A stretch of 64,000 nucleotides of DNA, taken from NCBI RefSeq assembly GCF_000003815.2, contig NC_049992.1:9794337-9858336 (forward strand), written 5' to 3'. The position numbers were made by a program, and so were the translations under genes. Positions 1 to 64,000 of the stretch are shown here, in pieces. The notes under the pieces are model-generated. The model was not told where the DNA came from, did no database searches, and was given only the letters and a program-made list of their open reading frames with translations. How positions within the stretch are numbered: position 1 is the stretch's first letter; each line of letters opens with the position of its first letter. The DNA comes from Branchiostoma floridae. Lineage: Eukaryota > Chordata > Leptocardii > Amphioxiformes > Branchiostomatidae.

Positions 1-417
1 GGTGGCGCAGTTGGCTACCCTACGGCAGCTTACACATCAACCAATCAATGTGCATTGGCACACTGTCACATATGTCCAGCATCTATCAAACCTTTGCAAG
101 GGAAATGATATCGAGCTCATAGTTCCTAACCCTTCCGTGTTGTACTTGTACTAACGTCATTTAACGGTTTGAAAATGCTATTTTCTGAATTTCTGCTTTC
201 GAGGTCTCATATGTCGACAAGTCGTATGTCATTTCTAATAAAAGATTGCGCACGTCTGATTTCATTTCAGTGTCTCAAACCACAAAAATCTATGTTTTAA
301 AGTAATTGCTGGTTGTTTTGCATACACTGGTAGTTCGTATTGCATGTGATTGGGTTACAAAGGATACACAACAAGTGCCTGTATGTCCTCTAATGTATAT
401 AATGATTGGTTACCAAG

Positions 418-846
418 NNNNNNNNNNNNNNNNNNNNNNNNNNNNNNNNNNNNNNNNNNNNNNNNNNNNNNNNNNNNNNNNNNNNNNNNNNNNNNNNNNN
501 NNNNNNNNNNNNNNNNNNNNNNNNNNNNNNNNNNNNNNNNNNNNNNNNNNNNNNNNNNNNNNNNNNNNNNNNNNNNNNNNNNNNNNNNNNNNNNNNNNNN
601 NNNNNNNNNNNNNNNNNNNNNNNNNNNNNNNNNNNNNNNNNNNNNNNNNNNNNNNNNNNNNNNNNNNNNNNNNNNNNNNNNNNNNNNNNNNNNNNNNNNN
701 NNNNNNNNNNNNNNNNNNNNNNNNNNNNNNNNNNNNNNNNNNNNNNNNNNNNNNNNNNNNNNNNNNNNNNNNNNNNNNNNNNNNNNNNNNNNNNNNNNNN
801 NNNNNNNNNNNNNNNNNNNNNNNNNNNNNNNNNNNNNNNNNNNNNN
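418..846. other. assembly gap (Ns)
   Basis: A run of 429 undetermined bases. Reading frames that cross it are artefacts. The flanks (1-417 and 847-1093) show no gene that I can support. The gap lies downstream of the minus-strand peptide gene and may hide its poly(A) site. Confidence 0.99.
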
Positions 847-1093
847 CAAGTTCATAGAAAACTCTGACAATTACGTATGGGGTAAAATTTATCTTTCTTA
901 CAACTGCCCCATACGATTCGCTTTCATGAGCGGTTTTCAAAGTTGTGGTTTTGGGTCAGACCAATTTCTGAAAACTACGATGGCACATAAACGCAATCCT
1001 GATTAAACCATTCTCGAATTTTGTTCCAACCTTACATGACCAGATCATATAGTGACTACGTTACAGCACCTGGCAATAATGCCTCGTTGACAG

Positions 1094-1263
1094 CTAATCT
1101 CCAAGCAGATCCTATGGTATGAAAAGCTGGCAGAGGAGTGAAGCCGGCTTAGAAGTGTGTTTAATTTCGCTACCGGGCGAAACGTGTTGTTTCAATGCAC
1201 TCCAAGACCGGCTTCACTCCTCTGACAGCTTTTATGCTACCGTAGGATCTGCTTGGAGACTAG
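1094..1263. mobile_element. MITE-like foldback, CTCCAAGCAGA family, copy 1
   Basis: The left end reads CTAATCTCCAAGCAGATCCT and the right end is its near-perfect reverse complement (AGGATCTGCTTGGAGACTAG). Inner arms also pair (gaggagtgaagccgg against ccggcttcactcctc). No coding capacity is seen. It begins 18 bp past the stop codon of the minus-strand peptide gene, so it probably lies in that gene's 3' UTR. Related copies are at 50982-51100 and 59535-59661. Confidence 0.85.
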
Positions 1264-1280
1264 TTGACCGCCGACAAATC

Positions 1281-2383
1281 CTAGTTGTCGGGCTCGTAGT
1301 ACATCGAGTCCAGCGGCATGGCCCGCTCCACGGGGTAGTTGAACAACGGGAGTAGCTTTCGCAGGAACTCACTCAGTCGGGAATCTTCGGCGATGTCGGT
1401 CGCATTCGGCTTCCCTTCGTAGGTTCCGGAAGGTCTGACCACATTCGGGACGACTTCGGCTTTCTCCGGCATTCTTTTGCCAATCTTACGGTTGCCTTTC
1501 ATCCTGTTCAAAAATGTTCAATGACTATTTCAATATCCTATAAACATTTTAGGCTCCGACATGTTTTAGGCGTCTTTGACTTTGTCAGTTTTTTTTTCTG
1601 TGCGTCATCTATATGACAAAAAGGAAATCTGACAAAGTGAAAAGTACACAAAAGACGTCAATGCGAGCCGAACCCTTACCCTTATATAAACCGACTAAAC
1701 TGTGTATTGATTGACGTTATCTAATGAAAGATATTGTAGTTTCCAATGAAAGGATTATTTGCTGAGAGGATAGCCTTGGAGACTTCCGCCTGCTTCTTAA
1801 TTCGTCAGATCAGAAACGCATTTTATAACTCATAGTCATTCGAAAATATAGTTAGACTTATGCCAAAAAGCAGTTACGTACGAATATATATGATGATTTT
1901 GGAAACGCGGTCCATTTACTATCTTCCGTCAGTGACACTGTTCAAAGTGATATGTGAGAAACTTTTATACCTATCTAAGATAGTGGATGCTATCTGAAAC
2001 GTCTGACCGTTTCCAAAATCATACCCAGTTGCTTGAGTAACTGCTTTCTGGCATACATTATTACCAAGATGAATTCTTTTCATCGAAGTATAGTTATGTT
2101 GGAAGGAGGACCAAAGACAGAGACACAAGACAAACGTCACACTTGTAGGACGATCACCCGCTCGAAGAAGGGTCGCCAGAACGCGACAGTTACAATAAAC
2201 AAATACAATACATTACAGTTAGACTTACTTTTGCTGTAGAATGTATCGAATCCACGGGCTCTGTCGGCCGCGCACCCGCCAGTGTCCCACGCGGAGGCCC
2301 CTCTTCTCTACCTGCGGGGCGCTCATCACCGTCGCCACGACTGCAGCCGCCACAAGGAGGGCCGCGACAAAAACACGCACCAT
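1281..2383 (-). CDS. two-exon secreted peptide (neuropeptide-like) precursor, 125 aa
   Basis: Coding exons, minus strand: 2383-2229 and 1503-1281. The donor is a consensus GTAAGT (2228-2223) and the acceptor is TGAACAG (ends 1504); the split codon is AA|G. Residues 1-22 form a signal peptide (MVRVFVAALL followed by an Ala/Val run). Lys27-Arg28 (PQVEKR) is a dibasic site. Gly60-Lys61-Arg62 is a classic amidation plus cleavage signal. The predicted mature peptide is residues 29-59: basic, Trp-containing, with the core SPWIRYILQQKMKGNRKI and presumably a C-terminal amide. Residues 63-125 form an acidic C-terminal flanking peptide with a hydrophobic helix (RLSEFLRKLLPLF) and the end MYYEPDN. There is no cysteine. 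The layout (signal, KR, about 30 residues, GKR, long C-terminal peptide) parallels galanin-type precursors, but I cannot assign a family. A CRE-like TGACGTTA lies upstream (2445-2452). Secretion and processing are inferred. Confidence 0.72.
1976..2066 (+). repeat. interspersed repeat, 'GCTTGAGTAACT' family
   Basis: The stretch reading ctatctgaaacgtctgacc and then cagttgcttgagtaactg recurs as both arms of a foldback at 58519-59009, and in part at 25614-25665. This copy lies in the intron of the minus-strand peptide gene. Confidence 0.7.
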
Positions 2384-2993
2384 CTTCCGCTCTATATGGA
2401 TACACCAGAATCACCGATTATGCTAGCTTTCACAGGAGTTTACAGTGACGTTAGTTAGCCCTTTTTTAAAAATACTTTCGGCCAAAGAAATAAATGATAC
2501 AGTTATTTACGATAAGTAGCATGGAGTCCAGCCTTGATCCTTCGGGAAACGACTAAAAGCACAACAAGGCTGGTCTCCAGGCTGATATCAGTTTTCTTCT
2601 GTATACGTCAACCTTATCGTATGCACATTGTTTAATCTAGTTAGTGCTTCATGTACATACGATGGACAAATGTAGAATATATGAAATCATGACTTAGATT
2701 CCGAAGTAGCCTTTGTGTTTTATCCTGTGCTGAACAAAGTTATATGTAACACGTCCGAACAACTTGTACCTAGCTATTCTTGAACCTCTGAAGAATTTCA
2801 TGTCACTTACCCTAACGAACGTTTGTTCTAGCTAGTGTGTACTAAATCGGCATAGATTACTCAGAAAAGAAAATATTACTCAGAAAAGAAAACATTGTGC
2901 TCGTTTTCATCCGATATAAAGCAAGTCAAAAACGGCAGTTCTCTTGTATCTGTGATTTTTGTTCTGTAACCTTATTGCAGTATCGATGACCGC

Positions 2994-3317
2994 AAGCTTT
3001 CCGCCTATAGCCTCCTTCACCGGCCTCTCTGGGGGCATTGGCGTAACTTGTTGATTCATGATTTTTAACTGGGAATTCCCCGGGAAAGGAAATTATGTCA
3101 GGAAAGGAAAAATGCCGGGAAAGGAATGCATACCGGGAAACTTAAAGAGTACAATCTTTCCGGCATATATTCCTTTCCCGCCTTTTGTCCTTTCTCGACA
3201 TGTTTTCCTTTCCCGGCGTGTTCTCAGTTAAAAATCACGAATCCCCCTCCCCCTCCCCCCTGCAACTTACGCCAATGCACCCAGAGAGGCCGGTGAAGGA
3301 GGCTTTCCGCCCACAAG
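2994..3317. mobile_element. foldback element with GGGAAAGGAA core
   Basis: The arms (about 2994-3090 and 3221-3317) are inverted copies. Both contain cctccttcaccggcctctct, then a ggcgtaa block, then a gatttttaactg block. The centre holds degenerate repeats of ccgggaaaggaa on the left and their reverse complement on the right, so the whole segment can fold into one hairpin. No ORF is seen. Confidence 0.8.
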
Positions 3318-4614
3318 TAAACCATATTTACTATTTTTGTCAATTCAGTTGTACTTTCGAACTTACTTTAACCCCAGTATAAAATAATGTACATTTTATA
3401 CCTGATATCAATATAGGTTTAAACTATAGAAAATTCTTCTTTGTGTGTTACATTTGCTCTGCATTTTGCTCTTTATCCTCTGGCCTCCGTTGCTCAGCAC
3501 GTTATCTATCATCCTTTTTCCGTAAATAGTTTCATCAGGTTGGTAGATCAATCGAACAAAGTCTTCTTCGTTTCACAACCTTCTTTTTATTCTTCCGTAG
3601 ACGTTTTGGTGACTATATCTGTCACCTTCAGTAGTACAAAATAAAGCATACTAACGTTATCGTTATCTGTTATATGCAAAAGAGACAAACAAATAAATCA
3701 CAGATTGACCATCAATCGGACAAACTTACCTTTATGTATTACTAGTGCTCTCTTGATCTGTTTTCTCTCGCTTTGAGGTCGCCGTGGAGCTTTCAGGTCG
3801 TCTTGGTAGTAGCTATAGCCCACAGGGTGCAGCTGTACAGGGGAACCCTTTATATGAAACTCCGTAATTACTATGGGTACCCAATCATGTTCATGAGCCA
3901 ACCAATCGTAATGAAAGGAAATGAGAAAAAAAATCATGTAGGTGGAGAAAATACGTAGGCGGTACTACGCAGGTCACATGTACAGCGCCCGACAGTCACA
4001 AGAGTGCAGCAAAACTTTATAATAAGGCCGCAGCAAGTGAATGTTATGAAGGACGTTCTCTGCAGACGTCACATCTAACGCGAGGGGGCGAATAAAAACA
4101 GTATATTGGTTAACAGAAATCGAGATTTCTAACTTTTCTTTTTAAAAAAAGAGACCATAAACGCTGCAACAAGAATTAAAGCGATAAAACATTAGCCTGG
4201 TATCCAGTCGTACTGTAGCTCCCGAGTCTATTCTGTCCTCTCCGTATCGGGAAGGTCACTATATAACCTCATTCAAGGCTCCCGCACTAGTGACACTTCT
4301 ACAGCTACACTCAAGGCTACCACGCTACTTTCACTTACAATTACATCAACAGTTTCACTTCTACAACATTTTTGGCTACCACACTAGTACGTGTCACTTT
4401 TCAATCATACCATATCATGTCTTCCCATTTTCGGTATTGTCTTGTCTTATGATTTCTCTTATGGACCGGCATTTCCTTGTCGTATGGATCATTTCTGTAA
4501 GTTGTTACGGTTAGAAATCAGGCGAAAATCAATGCGAGCGTGGGTGTCATGCATGCAATTTTCTTGCCGTGGCCTAGCACGTACATGTAGTTCTGTATGC
4601 TCATGATATTGACG

Positions 4615-7421
4615 TTATAGTAGGGGGGGACATTAGTACAAACTTTTTGAAATACGCATCCTAAAATATGGAGATGATCTATATAAACACAGAAATCACA
4701 AAAATTAGGCAATTGTAAAACTCTAACCCCCCTGTACATACCCCCTGAAGTTTGGATACCCCCCTCGCCATGTACTTGTGTGACGTTGCTAAGGTCTGCA
4801 AGTACTGACTGCATTACTTCAGTTCTTTTTGCACATTTTGTGTAATTAAATGATACATTACACTCCAAGATACCTTTCTATCAGGTTTTGGCTTAATATT
4901 CTTGGTTGCCATGGCAACAAGGCAGCAAGTATTGGGGCGAATTTCCATTATTTGGCCTTAAACAGGGAAATCAAGGTAGGGCAGTAATTCAACAAGTGCT
5001 GAGAATAACAAAGAGTACCCAAATCAACTACAGAGTGCCTTTAGCTTCAGTACAAGAATAGTGGTAAAATTTTCAGAAACTCGATGCCAAGGAATTGGGC
5101 AACTTCAAAAAGAAACATTGTTTCAAGGTTACAAAAACACAGTTTTTTTACCAAGCTTAAAACCAGTGTTTTTGTATATGTGTCGAGAAGTATGGACAGA
5201 AAAGCAACAGTTGACTGTTCTCTCTACTACGTACTAAGCTCTCTTGTACATGTACATACAGGTACTATACCCAAGGCTCGAAATACTTTTTCTGCATACC
5301 TGCACTGTTGCAGGTAACATTGAAAATAGCCTGCACCAGACAAATTTTACCTGTACCACTCTGAATTTTGGAAGTATAGTTCATACTAAAATTGTTCAGG
5401 AACCATTGCTATTTTTTCGTTTCTACAGAATATTACTTAATATAGGTGGTAGTGGTAACATTCAATGCAGCTAATAACAATCCACGTACACCTACATCAT
5501 ATAACGTTTATGTATAAAAACCTAGTATTTGGGACCAGTGCATGTTAGGTGCAGGTAGACATAAAAAATACCTGCACAGCTCCAATTTTACCTGCACTAA
5601 CCTGCACAGCTCCAATTTTACCTGCACTAACCTGTATATACCCATTACATGGACCAGTGCAGGTTAGGTGCAGATAGACACCAGAAATACCTGCACAGCT
5701 CCAATTTTACCTGCACTAACCTGTATATACCCAGCATTACATGGACCAGTGCAGGTTAGGTGCAGGTAGACACCAGAAATACCTACACAGCTCCAATTTT
5801 ACCTGCACTAACCTCTACCCAGTACATGGACCAGTGCAGGTTAGGTGCAGGTAGACACCAGAAATACCTGCACAGCCCCAATTGCACTAACCTGTATATA
5901 CTCAGTACATGGACCAGTGCAGGTTAGGTGCAGGTAGACACCAGAAATACCTACACAGCTCCAATTTTACCTGCACTACCCTGCATAAGCAGGTAGTATT
6001 TCGAGCCCTGTCATTGTAAGCAAGATGCCTGCGATACTGAATTTCAACAATGTTTTATTGGTACATCTATTTACAACAGAATCAAAAGAACCACAGTCAA
6101 ATTTGTACTCATTGATGGTGTCAATGGCGTGTAACATTGTTCAAGTACAATTTTAGGTTGACCGCAGATGGAGTTTTCGTGGTTATTGGTAGTGACAGGG
6201 CTGTGTTCTTGAGTTGGGCCAGCTTTACACTTACAATATATCAACTTCTGCTGTTGATGTGAAAGATCCATGTTGGGTTTTAAGGGTTTGTAGTAGGTAT
6301 TTGTCTCTCTTCCAATCAACAGCAATGTTTGCAATCTCTTTCCCATTGAGTCCTTGCTTCTTAAGCTCCTCTTCATTTCTCTTCCAAGCTATCAGAATCT
6401 CTGGTATCCTGCATCTTTTCCTGACTTCTCTACTGTACTGTCTAAACGATCCAGGTTCTCTTCTCTTTTTCCGTACCACTTCAGATTGGTAATTGTGGTT
6501 ACCACTTGGACAATGGCACTACAGACTTCTTATTTCCTTGTCTGTTGGAACATCTCCTTAGAGATAAACCCAAAGGCTGCATCCTTTACCTCCAGCAACA
6601 GTGCTCGAAATACCCACTTGGCTTGCACACTTGAAAATGCATTTTGGTTGGCGCAAAGTAAGTCGTAATTTTAAATCCAGGTAGCGCAGTGGGCAACCTG
6701 AATTTTTTCAGTTGGAACACAACTTTCCCCCACCTACATGCATATGTATTTATTTCTTGATAGGATAAAACGTAACTACAGGGGTGCCTAATATGGGTGA
6801 GTAAACGGTACAGAAAATTCAGGTTCATGCAGGTGTGGTTCAGGTCCAGAGGTTCGGACCTGAACCTGGACCTGATTCAGTATGTGAAAACTTGTGATAC
6901 TCCATTTCGCTACAAAGAAATCTGTTTCGCAGAGTATTTGAGTACCACTGGCGTTTTAAAATCCTACAAGGCTAACTGCCTCTGTGCGATTGAGTGTAAA
7001 AATTTGTCGAAATGAATACAGACTATACTATAATATACCAGGTCCTGTAGCCCGTTTTGTCCAATTTTGAGTTTGGATCAGTCCATTTTTGCCATGGGGG
7101 TGATTTGGAATAGTCCATATTTGCATGGGAAATACATTGGAGGTTCAGATATCCACAATGATCTCTCCTGAAGTCAAATATTCTGCCAAGGATGCCAAAG
7201 TACAATTTCTAAGGCATTAGGCATGTTTGGTAGTATAGCATTATACTAGTTTAGTACGTTGTCAACTTAAAAACTTCAGGGGGCATGTACAGGGGGGTTA
7301 GCAATCAAATATTTTCAAAATTTTTACATTTTCATATTCAGATGGACCGTCTCCATATTTCTAGGGGCGTATTTCATCAAAAACTGCATTTTTGCAAAAT
7401 AGTGTCCCCCCCTAGTTATAG
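4615..7421. mobile_element. candidate 2.8-kb DNA element with ~140-bp inverted ends
   Basis: The sequence at 4615-4755 (TATAGTAGGGGGGGACA... to cccctgaagttt) recurs inverted at 7272-7421 (aaacttcagggggc... to gtccccccctagttatag). The copies share a motif block (aaatacgc, aatatggaga, aacccccctgtacat) at matching spacing. Inside lies a CAGGG-type element with tandem repeats (5274-6010). A Lys/Arg-rich minus-strand frame (6231-6479, containing RKKRREPGSFRQYSREVRKR) may be a decayed coding remnant, but I cannot place it in a transposase family. The two arms could also be independent insertions of one shorter repeat. Confidence 0.5.
5274..6010 (-). mobile_element. CAGGG-ended element with internally expanded tandem repeat
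   Basis: The left end (ggctcgaaatac) and right end (gtatttcgagccctg) match, inverted, the CAGGGCTCGAAATAC ends of the copies at 20523 and 24406. The first two bases of the left end seem lost. Inside, a unit of about 80-95 bp (cctgcacagctccaatttta, then ctgcactaacctgtatatac, then ggaccagtgcaggttaggtg) is repeated about five times between 5555 and 5990. The other copies hold only one unit. Confidence 0.75.
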
Positions 7422-7969
7422 TCGCCTGATAATTTAATTACCGACGACATTACACATTCTTGCAAGAGTGATACGCAGCGCAGGTAAAATTAGATCCGGC
7501 ATTTGTCTGACTTTATTATCTTCAATTATCTTTGTTGGTATGAAAAATATCTGAGTTAAACGGATGTCTTGTCTATCATTACATCAATTTTGGAAATAGG
7601 AAGTGTTGATCTGATAAAGAAAATGTGTATTCAACGACAATTTAATGGAAGCCTTTGTCTATCATTGGATTAATTGGGACAATCGGAAGCATCGCTATGA
7701 GCTAAGAATGGTGTACCAAAAATGCAGAAGCAATCTAAGTACATGTTGTTATGTGCCGTTGTCTGTGTTACTCAGCGTGCGTTCATGGCACGTTAATAAC
7801 ATGTAATTACCTTCGCCAAGAAGTTTAATATGATACGTTTTCAGTCGCGCTATGGTGTTGCGCGACTGTATGTAGGTCAACAGCATATAACTCGAGAAGT
7901 TGTAAATGGATCTTCATGATATTTGGTAGTGTGTAGCGTTTGTGGAGTTTCGAAAGGAAGGTCAAGTTC

Positions 7970-8343
7970 AGGCTCTGGAACAACCTTCAAAAACATGTCA
8001 CCGACTCTACCACTCTCCCACAGTTCAAAGCCCGTTGCAGAACACACCTCTTGTCATGATTTTAATATCAAACTCATAGTATGACAGTACACTGGCCTTC
8101 CACCTACTTCAATCTTTTAAGTATCCTATTGTTATATGGTATAGATCAATTTCTTCCATAACTGCAGTCGCATGGCATTTTATAGTTATTGATTATTTTA
8201 TTGCATTATATTGTATTGTTTCTTGTTATGAATTCTTTGTATGTCCGTCCGAAGTTTTGTAGGTTCTGGCGCAACCAGCCCAAAGCTGCCTAGGCAAACC
8301 CTTGTAATGACTTGTCTCATTGTCAATAAAGTCAAAGTCAAGT
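7970..8343 (+). mobile_element. LINE 3' end: last ~29 codons of reverse transcriptase ORF plus 3' UTR
   Basis: 7970-8059 translates as RLWNNLQKHVTDSTTLPQFK and then ARCRTHLLS-stop. This is the typical C-terminal end of CR1/Jockey-like ORF2 (LWN.LP.., ..FK.R..THL). An A/T-rich 3' UTR follows and ends in aataaagtcaaagtcaa, a short-repeat tail as in many LINEs. It is 5'-truncated and dead. The family call comes from motif memory, not a search. Confidence 0.65.
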
Positions 8344-8706
8344 TCGAAAATGGTACACCTGGCATTTTGCGTCGGTACTGCAGCATGCTGCGTCTGTATG
8401 TACGTTTGTCTGTGGTCAACATAACTCGAGAAGCTGTGAATGGTTTTCCATAATATTTCGCGGACGGTTGGGTAAGGGTAACCAAAACGATGGTCATGTT
8501 CGATAATGGGTAACTACGGCACCGCAGCAGAGCTTTTAAAGCAAATTCTCTGCAAGTGTTATGGTCTACTATTTGAGTGGTACATGTACATACCTCTTGG
8601 CGCCTTCACGTCTACAAGCGGGTGAAAGTGTGCTTAATTTTTTTTTTTTGACGCGCTGAGGTCTGACGCGCCGTAGGCTGCCAGAAGATATACTAAAATT
8701 CCCCGT

Positions 8707-8974
8707 GATCAGAGGTTTTGTCCATTCTGCCCAAATGAGATCGAAGACGAACGTCACTTTGTTATGGATTGTTCTCGATATAATGATAAACGCACAGAGC
8801 TGTTCACATAAATTTAATACTTTCAGCTTGCTCTAAAGACTTTGCTACTCTCTGTTCGATAGATAAACTCAACTTCATTCTGGGAGGCGATAATCCTCAC
8901 TGTGTAGAAGTAGGCAAATATATCCACGAATGTTTATACCGTAGAACCAGCCTTTTCCCGAGCAAATTCTCATG
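8707..8974 (+). mobile_element. LINE reverse-transcriptase C-terminal fragment, frameshifted
   Basis: 8707-8805 reads DQRFCPFCPNEIEDERHFVM and then DCSRYNDKRTELF. This is the Cys-X2-Cys...His...Cys pattern near the end of many LINE ORF2 proteins. After a stop and frameshift, another frame continues (ILSACSKDFATLCSIDKLNF and on to FPSKFS-stop). It is a decayed fragment without the polymerase core. Confidence 0.6.
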
Positions 8975-9847
8975 AACACCGGTACCGCAATTTCAGCATC
9001 CATAATAGTTCACCGAAAGCTATCGTATGCAGCAGACTATTTCACTTTTTTTAATTACTTCAATACTTCATAAAATGTCAATTTTTTGTGTCATGGCCAA
9101 TAATGGTTACCCACTGACTGAGTTTATGATAATAATGATAACGTTAACAGTCATGATAATAATAGTAATTTTTTTATAATGGAGGTGTTTTCACAGTCTC
9201 TCGCTGACTGGGTCTTAAACGGTTTAAATGACTGTATGCCCGGTGGCTATGAGCGCGATATTAGCCAGTCTGTCATAATGATAGGTATGGTGTAGGTTTT
9301 GCGCAGCAGAATGAGCAATTCGTACCTTTTGAAATTGTGCAAGATCACCCACCTGCAAAATTAGCATGAGGGTCTAGTGCGCCTGTGCAGATCAATCAAG
9401 CGCATCGGGTGTGGGAAGACCTGTTTTTACGCGTATCTCTAGGATTAGAATTAGCCGAGATAAAACTCTATGTGTACCGTTAATCTCCGTTTTAGATCGT
9501 AATCTGTTCTGTTATTATTCTGATCTAGGTTGTGTGTGGAAACCACGCTCCTGTGCCGAGCTAGAGCTTTTAAACGGACCCATATATCGTGACGTTTGCG
9601 GCGCTCGAGCTGCGCTGCCATGTCCAACATGGCCGCCTTCCAGTCAGACTCAGCGCCATTGTCGTCTGAACCACCGCTCTAAAGACTTTCGTTCCTTCAG
9701 AAAATCTTCTCTGACATTTCCGAACTCTGTCAGAATATGTTCGGGGGATCGTGATACCTCAAGTGTGGACCTTGGTTTGGATTTCTTGAAGATTTCTTCG
9801 GGGGGAACTTGAAGATTTCGGTTGGACGATATTATTTGTAAGACGAC

Positions 9848-12800
9848 ATGAATGCGATGAATTCCATCTTGTCAAAGGCCAAGACGGAGAAGAATGGGTT
9901 GGCAGGGATCGCCCTAGATTCCTACGGAAGCACAGATGACTCAGTCGCCTTCGTGCACAAGGATTCCCTGGTAAGGTCCCGCTTTTTCTCGTCAGATCAT
10001 TTATATACATGTGCCACGGTTCATTGATTTCCGATTCTGAATGATCAAGACTGTGTCGGAAAATGGTGTTGACAATTTATATGGCAAACAGGTCACCATC
10101 CGATCCACTCCAGAAACCACAACTCAAGCATATGGTTGATAACTTAATTTGCACCATTAACGTTAGCATCCTGAAACCATGTCGAAAACGAGAAAATGAA
10201 TTATAACCAACGTTCTTGCTGAATGAGTGAAAATTTGAAAAGGAACAAAACCTTGGGTGGGTGTGGCAGCTTTGTTGTTGTGGACTGTATGAATAATTTG
10301 ACATAGCAGCAACACGATACCCCATTTATTGTTGAGATTACACAAGCAACTGTATTACCAATGAAATAAGTCAGTTGTAAAAAGTAAAATCCAAGCATTA
10401 TATAACTGCAGCTCGACCAGTCACTTCTTAATTTTGCCTTGTCAGCTATAGACTCATCATGAAAGAGAAAGTCAATACAACAGGTGTACAATAACAAATA
10501 GGTATTGTTTGCTTTGTGCACAAAGACAAACTCTACTGAAAGCGTGGTAAACATACCCTATTGTTTTCTAATAGGTATTTTGTTATGAAAACATGGTCTC
10601 ATGACCCACATACCTGTACTGTAGTGTAAATGCATTTTCAGTTCGTGAATATTTACCTTTGCCAGAATGGCTAAGGTTATGTTTTCGGTTTGGTGGTGTG
10701 GTTCTCCCCGTTTGTGAGCAGCATAACTCGAGAGGACTTCGATGGATGCAGCTGATATTTGGTGGGTGGGTAGGGGTGTAGAAGACGAAGGTCGAGTTCG
10801 ATAATGGGCCTCCTAGCGGCTTGCTAAGGTACTGCAGCAGGACCTGCATGCTTGATATCTCGCGTTCCGGACATGCTGCGGTCGTGATTTTTGAGCGTTA
10901 GGGAGCCCTTAAAGCAGGGAGTGATTGCTGCGAGTTTGGGCCCCCTAGCGGCTTTCTTGGAAGTGCGGGCGCCTGTTTACTTTCAAACTTTTGTCTGCGG
11001 ACAGCATAACTCGAGAAGACTTCGACGGATGCAGCTGGTATTTGGTGGGTGGGTAGGGGTCTGGGAAACGAAGGGGGAGTTCGATAATGGGCCTCCTAGC
11101 GGCTTCCCTTGGTACTGCAGCGCAACTTCCGGGTGTGTTTTTCCATCTTCTGAACATGGTATGGCCACGAGTTTTGGGTGTTAGATAGCTGTTGTGCTCA
11201 GGAGTTGGTGACATAAGTTTGGGCCCCCTAGCGGCTAGTGTAGGGATAGCAGGGGCATTCTTGTCGAAAACTTCTGAAGTATTGGAACCCCCCAGCCTGG
11301 TTTGGTAGATTCCACCGGGTGACAGTTGTACAGCACAGTTGACGCTGTCAATCACTTGATCGGATGTTGAGGTGAAGGTTGGTGCCCTAAGGTCAGCTGG
11401 CAGCTGGGTCTCTAGGCACAGTCAGTCAAGCAAGTTTGTTTGGGGGCAGGAGATATTTGAAAACAGGGATTTTTGTGGATACTGGTGGAGCAATTTTGGA
11501 TAAACTGGAAGGTCTTGTCGGTCTGCAAGCAACTGTGTATAACCTAACTGACAGGTAAGATTGACATGTTGATATTGAAACGATAAGAGAGGAAAGGATA
11601 CTTTGATACTACTCTAGTTTAAATTGTAGGGTGTCTCTCAATTAGTGTCTATAGACTCTTGGTAGTACAGTAAATTGCAGTACAGTGTAGTTTAGATTTG
11701 AGTTGCATTTGTTTAACATGGAAGATTCTTAAGCCCTGCTTAAGTCAGGTAGATCCCTAGTGGTCTTTTGCTCCTAGAAGTTGCAGACAGTTAAGATATA
11801 CATGAAACTAATTCAGACTCTTTTATGTATTGATATTAGTTTGACTTGTTTACGACAGAATATCAGTGATAAAAGATGGTATATGCTATTTGAAATGTAT
11901 GACTCTTAAAGAAAGAGAAGTTCTCCAGGTTTTTGATTTACTCTGTGTCATGTAATTTCTTAGATGTGTAACCTCTATAGACAGAGTTCGTGCCATATCT
12001 TTTGAGCTTAGTTAGGAAGGGATTGGGGAAAGGAATGGTGAAGATCATGTATGATCACGATTTTAAGTGTTAGAAACTTAAGGTGTTGTTTGTAGGAAGA
12101 CGTGACATATGTTTGAGTCCCCTAGCAGCTTGTTTCTGGGGATAGCAGGCATTTTTGTCCAAAAGTTCTGTGGAAATGCAGGGCATTTTTGTCAAGACAC
12201 TTCAATGTTGCCGCAAGTGGTAGAACTAGTATATTGCCCCCATAAAAGTAAGCCCTATTGTTGCCTCTGTATGTTCATTGATTCCACTGCTGGGCACTGG
12301 TGAATCCTTTCTGGTGGGCTATTGTTGCATGACAGCCAACCATTCTTTGCAAGGATGTGTGAATTGTTATATTCCTAGACCACTGAACCATTTACAAGAT
12401 GTTTAAAAAAATGGTAGGGAATGGTAAATAATGGTAGAATGCTGTTATCATTATCTAGAAACTATCAGAAGTATCAAGTTCCACATTACAAATATTTCTA
12501 TAATTATGCAGGACCAGGGACATATTTATAAAGTTGAAACAGTGTCCCTTAGAGGACGTGCTAAAGTTTTCAGCGCATACAGGAATCGTAGCTAAAATTG
12601 TCGATCCTCAGGTGCACCAACCTACGAACTGTTTGTGGGATGTTAAGATACTTATATTAATGCTAGATAGGTAAAACTATACATTTTTGAAAAGCTAAGA
12701 ACCTGTAGAATATGAATATATCAAGATAAAGACGGTATCTAGTTTGTAAGGAATAATACTGCACAAAAGGACAGATAAAAATTTTCTTTGAAGTCTCGAA

Positions 12801-15800
12801 AAATATTTGAAATGTATATAACATCACCCATAAAGTCTAAAATATTAAGTCACTGAAAACTAGGCTAGAATGCCTTGCTATTCTTCCTGAATCAATAAAA
12901 ACATAAAACAATGTATGTAAGTGACTGTAACTGTTTTATTCTTGCTAGCAAAGATAGTACCTAAAGCCTTGACCAGTTGTAAAAAGATGGGCCTTATCAG
13001 TGTTCCCCTAATTTTTGACCAGGAAGATTTCACCAAAATTATGAGTTGGAGGAAAACCAAAACAGACTTTGCTACCTCAAAGTGTTACATACATGTCTGA
13101 ACATGCTGCCCTCCTCTATAGGCGAAAAAAACAAATACAAAGCAGAAATTTGGCTGGATCAATAATTTGAAAACAATTTCAGACACTCATGGCCCTCAGT
13201 CCTTTATGATAAACAACAAAAACACCCACCTACTCCTTTTTCAGGGCAAAGAAACCAAACAAAGTTTTGTAAATACTACCACATGGTACAGAACCGGCAA
13301 ATGGCAGTCAAAATGCGGAAGTTTTCATCAACTTCCAGTGGTAGAGACATCGTCAATCTCTTCCTCAGCGGTGTCACAACCCCTTCTAGGTTTTTCAGCA
13401 TAATTGGCAATCAATGAATTGTGATTTTGAGGGGAAAAAACAAGGTAGAAACTCCCAAACTAACGTTACAGCTTCAACCCTCCCCAACATAGGGGAATCC
13501 CCTGCACATGAAAACGAGGCTGTTTCCCGATTCCACCCGGGGAATACCGAGGAATGCCGAGACACATGTAAATTGAGTCAGTGGGGGTGGCTGAACGTCC
13601 TCAACACAGGAAGTCACCAGGGGTGGCTGATCGGGTCGGAAGGGTATATGTCTGATGTATGAAATGTTCTAGACATCTAAGTACAAGACTTTAAAAGCAA
13701 TTGTAAACTAGAGTTCGGCGACCTCATACCTCCATGAATATTTAGAGCTTTTGTTAATTTAATGCAAATGACTTAACATTAACATGATTTATGCATGGTG
13801 TTGTTCATCATTGAATAACGTACAGTACACATGTCACAAGTAAAATTCCCAATTCAAATCATTAATCATTAAGTTGTTTTGCAATTTTTGCATAAATTAT
13901 GCAAATAAGTTCCTCATTTTGCAAATAAGTTCCTCATTTCAATATTTGATATCTGCATATGTTCCACCGATTATGATTAACAAGTGTTACATTTATCGAA
14001 GTCCAGTTATTGCAAACAATGGTATTATGCAAATTAAGTCCTTATTTGCATAAATGCATATCATTATGAACATCCTTGCCTAAACTACCTGCATACCTAA
14101 AATGCAGGCAATCCGCCGTTCCTTTCTGCAGTTATCCTCTTTGGAGTGTCTTGACAAAAACGCCCCTGCAGTTCCACAATTAAATGTTAGGGGACTGAAA
14201 CTTGCCCCACTTTGTCATGACGCCAAAAGCTATCTACCACCCAAATGTCACGACCATATCACGTACGGGACAAGAGATACATTGAAAAAACTGCTATGAT
14301 AGAATATTCTCATTAATTATGCAAATGTACTCCTATTTTGCATAATTAGTATTTTATCTTGTACAACATTGTCTAAGGTACCTACATACCAAACATCATG
14401 AAAATCTGTTGTTCCCTTCTTGAGTTATCCTTGTCAGAAGTTATTGACAAAAATGCCCCTGCTATCCCAAAACTAGACGCTAGAGGGCCCAAACTTATGT
14501 CATTTTATCCTGAGCACAAGAGCTATGTAATACTTAAAAATCTTGACCATAGCATGTTCAGAACACCGAGATAGCAAAACCGGAAGTTGCGCTGCAGTAC
14601 CAAGGTCACACACCAGGGGGCTCAAAATTGACCTTGACCTTCGTCTTCCCAACCCCTACCCACATACCAAATATCATTGTAGTCAATCAAGAGGTTCTCA
14701 AGTTATGCTGACCACAAATATGCGGGCACACAGACACACACACACACACAGACAGACGGACACACTCAAAACTGAATTGACACAATTTGAAAGCAGTGAT
14801 TTTGTGGATAATGGTGGAGCATGGGCTAGTTTAGTTATGTTGTAACGTTAGCATGGAAAGTAGAGTGTTCACTGTGGTTTTGAGTTTGCCATAGCAGTCA
14901 GTCCCCAGATCCTTGCCAACCTAAAGCACAGTCATACAATTTTTCTGTCATTTTCAACAGTTCTGTTATAGAAACAACAATTGACAGGAATGTACATCAT
15001 AGTTAAGTACATGAAGAGCTCTGGATTTTCTACTATTGTACACTTAGTCTTACATAACACTAGATGCATTAGCCTTAGGGGCATTTTTTTTAAAGAAATG
15101 TTATGTCATGATCCACTTGCACATTTGAAGGATTTTCATGACTCTGCAACTAGTGCTGACTGTGCTTACTAGTAGTGCTACGGTAGTACCTAAACTCTGT
15201 TCAGATTCAGGTTCAGAGTGAGTTTAGGTCCAGACCTGAATGCAATTGTGTGTGCCAGAAATCATATGTCTACAAAATCATATGACTTGATGTGTCTCAG
15301 AAATGCTTTTCTGGGGGTAACGTTACATGTAAAATTGCATGTTGGCATAAATTTTACATGTAAAATCTATGATGTACAGTCAGTGAAAAAGACAAAAAGC
15401 TGAGTGATTTACAAAAACAAATAAAAGAACAGCCAATGTTTTTATTAGTCTTCTTCCGTCGCAAATATTTCAGGATCTATGTAAGGTTTTAGATCTATGT
15501 ATTGTTTTGTTACAACTTGAATAAAGAAAAAAGATGAGCTAGGTCAAAAGTAGAAATAGTAAATGTCAGTCCAGAACTAGCTGTTCCCAACATTTAAGTC
15601 CTTAGGCCTAGGAAAAAAAATGTTGTGTTTCCTGTTTCAGTCCTGAAAAAATTAGGGTTGGTAGGTAGGGATTATCTTCTTTTTTTTCTTGTAATTTTTT
15701 TTTGGCTGGCCAAAACTCTAGTGATACATATTACAATACAGTCAAACAAAGTAAACTGAAGTGCATGAGGACACTTCTCTTTTAATGTCAAACTTTAATT

Positions 15801-18800
15801 TTGTGCACAATAGATACATTTATCCTTCATTAGATAGGACAAGCAGTGTTTTTGCTTCAATAGGAAGCAGGCTGAATAAAAATTCTAACTGGAAACTGTG
15901 ACTCCTCTGCCCACCCCCAAAAAAAGTCTAGGGTCGGCAGGTTTTTCTAGGGCAGGTAGGGAAACAGGAAACACGACATTTTTTTTCCTTGGCCTTATGG
16001 AACTGAACCTAAACTTTGGAACGTATAGCTACAAGTCCAGTTCCAATCCAGTACAGGCACGTAGCACTATCTGCTACCTAAGAGTAATGAAAATAATTTG
16101 GGTATCAGTACAGAAAATTCAGGCACAGGTCTGGACCAGTACCTGGACCTGAATTGTCAGTGAAAGCTTGTGTCCTCAAAGCTGGGTGGTAACAGCCAGG
16201 AAAGACATGCTGTCACCTTTGACATGTGTCTATGGGGACTGAAAGCGGTCTTCATCAGACAAAGTTTGACTGTGGAAATTTGGTAGCATTACTATAAATT
16301 TTACTTCACTGTTGTTACTTCATTGGACCTCAAATGTTTGAATATGCCGGTATAATCTGAGTGTTCATTTTCTTATCAGGTCCAAAATCAGGTCTTGTTT
16401 TTTTCGGACCGGTCCAACATAAAAAAAACAATGTTTTTTTGGTGTGCTGCAGCTGGTACCCAACCCTATGCCTAACAGTAACAGTTGATAATTGCAAGGA
16501 TATTATTCACCATACTAGGGTAATCCAACTTCCCATACTGTACATGTATGTTGATCGTGTTTGTTATATGGATAGCCATATTTTGAATATAGACATCCAA
16601 ACGTACCAGATGCAGCTTCAAGCGATCATCGGATGTACATGGGGATTTGATTTTACGTTATTCAAGATAGACCATTCACAGAGGTTTTTAGGTTGCATTC
16701 CAAACATTGTGTTAGGCGGGCAGAAGATACAACAAACATCTTTGTATTGGCTAGGTTACCACCAACATTAAACCACTGCAAAAATGTCAACATTTGCAGT
16801 GTGTTATCAGTATGAAAAACCTACCAGTAAGTATTATCGGATAGTGATATTTTTCCCACAACTGTCACAAAAAAGCCCTCAATTTGCTCTATTATAACCT
16901 ATCATGGGAGAAATGTGACTGCTTGACCCTTCCAGTTGGTGACAAGCCAACAAAATCCAATCAGTGCACCAGTGAGCAGACAGAATGTTGATCTGCCAAG
17001 TTCAATGTTGTTCTCTGAATAAAATACTTAATTCAGCATCAGGGTTAGGCATATAATATATATATATATATATATAGCCCATCTATTTCACTTTGACCAT
17101 CATAGTGTGATACTTTATTTGCATGCATGGTATGAAAATTGTACACAAGAACTGTAGGTATAGTGCTTCATTAGCTGATGGCATTTTCCCAACAGGTACT
17201 CAAATGTAATGATATAACATTAGAATATGCCTCCACCCGTCCCACAGCTAGTTTTGCCCTACATCGGCTGCCACTACAGTATATCTATCATCCTGCATTG
17301 ACGTCATGCGTCATCATTTCTTCCAGTTTGGGCTGTGTCTTATTTCCTTTATTGAATTGGCTCCTGGCATTCAATCAATTTTGTAGAGTGCCTGCAGGTC
17401 CCTGATCCAGTGTTACAGCTGTTATTGATATGAATAGGTTAGCCGGGTCGATAGACAGGATATTGACTTTTTTCTTTACTGCATAGACACTGATTAGATA
17501 GCAGAGTCACGGCTGCCCCACTACCGAAATGCTGAATTTTGATACGATATGTCACGATATATCTATATACATGCACGTCTTATATGTATTTATTTATGCT
17601 GGTCATCAATGCATTAATCAAATATCTACATGTATTTAAGTGCAACTACGTATGTCGAGTATTTCCTTATCCTAAAAATTCCTATTTCTTATGTCATAAC
17701 TGTGATTTGGCAACTACAGATGCCTACTGTGTAGCTATGAAACCAACTTTACTTCCCATTTATCCATTTGTCACTTTGTGACAAACTTTTCTTATACATT
17801 GTATATTGAATCAATAATGTTTATATATTCTTAAGTGAATCGAAATTTAAATCAAGACAACTACTACATGTATATGCATAGATTTCACTTTTCAAAAAAT
17901 GCTACTCTAGCGATGTATTCACATTTTCCAGCATCTTTAGCTTTGTTTGTGCAAGATTGTTCAATCTTTTACTTTTTTTATGTTCAATTGTAGAGTGAAA
18001 ACCACCCACCCTCTCCAGGGGACCTGCATGCAGCTGAACAAGGAATCTACTTCAGAGATGGTCACAGAAGGATTGGTATGTACAGTGAACTTCTAGAAGG
18101 ATCTATTCTTAAAGATCATCATTGAACTCTGCCAGACACGAGAGATCTGGGCAAATCTAGGACATGCTCCCCATGAAATTTCTAATATTCTAACTTCACG
18201 AATAAAACTGAGTTAGATTGAAATGCCTTTTCCTTCATTTTGACAGGCAAATTTCAATACATTTTTAGACGTTTTGAGGTACTGTAATTTTTTTAAGATG
18301 CCCGAAACACCTGTCTGACAAGAATGGTGTTGAACTAGTCCAGGGTTCTAGCTAGTGGGCCCCTACGCTAAAATTTGTGACCCCTACGCTAAAATAAGGG
18401 CCACTATGCTAATTTTTAACAAGTGTAGTGGTGCTTTGCTGTCATTTGTTTGTTCAACAATGACTAATCAATGTCTGACAATGAAAAATGATGATATGCC
18501 ACTCAAAACTGACCCAAAAATCCTAACTTTTAACTCTACATCTTCAAATCTCACCGTGAAAGGACCAAGACCCCCCCTTCCACACCAATCTCCTGATTAG
18601 TCGCTTCGCTACCATGCCATTCCCACTACGCTAAAATAAAATCCTGGCTAGAACCCTGTAGTCTGTTTAACGCAAACTCCGCTGTCCAGGGCTGTAACTG
18701 GCCCCTCCCCTCTAGGGGGCCGGCGGATGTTGGGCGGGCTGCTATAAGCGAGATTTATTCAGGCTAGTGTTTGAAGATTATCATCTTTGTATCAAACTTA

Positions 18801-21800
18801 AGGCTGGTCATTTAGTAAGACAGATGATATGTATATTAGGTGCCTTCTAATTTTGTAGAGTAATTGACTGCTCTCTTTTAGAGTCAAACAGTATAGAATT
18901 GATAACCCCAGTTGGTTGTCCCTGCAATTTGCCATTCCTTAGGGAGTCTTTAGTTGAACCAGAACACATTGAATATTCTGTGGTGACAGAATGGTCTAGC
19001 TCGCATGCCGCTTGGCCAGACCATCCATTTTGTATGACAGCCTTGCGGTTCCCAACCCAAGGCATGATGGGATTCTGATATCAATTGAATATTTGAGGAC
19101 CTGGTGTTATTCCCTATATAGAATCAATTGTCACTGCTGCCAGGGTGATTCATCCATAGGGAATAGGAAGTATATTATATGAATTCAAAATTACAACATA
19201 ATTCATAATGTGTATATAAAATACAACATTGTGTATTCTGTATCACCCGAGGTGCCAGTCTGCCCGCAGGTCGAATTGCCTGATGGCTAAAGACTACTCA
19301 TAAAAAGGATGAATTTGACACATTGTTTCAACCTGCGCCAACGACTTATTCTTTAAGAACATCAATTCGAGAAGAATTTGAACAAAAGAACTCTGTTTGC
19401 TTGCACCTAAATAGCAACGGCAGGCATGCAGTGCATTCTATTTAATCGATGGAAGCCTGTGTGATACAGAAAATTATTACCTGGCCTGGAACACCTGTAT
19501 CGAACATTATCGCATATGCCACTGTATGACATACATGTAAATGTATGTTTGTATCTCATATGTGTTTAGAATTAACCCACTGTGAAGAGGAAGTTTCACA
19601 CTAAAGATTATATGTCATTAACTATCCCCTGAATCATTTACCATGATAATGTGCAGTCAAGATAATGATTTTTTCAAAATCAAATACAATGGCTACCAGA
19701 TGGCTACAATACTATCGTGTGGTTTACTTGTCCCCATTGTTGCATGCCTCTAGCCGCAGTGCCAATTGGGTCATTATCATATATTGGAAATTCACTGCAA
19801 TGCTGAGCAATGCATTATTGGCTTCTTCATTATGTTATACAGCTGTCTGCACAATAGATCAATGCATAGCCCCACCCACCTCTGTCAAAATGTAGAAATG
19901 CAAAATGCAAAATATTTGACAGACACACATACACTTTATGATCTGTAATTACTAATTGGTTGAATCACTAGTACAGTAGTAGCTATATATGCATGCTTTC
20001 ATTTTTGAACTGCTTTTTTTTTGGTTATACTAGTAGTAGTCAGAATCTGTCTATTATGTCCACTTTTCATTTTTATGTTATGGTCTGCATCTGCACAAAT
20101 ATGGTTGAGAGCTTTTCATCATGTTAAACCTCCAGGAACTGTCTATGCACATAGATGAAAATACATTTGGCAAATGCATTTCAGACTACATGTAACTGTG
20201 TATGCATCCTCTTGCCCCTATTTCATAATTTATGCAACAGCCCTAACTGCACTTAATATCCTGTCAATGAAGATCAATAAGATACCAAGATAATAGATGC
20301 ACATACATATATGTATGATGTGCAGTATCAAGATTATTCAAGTCAAGTCAATAGCACTGTTGTCTTAAAGTCTATCTTAAGCTAATAGATTTACCACTGA
20401 TGATTATTTTTATTTCCAAATTATCACTGCAATAAGTGGGACTGTCCTTTCAAATGGCAATTTAAGGCCTTGTTGGAGGAAAGGCCTTGTTGGAGGAAAC
20501 ATTCTTCAAGGACCTTATAAAACAGGGCTCGAAATACCACCTGCATATGCAGGTTAGTGCAGGTAAAATTGGAGCTGTGCAGGTATTTCTGGTGTCTACC
20601 TGCACCTAACCTGCACTGGTCCATGTACTTGGTTTTATACATACATGTCCTATAATGTAGGTGTATATGGATTGTTATTAGCTGCATTGACTGTTACCAT
20701 CTATAAAGTATGAAAGAAAAAATAGCAATGGTTCCTGAACAATTTAAGCATGATCCATACTCCCTATATTCAGAGTGGTGCAGGTAAAGTTTGTCTGGTG
20801 CTGGTAATTTTCGATGTTACCTGCACCAGTGCAACTATGCAGAAAAAAAATATTTCAAGCCCTGTAAAATGTCCACCTGATGACACTTGTCAATAATAGT
20901 TAAGGATATGTGTTCTAGCCAACTTTGGAGACATTATAAGCCTTCACTTCTGTCCTTAGATATTTGGATCAGCTATGGTTTTATACCATAAGAATGATAA
21001 GAAAGTTCATCTGTGTTGGTAAAATACATTATAGAAAAATTCTAACACTTAACTTCCAACACTGATTTAAACTGTAGGTACTTATAGTAATTACCCCTCT
21101 AAATTTTCATCAGAAGGGTCATTCTGTGAGCAAGGTCGACGGAGATTAACCCAAAATTTAGAGGGGTAAGTCCCTATAGTTTAACTCAGTGTTGAAAGTA
21201 AAGTGTTAGCATTTTTCTATAAAGTATATAATGATAAGAATTTGGTTATCAAAGTAGATATGGTGTTACACTATTAAAAACTTCTGTCTTCGATTTTCTT
21301 TCAGATTTTGTGCTGGTGTTTGAAGAGGAAGACCCGGGAAGCAAGAAGAGTAAGAAGAAGAAGAAGAAGGCAGTTGAGTCTGGGGAGGTGAAGGAGAAAT
21401 CTCCCGAGGAGAAAAATGATCAGTACAGAAAGAAGTTCCTCAACAACCTCAGAAAGGTGGGCTCTGTTGTTATTGTTATTGACCTCAATACGACAGTAAT
21501 TATTACCCCAAGTGCCGCCATGGGACTGTAGGTTTTGAGCAACTCACACCAAGAAGGAATCCTACTCTTTTCGATAAGTGTGGTGGGATCTTTAACATAC
21601 TCAGGTATGGCTGTCCTCAAATACAGGACCTCTAATGTCCTATCCGAGGGATGGCTCTCGCCGAAGATAGGTATTCATTTTAACCTGAGTGAAGTGATGA
21701 AATTCCCAAGGGCACAAGATCGGGAAAAGTCAATAGTTTTGAACCCGTTACTTCAAATTCTGGGGTCTGGGTCAAACACCTTACCGATTGCACCACACGA

Positions 21801-24800
21801 TGCCACAAGTACAGCTATTGACAGTGCAGCAGTGCCAAACTAGCAACTAGATGGTTATTGTTCCCATGAATATATTGGGCTTGTAAAGAATTAAAATCTG
21901 TAGGTTTAAATGACGATGAAGATGAAGTTATTAGATACCTGACTGAAAGATGTTGGTGTGTCATATTCATTATATGATGACAACAGCTAAGATAAATCTT
22001 AGTTGATAGCTAATCAATATCATCTAACTCATCTGAGCTAAGAGGCAAATTTGGCAAGATAGATATTATTCATGTACATATCTTTGTATTCTATAATTGT
22101 TTGTTTAGAGGATGTTATCACAACAAAAAGTGCATTACTCAAATCAGGTTACTGTCAATTATGAAATATCCACTGTGACAGTAGTTTTACATTTTTGCAT
22201 GACTACTTGCCATTAAGTCATCACACCACAAACATGATATTATGCACTGTCTTGTATTATGATACTACGGTTATTTCAACAATAAACTTAAAACACTGCA
22301 AGCCCCTATGTCATGAAAAATTAACATTTTACTCCTTACCAACGTAGGTCAATTTACTGTTGTAAAAGAGGATAATGCATTGATTGTATTTTTCTTGTGG
22401 TTGTTCAAGGCTGGCTGTGAAATGGAAGAAGAGATCTCAAGCACAGGAAAGAAGACTATCACCTACATCAAGGTTTTCGCCTCCTGGGATGTCCTGTGTT
22501 ACTATGCTGAAGAGCTCAACTTTCGGGCTCCATTGCAGGTATAATGTAGCACACTTTTGGTATATTTTAGCATGCTCAGATGTGTTACTTACACTGATGC
22601 AGTAAGCTTTATTAAAAAAGGTAAAACGATATAATACAGTATTCAGAACTTAATTACAAATGCATGTCTTAAAGATAGTGTATATTATCCAGTATTCAAT
22701 AATTTACCAGAAGGTTGTACTGTAATGTAAATGAAAATTTGCAAATGCAAAGAATTGTCTTTCCTGCAAAGTATGGTTTAATTTTTTCAGCTGTGTCAAC
22801 ATCATATTTGTTCAATTTGTTACATCTTTAAATTTATTATATTTGATCAATTTGTCACATTTTTGAATTTATCATATTTGTTCAATTTGTTACATCTTTA
22901 TAAAGTATATTTGAATGCATGTTAGTCATTATAGCCGTTATGATTATTTTTCTAACCTGACCATAATTCTTGGTTTTGCCTCGATGAACACATGAATTGC
23001 TAACAGTTAAGCAGTGAGGATATGATCGTGAGTAGAAAATGGCGCTATCGATTCGCGCACATGATACTTGGAGAGACGAAAGAACAAATGGTTAGAACGT
23101 ACATATGCATAATACCAGTTCTCTTCCTTCAGCATGGAAATGTTTTGTGTTTGGATGTTACTCTGCTGCAATGTGTGTCAGCATGGCTTTTGAGAATGAA
23201 ATAATATGCTTTCCCCTATCTATCTGACTGATAGAAAAACTTCTACTGGTAACACTATTCAGCTCTCTATGGCAAGCTTAATTCTGTCTCTCAACATTCT
23301 TAAGCCAAGGTTAGAGGTGAGAGTGAGAGTATTGTACTTACTTACTTTACTTTGGTCGAGCTCCCGCTCGAGCCAAGCTAGAAAGTCGTCTCCACTCCTC
23401 CCTGTCTTTCATCAAGGACTGGATTTCCCTCACATCATGTAGGTTAGTGTCGGCTCTAAGATTGTCGATGTAGTTGAAAGAGTATTGTAAGATGGAGGAA
23501 AAACAGGTATGACACTTTTCCAACACAAAACTGCGGGGTTCATGAAGCGTTTTCAGTGAAACTTTACAACACTAATTTTACAAGTCAGATCTTTATATGC
23601 CAATTGTGATAAACATCAGGAATAGAATTTTGAGGAAAATCTCACCAAAATAAGCGTTAAACAGAAAAATAGGATTGTTCTTCGTGATGATACTCTCAGA
23701 TATAATTACTGACTGGTAAAACATATGCTGATGAAGTTATCATATTTACTGTACATGTTCATTGTATATATTTACTTTACGGACATCTGTTGTAGAAATG
23801 AAAGACTAAAAAAGAAACTAAAAATTTTTGGGCATCATTATTTCCTTAGAACAAAGTATAGTAATCAGCTGAGGATGGTTTTATTGGTCTTCTTCAATTC
23901 CTTTACATTTCATCTTCTTTCTTGTCTTAACATGCATCCCACAGCTTTGATGTAGTTTTATCAATGTTTTGTGAGCTTTCAATATTTACATATTCATAAA
24001 ATATATTAGACTTATATTCTTTACTATACTGTGATTGAGCATGTTAATGATGACTTCTTTATTTTCACTGCCATTGAGCTTGCTACAGTTTGTAGAGGGA
24101 GCTTTTCTCATGAAATAAGTTGTGTATATAACCCTATATACTATATAGGGAATATGTTATTTTCTATTAGATGTTAAAGCTTGTGTCCATGATACCCTCT
24201 CAGGCTCACCCTAACCCAAGTGAGAACTGGTCGGCAAAGCTGCTGGAAAGTCTGCATATTCCCAACATGATGGATCAGGAAGTGCCAAACAAACCACTGG
24301 ACTACTACACCTGTGTCTTCAAGAAGTCCAAACTGGACAAGTAAGTCATTGAGAAACTACTGGAAATACTAGGACACCATATGTCTATAAAGTACAATTA
24401 TATAACAGGGCTCGAAATACCACCTGCATATGCAGGTTAGTGCAGGTGAAATTGGAGCTGTGCAGGTACTTCTGGTGTCTACCTGCACCTAACCTGCACT
24501 GGTCTGCTGGGTTTTATACATAAATGTCATATGATGTAAGTGTGTGGATTGTTATTGGCTGTATTGAATGTTACTATCTACATGTTTAAAGTATAAAAGA
24601 AAAGAAATAGCAATGGTGAGAATATTTAGTATGATCCATACTTCCTGAATTCTGGAAGTGGTGCAGGTAAAATTTGTCTGGTACAGGTGATTTTCAATGT
24701 AATGCAAAGTATTTCAAGCCCTGTATAAAGATTGCATGCTGTGTTCAGAATAAGTTACAAAATGTACTGCTAGATAAAAGAATAAAAGTGCGCAATGTTA

Positions 24801-27800
24801 TGATTAGGATGACACATGCAGAAAAACATAATTTTTTTTTCTTTTTCTTCCTTTTCCAGGTTTTTGGGGAGTGAGAACCGTGATACCTTCTTCTCTAATA
24901 CACAGAGACACAGAATAGTAAGGATGATACACTGTATTTTAAGTACATGTTTAAGCCCTGAATAAGGTTTTCAAAGGTTTCATGCTACTCTTCTAGAGAC
25001 TTAGAGACTTCATTTGGAAAAAGGATACATTGTATACATTGACCTGTGACCCATATATACAAAGTCATGTACATTCATGTACATAGACCTATGTTATGTA
25101 TTCTGGGGAACAACAAAATGAACAAGTAATGCAGTTCTTATCATTGGCAATATTGGCCATTTGAACGGGTGGTTGATTTAGAATCTATTACTAGTATAGG
25201 GCTCAACTTGAATCAAATCACTAACATCTTTTAATGTTGTGTCCTTGGGACAGGCATTGGACAATAATGTCCATACTAGATTGCTAGATGGTAGTTTGCA
25301 TAGAGATGTCCTCTCTTCATTTTGTTAAAAAGAGCTAGAAGAGCCTCCCTCAGTCTGGACAGTGGTACTAAGTAAGTAAGTAAGTGTACTTACTTAGTAA
25401 CATGATGTATAGCATCTGTCTTTTCTGTCATGAGCAGTGAAAGATAAGCTCATTGTTGAGTGCAACTCAGGTTCAATATTACGTTCACTTTTAGCATGAC
25501 AATGTTAGGATGATTTTGGTCTTAATGTCACTTTTTTGGTTCCTTTTTTCAGGTGTATGAGATACTTGCAACAACACCGTATGGGAAAAGAAAGAGAGCT
25601 GAAATTGGTAAGTGCAGTTGCTTGAGTAGTTGCTATTTGGCATATCTTATTACCTTGATGTCTAACCTTTATCGACATACATTGTCATACTCATATGAGT
25701 CAGCTTGGTTGAATTTCATAACAAACAATCAGGTCCAGGTTCAGGTCTAGATCTGGACTAGGACCTAATCCTCTGGACCTGCACCTTACCTGTACCTGAA
25801 TTTTCTTTACCAGTACCCACCCCTACATATATATGAATCAGCTTGGTTGAGTTTTATGATGAGCTGTTACACCTTCTGGCATACTTTTAATGAGGTTGAA
25901 ATGAAGTCTGTGAGAAAAAAAAATCAGAAGCAGGTGTTCAATGATGTGTCATCTAGTGTGCAGAGCTAGTGTTCATCATGTAGAATAATCCTTGTGGTAT
26001 GATACTGACTCAGTTTATGAGCCTGGGTAGAGTGCCAACAGAATACACGAACATATATAGGGAAGCTGTGCCAAGAGAAGTCAAGCCATGCGGTTCAAAA
26101 AATCAATTTTTTTCCTATTTATTGGACCCGTCTCAAGCCTTGCAGTTATGCGCACTGATTGCTAATGGATGTTTTTGAGTTTAGTGTATTTGACATCTGC
26201 GTGGAATGCTATAAGTGATCTGCCCTGTAAAACCTTGATAGCATTACTGTAGCTGCTTTAAAGCTGTCTGCGCCATTTGTCAATATTATTAGAAAGCTTG
26301 GTGACTCGTTTCTAGACGTGAGAGGACTACATAGTACATATAAGGCCTGTAGCCATGAAGCTTGTATTAAAGTCTGTACTGACTAGTTCAACCATGAACC
26401 AATAGAAGAAATATTATCATATTACTATTATTAGGTATGGTATAAACACATTGAAACAAGCCGCCATGCATCAACACATTTATGCAAGCAAACGATTGAT
26501 TGATTGATTGATTGATTGTGTTGTACAGCAAATTAATTCTTATCAATCAGTTTCCCTTATATACATACATGTACCTTTAATAAATGTTGAAATGCATGCA
26601 CACAGACAGAAGATATTGAGGACTCATTCCAAGTACAGTAGAAGTCGGCTATTGGCATCATCGATTTGTCAGCGAATTTTACCCGTTTACCCGACTTAGT
26701 CCAATAACCCTAGGAGAGTCCAAACGATCGGCGGGGGAGGGGGGTGCTGGTTACGGACTCAGGGTTGAAATAACCATACACACACATGTCAAAACTGGTA
26801 TTATATACTAGATTTTATTCATGAACATGCATGTTTCATATGCAGAAGTAACATTGTAGTTAATATTTATCCAAGTTTCTTTTTTTCCTTTACAGGCACG
26901 TGTCCGTCATACGTAACGAGAAGAAATAAATATAAAACAAAATACAACATCCGCTGCGTCTCGATCCAATCACATTTCAGTGCAGAATGATATCACACAC
27001 ACGTTTATACATATCCGACACATCATCAACATTTTAATGTAACGTTAACATCATGTGGTAACGTTGAACTGTAAAAAAAAATTATGCTCCGATCCACAGA
27101 AAATTGTAGTTTTAGCGTGACTCTCAGCTTTAGATACCGCTGTACAGACTACATTTATCGACGTGTAATCGCTCAGTCCGATCATCGTAAGGTGAAACAT
27201 AACATATTTACCGATAAGCATTAGTTTGATTACAACTTTTAAGCGGAAGGTACGGAAACTCTGCTGAAAATTGACGATTTTGTGAGCAATGTAGTGTAGC
27301 GCTAAACAAACAAGCATGCCGATGCCGTGGTGAATGACGCCAAAACTGTCGCTCGTCTTCCAGCCATATTTACAAACTCGGAACAAACTGGGCTAAATGC
27401 CCGAACTTATCTAACTTACAAACATTTCAGCTTCATAATGGCTGGTTTTGGGTAGACGATGTTCACAAAATCAGTGGGAATTTTAGCTCGAAAATTCACA
27501 AACATCAGCGCGTATTAGACAAAAGAAAAATGGCGCCGATGCTATCCCGTCACCCTTTGCGCTTTTGTATTGCGTAACTCTCGGGTGCCGCCGGCGCGGC
27601 GTACCAGCGTTATTTGTCCATTTCAGCGGCAATTTTGACGGTTTTGCCGATCGAATGCATTTGTAAAGGCCGCTGATAGTTCATTTTCGACTTTTTGTCT
27701 TGTTTTCTATCACATATTTACGGGCCAGTATGCGATTGACCTGACGATATTTTACCCGAATGTCCGATTTATGCCATAATAGATGATGCGATTATACCAT

Positions 27801-30800
27801 TGTATTTACAATGGAGTGAATGGCAAATGGTTTAGGTTTTCAGAATTCTATCCAAATCCCAGACTTATGCCAATAGCAGTGATGCAATTAGTTGGTGTCC
27901 ACTGTACATGTATTGTTTATGTCAATTATATGTATCATTGGTTGCTTCTCTCTTCTTACAGGGATTGACCGTCTTATAGATGAGGGAGCTTTTCAGGCTG
28001 CCTATCCACTACATGATGTGAGTTTTTATACATGAATGTAGGGAAATTGAAATAAAAATTTTGAGTCATCATGAGTATGAATAGGTGTATTTGCTGCAAA
28101 TTTCATATCAGATTCTATATACGAATAACCTATTGTCAAATTTAAATGAAGCAGGAAATTGAATCAGATTTATTTGATAATGTTTATGTATGCAGTGGAA
28201 ACAGCATGGTCAATGCCAAAGTATAAAGAGGCTGTATACCTTTAAACTTCAGCAACTGTCAGCAGCCAATGAAAGACATGTACAATGTGTATTCACCTCT
28301 GAATGTAATTGTAAAAGAAATAAGTAATAATTTACATAACATCGATGGTAATAGATACAGTTGTAGATGATGCACAAAGAAATGTTAATATTTATAGCTC
28401 ACCACATTGACTACATTGCATTAAAATTTATTAGTGAAGATGACCCTGACAGCTTTATAACCCTTTGAAACCCAAGAGGTCCTGAAAAAAGCCATCCACA
28501 GTGACTACATTGTATTTTCATATCTTAAAAAGTTCATCATTAGTGAAGATGACCCTGACAGCTTTAACCCTGTGAAACCCAAGAGGTCCTGAAAAAAGCC
28601 ATCCACAGTGACTACATTGTATTTTCATATCTTAAAAAGTTCATTATTAGTGAAGATGACCCTGACAGTTTTAACCTTTTAAAACCCAAGGGGTCCTGGA
28701 AGAAGCCGTCCCACTCCTTACCAGCGGAGCAGCTGAACAGGCGCCAGGTTCTGTACGACTACTGGGCACGCTGGGGGTGTTGGTACAAGTACCAGCCACT
28801 CGACCACATCCGGGAGTACTTCGGAGAGAAGATTGGCATCTACTTTGCCTGGCTCGGTAAAGAGGATACGGTCACATTAGGTCGTGCGATCGTTGTAGGA
28901 TTTTGATGCCATAGGGCTTTTAAGCAGGCCGTGACAGAACCATTGTCATTGTCCTTGCGTAGTGTCATAATCTGCATACAAAAATGTAGACTGACTGACA
29001 GTTACTGTAGTTACTGTAGTAGATAGAACTAACCACCGACATGGATGCAAAACAGCATTTTGTGTATACCAAGACAGTTTAACTTTGCAGGAGACGTACA
29101 TTTGTCCTCCAAAATGCCCAAAGTCTAAGCGATCGTACAAGGATCGCACGACCTGTGTGACCCCGCCCTATAAAAAGATACAGTCACCTACATTCTGCAT
29201 AATCAGTCGATCCCTGATCAGATTTTATTTAGTCTTATAGTGACAATTACAACATGATCTGTCATGTTGCAAAAGTATGCAGAGCATACTTTAATTTTAC
29301 TAAATTTTCAGTATTTTTTTCAGGTCAAAATGACAGACCAAAATGAATAACATTATTTTTGCCTTCAGACTTTATCCATAAAATCATGAATATGTGTGGT
29401 TTTGATAGAAATTGCGTCTATACCCATGATGTACATTAAAATTTGTAATGACACAGTTTTAATTTGGATTTGGTGTATAATGACACAGGGAACGCTAATG
29501 ACTGAAAGCTTATACTATCTACAATAATGTTATTGTGATAATTGTCATCACATGTAAAAGACATTTGGTCTACAAAACCTTACTTGTATGAAGACATTGC
29601 ACAATAATCACTTGGCTACGGCATGATTTTCAAAACTTTGTGGTGCATGCATGAATCATGGCTAATGTGAATGGAATAATACACCGAGAGATCGTTGTTT
29701 AAAGCACATGGTAATGAGTTGGTGTTTTTTTCCAATCAGGTCATTATCCTTGTCTTAATTTTTATAGTCTTTTGTAATGTCTTTTGTTCACTATACTAGC
29801 CTGCATGCATGAAAATAGTATCTGCATAACCTTGCAAAAAGGTCACTAGAAATTGACATGTTGCAGTTCTTTGACCCGACAGAGTGTGTTGCTTAGAAGG
29901 CATATCTTGTGTAATACTATTAACACCCCAAGAAACAGCTGGTGTTTCATGATAATGATTGGCTGCAAGACTAATTCATTTAATCTTCCAGACTGCACTC
30001 CCCCTCCCTTCTTGTTACTAATCACTTTCCATCCTGCATGATACACTTATAACACTTGTGCACCTGGTCTTCCTTGCTGTTTAGGGCTCTACACTGCATG
30101 GCTCCTCCCTGCCTCTATCGTGGGACTCATGGTTTTTCTTTATGGTGTCCTGAGTATAAGTACCAACACACCTGCGTAAGTGTAGTCCGCCTCCTACATT
30201 GTCAGGTCATCCTATCTGCATTCTGTGGATGATATCAAGACTTTGCCTCAAACAAATAACAGAAAAAAGTCTTAAGTAAAGGTCTGGTGGTGAAGTGCAA
30301 ACATTAGTTCTATTAGTAGTACAAAAAAAATGTACATATTTAACTTTTCAACAACCTGAATTTCAAAATCTAGGTTCACCCTCTAAGTTGTCACAGTGTG
30401 TCAAAGAAGGTCATCACTGTAAAAGTTTAATATACATACGTCGCAAAATGTTATCTGGAAGTTGCAGGATTCAAATTTTAGGAGAAATGAATCATTTTTG
30501 TTCCTGGACTATTTTGAAGAACACGCTGCTGTCTGACTTGTAGAGTCTTCTCTTTTGACCATAGAGGGATAACAAATTCTGGGTCTTTGCAGTAATACCA
30601 TCCACAGAATGGACTGAAGGTGACCTGGTGTGTTAGGATGGCTTGGAACAGGTTTTTAACTTGATGTCACAAACTTGATGTCACAGAGCTGGACTACAAA
30701 TGGTTCATCAATTCCAGAATTTTTGTGATGCCTAGCTGGAAACATTAAAAAAATTTTGATCCAAAAATGTGAGAAAACTGAAATCATTCACAATATTTTG

Positions 30801-33800
30801 GTCGGGGAATTTGAGGGTGGATAGAAAATCACCGGAACCACTGCCAGCTCTGTTTGATGTTGTGCTGTTGTCGTGTTGTTTAACCGATTGTTGTTGTGTA
30901 CGTGTGCATTATTGTGAACAGGTCTGTACACAGCCAACTTGATCCCTGCCGCTGGGGTAGGGCTGCTAGTGTTCTTGTATGGGGTGGTCACAATGGGAAC
31001 TAACGTCCCTGCGTAAGTCCCTCTTTATGTTCTACAACACTTTTCTTTCGTTTTCAGGTAGTGTATGTTTATATAAGCTAGTACACAGTGTGAAGTGCAC
31101 ATGTGCAGTAACTAGTGTAATGCATTGTGCCCATGGTCATTCGTAAACATTCTCCTACGCAGAGGGACCACAGTCATATTGAAACTCCTTGTGGTCACCT
31201 CTGCTGTCTGGAGCACTCAGATCAGTTACTCAGACTTTCTGACCGCCCTTCTTATAAATATTAATGAGCTTACCCTTATATGGGAATCAGCAAATCAGCG
31301 CCCAATCAGGCCTTTTTGTGATCCCTTTTGAAAACAAAAAGGCCAAGAAAGGCCTATTCTCTGATTGGCAGAAAGCTGGTTTGTGGCGACGCTCACAGTA
31401 ACCGCTGGTGGGCCTCCAGACAGCAGGGCCCCAATAGGCAGTCAGCTAGTGCCGTAGGGGACCGTGCGTAGGAGGATGTTCGTATTGTACATGCTCTGTA
31501 TTACCAAGGCAAGGGAGGCTTGCTTAACTTTGACATATATTACCCACAGCATATCACACCTACTATGCACGTGCATTTAAAACTGTAGACTAGCTTATTA
31601 GATCTTGATGTCATCAGGCTAGGGATGGATCTGGAAGGCATGTTTGTAAATGGGATTTTGCGTGAAAAATTTGTTTAAAGAAAAAAGTATGTAGTTTGTT
31701 TTCAGCTAGCTTTATTCAAATTGATCCTACAGTAGTATTGTTTCTCAACAGCTGTTGAAGGTTTTTTTACACAACTTTCCATTCCCATCTTTCTCCCTGC
31801 AATATTCCTTTAGTAAGCATTTTCACCACCTCTCAAAGTCATTTGTGTGATGAAAACATTTTGCCCCGGACACTGAGGTAATGTTACATTGTTAATACAA
31901 TGTATGTTGGCAATACTTACTTTTTGTATCTTGTTGGCTGTTCGCAGTTTTATCGAAATAGATTTTTGCATACACTTAGCTAGTGTGAGGCAATGCTGTA
32001 GACTTGTATAAAAAATGGATCAATTTTGTGTGTTGCAAAATTTGGCCTTGACATATTTTTTTGACAAAGGAAAAATATAGGCACTATTTTTGTGGTAAAT
32101 GTCAACAACTGAAAATATTGGTGTCCTTGATATACGGAATAAAAAAATCTAATTTGTATTATGCAAAGGATTATGCACTTGCACCACAGCAAATATGAGG
32201 TGATATATGAACCATAAGTATGCTATGGTCATTATGGACCAGCAATGACAAAATCCAACAACGACTTAAAACAAATGTAAAGTTCTACTACATAGTGACT
32301 TGAAGCATCTGCTTTGAGGTTACTGAACACTCAGTGTGTTGATTCTAACAGGAGAGAGGTGTGCAACAGTGGTGGTGACTTTGTGATGTGCCCTCTCTGT
32401 GATGAGAACATCGGCTGTGCTTACTGGAACCTGTCGGACACATGCACACAGGCAAAGGTATGTGAAGAAATTAGAGCCCAACTTCATGCATATGGCAAAT
32501 TGAATATCATAAATTGTTTATATGCATAGCTCTGTTAAGTATGTGTTGTGTAATGCTAGCAAAATTATTCTTTGTTCCAAAATAAGAATTTAACATATGA
32601 AGCCCACGAAAATCATTCTTATATCTTGGACCTGTTAAACTCCATTCGTAATATTGTTTGCCATGTCACCAATATTCTTCCTAGTATAGACAAAATACTA
32701 AGATAGCAAAAAGTCATAGATGTTCTTTTGAGCACCTTGTTTAGAATATTAAAATGTGTATGATTGAATTGTAATTTACATGGCATGTAACATCTTTAAG
32801 CCAGCTTAGTTTGCACAATGAATTCTTCTATAAAGTGCATTATTCATTATGAAATGCCCTTTCTTGTAATAACCAATATACCATGTGTGCTAGCTACCAT
32901 TCAAAAACCAAAATGTCTTTGAAAATTGATTATGATGTCAGCAGAGATGTGGAAAAAATGGCGAAAGCTGTCAAATGATATATTAATAATTGAATAGGTT
33001 TGCTTTATTTGAATTTCAGGTTATCATAAAAGACAAATGTTTGGTACCTTTTTGTGATGGTTTGCTTTGCATTTCCTTTCTATTTTAGATATCATACCTG
33101 TTTGACAATGAGGGCACAGTCTTTTTCAGTGTGTTTATGTCTTTGTGGGGTAAGTTAAGTTTCTTTCAACTTTTGTTTGGTGTGCTTGGTAATTTTCTTT
33201 GGCATTTCAAGGTCATTGTTGCAGTAATCAAAGCTACCCGCTGCAGTTTGATATCATATTAAGTATATGACATCAGACAAAAGTAGTGATTAGTTGAAAA
33301 ATGTCCTGAGTTTCAGATGAACATGACATTGTGACTATACAATGTAATGTGCACTAAAACAGTCTTCCCTGAAAATTTGCTTGTAGTTGAGTACATTGTG
33401 AGCAAAACGAAAGGAAGCTGCGATGACCATGAAAAGTTTTGTATCATAATCTCATGATATTTAGATTTTAGTTTTTCATTCTAAGGTATATCAGATTTCT
33501 TCTCTTTGAACCCCATACTTTATTCCTCTGCATTCAGTTTATTTTTTTCAATTCAGACAATCATTACAATGCAATTGGTCTGCTCTGAACAGTGGCCACA
33601 TGTAGTTTAGCTTCACACAAACTGTACTATGATACGATAAACTTAACATGACTAGTATGTACAGATGCACATGTACTGATATTGTTACATGTATTGAACA
33701 TCTCAATTTCAATGGTGCAGGTGATTATACAGTTTTAGTTGAAGAAAAAGATGAAAACCTGAACTAGTTGTAATTGTTGTATTTCCCACTGGTCCTCTGG

Positions 33801-36800
33801 GAAGAGTGACTTAGGGACAGGGCTATCCAGTTTGAATAACGGATATTGATTACCGTAAAATGCATTTAATTTTGCGGGGATTTAATTTCGCGGTTGCTGG
33901 AAAAAGGACTTCTCGCGGTGGTTTTAAGTTCGCGGTAGTGCCATGCACTGTAGTATCTTACTGCCATGGAAAAATGTGCGCGGTGGTTTTAAAATCGTGG
34001 TGAAATGGCCACCGCGAAAACCGCGAACATTAAACCACCGCGAAAGTTTCTGCATTTACAGTAATTGAAGGCGAACATGCTACAAATTCAAACACACTGC
34101 ATTGTCAAGACTCTCTACAACATTGAACAGTTTCATATACTCATCTTACCACTTACCTCTCTTCCCTACCATCAGATTGCCTATCTCTTTGACCACCCTG
34201 GGACTGTCTTCTTTGCCATTTTCATGTCTTTCTGGGGTGAGTGTGGTGGCCTAAGTAACATTCCTTCACACTTTTAAAGGTTATGCGGTCTGGTTCCAAG
34301 GTCAAATGTTCCAGTATCAACAGCATTGAGTGAAAACATTTGGACAATAATGTTTCTGCTCATTTTAACTTTTTTTATTAGATATTAATTTATATGATAC
34401 GATAATCTAAGTATAACTATTAAGATGTGTAATGTACAATGTCATGTAGATAGTTTTCGGTAAATCCTGAAGGTTTAGCTTTTTATCCATTTTATATGTG
34501 AACATATAGTGAGGCTGTTTATAGCAACATGTGACTGTATTGTCACTGTTCACATGGCAGTTGTGATGAAATCAGGGCTCGAAATTCATTTTGGGGATCA
34601 GGTGCACCCAATAAGAATAGAGTAGAATGTCTGAAAAAAAACTAATCACTAGAACTTCCTTTTGTTCATAACTAAGACAACTAGACAGAAATAGGTCTTG
34701 AAATAACTTTCCCAACTAAAGAAAATTTAGAAAAAAAAGTTCATAAGATCGCATGACAAGTGAGAAAATCGCAACCATAGAAGACAAAATGAATCTGCAA
34801 AAAAAGCCTCACACAAGGCCTTGGCCTTGGTTTCTTCTGACTCCGAAGAATCACTGTCGGCTTCTTCCTCTTCTACAACATTGGGCTTCGAGGCTGACTG
34901 GGGCCACAGATGGCCCGGCGATGTTGTTGTTTTCTTCGCACAGATGGGTGAAGGAATATTGAGTTCCTGCTTCTTCTTCTTGCTCTGAAGGTGGTCCTTC
35001 TTCAATATCAGCATCATCATGAGGGCTGATGTAGTGGTGTAATTCCTATGAAAATATTTGGGTGCACCAGTGCACCCACAGATAAAACTAGGTGCACAGC
35101 TCCAATTTTGGCTGTATTTCGAGCCCTGTGAAACAATCTTGTTCAGCAACAGGGGGTATAGCTTGCACAACAAACATGCAATTTCTTTTAAATGTATATT
35201 ACCCTTAATGGTCAAAGCTTGAATGGTATGTTACACATACATGTATTCAGAAGCTTAAGGTTTTGCTAGGAAAGCAAGGAGTCGTAATAAGGGTTTACTT
35301 CATGTAGTACTGATTATCCCCACCAACCATTGCAGCTGTCACCTTCCTGGAGTACTGGAAGAGGAAGAACGCCAGCCTTGCCCACCACTGGGACGTCATG
35401 GACTTTGAAGAAGAAGAGGTAGAACCGTTTCTTACAAAGTTCTCCCTTTACTGAAGTACATGTAGCCTTTTGGCATCAACTTACTTGCACTTACAGAGTT
35501 AAGGGGATGTCTCACTGGAATGNNNNNNNNNNNNNNNNNNNNNNNNNNNNNNNNNNNNNNNNNNNNNNNNNNNNNNNNNNNNNNNNNNNNNNNNNNNNNN
35601 NNNNNNNNNNNNNNNNNNNNNNTGCTGCGTTCTAATTGAATTTGTGATACCATTGACTTCATTATTGGGATATCATGCAAACCTTGCAAGTATGACTAAA
35701 AAGACAACAAAAGCCATAAACCTGAAAAATATTTTGTTTCTATTGATGAAATTCTTGTAGCTGCCTGTCAAATCACTCTGTCGCAGTGATGCTGGCAATG
35801 AAGCACATCTTCAAGTTCAGTACCACAGACAGAGCCCGTGTTTGCAGTGGTGATTTTACATTGATAGCTGATTTGGGAAAAGAGAAACATAATTATGTTT
35901 TTTGTAAAAGACCACAAATATTTCAAGATTTACAGTATCAATTTTCCTTTCCCAGGAGCGCCCTCGGCCCCAGTTTGCTGCAATGGCACCTTCTATGGAA
36001 AAGAACCCAGTAACAGGCATCAAGGAGCCGCACTTTCCTGACGAGGATCGCTTCAAAAGAATGATGGCTGGGGCAGTCATCATTATCTTCATGGTAAAAG
36101 AAAAAAACATTCAAAGATACCAGTGCATGTCTGCCAGGAATGCTGACACTTGTTATTTTTTTGTTCCTTAAGCCCCTGTGTAACATTCAGGACCTTCCCA
36201 CAACTTGGCTTCCAACCATTCCCCACCAAGATTGGCACTGGGTTGGGAGTAGCCTGTCATCCATCCTACATGTACATTGTATTTTAGCTTGAAAATGACT
36301 TTTCCAATAGCAAGTAAAACTTTATATTTGGCTGACATTTAAAGACTAGGAGGCAACCTCCCAACCACAGATAACTTTGCTCATGTCTAACTCCCAGCCA
36401 TTGTCTGAAGAAGATCAGGAGGCCATGGTTATATGTGAATGACTGAAGCTTTAAAAATGTTGTGATAATATGCATTTTGTTCAACTACTTAGTATTTCAG
36501 TACTGCTGTATCTGTTTCAGATGGTGATGGTGCTGATCTTCGTGCTGGGGGTGATCATGTATCGGGTGTTGATCAGCATCCCGCTATTCCAGTCCGTCAT
36601 GTTCCGCGCTCAGGCCTCCAACATCGCCAACATGAGCGGAGCCTGCGTCAACCTGATCCTCATTATGGCATCAGGAATTGTAAGAATAGCAGTTACATTT
36701 TAAGTTGCATAGCTAAAAGTAACATCAGGTACATTACCAGATCAAGTAGACAAAGCAACTAATGTATGAATTGTGAACAGCATACTTATTTGGATGTGAA

Positions 36801-39800
36801 GTGTATCATACAGAAACACATGCTTACAAGAGAATCAAAAAACAAAGATGGCACTTGATCACTGTTTTTGATTGTTACCAGTAATAGATTTTGTTACCAA
36901 AAGGTGATTTGGTACTAATATTATAATTCTGACATGATGATAACTTTCAGGTGTACCAAAAGATTGCAGAGAAGCTTACTGAGTGGGGTAAGTGCTTCTT
37001 TCATATTCAGTGTTTTTGAAATTATTGAATTCAGTATATTAGTATATCAACACAATGTTGATATTCATATGACACTTGTTTATGAAAGAGTGATGTTGTT
37101 TATCACATCTCCTTCATACATTATTCTAAAGAACAAATCAACATTGCCTTTCTGTTAGGGCCACAGTATTTTGTGCATGTTGAAAAAATTGAATGCCAGA
37201 TTCCATTGTTGTGCTCTCACACAGTATTGCACAAAAAGCTGTGTTTGTTCCTGTCCATGGTGCTGAATCAGATGTGCCTTCACACAGCAATGCTCTGCCA
37301 TCTTTTGTTTTTATCGAAGAATGATAAAACCAAAAATAAAATTTTGTTTCCATATTGATGACAGCTACCTTAGATTTTAGTGGCTTTTGCGGCAACCTTT
37401 GTCCATGGTGATAAGTGGTAATGCATTTTCATGTCTCTTCCTCGATTCAGAAATGCACAGAACTCAGACTGAACATGAAGACAGCTACACCTTCAAAGTC
37501 TTCATCTTCCAATTTGTCAACTTTTATTCATCCATCTTCTACATCGCATTCTTCAAGGGACGGTCAGTATTGTGTGCTCTGTTGCCTTGTGTACGGAACC
37601 GAGATATATTTTTCCTGTAGTTCTGAAAAGGATTTTGAAATGATAAATTGAGGTTTTGATATAGGCTTCAGGAATATCAGCAATCAAAGTGCTGACAATG
37701 AGGATACCCCATTTGTATTTGGAAATTCTTTGCCATATTGTTGTCCATATTGACCATGTAGAACTGTAAATTAACGCTGGGTGTGTAACAGGTACATTTC
37801 TTTCCTTTGAACAGATTCGTTGGATACCCGGGCCATTATAATAGGTTCTTTGGTCTCCGCAACGAAGCGGTAGGTCTTATTGCTATTATAACACTATTAG
37901 ACACTAGTTTTATGTATCACTCTTTTACTTCTCTTAGTTCTTGAGACTATATATGCAATTAGCCCTCGGGCATGCTTTTGCAAATAAACTAATTATAACT
38001 CACTGACAGGCCTTTATTTTTCTATTCTTAAAATCTTGTTGTCAAGATAAGTCTATTGTTAAAGGCATTGGAGTTCCTATGAATACATATTTTACCCTCA
38101 AGTAAAACATTCAATATTTACCAACTAAAGCACTAGTCTTATGGCAGAAGCTCGCAATGTATAAGGGATAATGACCCTGCCTCTTGATCTTAATGTCAGG
38201 AGTTCAAATCCCAACTGTAGGTACACTCCACAAAAAAAGGGTCACAATCCTTAGGGCATTAACCAGTTGGGATGTTTTCTTGGTACCTTAACAAACTGTG
38301 CATATAACATCTATCTTTCTCCTCATCGTGTTAGCTCTTCATTGAGATAAACTGGTTTGAGATGACTCTGACCTTGTCCCTTTTTGTTGTGGCGCAGTGC
38401 GGACAGGGCGGCTGTCTGGTGGAGCTTGCCCAACAGCTAGCCGTCATCATGATTGGTAAACAGGTCATCAACAATGCACAGGAGATCATAGTACCGTAAG
38501 TGTAGTCCATCCTTTTGCATTTGCCATAATTTTTGCCAAATTGGTGGTGTGGCAGATTTTCATCTTTACCGCACAGAGGCTGTTGATCGCTGAAAACAAA
38601 CTAGTACAGTTAATATAGCCAAAAATTGTACACTCAGCTAGTAAGCCCAAGTCCCAACAAATGGAATCCTATGTACATGTATATTAATCTAATTTGAAGT
38701 TTGTAGATACCAGTTGTATAAGATTTATGTAGTTTGTATGTCCCTGTTTTCACACTAAGTCCAGGAAGATTAGCTACTATGTTAGCTAGTGGATGTAATA
38801 AAGTATCAAAGGAGAAGACTTGAGTTTAAAGGTCTGCTACGCAGTTTTTTGCGCTTCAAACTGAAAACAAAAATCCATTTTCCGGCCATTTCTTTATATA
38901 GTTAGTTGAATCAAGCCTACCACGTTACGGAACACTATTCAAGGTATGTCGGGAGTCGATATTTTCGCCGTGCGAGCGCGTTTGAAAACCTGTGAATCTG
39001 CACACCCGCGCTGGGTTTCAGCCATTTTGTTTCTTCCGAACGAACCGTTGATGATTGATTCTTGTTCGAATTCTCACCGGTGCCTAACTAGGGAGGTCAG
39101 AAAGTTACAGCGCACGTAGGACGAAATGTTTGTAGACTAAACCTCTACGTTGCAAATGTGAAATAATGACACAAAAGTGTCAAAAAGTAGTAGTAAATCT
39201 GAGATTTCTTAGTTCTAGAATATTTCAAATTTGAGCACAAAAAACTGCGTAGCAGACCTTTAACATTCCCTCTTTGTTATTTTAGAACAGTGTTCAGCCC
39301 ATGATTTTATTAAACCTTTCTAAGTCTGTCATTGTGAGATGTGGGGCCTGACCAGATAGAATGTTGAGATATTGACATTTTTTTTACTTGTTCCCCACAG
39401 TAAAATCAAGAACTATTTGCAGCGGCGTGAGGTGGCAAAGGGGATGGAGAAATCCACAGAGCCAGCCAGATGGGAGGAGGACTACCAGCTGATCGAAAAT
39501 GAGGGACTGTTTGAGGAATACCTAGAGATGGGTAAGCAGAAATGGCATGGAATATGTTCACTGTAGACTTGTTTGGAAGTACAATCACATTACAATCCTT
39601 AATTGCTGTATGTGATTTGCAGAGTCTGACTTAGTTCAGGCATGTTTAGTAAGTAAGTATTTGGCTTCGTCTATTCTGCACTTTATCTCCTTGTGGCTTT
39701 AACGGTCAATTTCTAGGCCTTATACATTCAAATGCTTTGGTTAGGAAATCCACTTTGTCATGGCACTATGGTCCTTAAAATGCTAGTCAAGAGCAATTAC

Positions 39801-42800
39801 ATCCAGCATGATGTTAGAAAAATGCCACTATACTAGTGTAGTTGCATGTCTACCCTAAAGTGTCACAGTATACATGATTTCTTCATAAAATAAATTGAAT
39901 TACAGTTTTATAAAGACTGTGTTGTTGGTTTTTGCTGTCAAGTTTTGACCAAAAAAGTAATGACTACAATGATGTACAACTTGTTGGAAAGACTTATGCG
40001 ATGATGATCAGCTTATGCCACTTGTCAAATTGTGTGATGATGATCAGTTGATGCCACTCACAATCACTGTTCATTCCCCCCTCTACCCCCCAGTTATCCA
40101 GTTTGGGTTCATCACCATTTTTGTGGCTGCCTTTCCCCTGGCTCCGCTGTTTGCCCTGCTAAACAACTGGGTGGAGATCCGTTTGGACGCGCACAAGTTT
40201 GTTTGTGAGGTGCGTCGCTCGGTGTCCGAGAGAGCTCAGGACATCGGCGTGTGGTTTAACATTCTAGACGCTCTGGTTCAGCTCGCTGTCATCAGCAACG
40301 TAAGTTTGTCTCTTAATATGATTAGGTTATTTATTTTCGCTGGAAGTTGATTTTGTGTTAAGATTTCAAAAGTTTTCATTGTGCTTTAAGTTGGCAGTCA
40401 ACAGTAACTGTAGCACAAAAACATTTGCATAAAACACATTACCACTGTATACATTTTAAGATTAATATGACTGCAGTAAGATTTATCTCATATTTTTGTC
40501 GTGACTGCGTGCATAATCTGTGATAGATAGACAAAGGGAAATATTTCTGGTACATACAGGTGTACATAATACTATCTGCATCAAAGTATTTATAATCCTT
40601 CATTACTTGTTGTCTACCATCAGAATCATGTCAAATATGATGTAAGAACTTTTACAATATATTTTGTCAGAAATGTGGTCTGTATTCGTTCATCATGTAT
40701 GTTTCCTTTGGAAATCGTTACAAGTACTGTTGCGATTTAATTCAGATCTTCTTTTTTTTTCTTTCCAGGCGTTCATTATTGCAGTAACATCAGAGTTTCT
40801 GCCTCGGCTGCTGTACAAGTATGAGAAGAACTGGAACCTGGATGGATATGTCAACTTCACGCTAGCGTACTCTCCACCTGGGTCCATGTCTCAGGAGTGT
40901 AGGTATGTGGGCTTTTGGACTCATCAAGTTTCTGTGCGACTCTAAGCACTGTAACTTTTTATCCCGTTCCTTTGTGCTGATAGCCATTTACACTAACACT
41001 GTCCCTTTCATTGGTGCTGACAGACATTCACACTTACTCGGTCCCTTTCCTTGGTGCTGATAGACATTCACACTAACACTGTCCCTTTCCTTGGTGCTGA
41101 TAACATTCACACGAACACTGTCCCTTTCCTTGGTGCTAATAGACATTTAAACTCCTCTGAATATCATGTACATGTATGATTTTCTTCAGGTACAAGGAGT
41201 TCCGAGACAGAGACGGCAGCTTTAGCTTGTTCTACTGGAGACTTCTTGCTATACGACTTGGTTTTGTCATCCTATTTGAAGTAAGTGTGAAATATCTTTT
41301 GTAATATGTAAAAAGAGGTCAGCATTTCATTCACAAATGGTGTGTAGATATCTTGTAAAAAGGCTTTATAAACTTAGTTTCATTGATATCAGTTATCAGT
41401 TTAGTTTGTAGAATAAATTGAACCTTTAGCTTGTTGTTCCACTCTTAGACTGAGTGTGAAGTGTTTCGCAATTATTTCACTCCGATCTTATAAGTCAAAA
41501 GGTTATGTGTTTGCTTTCCCTGTACTGTGATGGTTACCCTGTTCCTCCTGGACTGATTTTCTCTGCCCATTTCTGGCAGCATGTGGTTTTCTTCATCTCA
41601 CGGCTGATTGACATAATGGTGCCCGACATCCCAGAGAGTTTAGAGATCAAGATCAAACGGGAGCGCTACTTGGCCAAGCAGGCCTTACAGGACCAGGAGC
41701 ACATCATGGTGAGTTCAGGGAATTGTTTGTAACGTCTTATATTTTGTTAAATAATATGCAGTTGATTTGATGAATATTTTCCCTCTTTGTAGTTTAAAAT
41801 CTTGAAATCAAGTTTCCACACGATATCCCTGCATTCAGGATTTTAGGATACTAAAGTTTAAATGAACAGTCACTTTGTCCATACTTACATTAAATGATCA
41901 GTTCTACATTGTATATGTAGATTCTTTTAGTCCAAGTCATCAGATAGAGCTCTCTATCTTTCACTGACAAGACTGTTATGTGTTTGATCATATACATGTA
42001 AATGCCATTGGGTAGTTTTTTGGTGGGGTGTGTTTTTACCCTATGTTTGTAATCAATTTGACAGTCTCAACCTGCATTGGTTTTGACAGTGCTGAAATTT
42101 AAGCCAAGAAAATGTTGAAACTTAAGCAAACCTTTTAAAAATAGCTGTACCTGTCCCTTGTCCCATACTTTAATTTCTGCATGGTTCACTGCTGGTAAGG
42201 TATAGATTTGTAACACTGCTATATTTTGCCCTGAAATATGGCATAGAAAGATCATTGTTTATCTGTGCCTTAAAAATAGATTTTCCATTGGATTACAAGA
42301 TTTGATAGCCAGCCAGATTTCTTAAATCGTTTTGTTCTGAAAGAGTTGTACACAATACAAAATGTACATCAGTAAGTCTGACTGCTGATGCTGCAAGGGC
42401 AAAATTCTTTTTTAACATTTGGTCTAAATGATTTAGGCCCTCCCAGTATGAAGCTGAATTCATTCTGGCATGCATAAAGAGTTGTTACTTTCTAATATCA
42501 AATAGATGCATACAGTCACACTAATTATGACACATGACAACGTTTTTGTATGAATATCTAGATTTTTGTTTGTGTCTTATTTTTTTTCCATCATACAGTA
42601 ATGGCCAGGAAGTTTTATGGACAAATAATTTCAGAGTAAGCCATTAATTTTTGTATGTTTACAATGTTATCATGCCTATTTTCAGTTTTTTTTACATATT
42701 ATATATTTGATAAGTTCCTTCCCATTTTTTTTTTTCATTTTTTTTAGATAACATATTTTTTTTTTTTTAGATAACTTGTATACCCATGAGTTCCTTAAAA

Positions 42801-45413
42801 CTGACACCTAGTATATAACTTGTTTCTGATACGTCTAAGATTTTAAACTTAAATCAAAGTCATTTTCCTAACTTATTTCTAAATGCCTAAATGATCTTTT
42901 GTTGTAATTCCAAACAATAAACATGTTTGTCTTAAAATCCTTCCTTAAAACATCCTTGCTGGAACAGGAGGCCATGAAGGAGGAGAAACAAGCTATGGTA
43001 GGCCACTGCTGAACCCGAGATACGGACTTCCTTTTAACTTAACGTAGATCCCGAAGTCCTTCCCTTGTTTACGGCCCAGTCTTGCCACTTGCCATCACAA
43101 CTACATGTAGCTGTGTAGCTAACCCACATTTGGTGCAATGCGCCCGCACTTCTATTCTTGCTAAAAGCTATTCCATTTAGAGGTTCAATGGGACACATTG
43201 GAAAGTCCTTCCTTAGTCCCTATATACCCCTACACATCCTCAATTTTCAGAAACCTTCGGGGCATATTTCCTTGTCATGTACCCTTTCATTTTTCTCAAG
43301 TGATCCTTAAAGTAGTATCATATTTTCCAGTATGTCCCTGACCTCTAAGTGGAATAGCTAGCAGGTGTTTCCCCAGGCTAACCTTGAACTCCATCGCAGT
43401 ACTAGTAGCTGACCTGCACGTCAACTAACGCACGTTTATTCCCAACTTATACTGAGTAGGGTGGCTGTATCATATATATATTAATCTGCTTATGATATCA
43501 TAAGGTGTTAATGACATGTGCTACTTGTTGATCCTCACTCATATACATTTTGTATTTCTAACTTGGGAACTACCTCAGATCTTAGACTAGAATTGTGCGG
43601 TCTGATTTTGGTGGCTGACCTATGCTTAAGGCCACTTGTTGTTTATAATCAGCTGTTGATATGGCTTGTCGTAACCACATTTTATTATCAAACATATCAG
43701 TACTTTAATGCACAAGCTATCAATACTCGTTTTAATTCCCCTCACTCCCAAGTTAAGTTTGCTCGTAATTCTTGAATGAAGCTTGTCTGCTATAACTGCT
43801 CATAGTAACCCTGGTGAATATAATTTCAAAATTTGAGATAGCCCCTTAACATGACCTGGAGAGTAATTTTTTCTTCTCTTGAAGAAACTATATTTCTTAC
43901 ATTACACACCTGTAGATCTAGATATTCTAAGCTTGCTTGAGAAGTTGCTCTGTAGATAAAGATGCAGTCAACACCTGGTACTTGCTGTCAAGTACATGTA
44001 CATCACCTGGTTTTGCTTTGACAGAGCAAGAGTTACCATTTATTTGTATTTTTGCAATGTACCCCAAACCTCCATTATATGTGTATACTTAATAATATGT
44101 ATGTCAGCTTAAGTCAAGTTTCAGTAAAGTACAGAACAACAAATTTGAATTGAACCTCTCAAAATCTACAGGTCATGTTTAATACCCTTAATAATCTTAG
44201 CTTTTACCAACTTCATGCTTTACATATTATATTCTCTTAAATGTACGTGATATAACTGCCGAGACTTGCTCTGTCCTTGAGACATACGAAGTCACTAACT
44301 TAAATTCTTTTGATTCAATCTCTGTGTCACGTTCAGTTAACGTGAGAGTCACAGTAGTCTTCAGGTACTGTTCTGTCTATTTCCTAAGAGTAAGACCACA
44401 CAAGTTTGATCTTATGGATAGCATCCGATAAAACCCCAACACATAAGACTATATTGCCAAAAATTGAACTTACTTTGTTACTTGGTGTTTTGAAAATATG
44501 TACTTAGTATCTACAAAGTGTGCATTACGAGTACAGCTTATTCCCCATATTTTGTAATTTTCTAAGGAAATTGTTATTATTGCCCATTTGAAGCAACATT
44601 TCTCTAGGTTTGGGAAAGTTACAATCAGTGTGACACTGTCCAGATGTTATCCATAAAATCAGCATTGCTTGGCCTAACCACCACTACAACTTCTCACCTT
44701 CTCTGCACTAATGTTGTATAACTGTTACAGCTAACAGACTTTCCTCACACCTATACTATAGGACACGGTCAAAAGACTATCGTATACTCACCTTTAGTGT
44801 ACACCTAAAGCTCACCTTAGTGTACTACTGCTGGATGTTAAAGCTGCCGTCACTGCAAGAAGTCAGGGTTGGCCAAGTTTTCTAAAATTCACTTGTCTTA
44901 TCGGGCAAGTACATAAAATATTTACTTGTCAGGACAAACTTTTCACTTGTCCAAAATATAGAAATGACATTTTTTTTTACATCATGTATGTATTTTCACT
45001 TCCAGCAATGGAATTCTTCTATTGGTGACCCTATTTTTCTGTGTTGACCAATGCAGGATACCATGACAGTGAAAAGTATTTTAAGTATTATCAAAATCTC
45101 ACTTATGGAAAACATCTTGCCCGATCAAAAAAGTGGTGCAGGACATTCACTTGCCCGATGTGGACTTGTCTAGCCCTGGAAGATATAATGCATGATGTCA
45201 GACATAGTGCATATCAAGATTCGGACATTTTAAGTGATACGTACTGACAGGATTGATGGTTCCTCTTGGCAGGTGGGAGGCTTGGCAGGGGTTGGCGAAG
45301 AGGACGAGGGAGGTGACGACGATTACGCCGTTACTACCCAAGGCCGGAAGGCTGCCACCACCCGCATGGATGCCGGCAATGTTTACCTCTCTGTACCTAC
45401 TGCAGATGTGTAA
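9848..45413 (+). CDS. ANO7-like: anoctamin (TMEM16 family), ANO7-like, 26 coding exons, ~919 aa
   Basis: Ten-TM membrane protein of the Ca2+-activated channel/lipid scramblase family. Exons: 9848-9970, 17994-18075, 21305-21456, 22410-22538, 24204-24340, 24860-24917, 25553-25607, 27962-28017, 28691-28856, 30085-30175 or 30922-31012, 32352-32457, 33089-33149 or 34176-34236, 35336-35418, 35956-36093, 36521-36679, 36951-36987, 37451-37562, 37815-37869, 38398-38495, 39401-39531, 40094-40299, 40769-40902, 41190-41280, 41580-41708, 42968-42997, 45273-45413. All junctions are GT/AG and phases agree. An in-frame TAA (9839-9841) fixes the start. Landmarks: [11 protein letters not shown] in the cytosolic N-domain; a Cys-rich first outer loop; Ca2+-site acids E672/E675 (EYLEM) and E704/D708 (EIRLD). 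The TM6 acidic residue seems absent (ASGIVYQK). GGCLVELAQ and [19 protein letters not shown] fit ANO7 better than other paralogues. Exon 25 (30 bp) could be skipped in frame. The exact activity is unknown. Confidence 0.93.
10718..11275 (+). repeat. interspersed repeat, 'CATAACTCGAGAAG' family, two tandem-like copies
   Basis: A module running from agcataactcgagaggac through ggtgggtgggtaggggt, gttcgataatgggcctccta and ggtactgcagc occurs at 10718-10840 and again at 10995-11115. The second copy continues to a gacataagtttgggccccct block at 11275. The same 290-bp order is present inverted at 14440-14735, with partial copies at 7878-7935, 8410-8540, 12100-12200 and 48650-48745. No coding capacity is seen. 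It lies in the first intron of the anoctamin gene. Confidence 0.7.
14100..14780 (-). repeat. inverted copy of the 'CATAACTCGAGAAG' repeat with CA-rich tail
   Basis: Read on the minus strand, 14735-14440 follows 10985-11275 block for block (ggtatgtgggtaggggt, ggtactgcagcgcaacttcc, atgacataagtttgggccc, gggatagcaggggcattttt). A second degenerate copy of the last blocks lies at 14150-14250. A CA/GACA microsatellite sits at 14730-14760. All of it is intronic. Confidence 0.65.
17058..17079. repeat. (TA)n microsatellite
   Basis: About eleven TA units in anoctamin intron 1. Confidence 0.9.
18341..18658. mobile_element. non-autonomous DNA transposon, CAGGGTTCTAGC ends, TSD TAGTC
   Basis: The ends CAGGGTTCTAGCTAG and CTGGCTAGAACCCTG are inverted. 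They are flanked on both sides by the 5-bp direct repeat TAGTC (18336-18340 and 18659-18663). Inside are several copies of ccctacgctaaaat in both orientations. No transposase is seen. Confidence 0.85.
20523..20864. mobile_element. non-autonomous DNA transposon, CAGGGCTCGAAATA ends, TSD TAAAA
   Basis: The left end CAGGGCTCGAAATACC and right end ATATTTCAAGCCCTG are inverted, flanked by the 5-bp duplication TAAAA. Subterminal cctgcac/gtgcagg motifs occur in both orientations. Intronic, between anoctamin exons 2 and 3. Confidence 0.87.
21028..21226. mobile_element. foldback element with ~75-bp arms
   Basis: The left arm (tatagaaaaattctaacact ... ttacccctctaaatttt) pairs with the right arm (aaaatttagaggggtaa ... 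agtgttagcatttttctata). The two arms are inverted copies with few mismatches. It ends about 80 bp before anoctamin exon 3. Confidence 0.8.
21536..21845 (-). mobile_element. SINE-like / tRNA-like interspersed repeat (tentative)
   Basis: It contains a block with tttaacatactcaggtatgg and cctatccgagggatggctc, then a stretch with tgaacccgttacttcaaatt and a ccgattgcaccac-type run. This resembles the reverse of a degenerate tRNA-like head. Intronic, just after anoctamin exon 3. The family is not established. Confidence 0.35.
22801..22905. repeat. short tandem array, ~44-bp unit
   Basis: About 2.5 copies of a unit containing atcatatttgttcaatttgt followed by tacatcttta, in anoctamin intron 4. Confidence 0.7.
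23347..23466 (-). mobile_element. LINE ORF2 C-terminal tail
   Basis: On the minus strand it reads [20 protein letters not shown], then [19 protein letters not shown]-stop, followed by an AGTAAG-type short-repeat tail. The charged DREEWR...ARPK end is typical of CR1/L2-like ORF2. It is a 5'-truncated fragment in anoctamin intron 4. Confidence 0.6.
24171..24203 (+). other. alternative 5' extension of anoctamin exon 5
   Basis: Two acceptors lie 33 bp apart: TTTCTATTAG (exon from 24171) and CCCTCTCAG (exon from 24204). Both keep the frame. The longer form adds [12 protein letters not shown] chose 24204 because [11 protein letters not shown] aligns with the family without a gap. Confidence 0.5.
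24406..24723. mobile_element. non-autonomous DNA transposon, CAGGGCTCGAAATA ends, TSD TATAA
   Basis: A second clean copy of the family at 20523-20864, in the same orientation, with inverted ends and a 5-bp duplication TATAA (24401-24405 and 24724-24728). It begins 65 bp after anoctamin exon 5. Confidence 0.87.
26495..26518. repeat. (GATT)n microsatellite
   Basis: Six units of gatt within anoctamin intron 7. Confidence 0.9.
26636..27790. mobile_element. possible pogo/Tigger-like element (weak)
   Basis: The left boundary tacagtagaagtcggctatt looks like a pogo/Tigger-type terminus. A similar block (ctattatggcataaatcgg on the minus strand) occurs near 27740-27780, so inverted ends are possible. 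The interior is more CG-rich than the flanks. A 111-codon minus-strand frame (27051-27386) has no motif that I recognise. All of it lies in anoctamin intron 7. Confidence 0.3.
28431..28690 (+). repeat. tandem triplication of the exon 9 acceptor region (~108-bp unit)
   Basis: Units start near 28431, 28540 and 28647 with ttagtgaagatgaccctgac. Each carries an acceptor-like aaacccaag and a copy of the first codons of exon 9. In the third copy this is the real exon start (28691, GGG TCC TGG). In the first two copies the following bases read AGG TCC TGA, a stop in the same frame. These are decayed exon-edge duplicates. Confidence 0.8.
28870..29162. mobile_element. MITE-like foldback, GGTCACA ends
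   Basis: The left end ggtcacattaggtcgtgcga and right end tcgcacgacctgtgtgacc are inverted copies. The pairing continues into gatcgttgta / tacaaggatc. No ORF. It starts 13 bp past the donor of anoctamin exon 9. Confidence 0.8.
30085..30175 (+). CDS. anoctamin exon 10A, alternative TM1 exon
   Basis: 91 bp, phase 1 in and phase 2 out, acceptor TGTTTAG, donor GTAAGT. It encodes [20 protein letters not shown] and then [10 protein letters not shown](A), the first transmembrane helix. It matches the exon at 30922-31012 in length, phase and 20 of 30 residues. Together they add 182 bp (not a multiple of 3), so a transcript with both copies is out of frame, as is one with neither. Confidence 0.88.
30204..30626 (+). 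promoter_or_regulatory. candidate intronic RNA stem between exons 10A and 10B
   Basis: 30204-30237 and 30593-30626 are inverted copies with 26 of 34 positions matching. The core CATTCTGTGGATG is perfect and the outer AGGTCA also pairs. In pre-mRNA they could form a stem starting 28 nt after the 10A donor. A role in exon choice is inference; the arms could be ends of an old foldback element. Confidence 0.35.
30922..31012 (+). CDS. anoctamin exon 10B, alternative TM1 exon
   Basis: 91 bp, the same phases as 10A, acceptor TGTGAACAG, donor GTAAGT. It encodes [20 protein letters not shown] and then [10 protein letters not shown](A). Relative to 10A it replaces Trp by Asn at the membrane edge and changes most of the outer end of TM1. 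The frame is open with no sign of decay. Confidence 0.88.
31141..31482. mobile_element. foldback element, CTCCTACGCA ends
   Basis: The left end (aaacattctcctacgcagag) and right end (accgtgcgtaggaggatgtt) are inverted. An internal block (ctctgattggcagaaagctg, gtttgtggcgacgct) recurs at 62959-62995. Intronic, between anoctamin exons 10B and 11. Confidence 0.65.
33089..33149 (+). CDS. anoctamin exon 12A, alternative TM2 exon
   Basis: 61 bp, phase 0 in and phase 1 out, acceptor CTATTTTAG, donor GTAAGT. It encodes [20 protein letters not shown], the loop before TM2 and its start. Its partner at 34176-34236 has the same length and phases and 14 of 20 identical residues. Both together add 122 bp and break the frame. 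Confidence 0.88.
33851..34063. mobile_element. MITE, TACTGTAAATGCA family, copy 1
   Basis: A 213-bp foldback with ends TACCGTAAAATGCATTTAAT and TTTCTGCATTTACAGTA. It is dense in CGCGG/CCGCG (ttcgcggttg, accaccgcgaaa). It is the inverted sibling of 48417-48627. It lies between alternative exons 12A and 12B, ending 112 bp before 12B. Confidence 0.9.
34176..34236 (+). CDS. anoctamin exon 12B, alternative TM2 exon
   Basis: 61 bp, the same phases as 12A, acceptor CTACCATCAG, donor GTGAGT. It encodes [20 protein letters not shown]. The open frame and intact splice sites suggest it is used. The next exon (35336) supplies the shared [11 protein letters not shown] continuation. Confidence 0.88.
34573..35128. 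mobile_element. CAGGGCTCGAAAT-ended element, long copy
   Basis: Ends CAGGGCTCGAAATTC and GTATTTCGAGCCCTG. The flanking duplication is imperfect (TGAAA near both ends). At 556 bp it is longer than its relatives. Its middle includes a minus-strand stretch rich in Glu/Ser codons ([20 protein letters not shown]) that could be a leftover of a parent coding sequence, which I cannot identify. Confidence 0.65.
35523..35622. other. assembly gap (100 Ns)
   Basis: A placeholder gap of exactly 100 Ns inside anoctamin intron 13. The flanking exons join in phase, so no exon is obviously missing. Confidence 0.99.
38135..38300 (+). repeat. degenerate tRNA-derived SINE-like fragment
   Basis: A B-box-like aggagttcaaatcccaac follows a tRNA-like stretch, and a ccttagggcatt-type block follows. 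It is too degenerate for a tRNA gene; no cloverleaf can be drawn. Intronic. Confidence 0.35.
40962..41152. repeat. minisatellite, ~45-bp unit, about 4-5 copies
   Basis: The unit contains gtccctttccttggtgctga and then tagacattcacactaacact. It sits between anoctamin exons 22 and 23. Confidence 0.85.
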
Positions 45414-48215
45414 CTAACATGCAAACTTACTTCTTTATCTGTCAAACTAAAACTACTGTGTAACTATCTAACAAACAATTTGCAAGGCTGCTCATTAAGT
45501 CCAACGAGATACTGTCAATTTGAACTGTTGGGCTTTGTAAGCCCCTTACTTTTCTCATTGGATTAGCTTCTTCTCAGTTTACATTCTCTTCCTCTCTGTT
45601 TCCTTGCAGTGTTTTTATAACTTAATCAATTGAATTGTAACGTTTTAATTATGGATCTACTAGTCTGTAAATTCTTCAGTTCAATGCTCTTAGCCACAAC
45701 TTAATTTTGAACACTTTCCAAACTTCTACATGTGTCATGCACCATTCTATCACTTCGTAACTTGCCGCCCTGTACTATCCACTGGCTGCTCCAGAAAGAT
45801 TCCGGACAAGGTTTATCAAAAGTCAAAACAAGTTTAATAGCAAGAGATATATATTACAAAGGAGAAGATGTATGTTATTCAAGTTAATAACAGATATATA
45901 AGTAAAGGCAAAGTAGGCTGTTTGTCTCTTGAACAATTCAAGGAAACTGGAAGGCCTCTATTTCATGTTAATTTTGTAATTTGCTGACTACAGTCGTGAG
46001 AAAGGGGAATCTTCCTGGAGCAGTTTCCATTCCCTCCATTCATTACAAAATGCACCATTCTCTGGGAGTTTGTGGCATTGTCATGCCAGTCTGGATAAGT
46101 GCATATTGAAAGTCATGCTGAATAATGAACAGTTGAAAGAATCAGCCTAAAACGTAAACTGCAATCTTTTGATACATATACTAAAAGTAGATCAGAAAAC
46201 TTAGGGTATTAGAGAAATAGGTGAAGAGCAGAAAAATAACGTATCTAAATGATGTGTGTACTATGTGAATGCCTGCTGGCATCAGTTATTTCTTTGAAAT
46301 GTTTAATGATGGTCACTCAAAGTGGGTTGGATTTTAGGATTAGTGTTTTGTATAACATAAAAAGCAATCACTAGACCTTCGACTCAATAAGTTAAATGTG
46401 CAACCTGCATGCTGATACTATTCATCAGAAAATATCAGCACAGAAATAAAATCAATACACGGAGAATATCACTGTACATGTCTATTGCACAAAATGCAGT
46501 TACTTGCTGAATTTTATCACAATGGTGTATTTGAAATTTTTAACTTTATGTTTAACAATGATGATAACTGAAAATGATTGAAAGTCTGTGAATTCAAGGT
46601 GCAATTATTATGGAATTTTACCATGAGAAGTTTTTAGATCACACCTTTGTTTTGAACAGACAACAGTTTTCCATATTCATAAGAATGGAATGAGTATGTT
46701 ATGAGGAACATATATATATCAACTCTACTCAGTCATTCGGGTATTTTTTCCTAAATTTTTAAGGAAATCTTTATGCTTTTGTCGCCTTGAATCTTTGCCT
46801 AGACTAAATGTGAAACTTTGAAGAGTTCCAAGGATAAGATTGCCAGACAAAGGTTTTTGTTGTAAAGTCAGTTTTAACATTCAATGATTTTAACCAAGCA
46901 ATCAAATTTTTAAATGTGCTCAAAAGACGAATATACATTTTAGTTATGGTGTAGAGATGATATGAAAAGATTCTACATCAAAATGCTCTCAACTGTTTCT
47001 TAAACTTCTTAACATACATCTCTCTGTAGAGGTTATATGTTGATGCACTTTCTGAGGATTAGATGTCTCCAAGTCAAATGATCCTTGTATTATGTATTTG
47101 TTGTTATAATATTGTAGTAAACTTTTAGAGACAAGTAAGTTCATGTTTGTATGCACTATTATTTATTCAAGCATGTTGAAGATAGCTGTGAACTATAAAA
47201 TTTGCTTTTATATATGGGAGCTCATAATGCACAAAAGAATGAATGCAAAAATATATGAAGTTCACAGATTTCAAATCTGCAATGTTTAAAAGTGTTACTT
47301 TTCCCTTTTCATCAGCAGTTGCTGATGTGTGATTTATTGTGAAAGTTTCAGAGGCTTTCAAAATATATTGCATGTAAAAGATTATATAACAGAGAAATGT
47401 ATCTGTATATAGAGATGCTAGTTCAATGCTAACATGAATAGGTTGTGTAAGAAATCTAAGTTCAGATAAACTATGTGATAGGGAGGTAAATATTGCTGTT
47501 GTTGGACAAACACTTTAAAGTAATATCAAAGGATATTGACTATCTAATACGAGAAGAAATCTATTAGTGTTAAACTGAGATGTGTAATTTTGTTAAATGT
47601 GCTATAACGGTAAAGAGTATAGACTGAGCTCTTAGGGATTTTAATTAGTAAAGCATGACTCTATTAAGGATTATGTGATATTTTAGGTGTGGTCAAAACT
47701 TCCTTTCAAAACCCGAGTAGTTTGAAGAGAGAAGTAGTAAAACGTTTTTACATGTTGCTTCTGGAAAACCTGAAGGCAACACATGTGAAATGTGCGATTT
47801 TATCAAAGATATAATACATGTACTTGCATGAAGGTATGTTCTGTTTTTTATGAGATATGAATCACTTGATGTAATGAGACCACAAGTATCCATGATGTTG
47901 GTAACTCTAGAGTGGATACGTTGAGGATATAGCAGCAATAGCTAAGGTAGCCACGTGACAAAAATATTGTATATAATACTAAGAATATAATGTTAAGACT
48001 AAGGAAGATGTGTGAATAAATTGTACTAAGAGATGAACTTATTACTTTGATTAGTGTCTATGAATTTGGTGTCTTTTATTTATTTTCACAGTGAAAATAC
48101 TTTTGTAAAATGTGTGCTGATTTTGATTTCTAGACTACAGTACATATTGTTTTTTTAACTTGCATGAAATGCATGGAAAATTTGAGGCTTGTTTTGTTTG
48201 TGTTTTTGTTTCTGC

Positions 48216-48221
48216 AATAAA
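48216..48221 (+). terminator. poly(A) signal, anoctamin gene
   Basis: AATAAA followed within 30 bp by GT-rich sequence (cttgttgttcagaggtggttgtg), the usual arrangement for 3' end formation. This gives a 3' UTR of about 2.8 kb from the stop at 45413. Earlier AATAAA at 46446 and 48015 could give shorter ends. Confidence 0.55.
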
Positions 48222-48416
48222 ATACTTGTTGTTCAGAGGTGGTTGTGTTTTGCTTTTTACAGTCTTTTGGAAATGTTTCCCTTTTGGTGATGTTTGCAGA
48301 GGTATTAGTTCTGTATCTATATAGCCGGTATAACCGCCGTTCGGCATAACACACCAGCTAGTTTCTGAACCCTGCATGCCTCACATAACACACACATATG
48401 AGGGGTGATCAATAAA

Positions 48417-48627
48417 TACTGTAAATGCAGAAATGTTCGCGGTGGATTAATTAATGTTCGCGGTTTTCGCGGTGACCACTTCACCGCGAATTTAAAACCA
48501 AAGCGAACATTTTTCTATTATGATATCAGATTGCAGTGTATGGTGTTACCGCGAACTTAAATCCACCGCGAAAAGTACTTTTTCCCGCTACCGCAAAATC
48601 CCCGCGAACTTAAATACATTTACAGTA
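48417..48627. mobile_element. MITE, TACTGTAAATGCA family, copy 2
   Basis: A 211-bp foldback, TACTGTAAATGCAGAAATG to TACATTTACAGTA, rich in CCGCGAA/TTCGCGG. It is inverted relative to the copy at 33851. It sits about 200 bp past the anoctamin poly(A) signal. Confidence 0.9.
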
Positions 48628-49668
48628 CCAGGCCTTACCCAGAAATATAAGCATACTCATAACTCAAGAAGCTGTGGAAGCAGTTGTGAATACGAAAGTC
48701 ACGTTTGAAAATAGTTCACCTGGCATTTTCCTTCGGTACTGCAGCCGGCTGTGTACATGTATGTAAGTGAGCAATAGTTTATTTCTATTCCTCGTGAAAC
48801 AAAATGAAAAAGCTACTTGTTTTCTTCGAATTTCAATGTCCACACAACAATTTTTCTTTACCTTTGTTTCACAAGGAATAGAATAAGAAGCATTCCTTAC
48901 ACAATTTCCCATGTTACAGTTTCATACATAGCAGGGGTTTTTTTTCAATTTCTTTTCAGAACTTTATTCAAGAATACAATTTAAAAAACATAAATTGTAC
49001 AATAAAAATGGATTGTAAATATGACAAAATCATTATTTCAAACATTTCTTAGGTATATGTTAAATCAGCTATTATAAAAATCACCAAATAGCATAATGTA
49101 TTGTATGATTTGCAGTATTTCTGTTGCAGCACCATTTTTTTTAATATTGTGTTTTCTGCTATGGATACCAATGAAACTCCTACGGTAAGATTTATTGTGA
49201 CGTGGGTATGGGATAAGTCGTAGCAATTAGTATCTAATTTTGTCATTGATAAAATGCCATAGCTTTTGTCTTGGGTAATTTCCTGTGATGTACGGCCATT
49301 CAATTTTCCTCAATTGGGTAATTTTTGGACATTTGTGGCCACATGACATGCGGGCTTCTCAGAAAAGCCGGTGGAGCTCTGATTCATTGTTACAATATTT
49401 TTTTTAAAAATCCATATAACAACGGACGTAAAATAGTTGAACCCTCTTGTTACTATGTATACTATGGTACTTTCATTTGTTCAGGATACCCCATTACAGG
49501 ACAGTCTCAAGACAACAGATGAAAAGAATAGAGATAAAGATTTCCAGAACCGGAAGCTAATCGTCTTTATAATTGAGCCAGCATGATTTTGATAGACATC
49601 TGAATATACAAAAATCCGAAATTACTGAAATTATGAATGTAGATGAACTCATCCCATTAGTAAAGGGC
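48628..49668. other. intergenic, no gene seen
   Basis: A partial 'CATAACTCGAGAAG' repeat lies near 48650-48745; the rest is A/T-rich. No splice-supported coding sequence. Confidence 0.5.
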
Positions 49669-49676
49669 TATATAAG
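49669..49676 (+). promoter_or_regulatory. TATA box of the small secreted peptide gene
   Basis: TATATAAG lies about 30 bp ahead of a probable transcription start near 49700. The presumed untranslated first exon would end at 49759 before a good donor (CAAG|GTAGGT). It would join the acceptor ctacag at 50645, directly before the ATG. Confidence 0.5.
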
Positions 49677-50481
49677 TACGTAAGTACGGCGCCGATAGTA
49701 AGACATTCTACAGTATTTTCATCGGCGATTTCTCCGGAACCTGACTCTTCAATATCAAGGTAGGTTTGATTTTTTTCTATAGATATATATACTAGTATAT
49801 AAAGCGAAAGCATTCATCGTTAAAATTCACCAGGCATTTTCTGAATTAGTTAACGTTACATAGCCGTACTGTATGTCAGAGTCACATTAATCGTTGGTCG
49901 TCGTACGGTTTTGAAGTATTATTTTGAAGCAGGTTGTGACAAAACGACAAGTATCTAATATAACTGCCTTCTCTGTAACAAGATTGCTGAACGTTGTACG
50001 ACACATACACGGTTATCGCAAGAATGCCCTCTGTTTGCGATCATAGGGCGATCATAGACGTACAAAATGTATGTCACAGGTCCATAAGTAAGACAGTAGG
50101 GCGCCAAAGGAGAAAATAGTTTCGAAGATAGACAGACCATTTTTCCGTTCAGTGATCTTTCCAGAGCACTCCAGGACATTTTTCTTTGCTTTTTCTTCCG
50201 TTTGGTTGTGTTCAATATCATTAATTTTTTTCAGTCAGAGAAATACTAGTACGTTTTAATCTGACGTCTCTTTCGCCCGACTTCCGATTTGTCTGTAAAT
50301 GTTGAATTTCTTTGAACTAGCGTGTACTTCAGAGATTGTAGCCCCTGGCACATGGTTTTTTTTTTCTATGAACATTTGTGCCATTTATACTCTGCCCTTG
50401 CGCTCCATTAATTGTTTTACAAATTCCCACGACTAAGACGTCAAAATTGATGGAAATATTGCCTTTTTGTTTTGTATTCCG

Positions 50482-50559
50482 CTAGCCTGGTATCCAGCCG
50501 TAATTGCGTAGAGGAGAGAAGGGACTCGGGAGCTATATTACGGCTGGATACCAGGCTAG
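50482..50559. mobile_element. short MITE, CTAGCCTGGTATCCAG ends
   Basis: The 78-bp segment has inverted ends CTAGCCTGGTATCCAGCCGT and ACGGCTGGATACCAGGCTAG. A degenerate relative lies at about 4195-4260 (agcctggtatccagtcgtac ... ctcccgagtc). It is in the presumed 5' UTR intron. Confidence 0.88.
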
Positions 50560-50645
50560 TGTTCCGCAAGACTCTTAGGTATCGAAACCATGTTGATTTT
50601 TACATACAAAAATACTAAGACTCGCTGTGATGTTTTTTACTACAG

Positions 50646-51291
50646 ATGAAGACGACCCTGGCGTTTCTTCTTGTTGTGCTGGTCATCTCGTGCCAGCTGA
50701 TGACTGCTGAAAGCTACATAATGCTTCCCGCTAATCCTGGCCGAAGCTTGGGTAAGAAAACAGTTGCTTAACGTTAACAAACATCTGTACTTCTACTGAA
50801 GGATATTATAGTAGCCTGGGTTCCATCCGATTTCTCTGGGGGTTCCTTGCAAACTCGCTGCCCTAAAACAGTTAAAACAGTTTAGTGAATGCACGAAGTC
50901 CCGGTAGAAATTGGATGGTATCCAGGCTAGGATGATAGTAATAGGTAATATAGATAAGAAAACGCCGACAAATATTTAAACCTAATCTCCAAGCAGATCC
51001 TACTCCGGTAGCGAAACACACTCCTAGACCGGCTTCACTCTTCTGATAGCTTTTGATACTATCTTATGCTACCGTATAGTAGGATCTGCTTTGAGATTAG
51101 TTAAATGCTACTAATGTAAAACTCTTTTGTATACAGAACGTGGTGTCAAGGCGAACTTGGCCCGTCAGGCTGAGCTGCGTGAGCTGGCCAGGGAGGTGGA
51201 GATGACCAGTGAGCTGGAGATGACCAGGGAGGTGGAGAAACGGGATGTGGACACCCGTCTGAGTGACAGGATGACGGAGGAAGCTGAATGA
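50646..51291 (+). CDS. small secreted Glu/Arg-rich peptide, 86 aa
   Basis: Coding exons 50646-50751 and 51137-51291, split at G|AA with a GTAAGA donor and ATACAG acceptor. Residues 1-22 are a signal peptide (MKTTLAFLLVVLVISCQLMTA). The remainder (ESYIMLPANPGRSLGERGVK, then a charged helix) has no cysteine. It contains the near-repeat REVEMTSELEMTREVEKR and one dibasic site, Glu-Lys-Arg before DVDTRLSDRMTEEAE-stop. Processing there would release a 15-residue acidic C-terminal peptide. An ATG immediately after the acceptor tacag suggests an upstream untranslated exon. I do not recognise a family. Secretion follows from the signal peptide; function is unknown. Confidence 0.75.
50812..50929. mobile_element. 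MITE-like foldback, TAGCCTGG ends
   Basis: The left end tagcctgggttccatccgat and right end attggatggtatccaggcta are inverted with few mismatches. It lies in the intron between the two coding exons of the small secreted peptide gene. Confidence 0.75.
50982..51100. mobile_element. MITE-like foldback, CTCCAAGCAGA family, copy 2
   Basis: Ends CTAATCTCCAAGCAGATCCT and AGGATCTGCTTTGAGATTAG. It shares the accggcttcactc block with copy 1 at 1094-1263. It lies in the same intron, 37 bp before the second coding exon. Confidence 0.87.
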
Positions 51292-52049
51292 TTAAATGGT
51301 AAAGATGTTCTTTCCGCCATGGATTAGTATTATTTTTGTGAGTCAAAACGTCCTGCTTTTGTCCAATGCTAGTACCCCTTTCCAATGTGGCGGCGTACGT
51401 AGCCTTTATACTTTACTCCACTCTGTCGGTCGCATCCGTTGGCTACGAAAACGAACGCGAGAGAGCGACCAAAAGCTAAAATGGCTTACACCCATGGAGG
51501 CTAGAGGTGGCTACCACCACAGAGCAAGGACGTTGTATAACATCTCTGCACAGAGGGAACAAAACTCTCACATTTGTAGTTCGTACGAATTTCACTTTCA
51601 GTTTTAATGTAATTCATGAAAAATTGCTGTATTTTGTAAGTTTTGAATTTCAGATCCTAATTTTCCATTCCAATTAAGAATTTATAGGTCATACATGATG
51701 TCGTAATTTTGAACCATCAGTGATCTCCATAAAAATGTATTTTATTGGTTGGTTACTGTCTTTGCAGGACAGTCGACCACGTGACCATCGCGTGTCTGCC
51801 ACGTGATCATTGACGGCTATCTATCTTCTACGCGCGGACGACAATTTTAGCAAAATTCGCCAATCACAAATAGTACTTGTAGTTTGATTGTTTCCTGGTC
51901 GTAATTACAAGCGAGAGCGAGGATGGAGGATAGGATTTAACATTTGAAGAGCATACATGATTCGTACCATGGATTGTAAAACGCACAACTCGTAGATAAT
52001 CCTATGTTTCTTGAAGGACAGTATATAGAAGCTTAGTCCATTAATTGCT

Positions 52050-52445
52050 GAATAACTGAAGGGATTCTCCAATGGGTGCTGAACACATTATCCATATAAC
52101 TGAAGGGACCTGTCCTTGGTGGTGAACACAACATCCACACAGCTAAAGGGGCCTGTCCTTGGTGCCGAACACAACATCCGCACAGCTAAAGGGGCCTGTC
52201 CTTGGTGCCGAACACAAAATCCGCACAGCTAAAGGGGCATGTCCTTGGTGCTGAACACAACATCCGCACAGCTAAAGGGGCCTGTCCTTGGTGCCGAACA
52301 CAACATCCGCACAGCTAAAGGGGCCTGTCCTTGGTGCCGAACACAACATCCGCACAGCTAAAGGGGCCTGTCCTTGGTGCCGAACACAACATCCGCACAG
52401 CTAAAGGGACCTGTCCTTGGTGCTGAATGCATCATCCGTGCGGCT
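52050..52445. repeat. minisatellite, 43-bp unit, about 8-9 copies
   Basis: The core unit contains cacagctaaaggggcctgtc and then cttggtgccgaacacaacat. The middle copies are nearly identical; the outer ones diverge. A 43-bp unit is not a multiple of three, and the array is not an ORF. Confidence 0.92.
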
Positions 52446-52737
52446 AAAATTCGCCATATATTAGCATGTTGCAATGTGACAAATGGAAAAGAATTTGCTC
52501 TTTACAAGACCTCTTCCCAACATCTTAAGAATGACGAGAAAAAACTTAAACATACACTTATCATATATGCCAACAAAGTTTGTTTCTTCACATAACGTTA
52601 CATTTTATTATCTGCAAGTTTTGCTACCTAGATTCCTAGAAGGAGAACGTTAAAGCTTTAAGTGTATACTTGCCAATCCCTGGAGCCGTATGACCGGTCC
52701 GGATCACAGATCGTCTTCTGCATGATGAAAAACTGCA

Positions 52738-52743
52738 AATAAA
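52738..52743 (+). terminator. possible poly(A) signal of the small peptide gene
   Basis: AATAAA in ctgcaaataaaagattgc, followed by a T/GT-rich stretch. It fits the small peptide gene only if an extra 3' UTR intron exists. Confidence 0.3.
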
Positions 52744-54177
52744 AGATTGCAAGATACATTTCTTCTATGTCTTTCTTGTTTGTGAACTTATGTCGTCAGC
52801 ATAGATGGAGTTCGCAAATTAAAGAGCTGTAAGCATGGCATTGGCATGATTAGATTATTTGATCGAAGAAGGGATAGTTCTGAACAGTTCTTATGTAAGA
52901 CTAAGACTTGTCAAGGTGAAAGATTGTAACCTTTTAAGTATGCTTTTTTTATTTGAAACGCCCCCAACTGCCCACTTACTTTTCATGGGACTATCTAGTC
53001 TGTACAACTTGTGTTGAACAGCGTCATCTAGCGACTTTTTATTAAACGACATAGCAGGGCTACCTGGAGACGGAACCCATGCTTCGCTAGTGGTCAAAGG
53101 TCGCACTACGTGCTGCACCGGTGCTTCATTTATAGTCCACGCGGAGTTCTGAAAAAAACTGTTCAGCGTCCGATGTTTGGAGTGGTACGGACACATTCCA
53201 GGCAGCTGCAGCCAGGGTTATCTCACGTTTTATTCGGCGTTTTGCTGAGCAGACTGTGCACGAAGGTGTGTACTCATAATCGATAATTGATATCCACGTG
53301 AACCGTGATGATAAGTTAAGTGGGAGGGGCTCATGTTGCGTGGCTTAGTATAATGTTTACCTTGAATGTTTACCTTGAACCACAGCCAGTCGATACACTT
53401 GCGGGTAATGAGGCTGTCCTAGTTAATGCGGTGGTATGATCGTTTTTTTTTTTGTAGATCTGTCATGTCTGTAGCAGTTGTAACAAATGTAACGTTAACG
53501 TGATTAGTAGGATCGAATACCAATAACTATTGCAAGCTAGAAATATAAAATTTGCCAGGGAATGCTAAATATTTACCTCTCAGTCTTTTCCATGAGAACT
53601 TCAGTACTTTCGTCTCTGAGTAGGCCCTTGACTCACCAGGTACGGGATCAGGATGCATTTGCTGAGAAAAGCTCCTTGGTTACAAACTACCTAAAGCCTG
53701 TTTACAAAAGACAGGACAGGCTCGCATGACTCAGCAAAACTTGGTCATAGGTATTGGGCATGGAGGCCTTCAACGAAATTACCTTCGTTATGTTTTGGGT
53801 AGCGTTTGAATATGTATGTTTGTATGTATGCATGTTTCCCATTGCACTCCATACTGCCCAAATCACATCATCATCATAATGCTTATAATAAGCACAGCAA
53901 CTTCTTGCAAACTTTTGGTGAAAGTCTTCTTTTCATTGGGTTTACCACCATCACTTCACTAAGAATAGTATCGTTTGAGTAGACTTTGTAATTTATTGTA
54001 AAGACCAAATGAAATTGATCTGATGCCAATTTAATAATAATAAGCCGGTTCACGGTTTGTACGGCACATGCACGAGTTCAAAGGTGAAGGCCCCTAACTT
54101 GTAAACCATGTTTGTGCCATTGTCTAAACATGTTTTATTTATATCTTAGGGGCCCTTTATTTCTTACATAACCACAA

Positions 54178-54428
54178 TGCACTCCCTGGGAGCCAGCAAG
54201 GATCGGGCAGCTAGGACAGTTTATTCGGTGGCCCAAGTCAGGCCTGCCCGAGCTCCTATTAGCGCCCCGGGGAGTTTAAGCCCGATGAGGTCCACCTGCC
54301 CTTATCCAAGTGTAGCGATAACTCCTTCAGGCTTAAACTCCCCGGAGCGCTTATGTGACATCGGCGTGCTGACTGCCTTGTTTCCCCGAACAAAACTCAC
54401 TAACCCGGTCCTGGCTGGCTCCCAGGGT
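54178..54428. mobile_element. foldback element just upstream of the TP53I3-like gene
   Basis: The outer ends (ctccctgggagccagcaagg / ccggtcctggctggctcccagggta) and an inner pair (gcgccccggggagtttaagc / gcttaaactccccggagcgc) are inverted. It ends about 110 bp before the TP53I3-like ATG, so it may contribute promoter or 5' UTR sequence. Confidence 0.75.
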
Positions 54429-54536
54429 AACAAATGTACTGTACCAGTGCACATGCACAGTTTGGACCATTCACTAAGATTATTGGTGTTTGGTGACTTT
54501 GGTCCCAATATCTGACCATTGTTCCAGACAGAAGCC

Positions 54537-57500
54537 ATGAGTGACATGCAGGCGGTGGTGCTACAGCAGCCAGGAGGGCCTGATAACCTGTCCGTGGGAA
54601 GGGTACCCAAGCCTCGGCCCCAGGCTGGAGAGGTTCTACTGAAGGTGTACGCCACAGCAGTCAACAGGGCAGACACCCTGCAGGTATGTGCGTGTGTGTG
54701 TGTGTGTGACATTAAGGCAACAGGGGTCGTGGCAGACCAAGAAAAACTTGGATGAAGGTCTCACAGGGGTCGACCCACTGGACAGAGCCGCATGGAAGCG
54801 TGGTGTGGAGACTAGCCGACTGCTGCCCACCCCTATGTCATGGACTCCAGCAGCAGTATAATCAAACCATTGATAGTGAGTGAGTGAGTGAGTGATTCCA
54901 AAAAGTCGGAGGAATTTTTTAGAATGGAGTTAGTCAAGGTTTTGGAATGGAGTTCTATGCTGGAATTTCAGTCTAATATAGTTCTAGGAAAGTATAAATA
55001 TTGGTATTTGAATCTAAGACTCCCGACTAGTTTGCTGCTGGTGAGAAGCTTTCATACAGCAAACTGTATATTTCTTCTGCTCGGAAGGCTCACGTGACCT
55101 AGGGATTGGAGGTCACTCTCTCTCAGGTTACGTGACTGGATGAGTGTGTTGTATATGGTAGGGAGTCCCATGGTCATTTTTCAGCGTGGGTGACCTGGTC
55201 CTGATTTTAACAGCCTCTCTCAAACCACCTGCTCTCTCTTGTAATGTGCAACTGGTGGCAAATATTGGTTTTATATAGTCACAAATGTAGCAAAGAAAAG
55301 GATTGAGCTAGCCATCACTACAGAGGCTGGCATTAAGGCTTACCAAGATTTAAAGAAGCTTACATCCATCTGTGTGCTTCTTGTATCTTGTAGAGGAAGG
55401 GCCTGTACCCACCCCCGAAGGGAGCGAGCGACATACTGGGCCTGGAGGCTGCTGGGAAGGTGGATGACCTTGGTCCTGACTGTAGAGGTCGCTGGAAACA
55501 TGGTGATAGGGTGATGGCGCTGCTACCAGGTGGGCACAATACTACTGCCGTGGCCTTTTTCTGGCAGCTATGCAAGGATGTTAATTTGATTATTATGGGT
55601 GACATTTCCAAAAAAAATTTTCTCCCATACTGTAAATTTTACAAAGCAGCTATAAAATGAGCGCATACATGCCATAGATTTCTAAAAAGTATTGGAAAGC
55701 AGATGTCACAATGCCAAATTCAATGTAAAGTCAAAGAATAGGATCTACCTACAGTTCCCCAGACAGGTAGCAAAAGCAAACATAGGAGGGAACTACTGCC
55801 CAGATGGTTCCCAGGCTTAAGGCTAAATATCTCGCAGCCTGTGTTGCACAATAACTCACCGCCAGGGGCTAATGGTCTCCCTCCCCAATTTAGGCAGACA
55901 GCTAGGAGTGCAATTTTATATAGTCAGGTTTATAGCTTGATGCTGTGTGCCAACGTAGGTGGTGGAAATGCAGAGTTTGTGACCGTTGATGAAGACCACC
56001 TGATGGCCATACCTGCAGGGATGTCATACCAGGAGGCAGCCGCCATCCCTGAAGTCTGGCTCACTGCTTACCAACTTCTGCACTTTGTAGGTAAGAACAG
56101 CATCTTCTATTTGGCCCAGAAGGTCCTGGGTTTAAATCCTGTCATGCTACCAATCTTGTGCCCTTGGGAAAGGCACGTAACATGACTTTCCTCACTCCAC
56201 CTACATGTAGGTGTAAAAATGAGCACCTGGCTTTGGTCAGAGAGGTAAAAGGCAGAGAGCCGGGCTCTGCATCCCAATACAGTGATCTAGACACAGTGGA
56301 TACCTTTACCCAATATTCCTATGATCTTAAAAGTCTAGTAGAGGGCCCTCTGGAAATTTGGCATTTATAACCCTCCAAGATGTTGTTTCTTACTCTTTGA
56401 GGGACAAATTCCACATGTTGCTGGTAGTGTAAGGAGCTGCTATACATGTCAAACATTACAATCCTTGAATTTTGACTGAAGTTTTTTTGTCAGGTGGATT
56501 GCAGGAAGGGGAGACTGTTCTGATCCATGCGGGTGGCAGTGGGGTGGGTACGGCTGCCACGCAACTGTCCCGACTGGCGGGGGCTCGTCCAATCATCACG
56601 GCCGGCACTCCGGAAAAGTTACAGAGGGCCACGGACCTTGGCGCTGTCGCTGCCTTTAACTACAAGGAGGGAGAGTTTGCACAGAAAGTTCTCGATGAAA
56701 CAAACGGTAAATCTTAGTCTGCATGCCTTTTTCAAGGAGGCGTAGTGAGAGCTAGCTTAAGTTACTTACTGTCAATTGTCGTCAATAATATTTGTGAAGC
56801 ATAATTGGCCGCTTTATTTCCACGCAGCAAATTATTTGTTATCCTGAATTCATTGATAAGTGTTATCTAAGTCGATGTTCAAAACTATCTGAAAGTAATA
56901 CATAGCAGGTGCTGGTGTCTGAGAAACTGTTACAGTAATTGTTTTATTTGGTAAAAGAAATAGACTGCAGTGTTATCAGGCCTAGGGTGCAAGGTAAAAA
57001 AAGTAGTGTTTTATTACAGTTCTATCGCAATACACACATCAAAGTTTGAGCTTCCACAGGATGGAATCCTTAAAGTTAAGTGCATATTTGTATTTGACCC
57101 AAATATCTCTGGCCTAAGATATACTGAAATGAATGATTATCAAAATTGGCTGACTAGATGGCTATAGTCATTCTGTTGCCACATATACAGATACGTCGAT
57201 ATGACACCTTAGGGGTGAAACTGATTATTACTTTATTCCTGTTTCTCAGGGAAGGGAGTGGATGTTATATTGGACTGTGTTGGTGCTTCCTTCTGGCAGC
57301 AGAATGTCAGGTAACAATCAAAACTATTTTCAGTGCTCTTAGCTGTTATAGCTTTTACGTCTCATTACATGTGCAATAGACACCTCATCATCATCATCAG
57401 CCAGCTGCATAGGTCTTCTAGGTCCTTAATAGTGCATTACCTTTCCATAATAGTACATTATGATTGCTTTAATCGTAATAGATTTTAGCAAAATTCTCTA

Positions 57501-59454
57501 TTTTCCGTTAAAATCCTTTAACGAAGCAATGACCCTACAGACACTACTGATGCTTCTACACTTACATGAGGTACAGATACTAGTCAGTCAATTGTCCTCT
57601 TGCAAAGATGGTATTGTTCTTTGTTACAAAATGTAACATGCAAATCCGGCAAACATTTAATTCCTCTCTTTGTCTTTTTACAAGAGGTAACAAATCTATG
57701 TGAGCTAAGCAGCAACTGCAGTACTATTTTTGCCCAGTAGGAGGAGCAGGATCTTGTCCCCCATTATCATTTTTTTTGACAATCCATTTGATCACTACAA
57801 ACATATCTCTGTTTGCAAGTGTCTTGTGTCGTGGACACATAACGTTCTCCCTGCTACCTAACCCCATCATGAGTGTGGATGTGATGCCAAATGACTCCTT
57901 TAGCCAACTGCAGGTTAAACAGCAGGTGTTGTTGCAGGTGTTTGGCCCTGGAGGGCAGGTGGGTGCTGTACGGGCTGCTGGGAGGAGGAAGCATCGATGG
58001 AGACATCCTGTCTCAGGTTCTTAGGAAACGGATCAACCTGCTGGGAACCACTCTGAGGGCCAGGAGCAAACAGGTCAGTCTTAGAGGGAATACAAAATGT
58101 TTTATTGTTCTATCCATGCATGAAACGCCAGCTTTAGATTCAGCTGCCTTGAGAAGCAGTAAATATTATACAACAAGGTGTAGTCTGTATCTGTATGAGT
58201 AGGATCGCCCAAAGGCTGAAGGGTGATCCGACCCGCGGGAGGGCTGGTATTTTTCTAGTAGGATAGGAAGATATTTTTGCAGTGTTTGAAATTCACAGTA
58301 GTTTAAGTAGTGCACACATATTTGCAGTGTTATGATTTTGTAGCAGGAAGTCACTGTGAAAACTGCAAATTAAAACCATTGTGCGCATTTCAAGATTAAC
58401 AGTATTACTATAATATTATTACAATGAAACATTTACAAACAAAACAACCTAATATTATTTAATCATTTAATTGTGTGCTTTGTTTCGTCGATGTAGGCTA
58501 GACATCCAGGTAATAAGATACACCAAAAAGTAGTTACTCAAGCAACTGGATATGGTTTTCAAACGGTCAGACGTTTCGGATAGAATCCACCCTCAACAGA
58601 AAAGGGGGGCTACGTATGGAACTTTCCGGCACTTGGGACATAGCACTACTCCCACCCCCCACCCCCCAACAAAACTTTTAGCTCCTGCAACTAAAAAAAA
58701 AGGAGCTAATTGACTCATTTGCATAAACGGTGTCTTAGCCTTGCTATCCTTTGAAATCCAAATTATCTTCAGCTTGATTTTGTCTTTCCTTTGTTTTCTT
58801 TGGAATCCAATTGTCTTCTATCTGAATTGTCTAACAACGTTTCCTATTGGACATCTGAAATTGTCTTCATTCATGGTTAGAGTATAAAAGACCTGTTTCT
58901 TCCAGATCACTTCAGTGTCACTGACGAAGGATAGTGGATTCTATCTGAAACGTCTGACCGTTTCCAAAACCATATCCAGTTGCTTGAGTAACTACTTTTT
59001 GGTGTATGCTTTGTTTGCATATTCAAATTTTTTTGTAGTCTATTTCACCTGGTTACTCCTCCTACAAATGCTTCAAAGCATTTCATTGTTATTCCATAAT
59101 ATTTTCAAACTTGATATGTAAATGTATATATTAGAGCTTAAAGCCTAGAAATTAAGGCTTTTGCCTTCTGTTTCGTAAACCATCCTGCAAAATATAATTG
59201 ACAGTTCTGGTTAACATTCTCATGGCCTCATTTTCTGTATAATCATCACCCAGTACAAAGCATCCCTGGTGAAGTCGTTCTCTGAGCGAGCGCTGCCTCA
59301 CTTCACCTCCGGAGGACCGATCCACCTGAGGCCCATCATCGACAGGGTCGTACCACTACAGGATATCAGTAAGGCGCACAGCTGTATGGAGGACAACAAG
59401 AACACAGGGAAGATAGTCCTGTCTGTCAGGGACGAGGATCGCGATGAGTTGTAA
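54537..59454 (+). CDS. TP53I3: quinone oxidoreductase, TP53I3 (PIG3) type, 7 exons, 341 aa
   Basis: NADPH-dependent quinone reductase of the zinc-free medium-chain dehydrogenase/reductase family, presumably cytosolic. Exons: 54537-54683, 55394-55529, 55959-56090, 56494-56706, 57250-57310, 57938-58073, 59254-59454; all junctions are GT/AG and phases agree. The GroES-like N-domain starts [20 protein letters not shown] and includes [20 protein letters not shown], the family's NRAD...G.YPPP signature. [12 protein letters not shown] precedes the nucleotide-binding fold. The cofactor loop is [11 protein letters not shown] (glycines near residues 152-157). It then continues with LDCVGASFW and [12 protein letters not shown]. 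The C-terminus ends [11 protein letters not shown] plus a short charged tail. Length is close to the human protein (332). There are no Cys/His zinc ligands. The start is the first ATG in the exon; acceptor-like ttccag just upstream allows a non-coding first exon. Confidence 0.93.
54688..54709. repeat. (GT)n microsatellite
   Basis: A run of GT units just after the exon 1 donor of the TP53I3-like gene. Confidence 0.8.
54716..54900 (+). mobile_element. LINE ORF2 C-terminal tail with (GTGA)n end
   Basis: It reads [17 protein letters not shown], then after a frameshift [20 protein letters not shown] and PMSWTPAAV-stop (54861). A gtgagtgagtgagtgag tail follows. RGRPRKTW...DR..WK is a common LINE RT end. 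Fragment in intron 1 of the TP53I3-like gene. Confidence 0.6.
56095..56300 (+). mobile_element. SINE-like fragment
   Basis: It has ggtcctgggtttaaatcctg (B-box-like), then cttgtgcccttgggaaaggc and acgtaacatgactttcctca. This tail block is shared by many tRNA-derived SINEs in marine animals. It starts right after the exon 3 donor of the TP53I3-like gene. Family assignment is from memory. Confidence 0.45.
58519..59009. mobile_element. foldback element, 'GCTTGAGTAACT' family
   Basis: The left end (acaccaaaaagtagttactc, aagcaactggatatgg, ggtcagacgtttc) pairs with the right end (gaaacgtctgacc, ccatatccagttgctt, gagtaactactttttggtgt). It spans about 490 bp in the last intron of the TP53I3-like gene. 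No transposase is seen. Confidence 0.85.
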
Positions 59455-59534
59455 GACTGCTGTGTTATTGTATAATACTATATGTGGATGTTGTCAACAT
59501 ATGAAAGGGAAGGCAGTCAAGTGACAGCAATTTT

Positions 59535-59661
59535 ACTCTCCAAGCAGAGGTTAGGCTCTGGTTTTTTTTTTTCACGTTAGTCATTTTATCAGGCTTTCTA
59601 TTTTTAGAAAGCCCTCTATTTCTAAAACAATCAGTCGGAGCTTAACCTCTGCTTGGAGAGT
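59535..59661. mobile_element. MITE-like foldback, CTCCAAGCAGA family, copy 3
   Basis: Ends ACTCTCCAAGCAGAGGTTA and TAACCTCTGCTTGGAGAGT, with an inner hairpin (ggctttctatttttagaaagcc). It begins 81 bp after the TP53I3-like stop codon, inside the 3' UTR. Confidence 0.85.
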
Positions 59662-59758
59662 ATGCAATGTAACCTTTTATATTGTTGACTTTACATTGTC
59701 CAGTTACCTGGGCTAGCCATTCATACTGGACCTGGCTGTATTTGACTCCTTACAGCCA

Positions 59759-59773
59759 AATAAATGAAATAAA
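59759..59773 (+). terminator. poly(A) signals of the TP53I3-like gene
   Basis: Two AATAAA hexamers (59759-59764 and 59768-59773), about 305 bp after the stop codon. They imply a short 3' UTR that contains the MITE at 59535-59661. Confidence 0.6.
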
Positions 59774-62700
59774 ATGTATTACTTGGTACATATTGTATCA
59801 TTACAGTATAGGAAGGTGCCTAAAGCACTGAAGTTGAACACTCAGGTGGCAAGCAATAATCATTATGATAAATAGGTGGTTCTTTTGACAGTGCTTTCTT
59901 GGGCCGAATTATTTTAGAACTTTATTGCTCAGGGTTATTGGTATCAATATATGAATATCTTGTTTAAAAGAAACAAAATTTGGTCCACCTGAGATAGAGT
60001 GTAAAATAATGAAATTGCAGTGTTTACGATGTAGGTATAATAGTTGAATTATCATATTCATTTGGGGCAATTTAGGAAATGATATATCAAATAAAACTTA
60101 TGTATTATTATAATAATAGAAGACTATAAACTTGTAAATTAGAACTTTCTTTATTCATCCATTTATCAAGCAACAGGCTAACTAAAAGGTTATTCTATTC
60201 CAGAAAATTAATATGAATGCAACATTGATTTTATCAGTAACAATTATCAAATAATAGTGATCATATAATGTTTGGAATACAGAAAATAAGTACTAGTCAT
60301 TTTGTTAAATGTTATTTGATACCAGGAACATACTGTACATTATACATGCAAATTACTGCAAAAAAAAAGAAATATTTCAAAGCATGGCACACTAAGGGTA
60401 ACATTACAATTATGAGCATGGTAAAATACATGATCATCCAGTTCACTTTGCAGAATAGTCCGATTTACACAATGTTAACTTCTTTAGCCAGATTGTGATT
60501 ACTGATATTAGTATAAATAAGACATATTTCTGCGAGGAATTTGCACTTTATGAATATTAGTGATACATGTACATTCGTTTTTGCAAATAGAAATCTGAAT
60601 CTTCTAAAACCTTTATCCGTACTTTGGCAATTTGTTTTAAATACTATGACTGTAACATCTAATTTTAATTTTAAGAATAATCTAGTCATTACGTCTAGAT
60701 AGGCTGCAACATACAACAAGTAGTTATCGTTCATACAAATCTATATAATTTCTTCTTTTGTTCTTTCATGCATACCAACAAATCAAGTCAAGAAGCCCTA
60801 TTGAAACTGTAGACCTTGTTCTTTACAATGCTACCTTAAATTATTTAAAAGCACCATGAGATGGTTGTACTATCATCATCATGCTAACATGAAAAACCAT
60901 GAAACCTATAGTGTTCTCCTGGTGTACAAGTCATGTACGTTCAGCATTTGAATTCCAAAACACCCCTTTCGGAACTTGTGAAATATGCTTTCACCAAAGC
61001 ACAGTCTGGCTGGAACATGTTAGAGTTGGGGGTAACAGAGGGTCTGGGATCATTGTAAGAGTCACTGTGATACTTTTTAGTACACACTTCATATAGGAAT
61101 GATGTCCCTAATTAGACTTTAAAGGTAGAATTACCGGCTTACCTCATTTTTGCTCCACAATATACATTCCAGCCAGATTATGCTTTTACAAGAGTTGGGA
61201 TTGCACCAGAATTAGAAACGGACTCTTAAAGACGAGGATGGGGTTGCCAGTGTCATAAAAAATTAAAATTAAAAAAATCTTTTTGGCTTCGTCAACACTG
61301 ATTGTCTTCATATATTAGTTTTCTCATGTATTTAGTAGTGTGAACATGACAGGATATTTGCTTTTGCTTCCAGTCATGTTGTGTGTTACAAAAAACTGTA
61401 TTCTTACCATCTCCACAAATGCTGTACTGTACTACAGACTACTAAGACTGTTCTTATTTGCTTATACTAGTACTCAAATTTGATACAAATTGCCTTACTT
61501 CTCCTTGTCTTGACTGATTTTGTACCACTAGCTAGTTATTAGCTACATGTATTTAAGATTTTCTAACCTATTAATATGTACTCTTTTCAACCTTGCATTT
61601 GTTGCAAAATATGTCACAAGACTATTAAAAAGTTCAAGCATTGTGTCTGTGGCTTTGCATATGGTCTTACATTGATCCTGCAATTTTCCGTGAAAATATC
61701 AACAATGTCAAAGATTGGCTACCTCCAACTTTTTTGCTCTTTTTTTCAAGCATTTGGTCCCTTAGAAATGAAGCATGGCTTATAACATTACTGCAATCTG
61801 TAAGTGTAACCGTTTTGACATTTATTCATTTTCCTCTTGTAAGAGGCTCCACAATAACTTTGGAATTCCACTTTTCCCATTTTGAAATGGGCTTATATTT
61901 TCAATATAAAAGCACTTGGTGAAAAGTCTTTACATATGATTGACAAGTATGATGTACAGTTGTGAAATATGATAATAACTTTCATGAATATCCATTTTGA
62001 AAATTTTCTTCCTGCAGGAATTTCTGCAGGAATTCCTGCAGGAAGCGTTTTTCCTGCAGGAATTCCTGCAGGAAAAACTTTTTCCTGCAGAAATTTCCTG
62101 CAGGACAAAGGTAAATTCCTGCAGGAAGAATGTTTTCTGCAGAAATGACCTTAAAATTAATATCTAAAGCAATGACAGGAAGAGTTCTGTATGCATTTGA
62201 TTTCGTTTTGAAACTGTTAAACTGTGCCAATTTCATTAGCTGTTTTAGCCTTGACTTTCAATGTCTAAAATAGATATATATTGGAGGCATTGTTTATTGT
62301 TTCATTTTCCTAGTTTTATTGATTATGTTGCCGGAGATGCCTGAGGCATTAGAAAAAAAAACTGCCCTATGAATTAACTTGTCTTCAACAAAATGCCTGT
62401 CCTGCAATGGTTACTCATATTTTTTCAGAGGTACTCATATTTTTCAGAGGTACGGAAGCTATGGCAATTACTATTAGTTACCTCTTCTATTTTTTCTTTA
62501 ACCTCAATACTGACGTTTTATGAGTATCTAAGCCAATTTGAGTGCCCAAGAACTATCAATTTAGCATCCATAAGCTAAGTAAAAACATTTAAAGGATCAG
62601 AAGTCAGCAAAGAAATGGATCTACATTATTTTTTGTAGTACCTCCATTAGCACCTGTACCATGCATAATATAGAGTTTAAGCACTGAAATTGCCAATATG

Positions 62701-64000
62701 CATGCTGACGAAATTGTTACCGCAGCAAGAGGATGATGGTTTCTACATATTTTTGGGTAATATTCGGTGAGGCAGCGATCGCCCTCTACCCACAGTTCCT
62801 ATAATACTGATCACAAAATTGGTACCTTATTCTCAGTTTGACGCAGAACCGGACGGACAAACCACCCTGGCATGGAACGTTGTGACGATAGCATCGGTCA
62901 CGAATAGGACTTTCCTTACTTAGAACAAGATTTCCCTTTAGAAAACTGAAAGGTATCTTCTCTGATTGGCTGACAGCTGGTTTGTGGCGAAGCTGAATTT
63001 ACCGTTAAGCATTACCAGCCCTCCTGAATTTATCGTTAAACGCTACTCCGCCTTCTGAATTCACCGTTAAGCATTACCTACCAAGACAACCCCTTCTCTT
63101 GCAGACCCTCATGTAAGGGTGCCCACATTAACAAGAAAACTTGAACTTCTCAGAATGCTACTGACACTTTTTCTAGATGAAAGGATTTGAACTCCTATCC
63201 TATGGTCTATCAACCTGATGAAATTATTTTGGGGACTTCCAGTAACTATAATACTGAATTCTAAACTATAGTAAAAAATTTTGCTCATCTTTTGGACAAG
63301 TAAATTATGAACCACTTTGTCAGCCATGCTGATCGCTGGTATCTTTGGGTTAATATAGAAATCAACCAGGCTTTATAATAAACCCCTCAGGGTGCAACAT
63401 TGATCATCTATTATCATATATGTGGCATTGACCTGTCATGCGATGCCATAACACATAGAAGTGTCCCAATCCGGGTACGTGGACACCTAGAAATTCATTC
63501 ACTGGTGTTTTAATGAATCTCTATTTAAACAGCTGTTTTTAATGCATTTCTAGGTGTCTAATTGAAATGATATATCACCCATCACCAGATCCGATCAGTT
63601 AAAAGAACAATTTGACCAGTAACACCCTTTCCTCAGCTGTAATACTTTTCAGTCCTTGAGATTGTGACAAAGGCCTTTTTATGACAAGAGTGTGATAATC
63701 ACTTTCCCCTCCCCTGTCTCACCCATCTTTAGAGAAGCCATTCTCTAATCTCCTTTAAAATCCAGCAACAACAATGCATGCACTAATTTATAATGACAGG
63801 TAATTAGAGAAATGAATGGAAGTTGGAACTTGGTAATTAAGAAGTAAACTAAGTTTACCCAAGGAGGTTTAACTTCCTTCCTTTACCTTGCATATCACAA
63901 AGGAGTTTTAAAGCTCTGAGCTCACTGACCTAACCTAGATTTTCCAACAGCAACCTAATGGAATAGATTTTTAGTAAAGTTAGTGCTATTGCCTGGGTAA
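59774..64000. other. intergenic, no gene seen
   Basis: A/T-rich sequence with only short unrelated open frames. Two structures stand out: the CTGCAG palindrome cluster at 62012-62142, and a block at 62955-63065 related to the element at 31141-31482, followed by three copies of a gaatt(t/c)a(c/t)cgttaa-type motif. Confidence 0.6.
62012..62142. repeat. cluster of nine CTGCAG palindromes (TTCCTGCAGGAA type)
   Basis: Nine CTGCAG hexamers occur in 131 bp, most inside the 12-bp palindrome TTCCTGCAGGAA or variants (tttctgcaggaa, ttcctgcagaaa). Spacings are irregular (about 12-25 bp), so it is not a simple tandem array. Confidence 0.9.

Follow-up and report, generated by a model that had tools for sequence, protein, structure and literature searches.

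In the available sections of PMC9741552, substitutions between tandem duplicated exons are described as a known kind of event that is enriched in ion channels; in the human data set, collapsing related genes removes the significance of the ion-transport terms. The exon swaps of channels, CACNA1C among them (available sections of PMC9741552 and PMC5740500), resemble the locus described here in that adjacent homologous exons that agree in length and phase, of old origin, occur in a membrane transport protein. They differ from it in that here two neighbouring helices each have their own pair, and in that our pairs are known from genome sequence alone. Splicing also changes the properties of an anoctamin, ANO1/TMEM16A, through the segments a, b, c and d. 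According to the accessible part of PMC8480199, these segments are present or absent and none of them falls in a helix: they occupy the N terminus or the first intracellular loop, with c and d in that loop shortly past TM2. While the ANO1 segments are optional (PMC8480199, same part), the exons that we describe, 12A and 12B, would exchange an equal-length segment of a helix.

The word ‘anoctamin’ is absent from the main texts of PMC9741552 and PMC5740500, as far as these are available (their supplementary gene tables are outside this scope). Among the literature matches listed, taken at the level of titles and the starts of abstracts (most subscription papers and all supplements being outside the scope), none reports an anoctamin/TMEM16 with mutually exclusive or tandem-duplicated exons. 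One candidate report of an anoctamin exon pair, PMC12592175, was rejected, as the matching text in its available part is the title of a reference on CaV1.2. The pair 12A/12B is well preserved and belongs to a known kind; among those matches, no such pair was found described for the anoctamin family.

Our data come from the window, i.e., the whole 64,000-nt stretch of Branchiostoma floridae DNA that was analysed. The features on which the argument depends are as follows.

21305..41708, + strand: modelled part of the anoctamin gene, 24 exons (20 constant exons and two pairs)
30085..30175, + strand: exon 10A of the TM1 pair, 91 nt, phase 1 to 2
30922..31012, + strand: exon 10B of the TM1 pair, 91 nt, phase 1 to 2
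32352..32457, + strand: constant exon E11 (TM1-TM2 loop), upstream partner of 12A/12B
33089..33149, + strand: exon 12A, 61 nt, phase 0 to 1, start of TM2
34176..34236, + strand: exon 12B, 61 nt, phase 0 to 1, start of TM2
35336..35418, + strand: constant exon E13, downstream partner, with the E and K of the third Ca2+ site and an acidic stretch

Exons 12A and 12B, which belong to an anoctamin (TMEM16) gene, are very probably true coding exons that were duplicated in tandem and are used in a mutually exclusive way, with TM2 as the predicted target of retuning. The exons of the gene were found with bait fragments and by eye, and were then read off the window; the start and stop codons were not located, and the model assumes one base ahead of E1. 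Exon E7 has a weak acceptor (-0.3). The 823-residue product of isoform 10A/12A matches the Pfam Anoctamin family (PF04547) with 566.7 bits (cut-off 28) and the anoctamin dimerisation domain (PF16178) with 221.8 bits (cut-off 22). For isoform 10B/12B, the best match among solved structures is mouse ANO1 (598 bits), followed by ANO6 (552 bits). We assign the gene to the anoctamin (TMEM16) family and predict Ca2+-activated channel or scramblase activity for its product. It may also group with vertebrate ANO7, which is an impression from sequence. Mouse ANO1 and ANO6 resemble the product both as its best sequence matches among solved structures and in the retention of Ca2+-site residues: all six primary Ca2+-binding residues of mouse ANO1 are kept (positions from the available part of PMC8480199), and conservation is 10/10 when the four residues of the third site are included (positions from the available parts of PMC8480199 and PMC8835819).

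As neighbouring homologous exons of the same length and phase, 12A and 12B have the arrangement by which mutually exclusive exons are recognised. They are identical at 40 of 61 nt and 14 of 20 residues, and the six differences are S/A, N/H, E/P, S/A, V/I and L/F. The coordinates, length, phases and residue identity given for the pair in a first-pass annotation of this DNA were all re-measured and are exact; that annotation also listed the differences N-E/H-P, SV/AI and L/F, which are correct, and omitted the first S/A. Both copies have GT-AG splice sites, with the donors GTAAGT (12A) and GTGAGT (12B). Scored with a matrix built from the splice sites of this gene, leaving out the scored site each time, the donors of 12A and 12B (11.6 and 9.8) take a shared first place and third place among 24, and all 164 decoy GTs from the introns around them score lower than both. 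The acceptors are middling (4.4 for 12A and 7.2 for 12B), matched by 2 and 1 of 139 decoy AGs, respectively.

The likeness of the two exons does not arise by chance, because 12B, read in frame against 12A, scores 85 (BLOSUM62) while the best AG-61-GT frame in dinucleotide-shuffled introns scores 16 (n = 300). With no splice sites required, the best frame in shuffles reaches 32 (n = 60), and the runner-up in the real window, counting both strands, reaches 37. We also searched the exon peptides against positions 18001-46000 (threshold E 0.05). Only pairs 10 and 12 and the start of E7 gave copies, along with a weak E2 match (E 0.012) that is probably due to chance; this search found no third intact exon pair in the anoctamin gene. 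The copies of the E7 start are arranged in tandem at 28402-28711, about 110 nt apart. The upstream ones have stops, and they show how decayed exon copies look in this gene.

Divergence within pair 12 is concentrated at silent sites (pS 1.01, pN 0.19; 5, 2 and 14 differences at the three codon positions), although these estimates are rough since the pair has only 20 codons. The flanking introns of both pairs show 26-32% identity over 50-100 nt and 25-45% over the nearest 20 nt. In neutral simulations with the same number of changes, none of 20,000 runs kept the observed number of identical residues for either pair (14 for pair 12), and about half acquired a stop. With silent sites saturated, little replacement divergence and no relatedness between the flanks, 12A and 12B are best read as an old duplication in which both copies are constrained as protein. 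The TM1 pair encodes the same residue at 19 of 29 full codons, with both copies open (pS 0.72, pN 0.28, estimated silent distance 2.4).

We consider it very unlikely that only one copy of pair 12 works and that the other is a decaying duplicate, rarely or never spliced in. This reading draws on the presence of decaying copies in the same gene (the E7 start, with its stop-containing upstream copies) and on the fact that pair 12 is known here from genomic sequence only; against it, 12A and 12B are both open, share the same phase and have strong donors, and their replacement divergence is low while their silent divergence is saturated. If decay of one copy of pair 12 is modelled, P is 0.006 for a silent distance of 1.0 and at most 3.5e-5 at distances of at least 1.5. 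For pair 10, constraint on a single copy is not rejected at a silent distance of 1.0 (P 0.12) but is rejected from 1.5 up (P 0.002), and the distance estimated for this pair is 2.4. It is scarcely credible that the arrangement is an assembly artefact, in which two alleles or gene copies were set in tandem. An assembly gap of 100 N does occur in the next intron (35523-35622), but it falls outside the 12A-12B interval, and no neighbouring exon is duplicated along with the pair; the copies are not two alleles, because the surrounding introns are unrelated and silent sites are saturated.

Mutually exclusive use of 12A and 12B, with each transcript taking one of the two, agrees with the reading frames. 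All four combinations with a single choice at each pair are open across 823 codons, so the four possible proteins that had been proposed are all available in sequence. The 12 combinations that include both or neither member of a pair all hold stops, as the first-pass annotation anticipated in stating that double inclusion or skipping shifts the frame; their first stop comes after 290 to 391 open codons. Doubling exon 10 while skipping exon 12, or the reverse, restores the frame arithmetically, yet stops lie in between (4 and 1, respectively). Transcripts with both or neither of 12A and 12B would thus be shifted in frame and would be expected to enter nonsense-mediated decay, and the safeguard visible at pair 12 is likely this frame shift with subsequent decay, a class of safeguard described for human exon pairs (PMC5740500, available part). 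The same facts could be turned around: pair 12 might serve mainly as an expression switch, in which doubling or skipping is deliberate, protein is lowered by decay and the residue differences are minor. That 12/12 double or skipped combinations reach stops with many exon junctions downstream fits such a switch, but one extra exon without coding constraint would suffice for it, while both copies are constrained as protein, and we regard it as highly improbable.

Returning to a protein-level choice between 12A and 12B, alignment places exon 12 at residues 400-419 of mouse ANO1, in agreement with the earlier assignment of the pair to the start of TM2. The earlier proposal of a mutually exclusive pair adjoining a similar TM1 pair in one gene is likewise supported by the sequence, the gene being an anoctamin. 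Of the 20 residues, 12A shares 15 with mouse ANO1 and 12B shares 11; with mouse ANO6, the two match equally (9 of 19 compared positions). The third-site residues E425 and K428 and the acidic stretch come after exon 12, in the constant E13. According to the available part of PMC8480199, the third Ca2+ site boosts Ca2+ activation of ANO1 at a distance, and TM1 and TM2 lie outside the TM3-TM8 pore region of anoctamins.

Exchanging 12A for 12B would alter six residues, which fall in the last part of the TM1-TM2 loop and in outer TM2, and would probably change the start of TM2 (N-E vs. H-P) and its packing. An altered outer TM2 could in turn change Ca2+ gating or transport, because inner TM2 (E13) bears two of the third-site residues and is followed by the acidic first intracellular loop. 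We hold this with somewhat more doubt than belief, and the functional step is weaker than the splicing behaviour and decay that we infer. The variable positions of TM2 show no significant clustering on a single face of the helix (10% of placements are as extreme for the helix part, 45% for all 20 positions), and the same holds for the variable residues of TM1. It seems unlikely that the TM1 and TM2 choices are coordinated (e.g., 10A with 12A) so as to switch between channel-like and scramblase-like transport or between high and low Ca2+ sensitivity. If the pairs are used as proposed, such natural swaps of helix segments would provide clean test pairs for the roles of TM1 and TM2 in gating and lipid transport, and anoctamins would be added to the ion-transport families in which tandem exon swaps have evolved. 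Taken alone, 12A/12B is another case of a well known kind.

As to how one copy might be chosen, steric blocking by a short intron, one of several routes to mutual exclusion, does not fit, as the introns around 12A and 12B (631, 1026 and 1099 nt) are too long. Both donors belong to the common type. Ungapped complementarity between introns did not exceed the maximum of its own 40 shuffles in any of 6 comparisons (both pairs, single genome), and there is therefore no sign of a switch based on competing structures. In whole-intron duplex energies, the intron before 12A paired with the intron after 12B is lower than 15 of 15 shuffles, while of the other two comparisons one is like its shuffles and one is higher; this measure is uninformative on local pairing and was not relied upon. 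Splicing-factor motifs were counted in 72 tests (9 motifs in 8 flanks of 300 nt). Across these 72 tests, the counts of CTCTCT upstream of 12B and of TGCATG upstream of 10A were each reached in 0 of 200 shuffles, and eight more counts gave values between 0.005 and 0.095; we treat all of these as leads only. TGCATG, which we take to be an RBFOX-like motif, occurs three times within 300 nt upstream of 10A (29802, 29806 and 30035), with further copies at 29644 and 29648 and one within 10A at 30095.

Several other elements were recorded in the window. The intron between 12A and 12B holds a MITE-like palindromic stretch (33851-34065); it recurs at 48417-48621, where 210 nt align at 79.5% identity, and as a fragment at 16758-16800. 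The intron after 12B holds a 167-codon open frame with an acidic stretch on the - strand (34730-35230), which matches no Pfam family, and the segment 34561-35130 is without a second copy in the window. A repeat at 24406-24730 is found again at 20523-20817 (84% identity), and several pieces of it lie within 5317-6010. Pieces resembling a quinone oxidoreductase gene lie on the + strand at 55394-56182; of these, 55742-56182 matches no Pfam family, and 55394-55657 scores 22.8 bits against ADH_N, just below the cut-off of 23.5.
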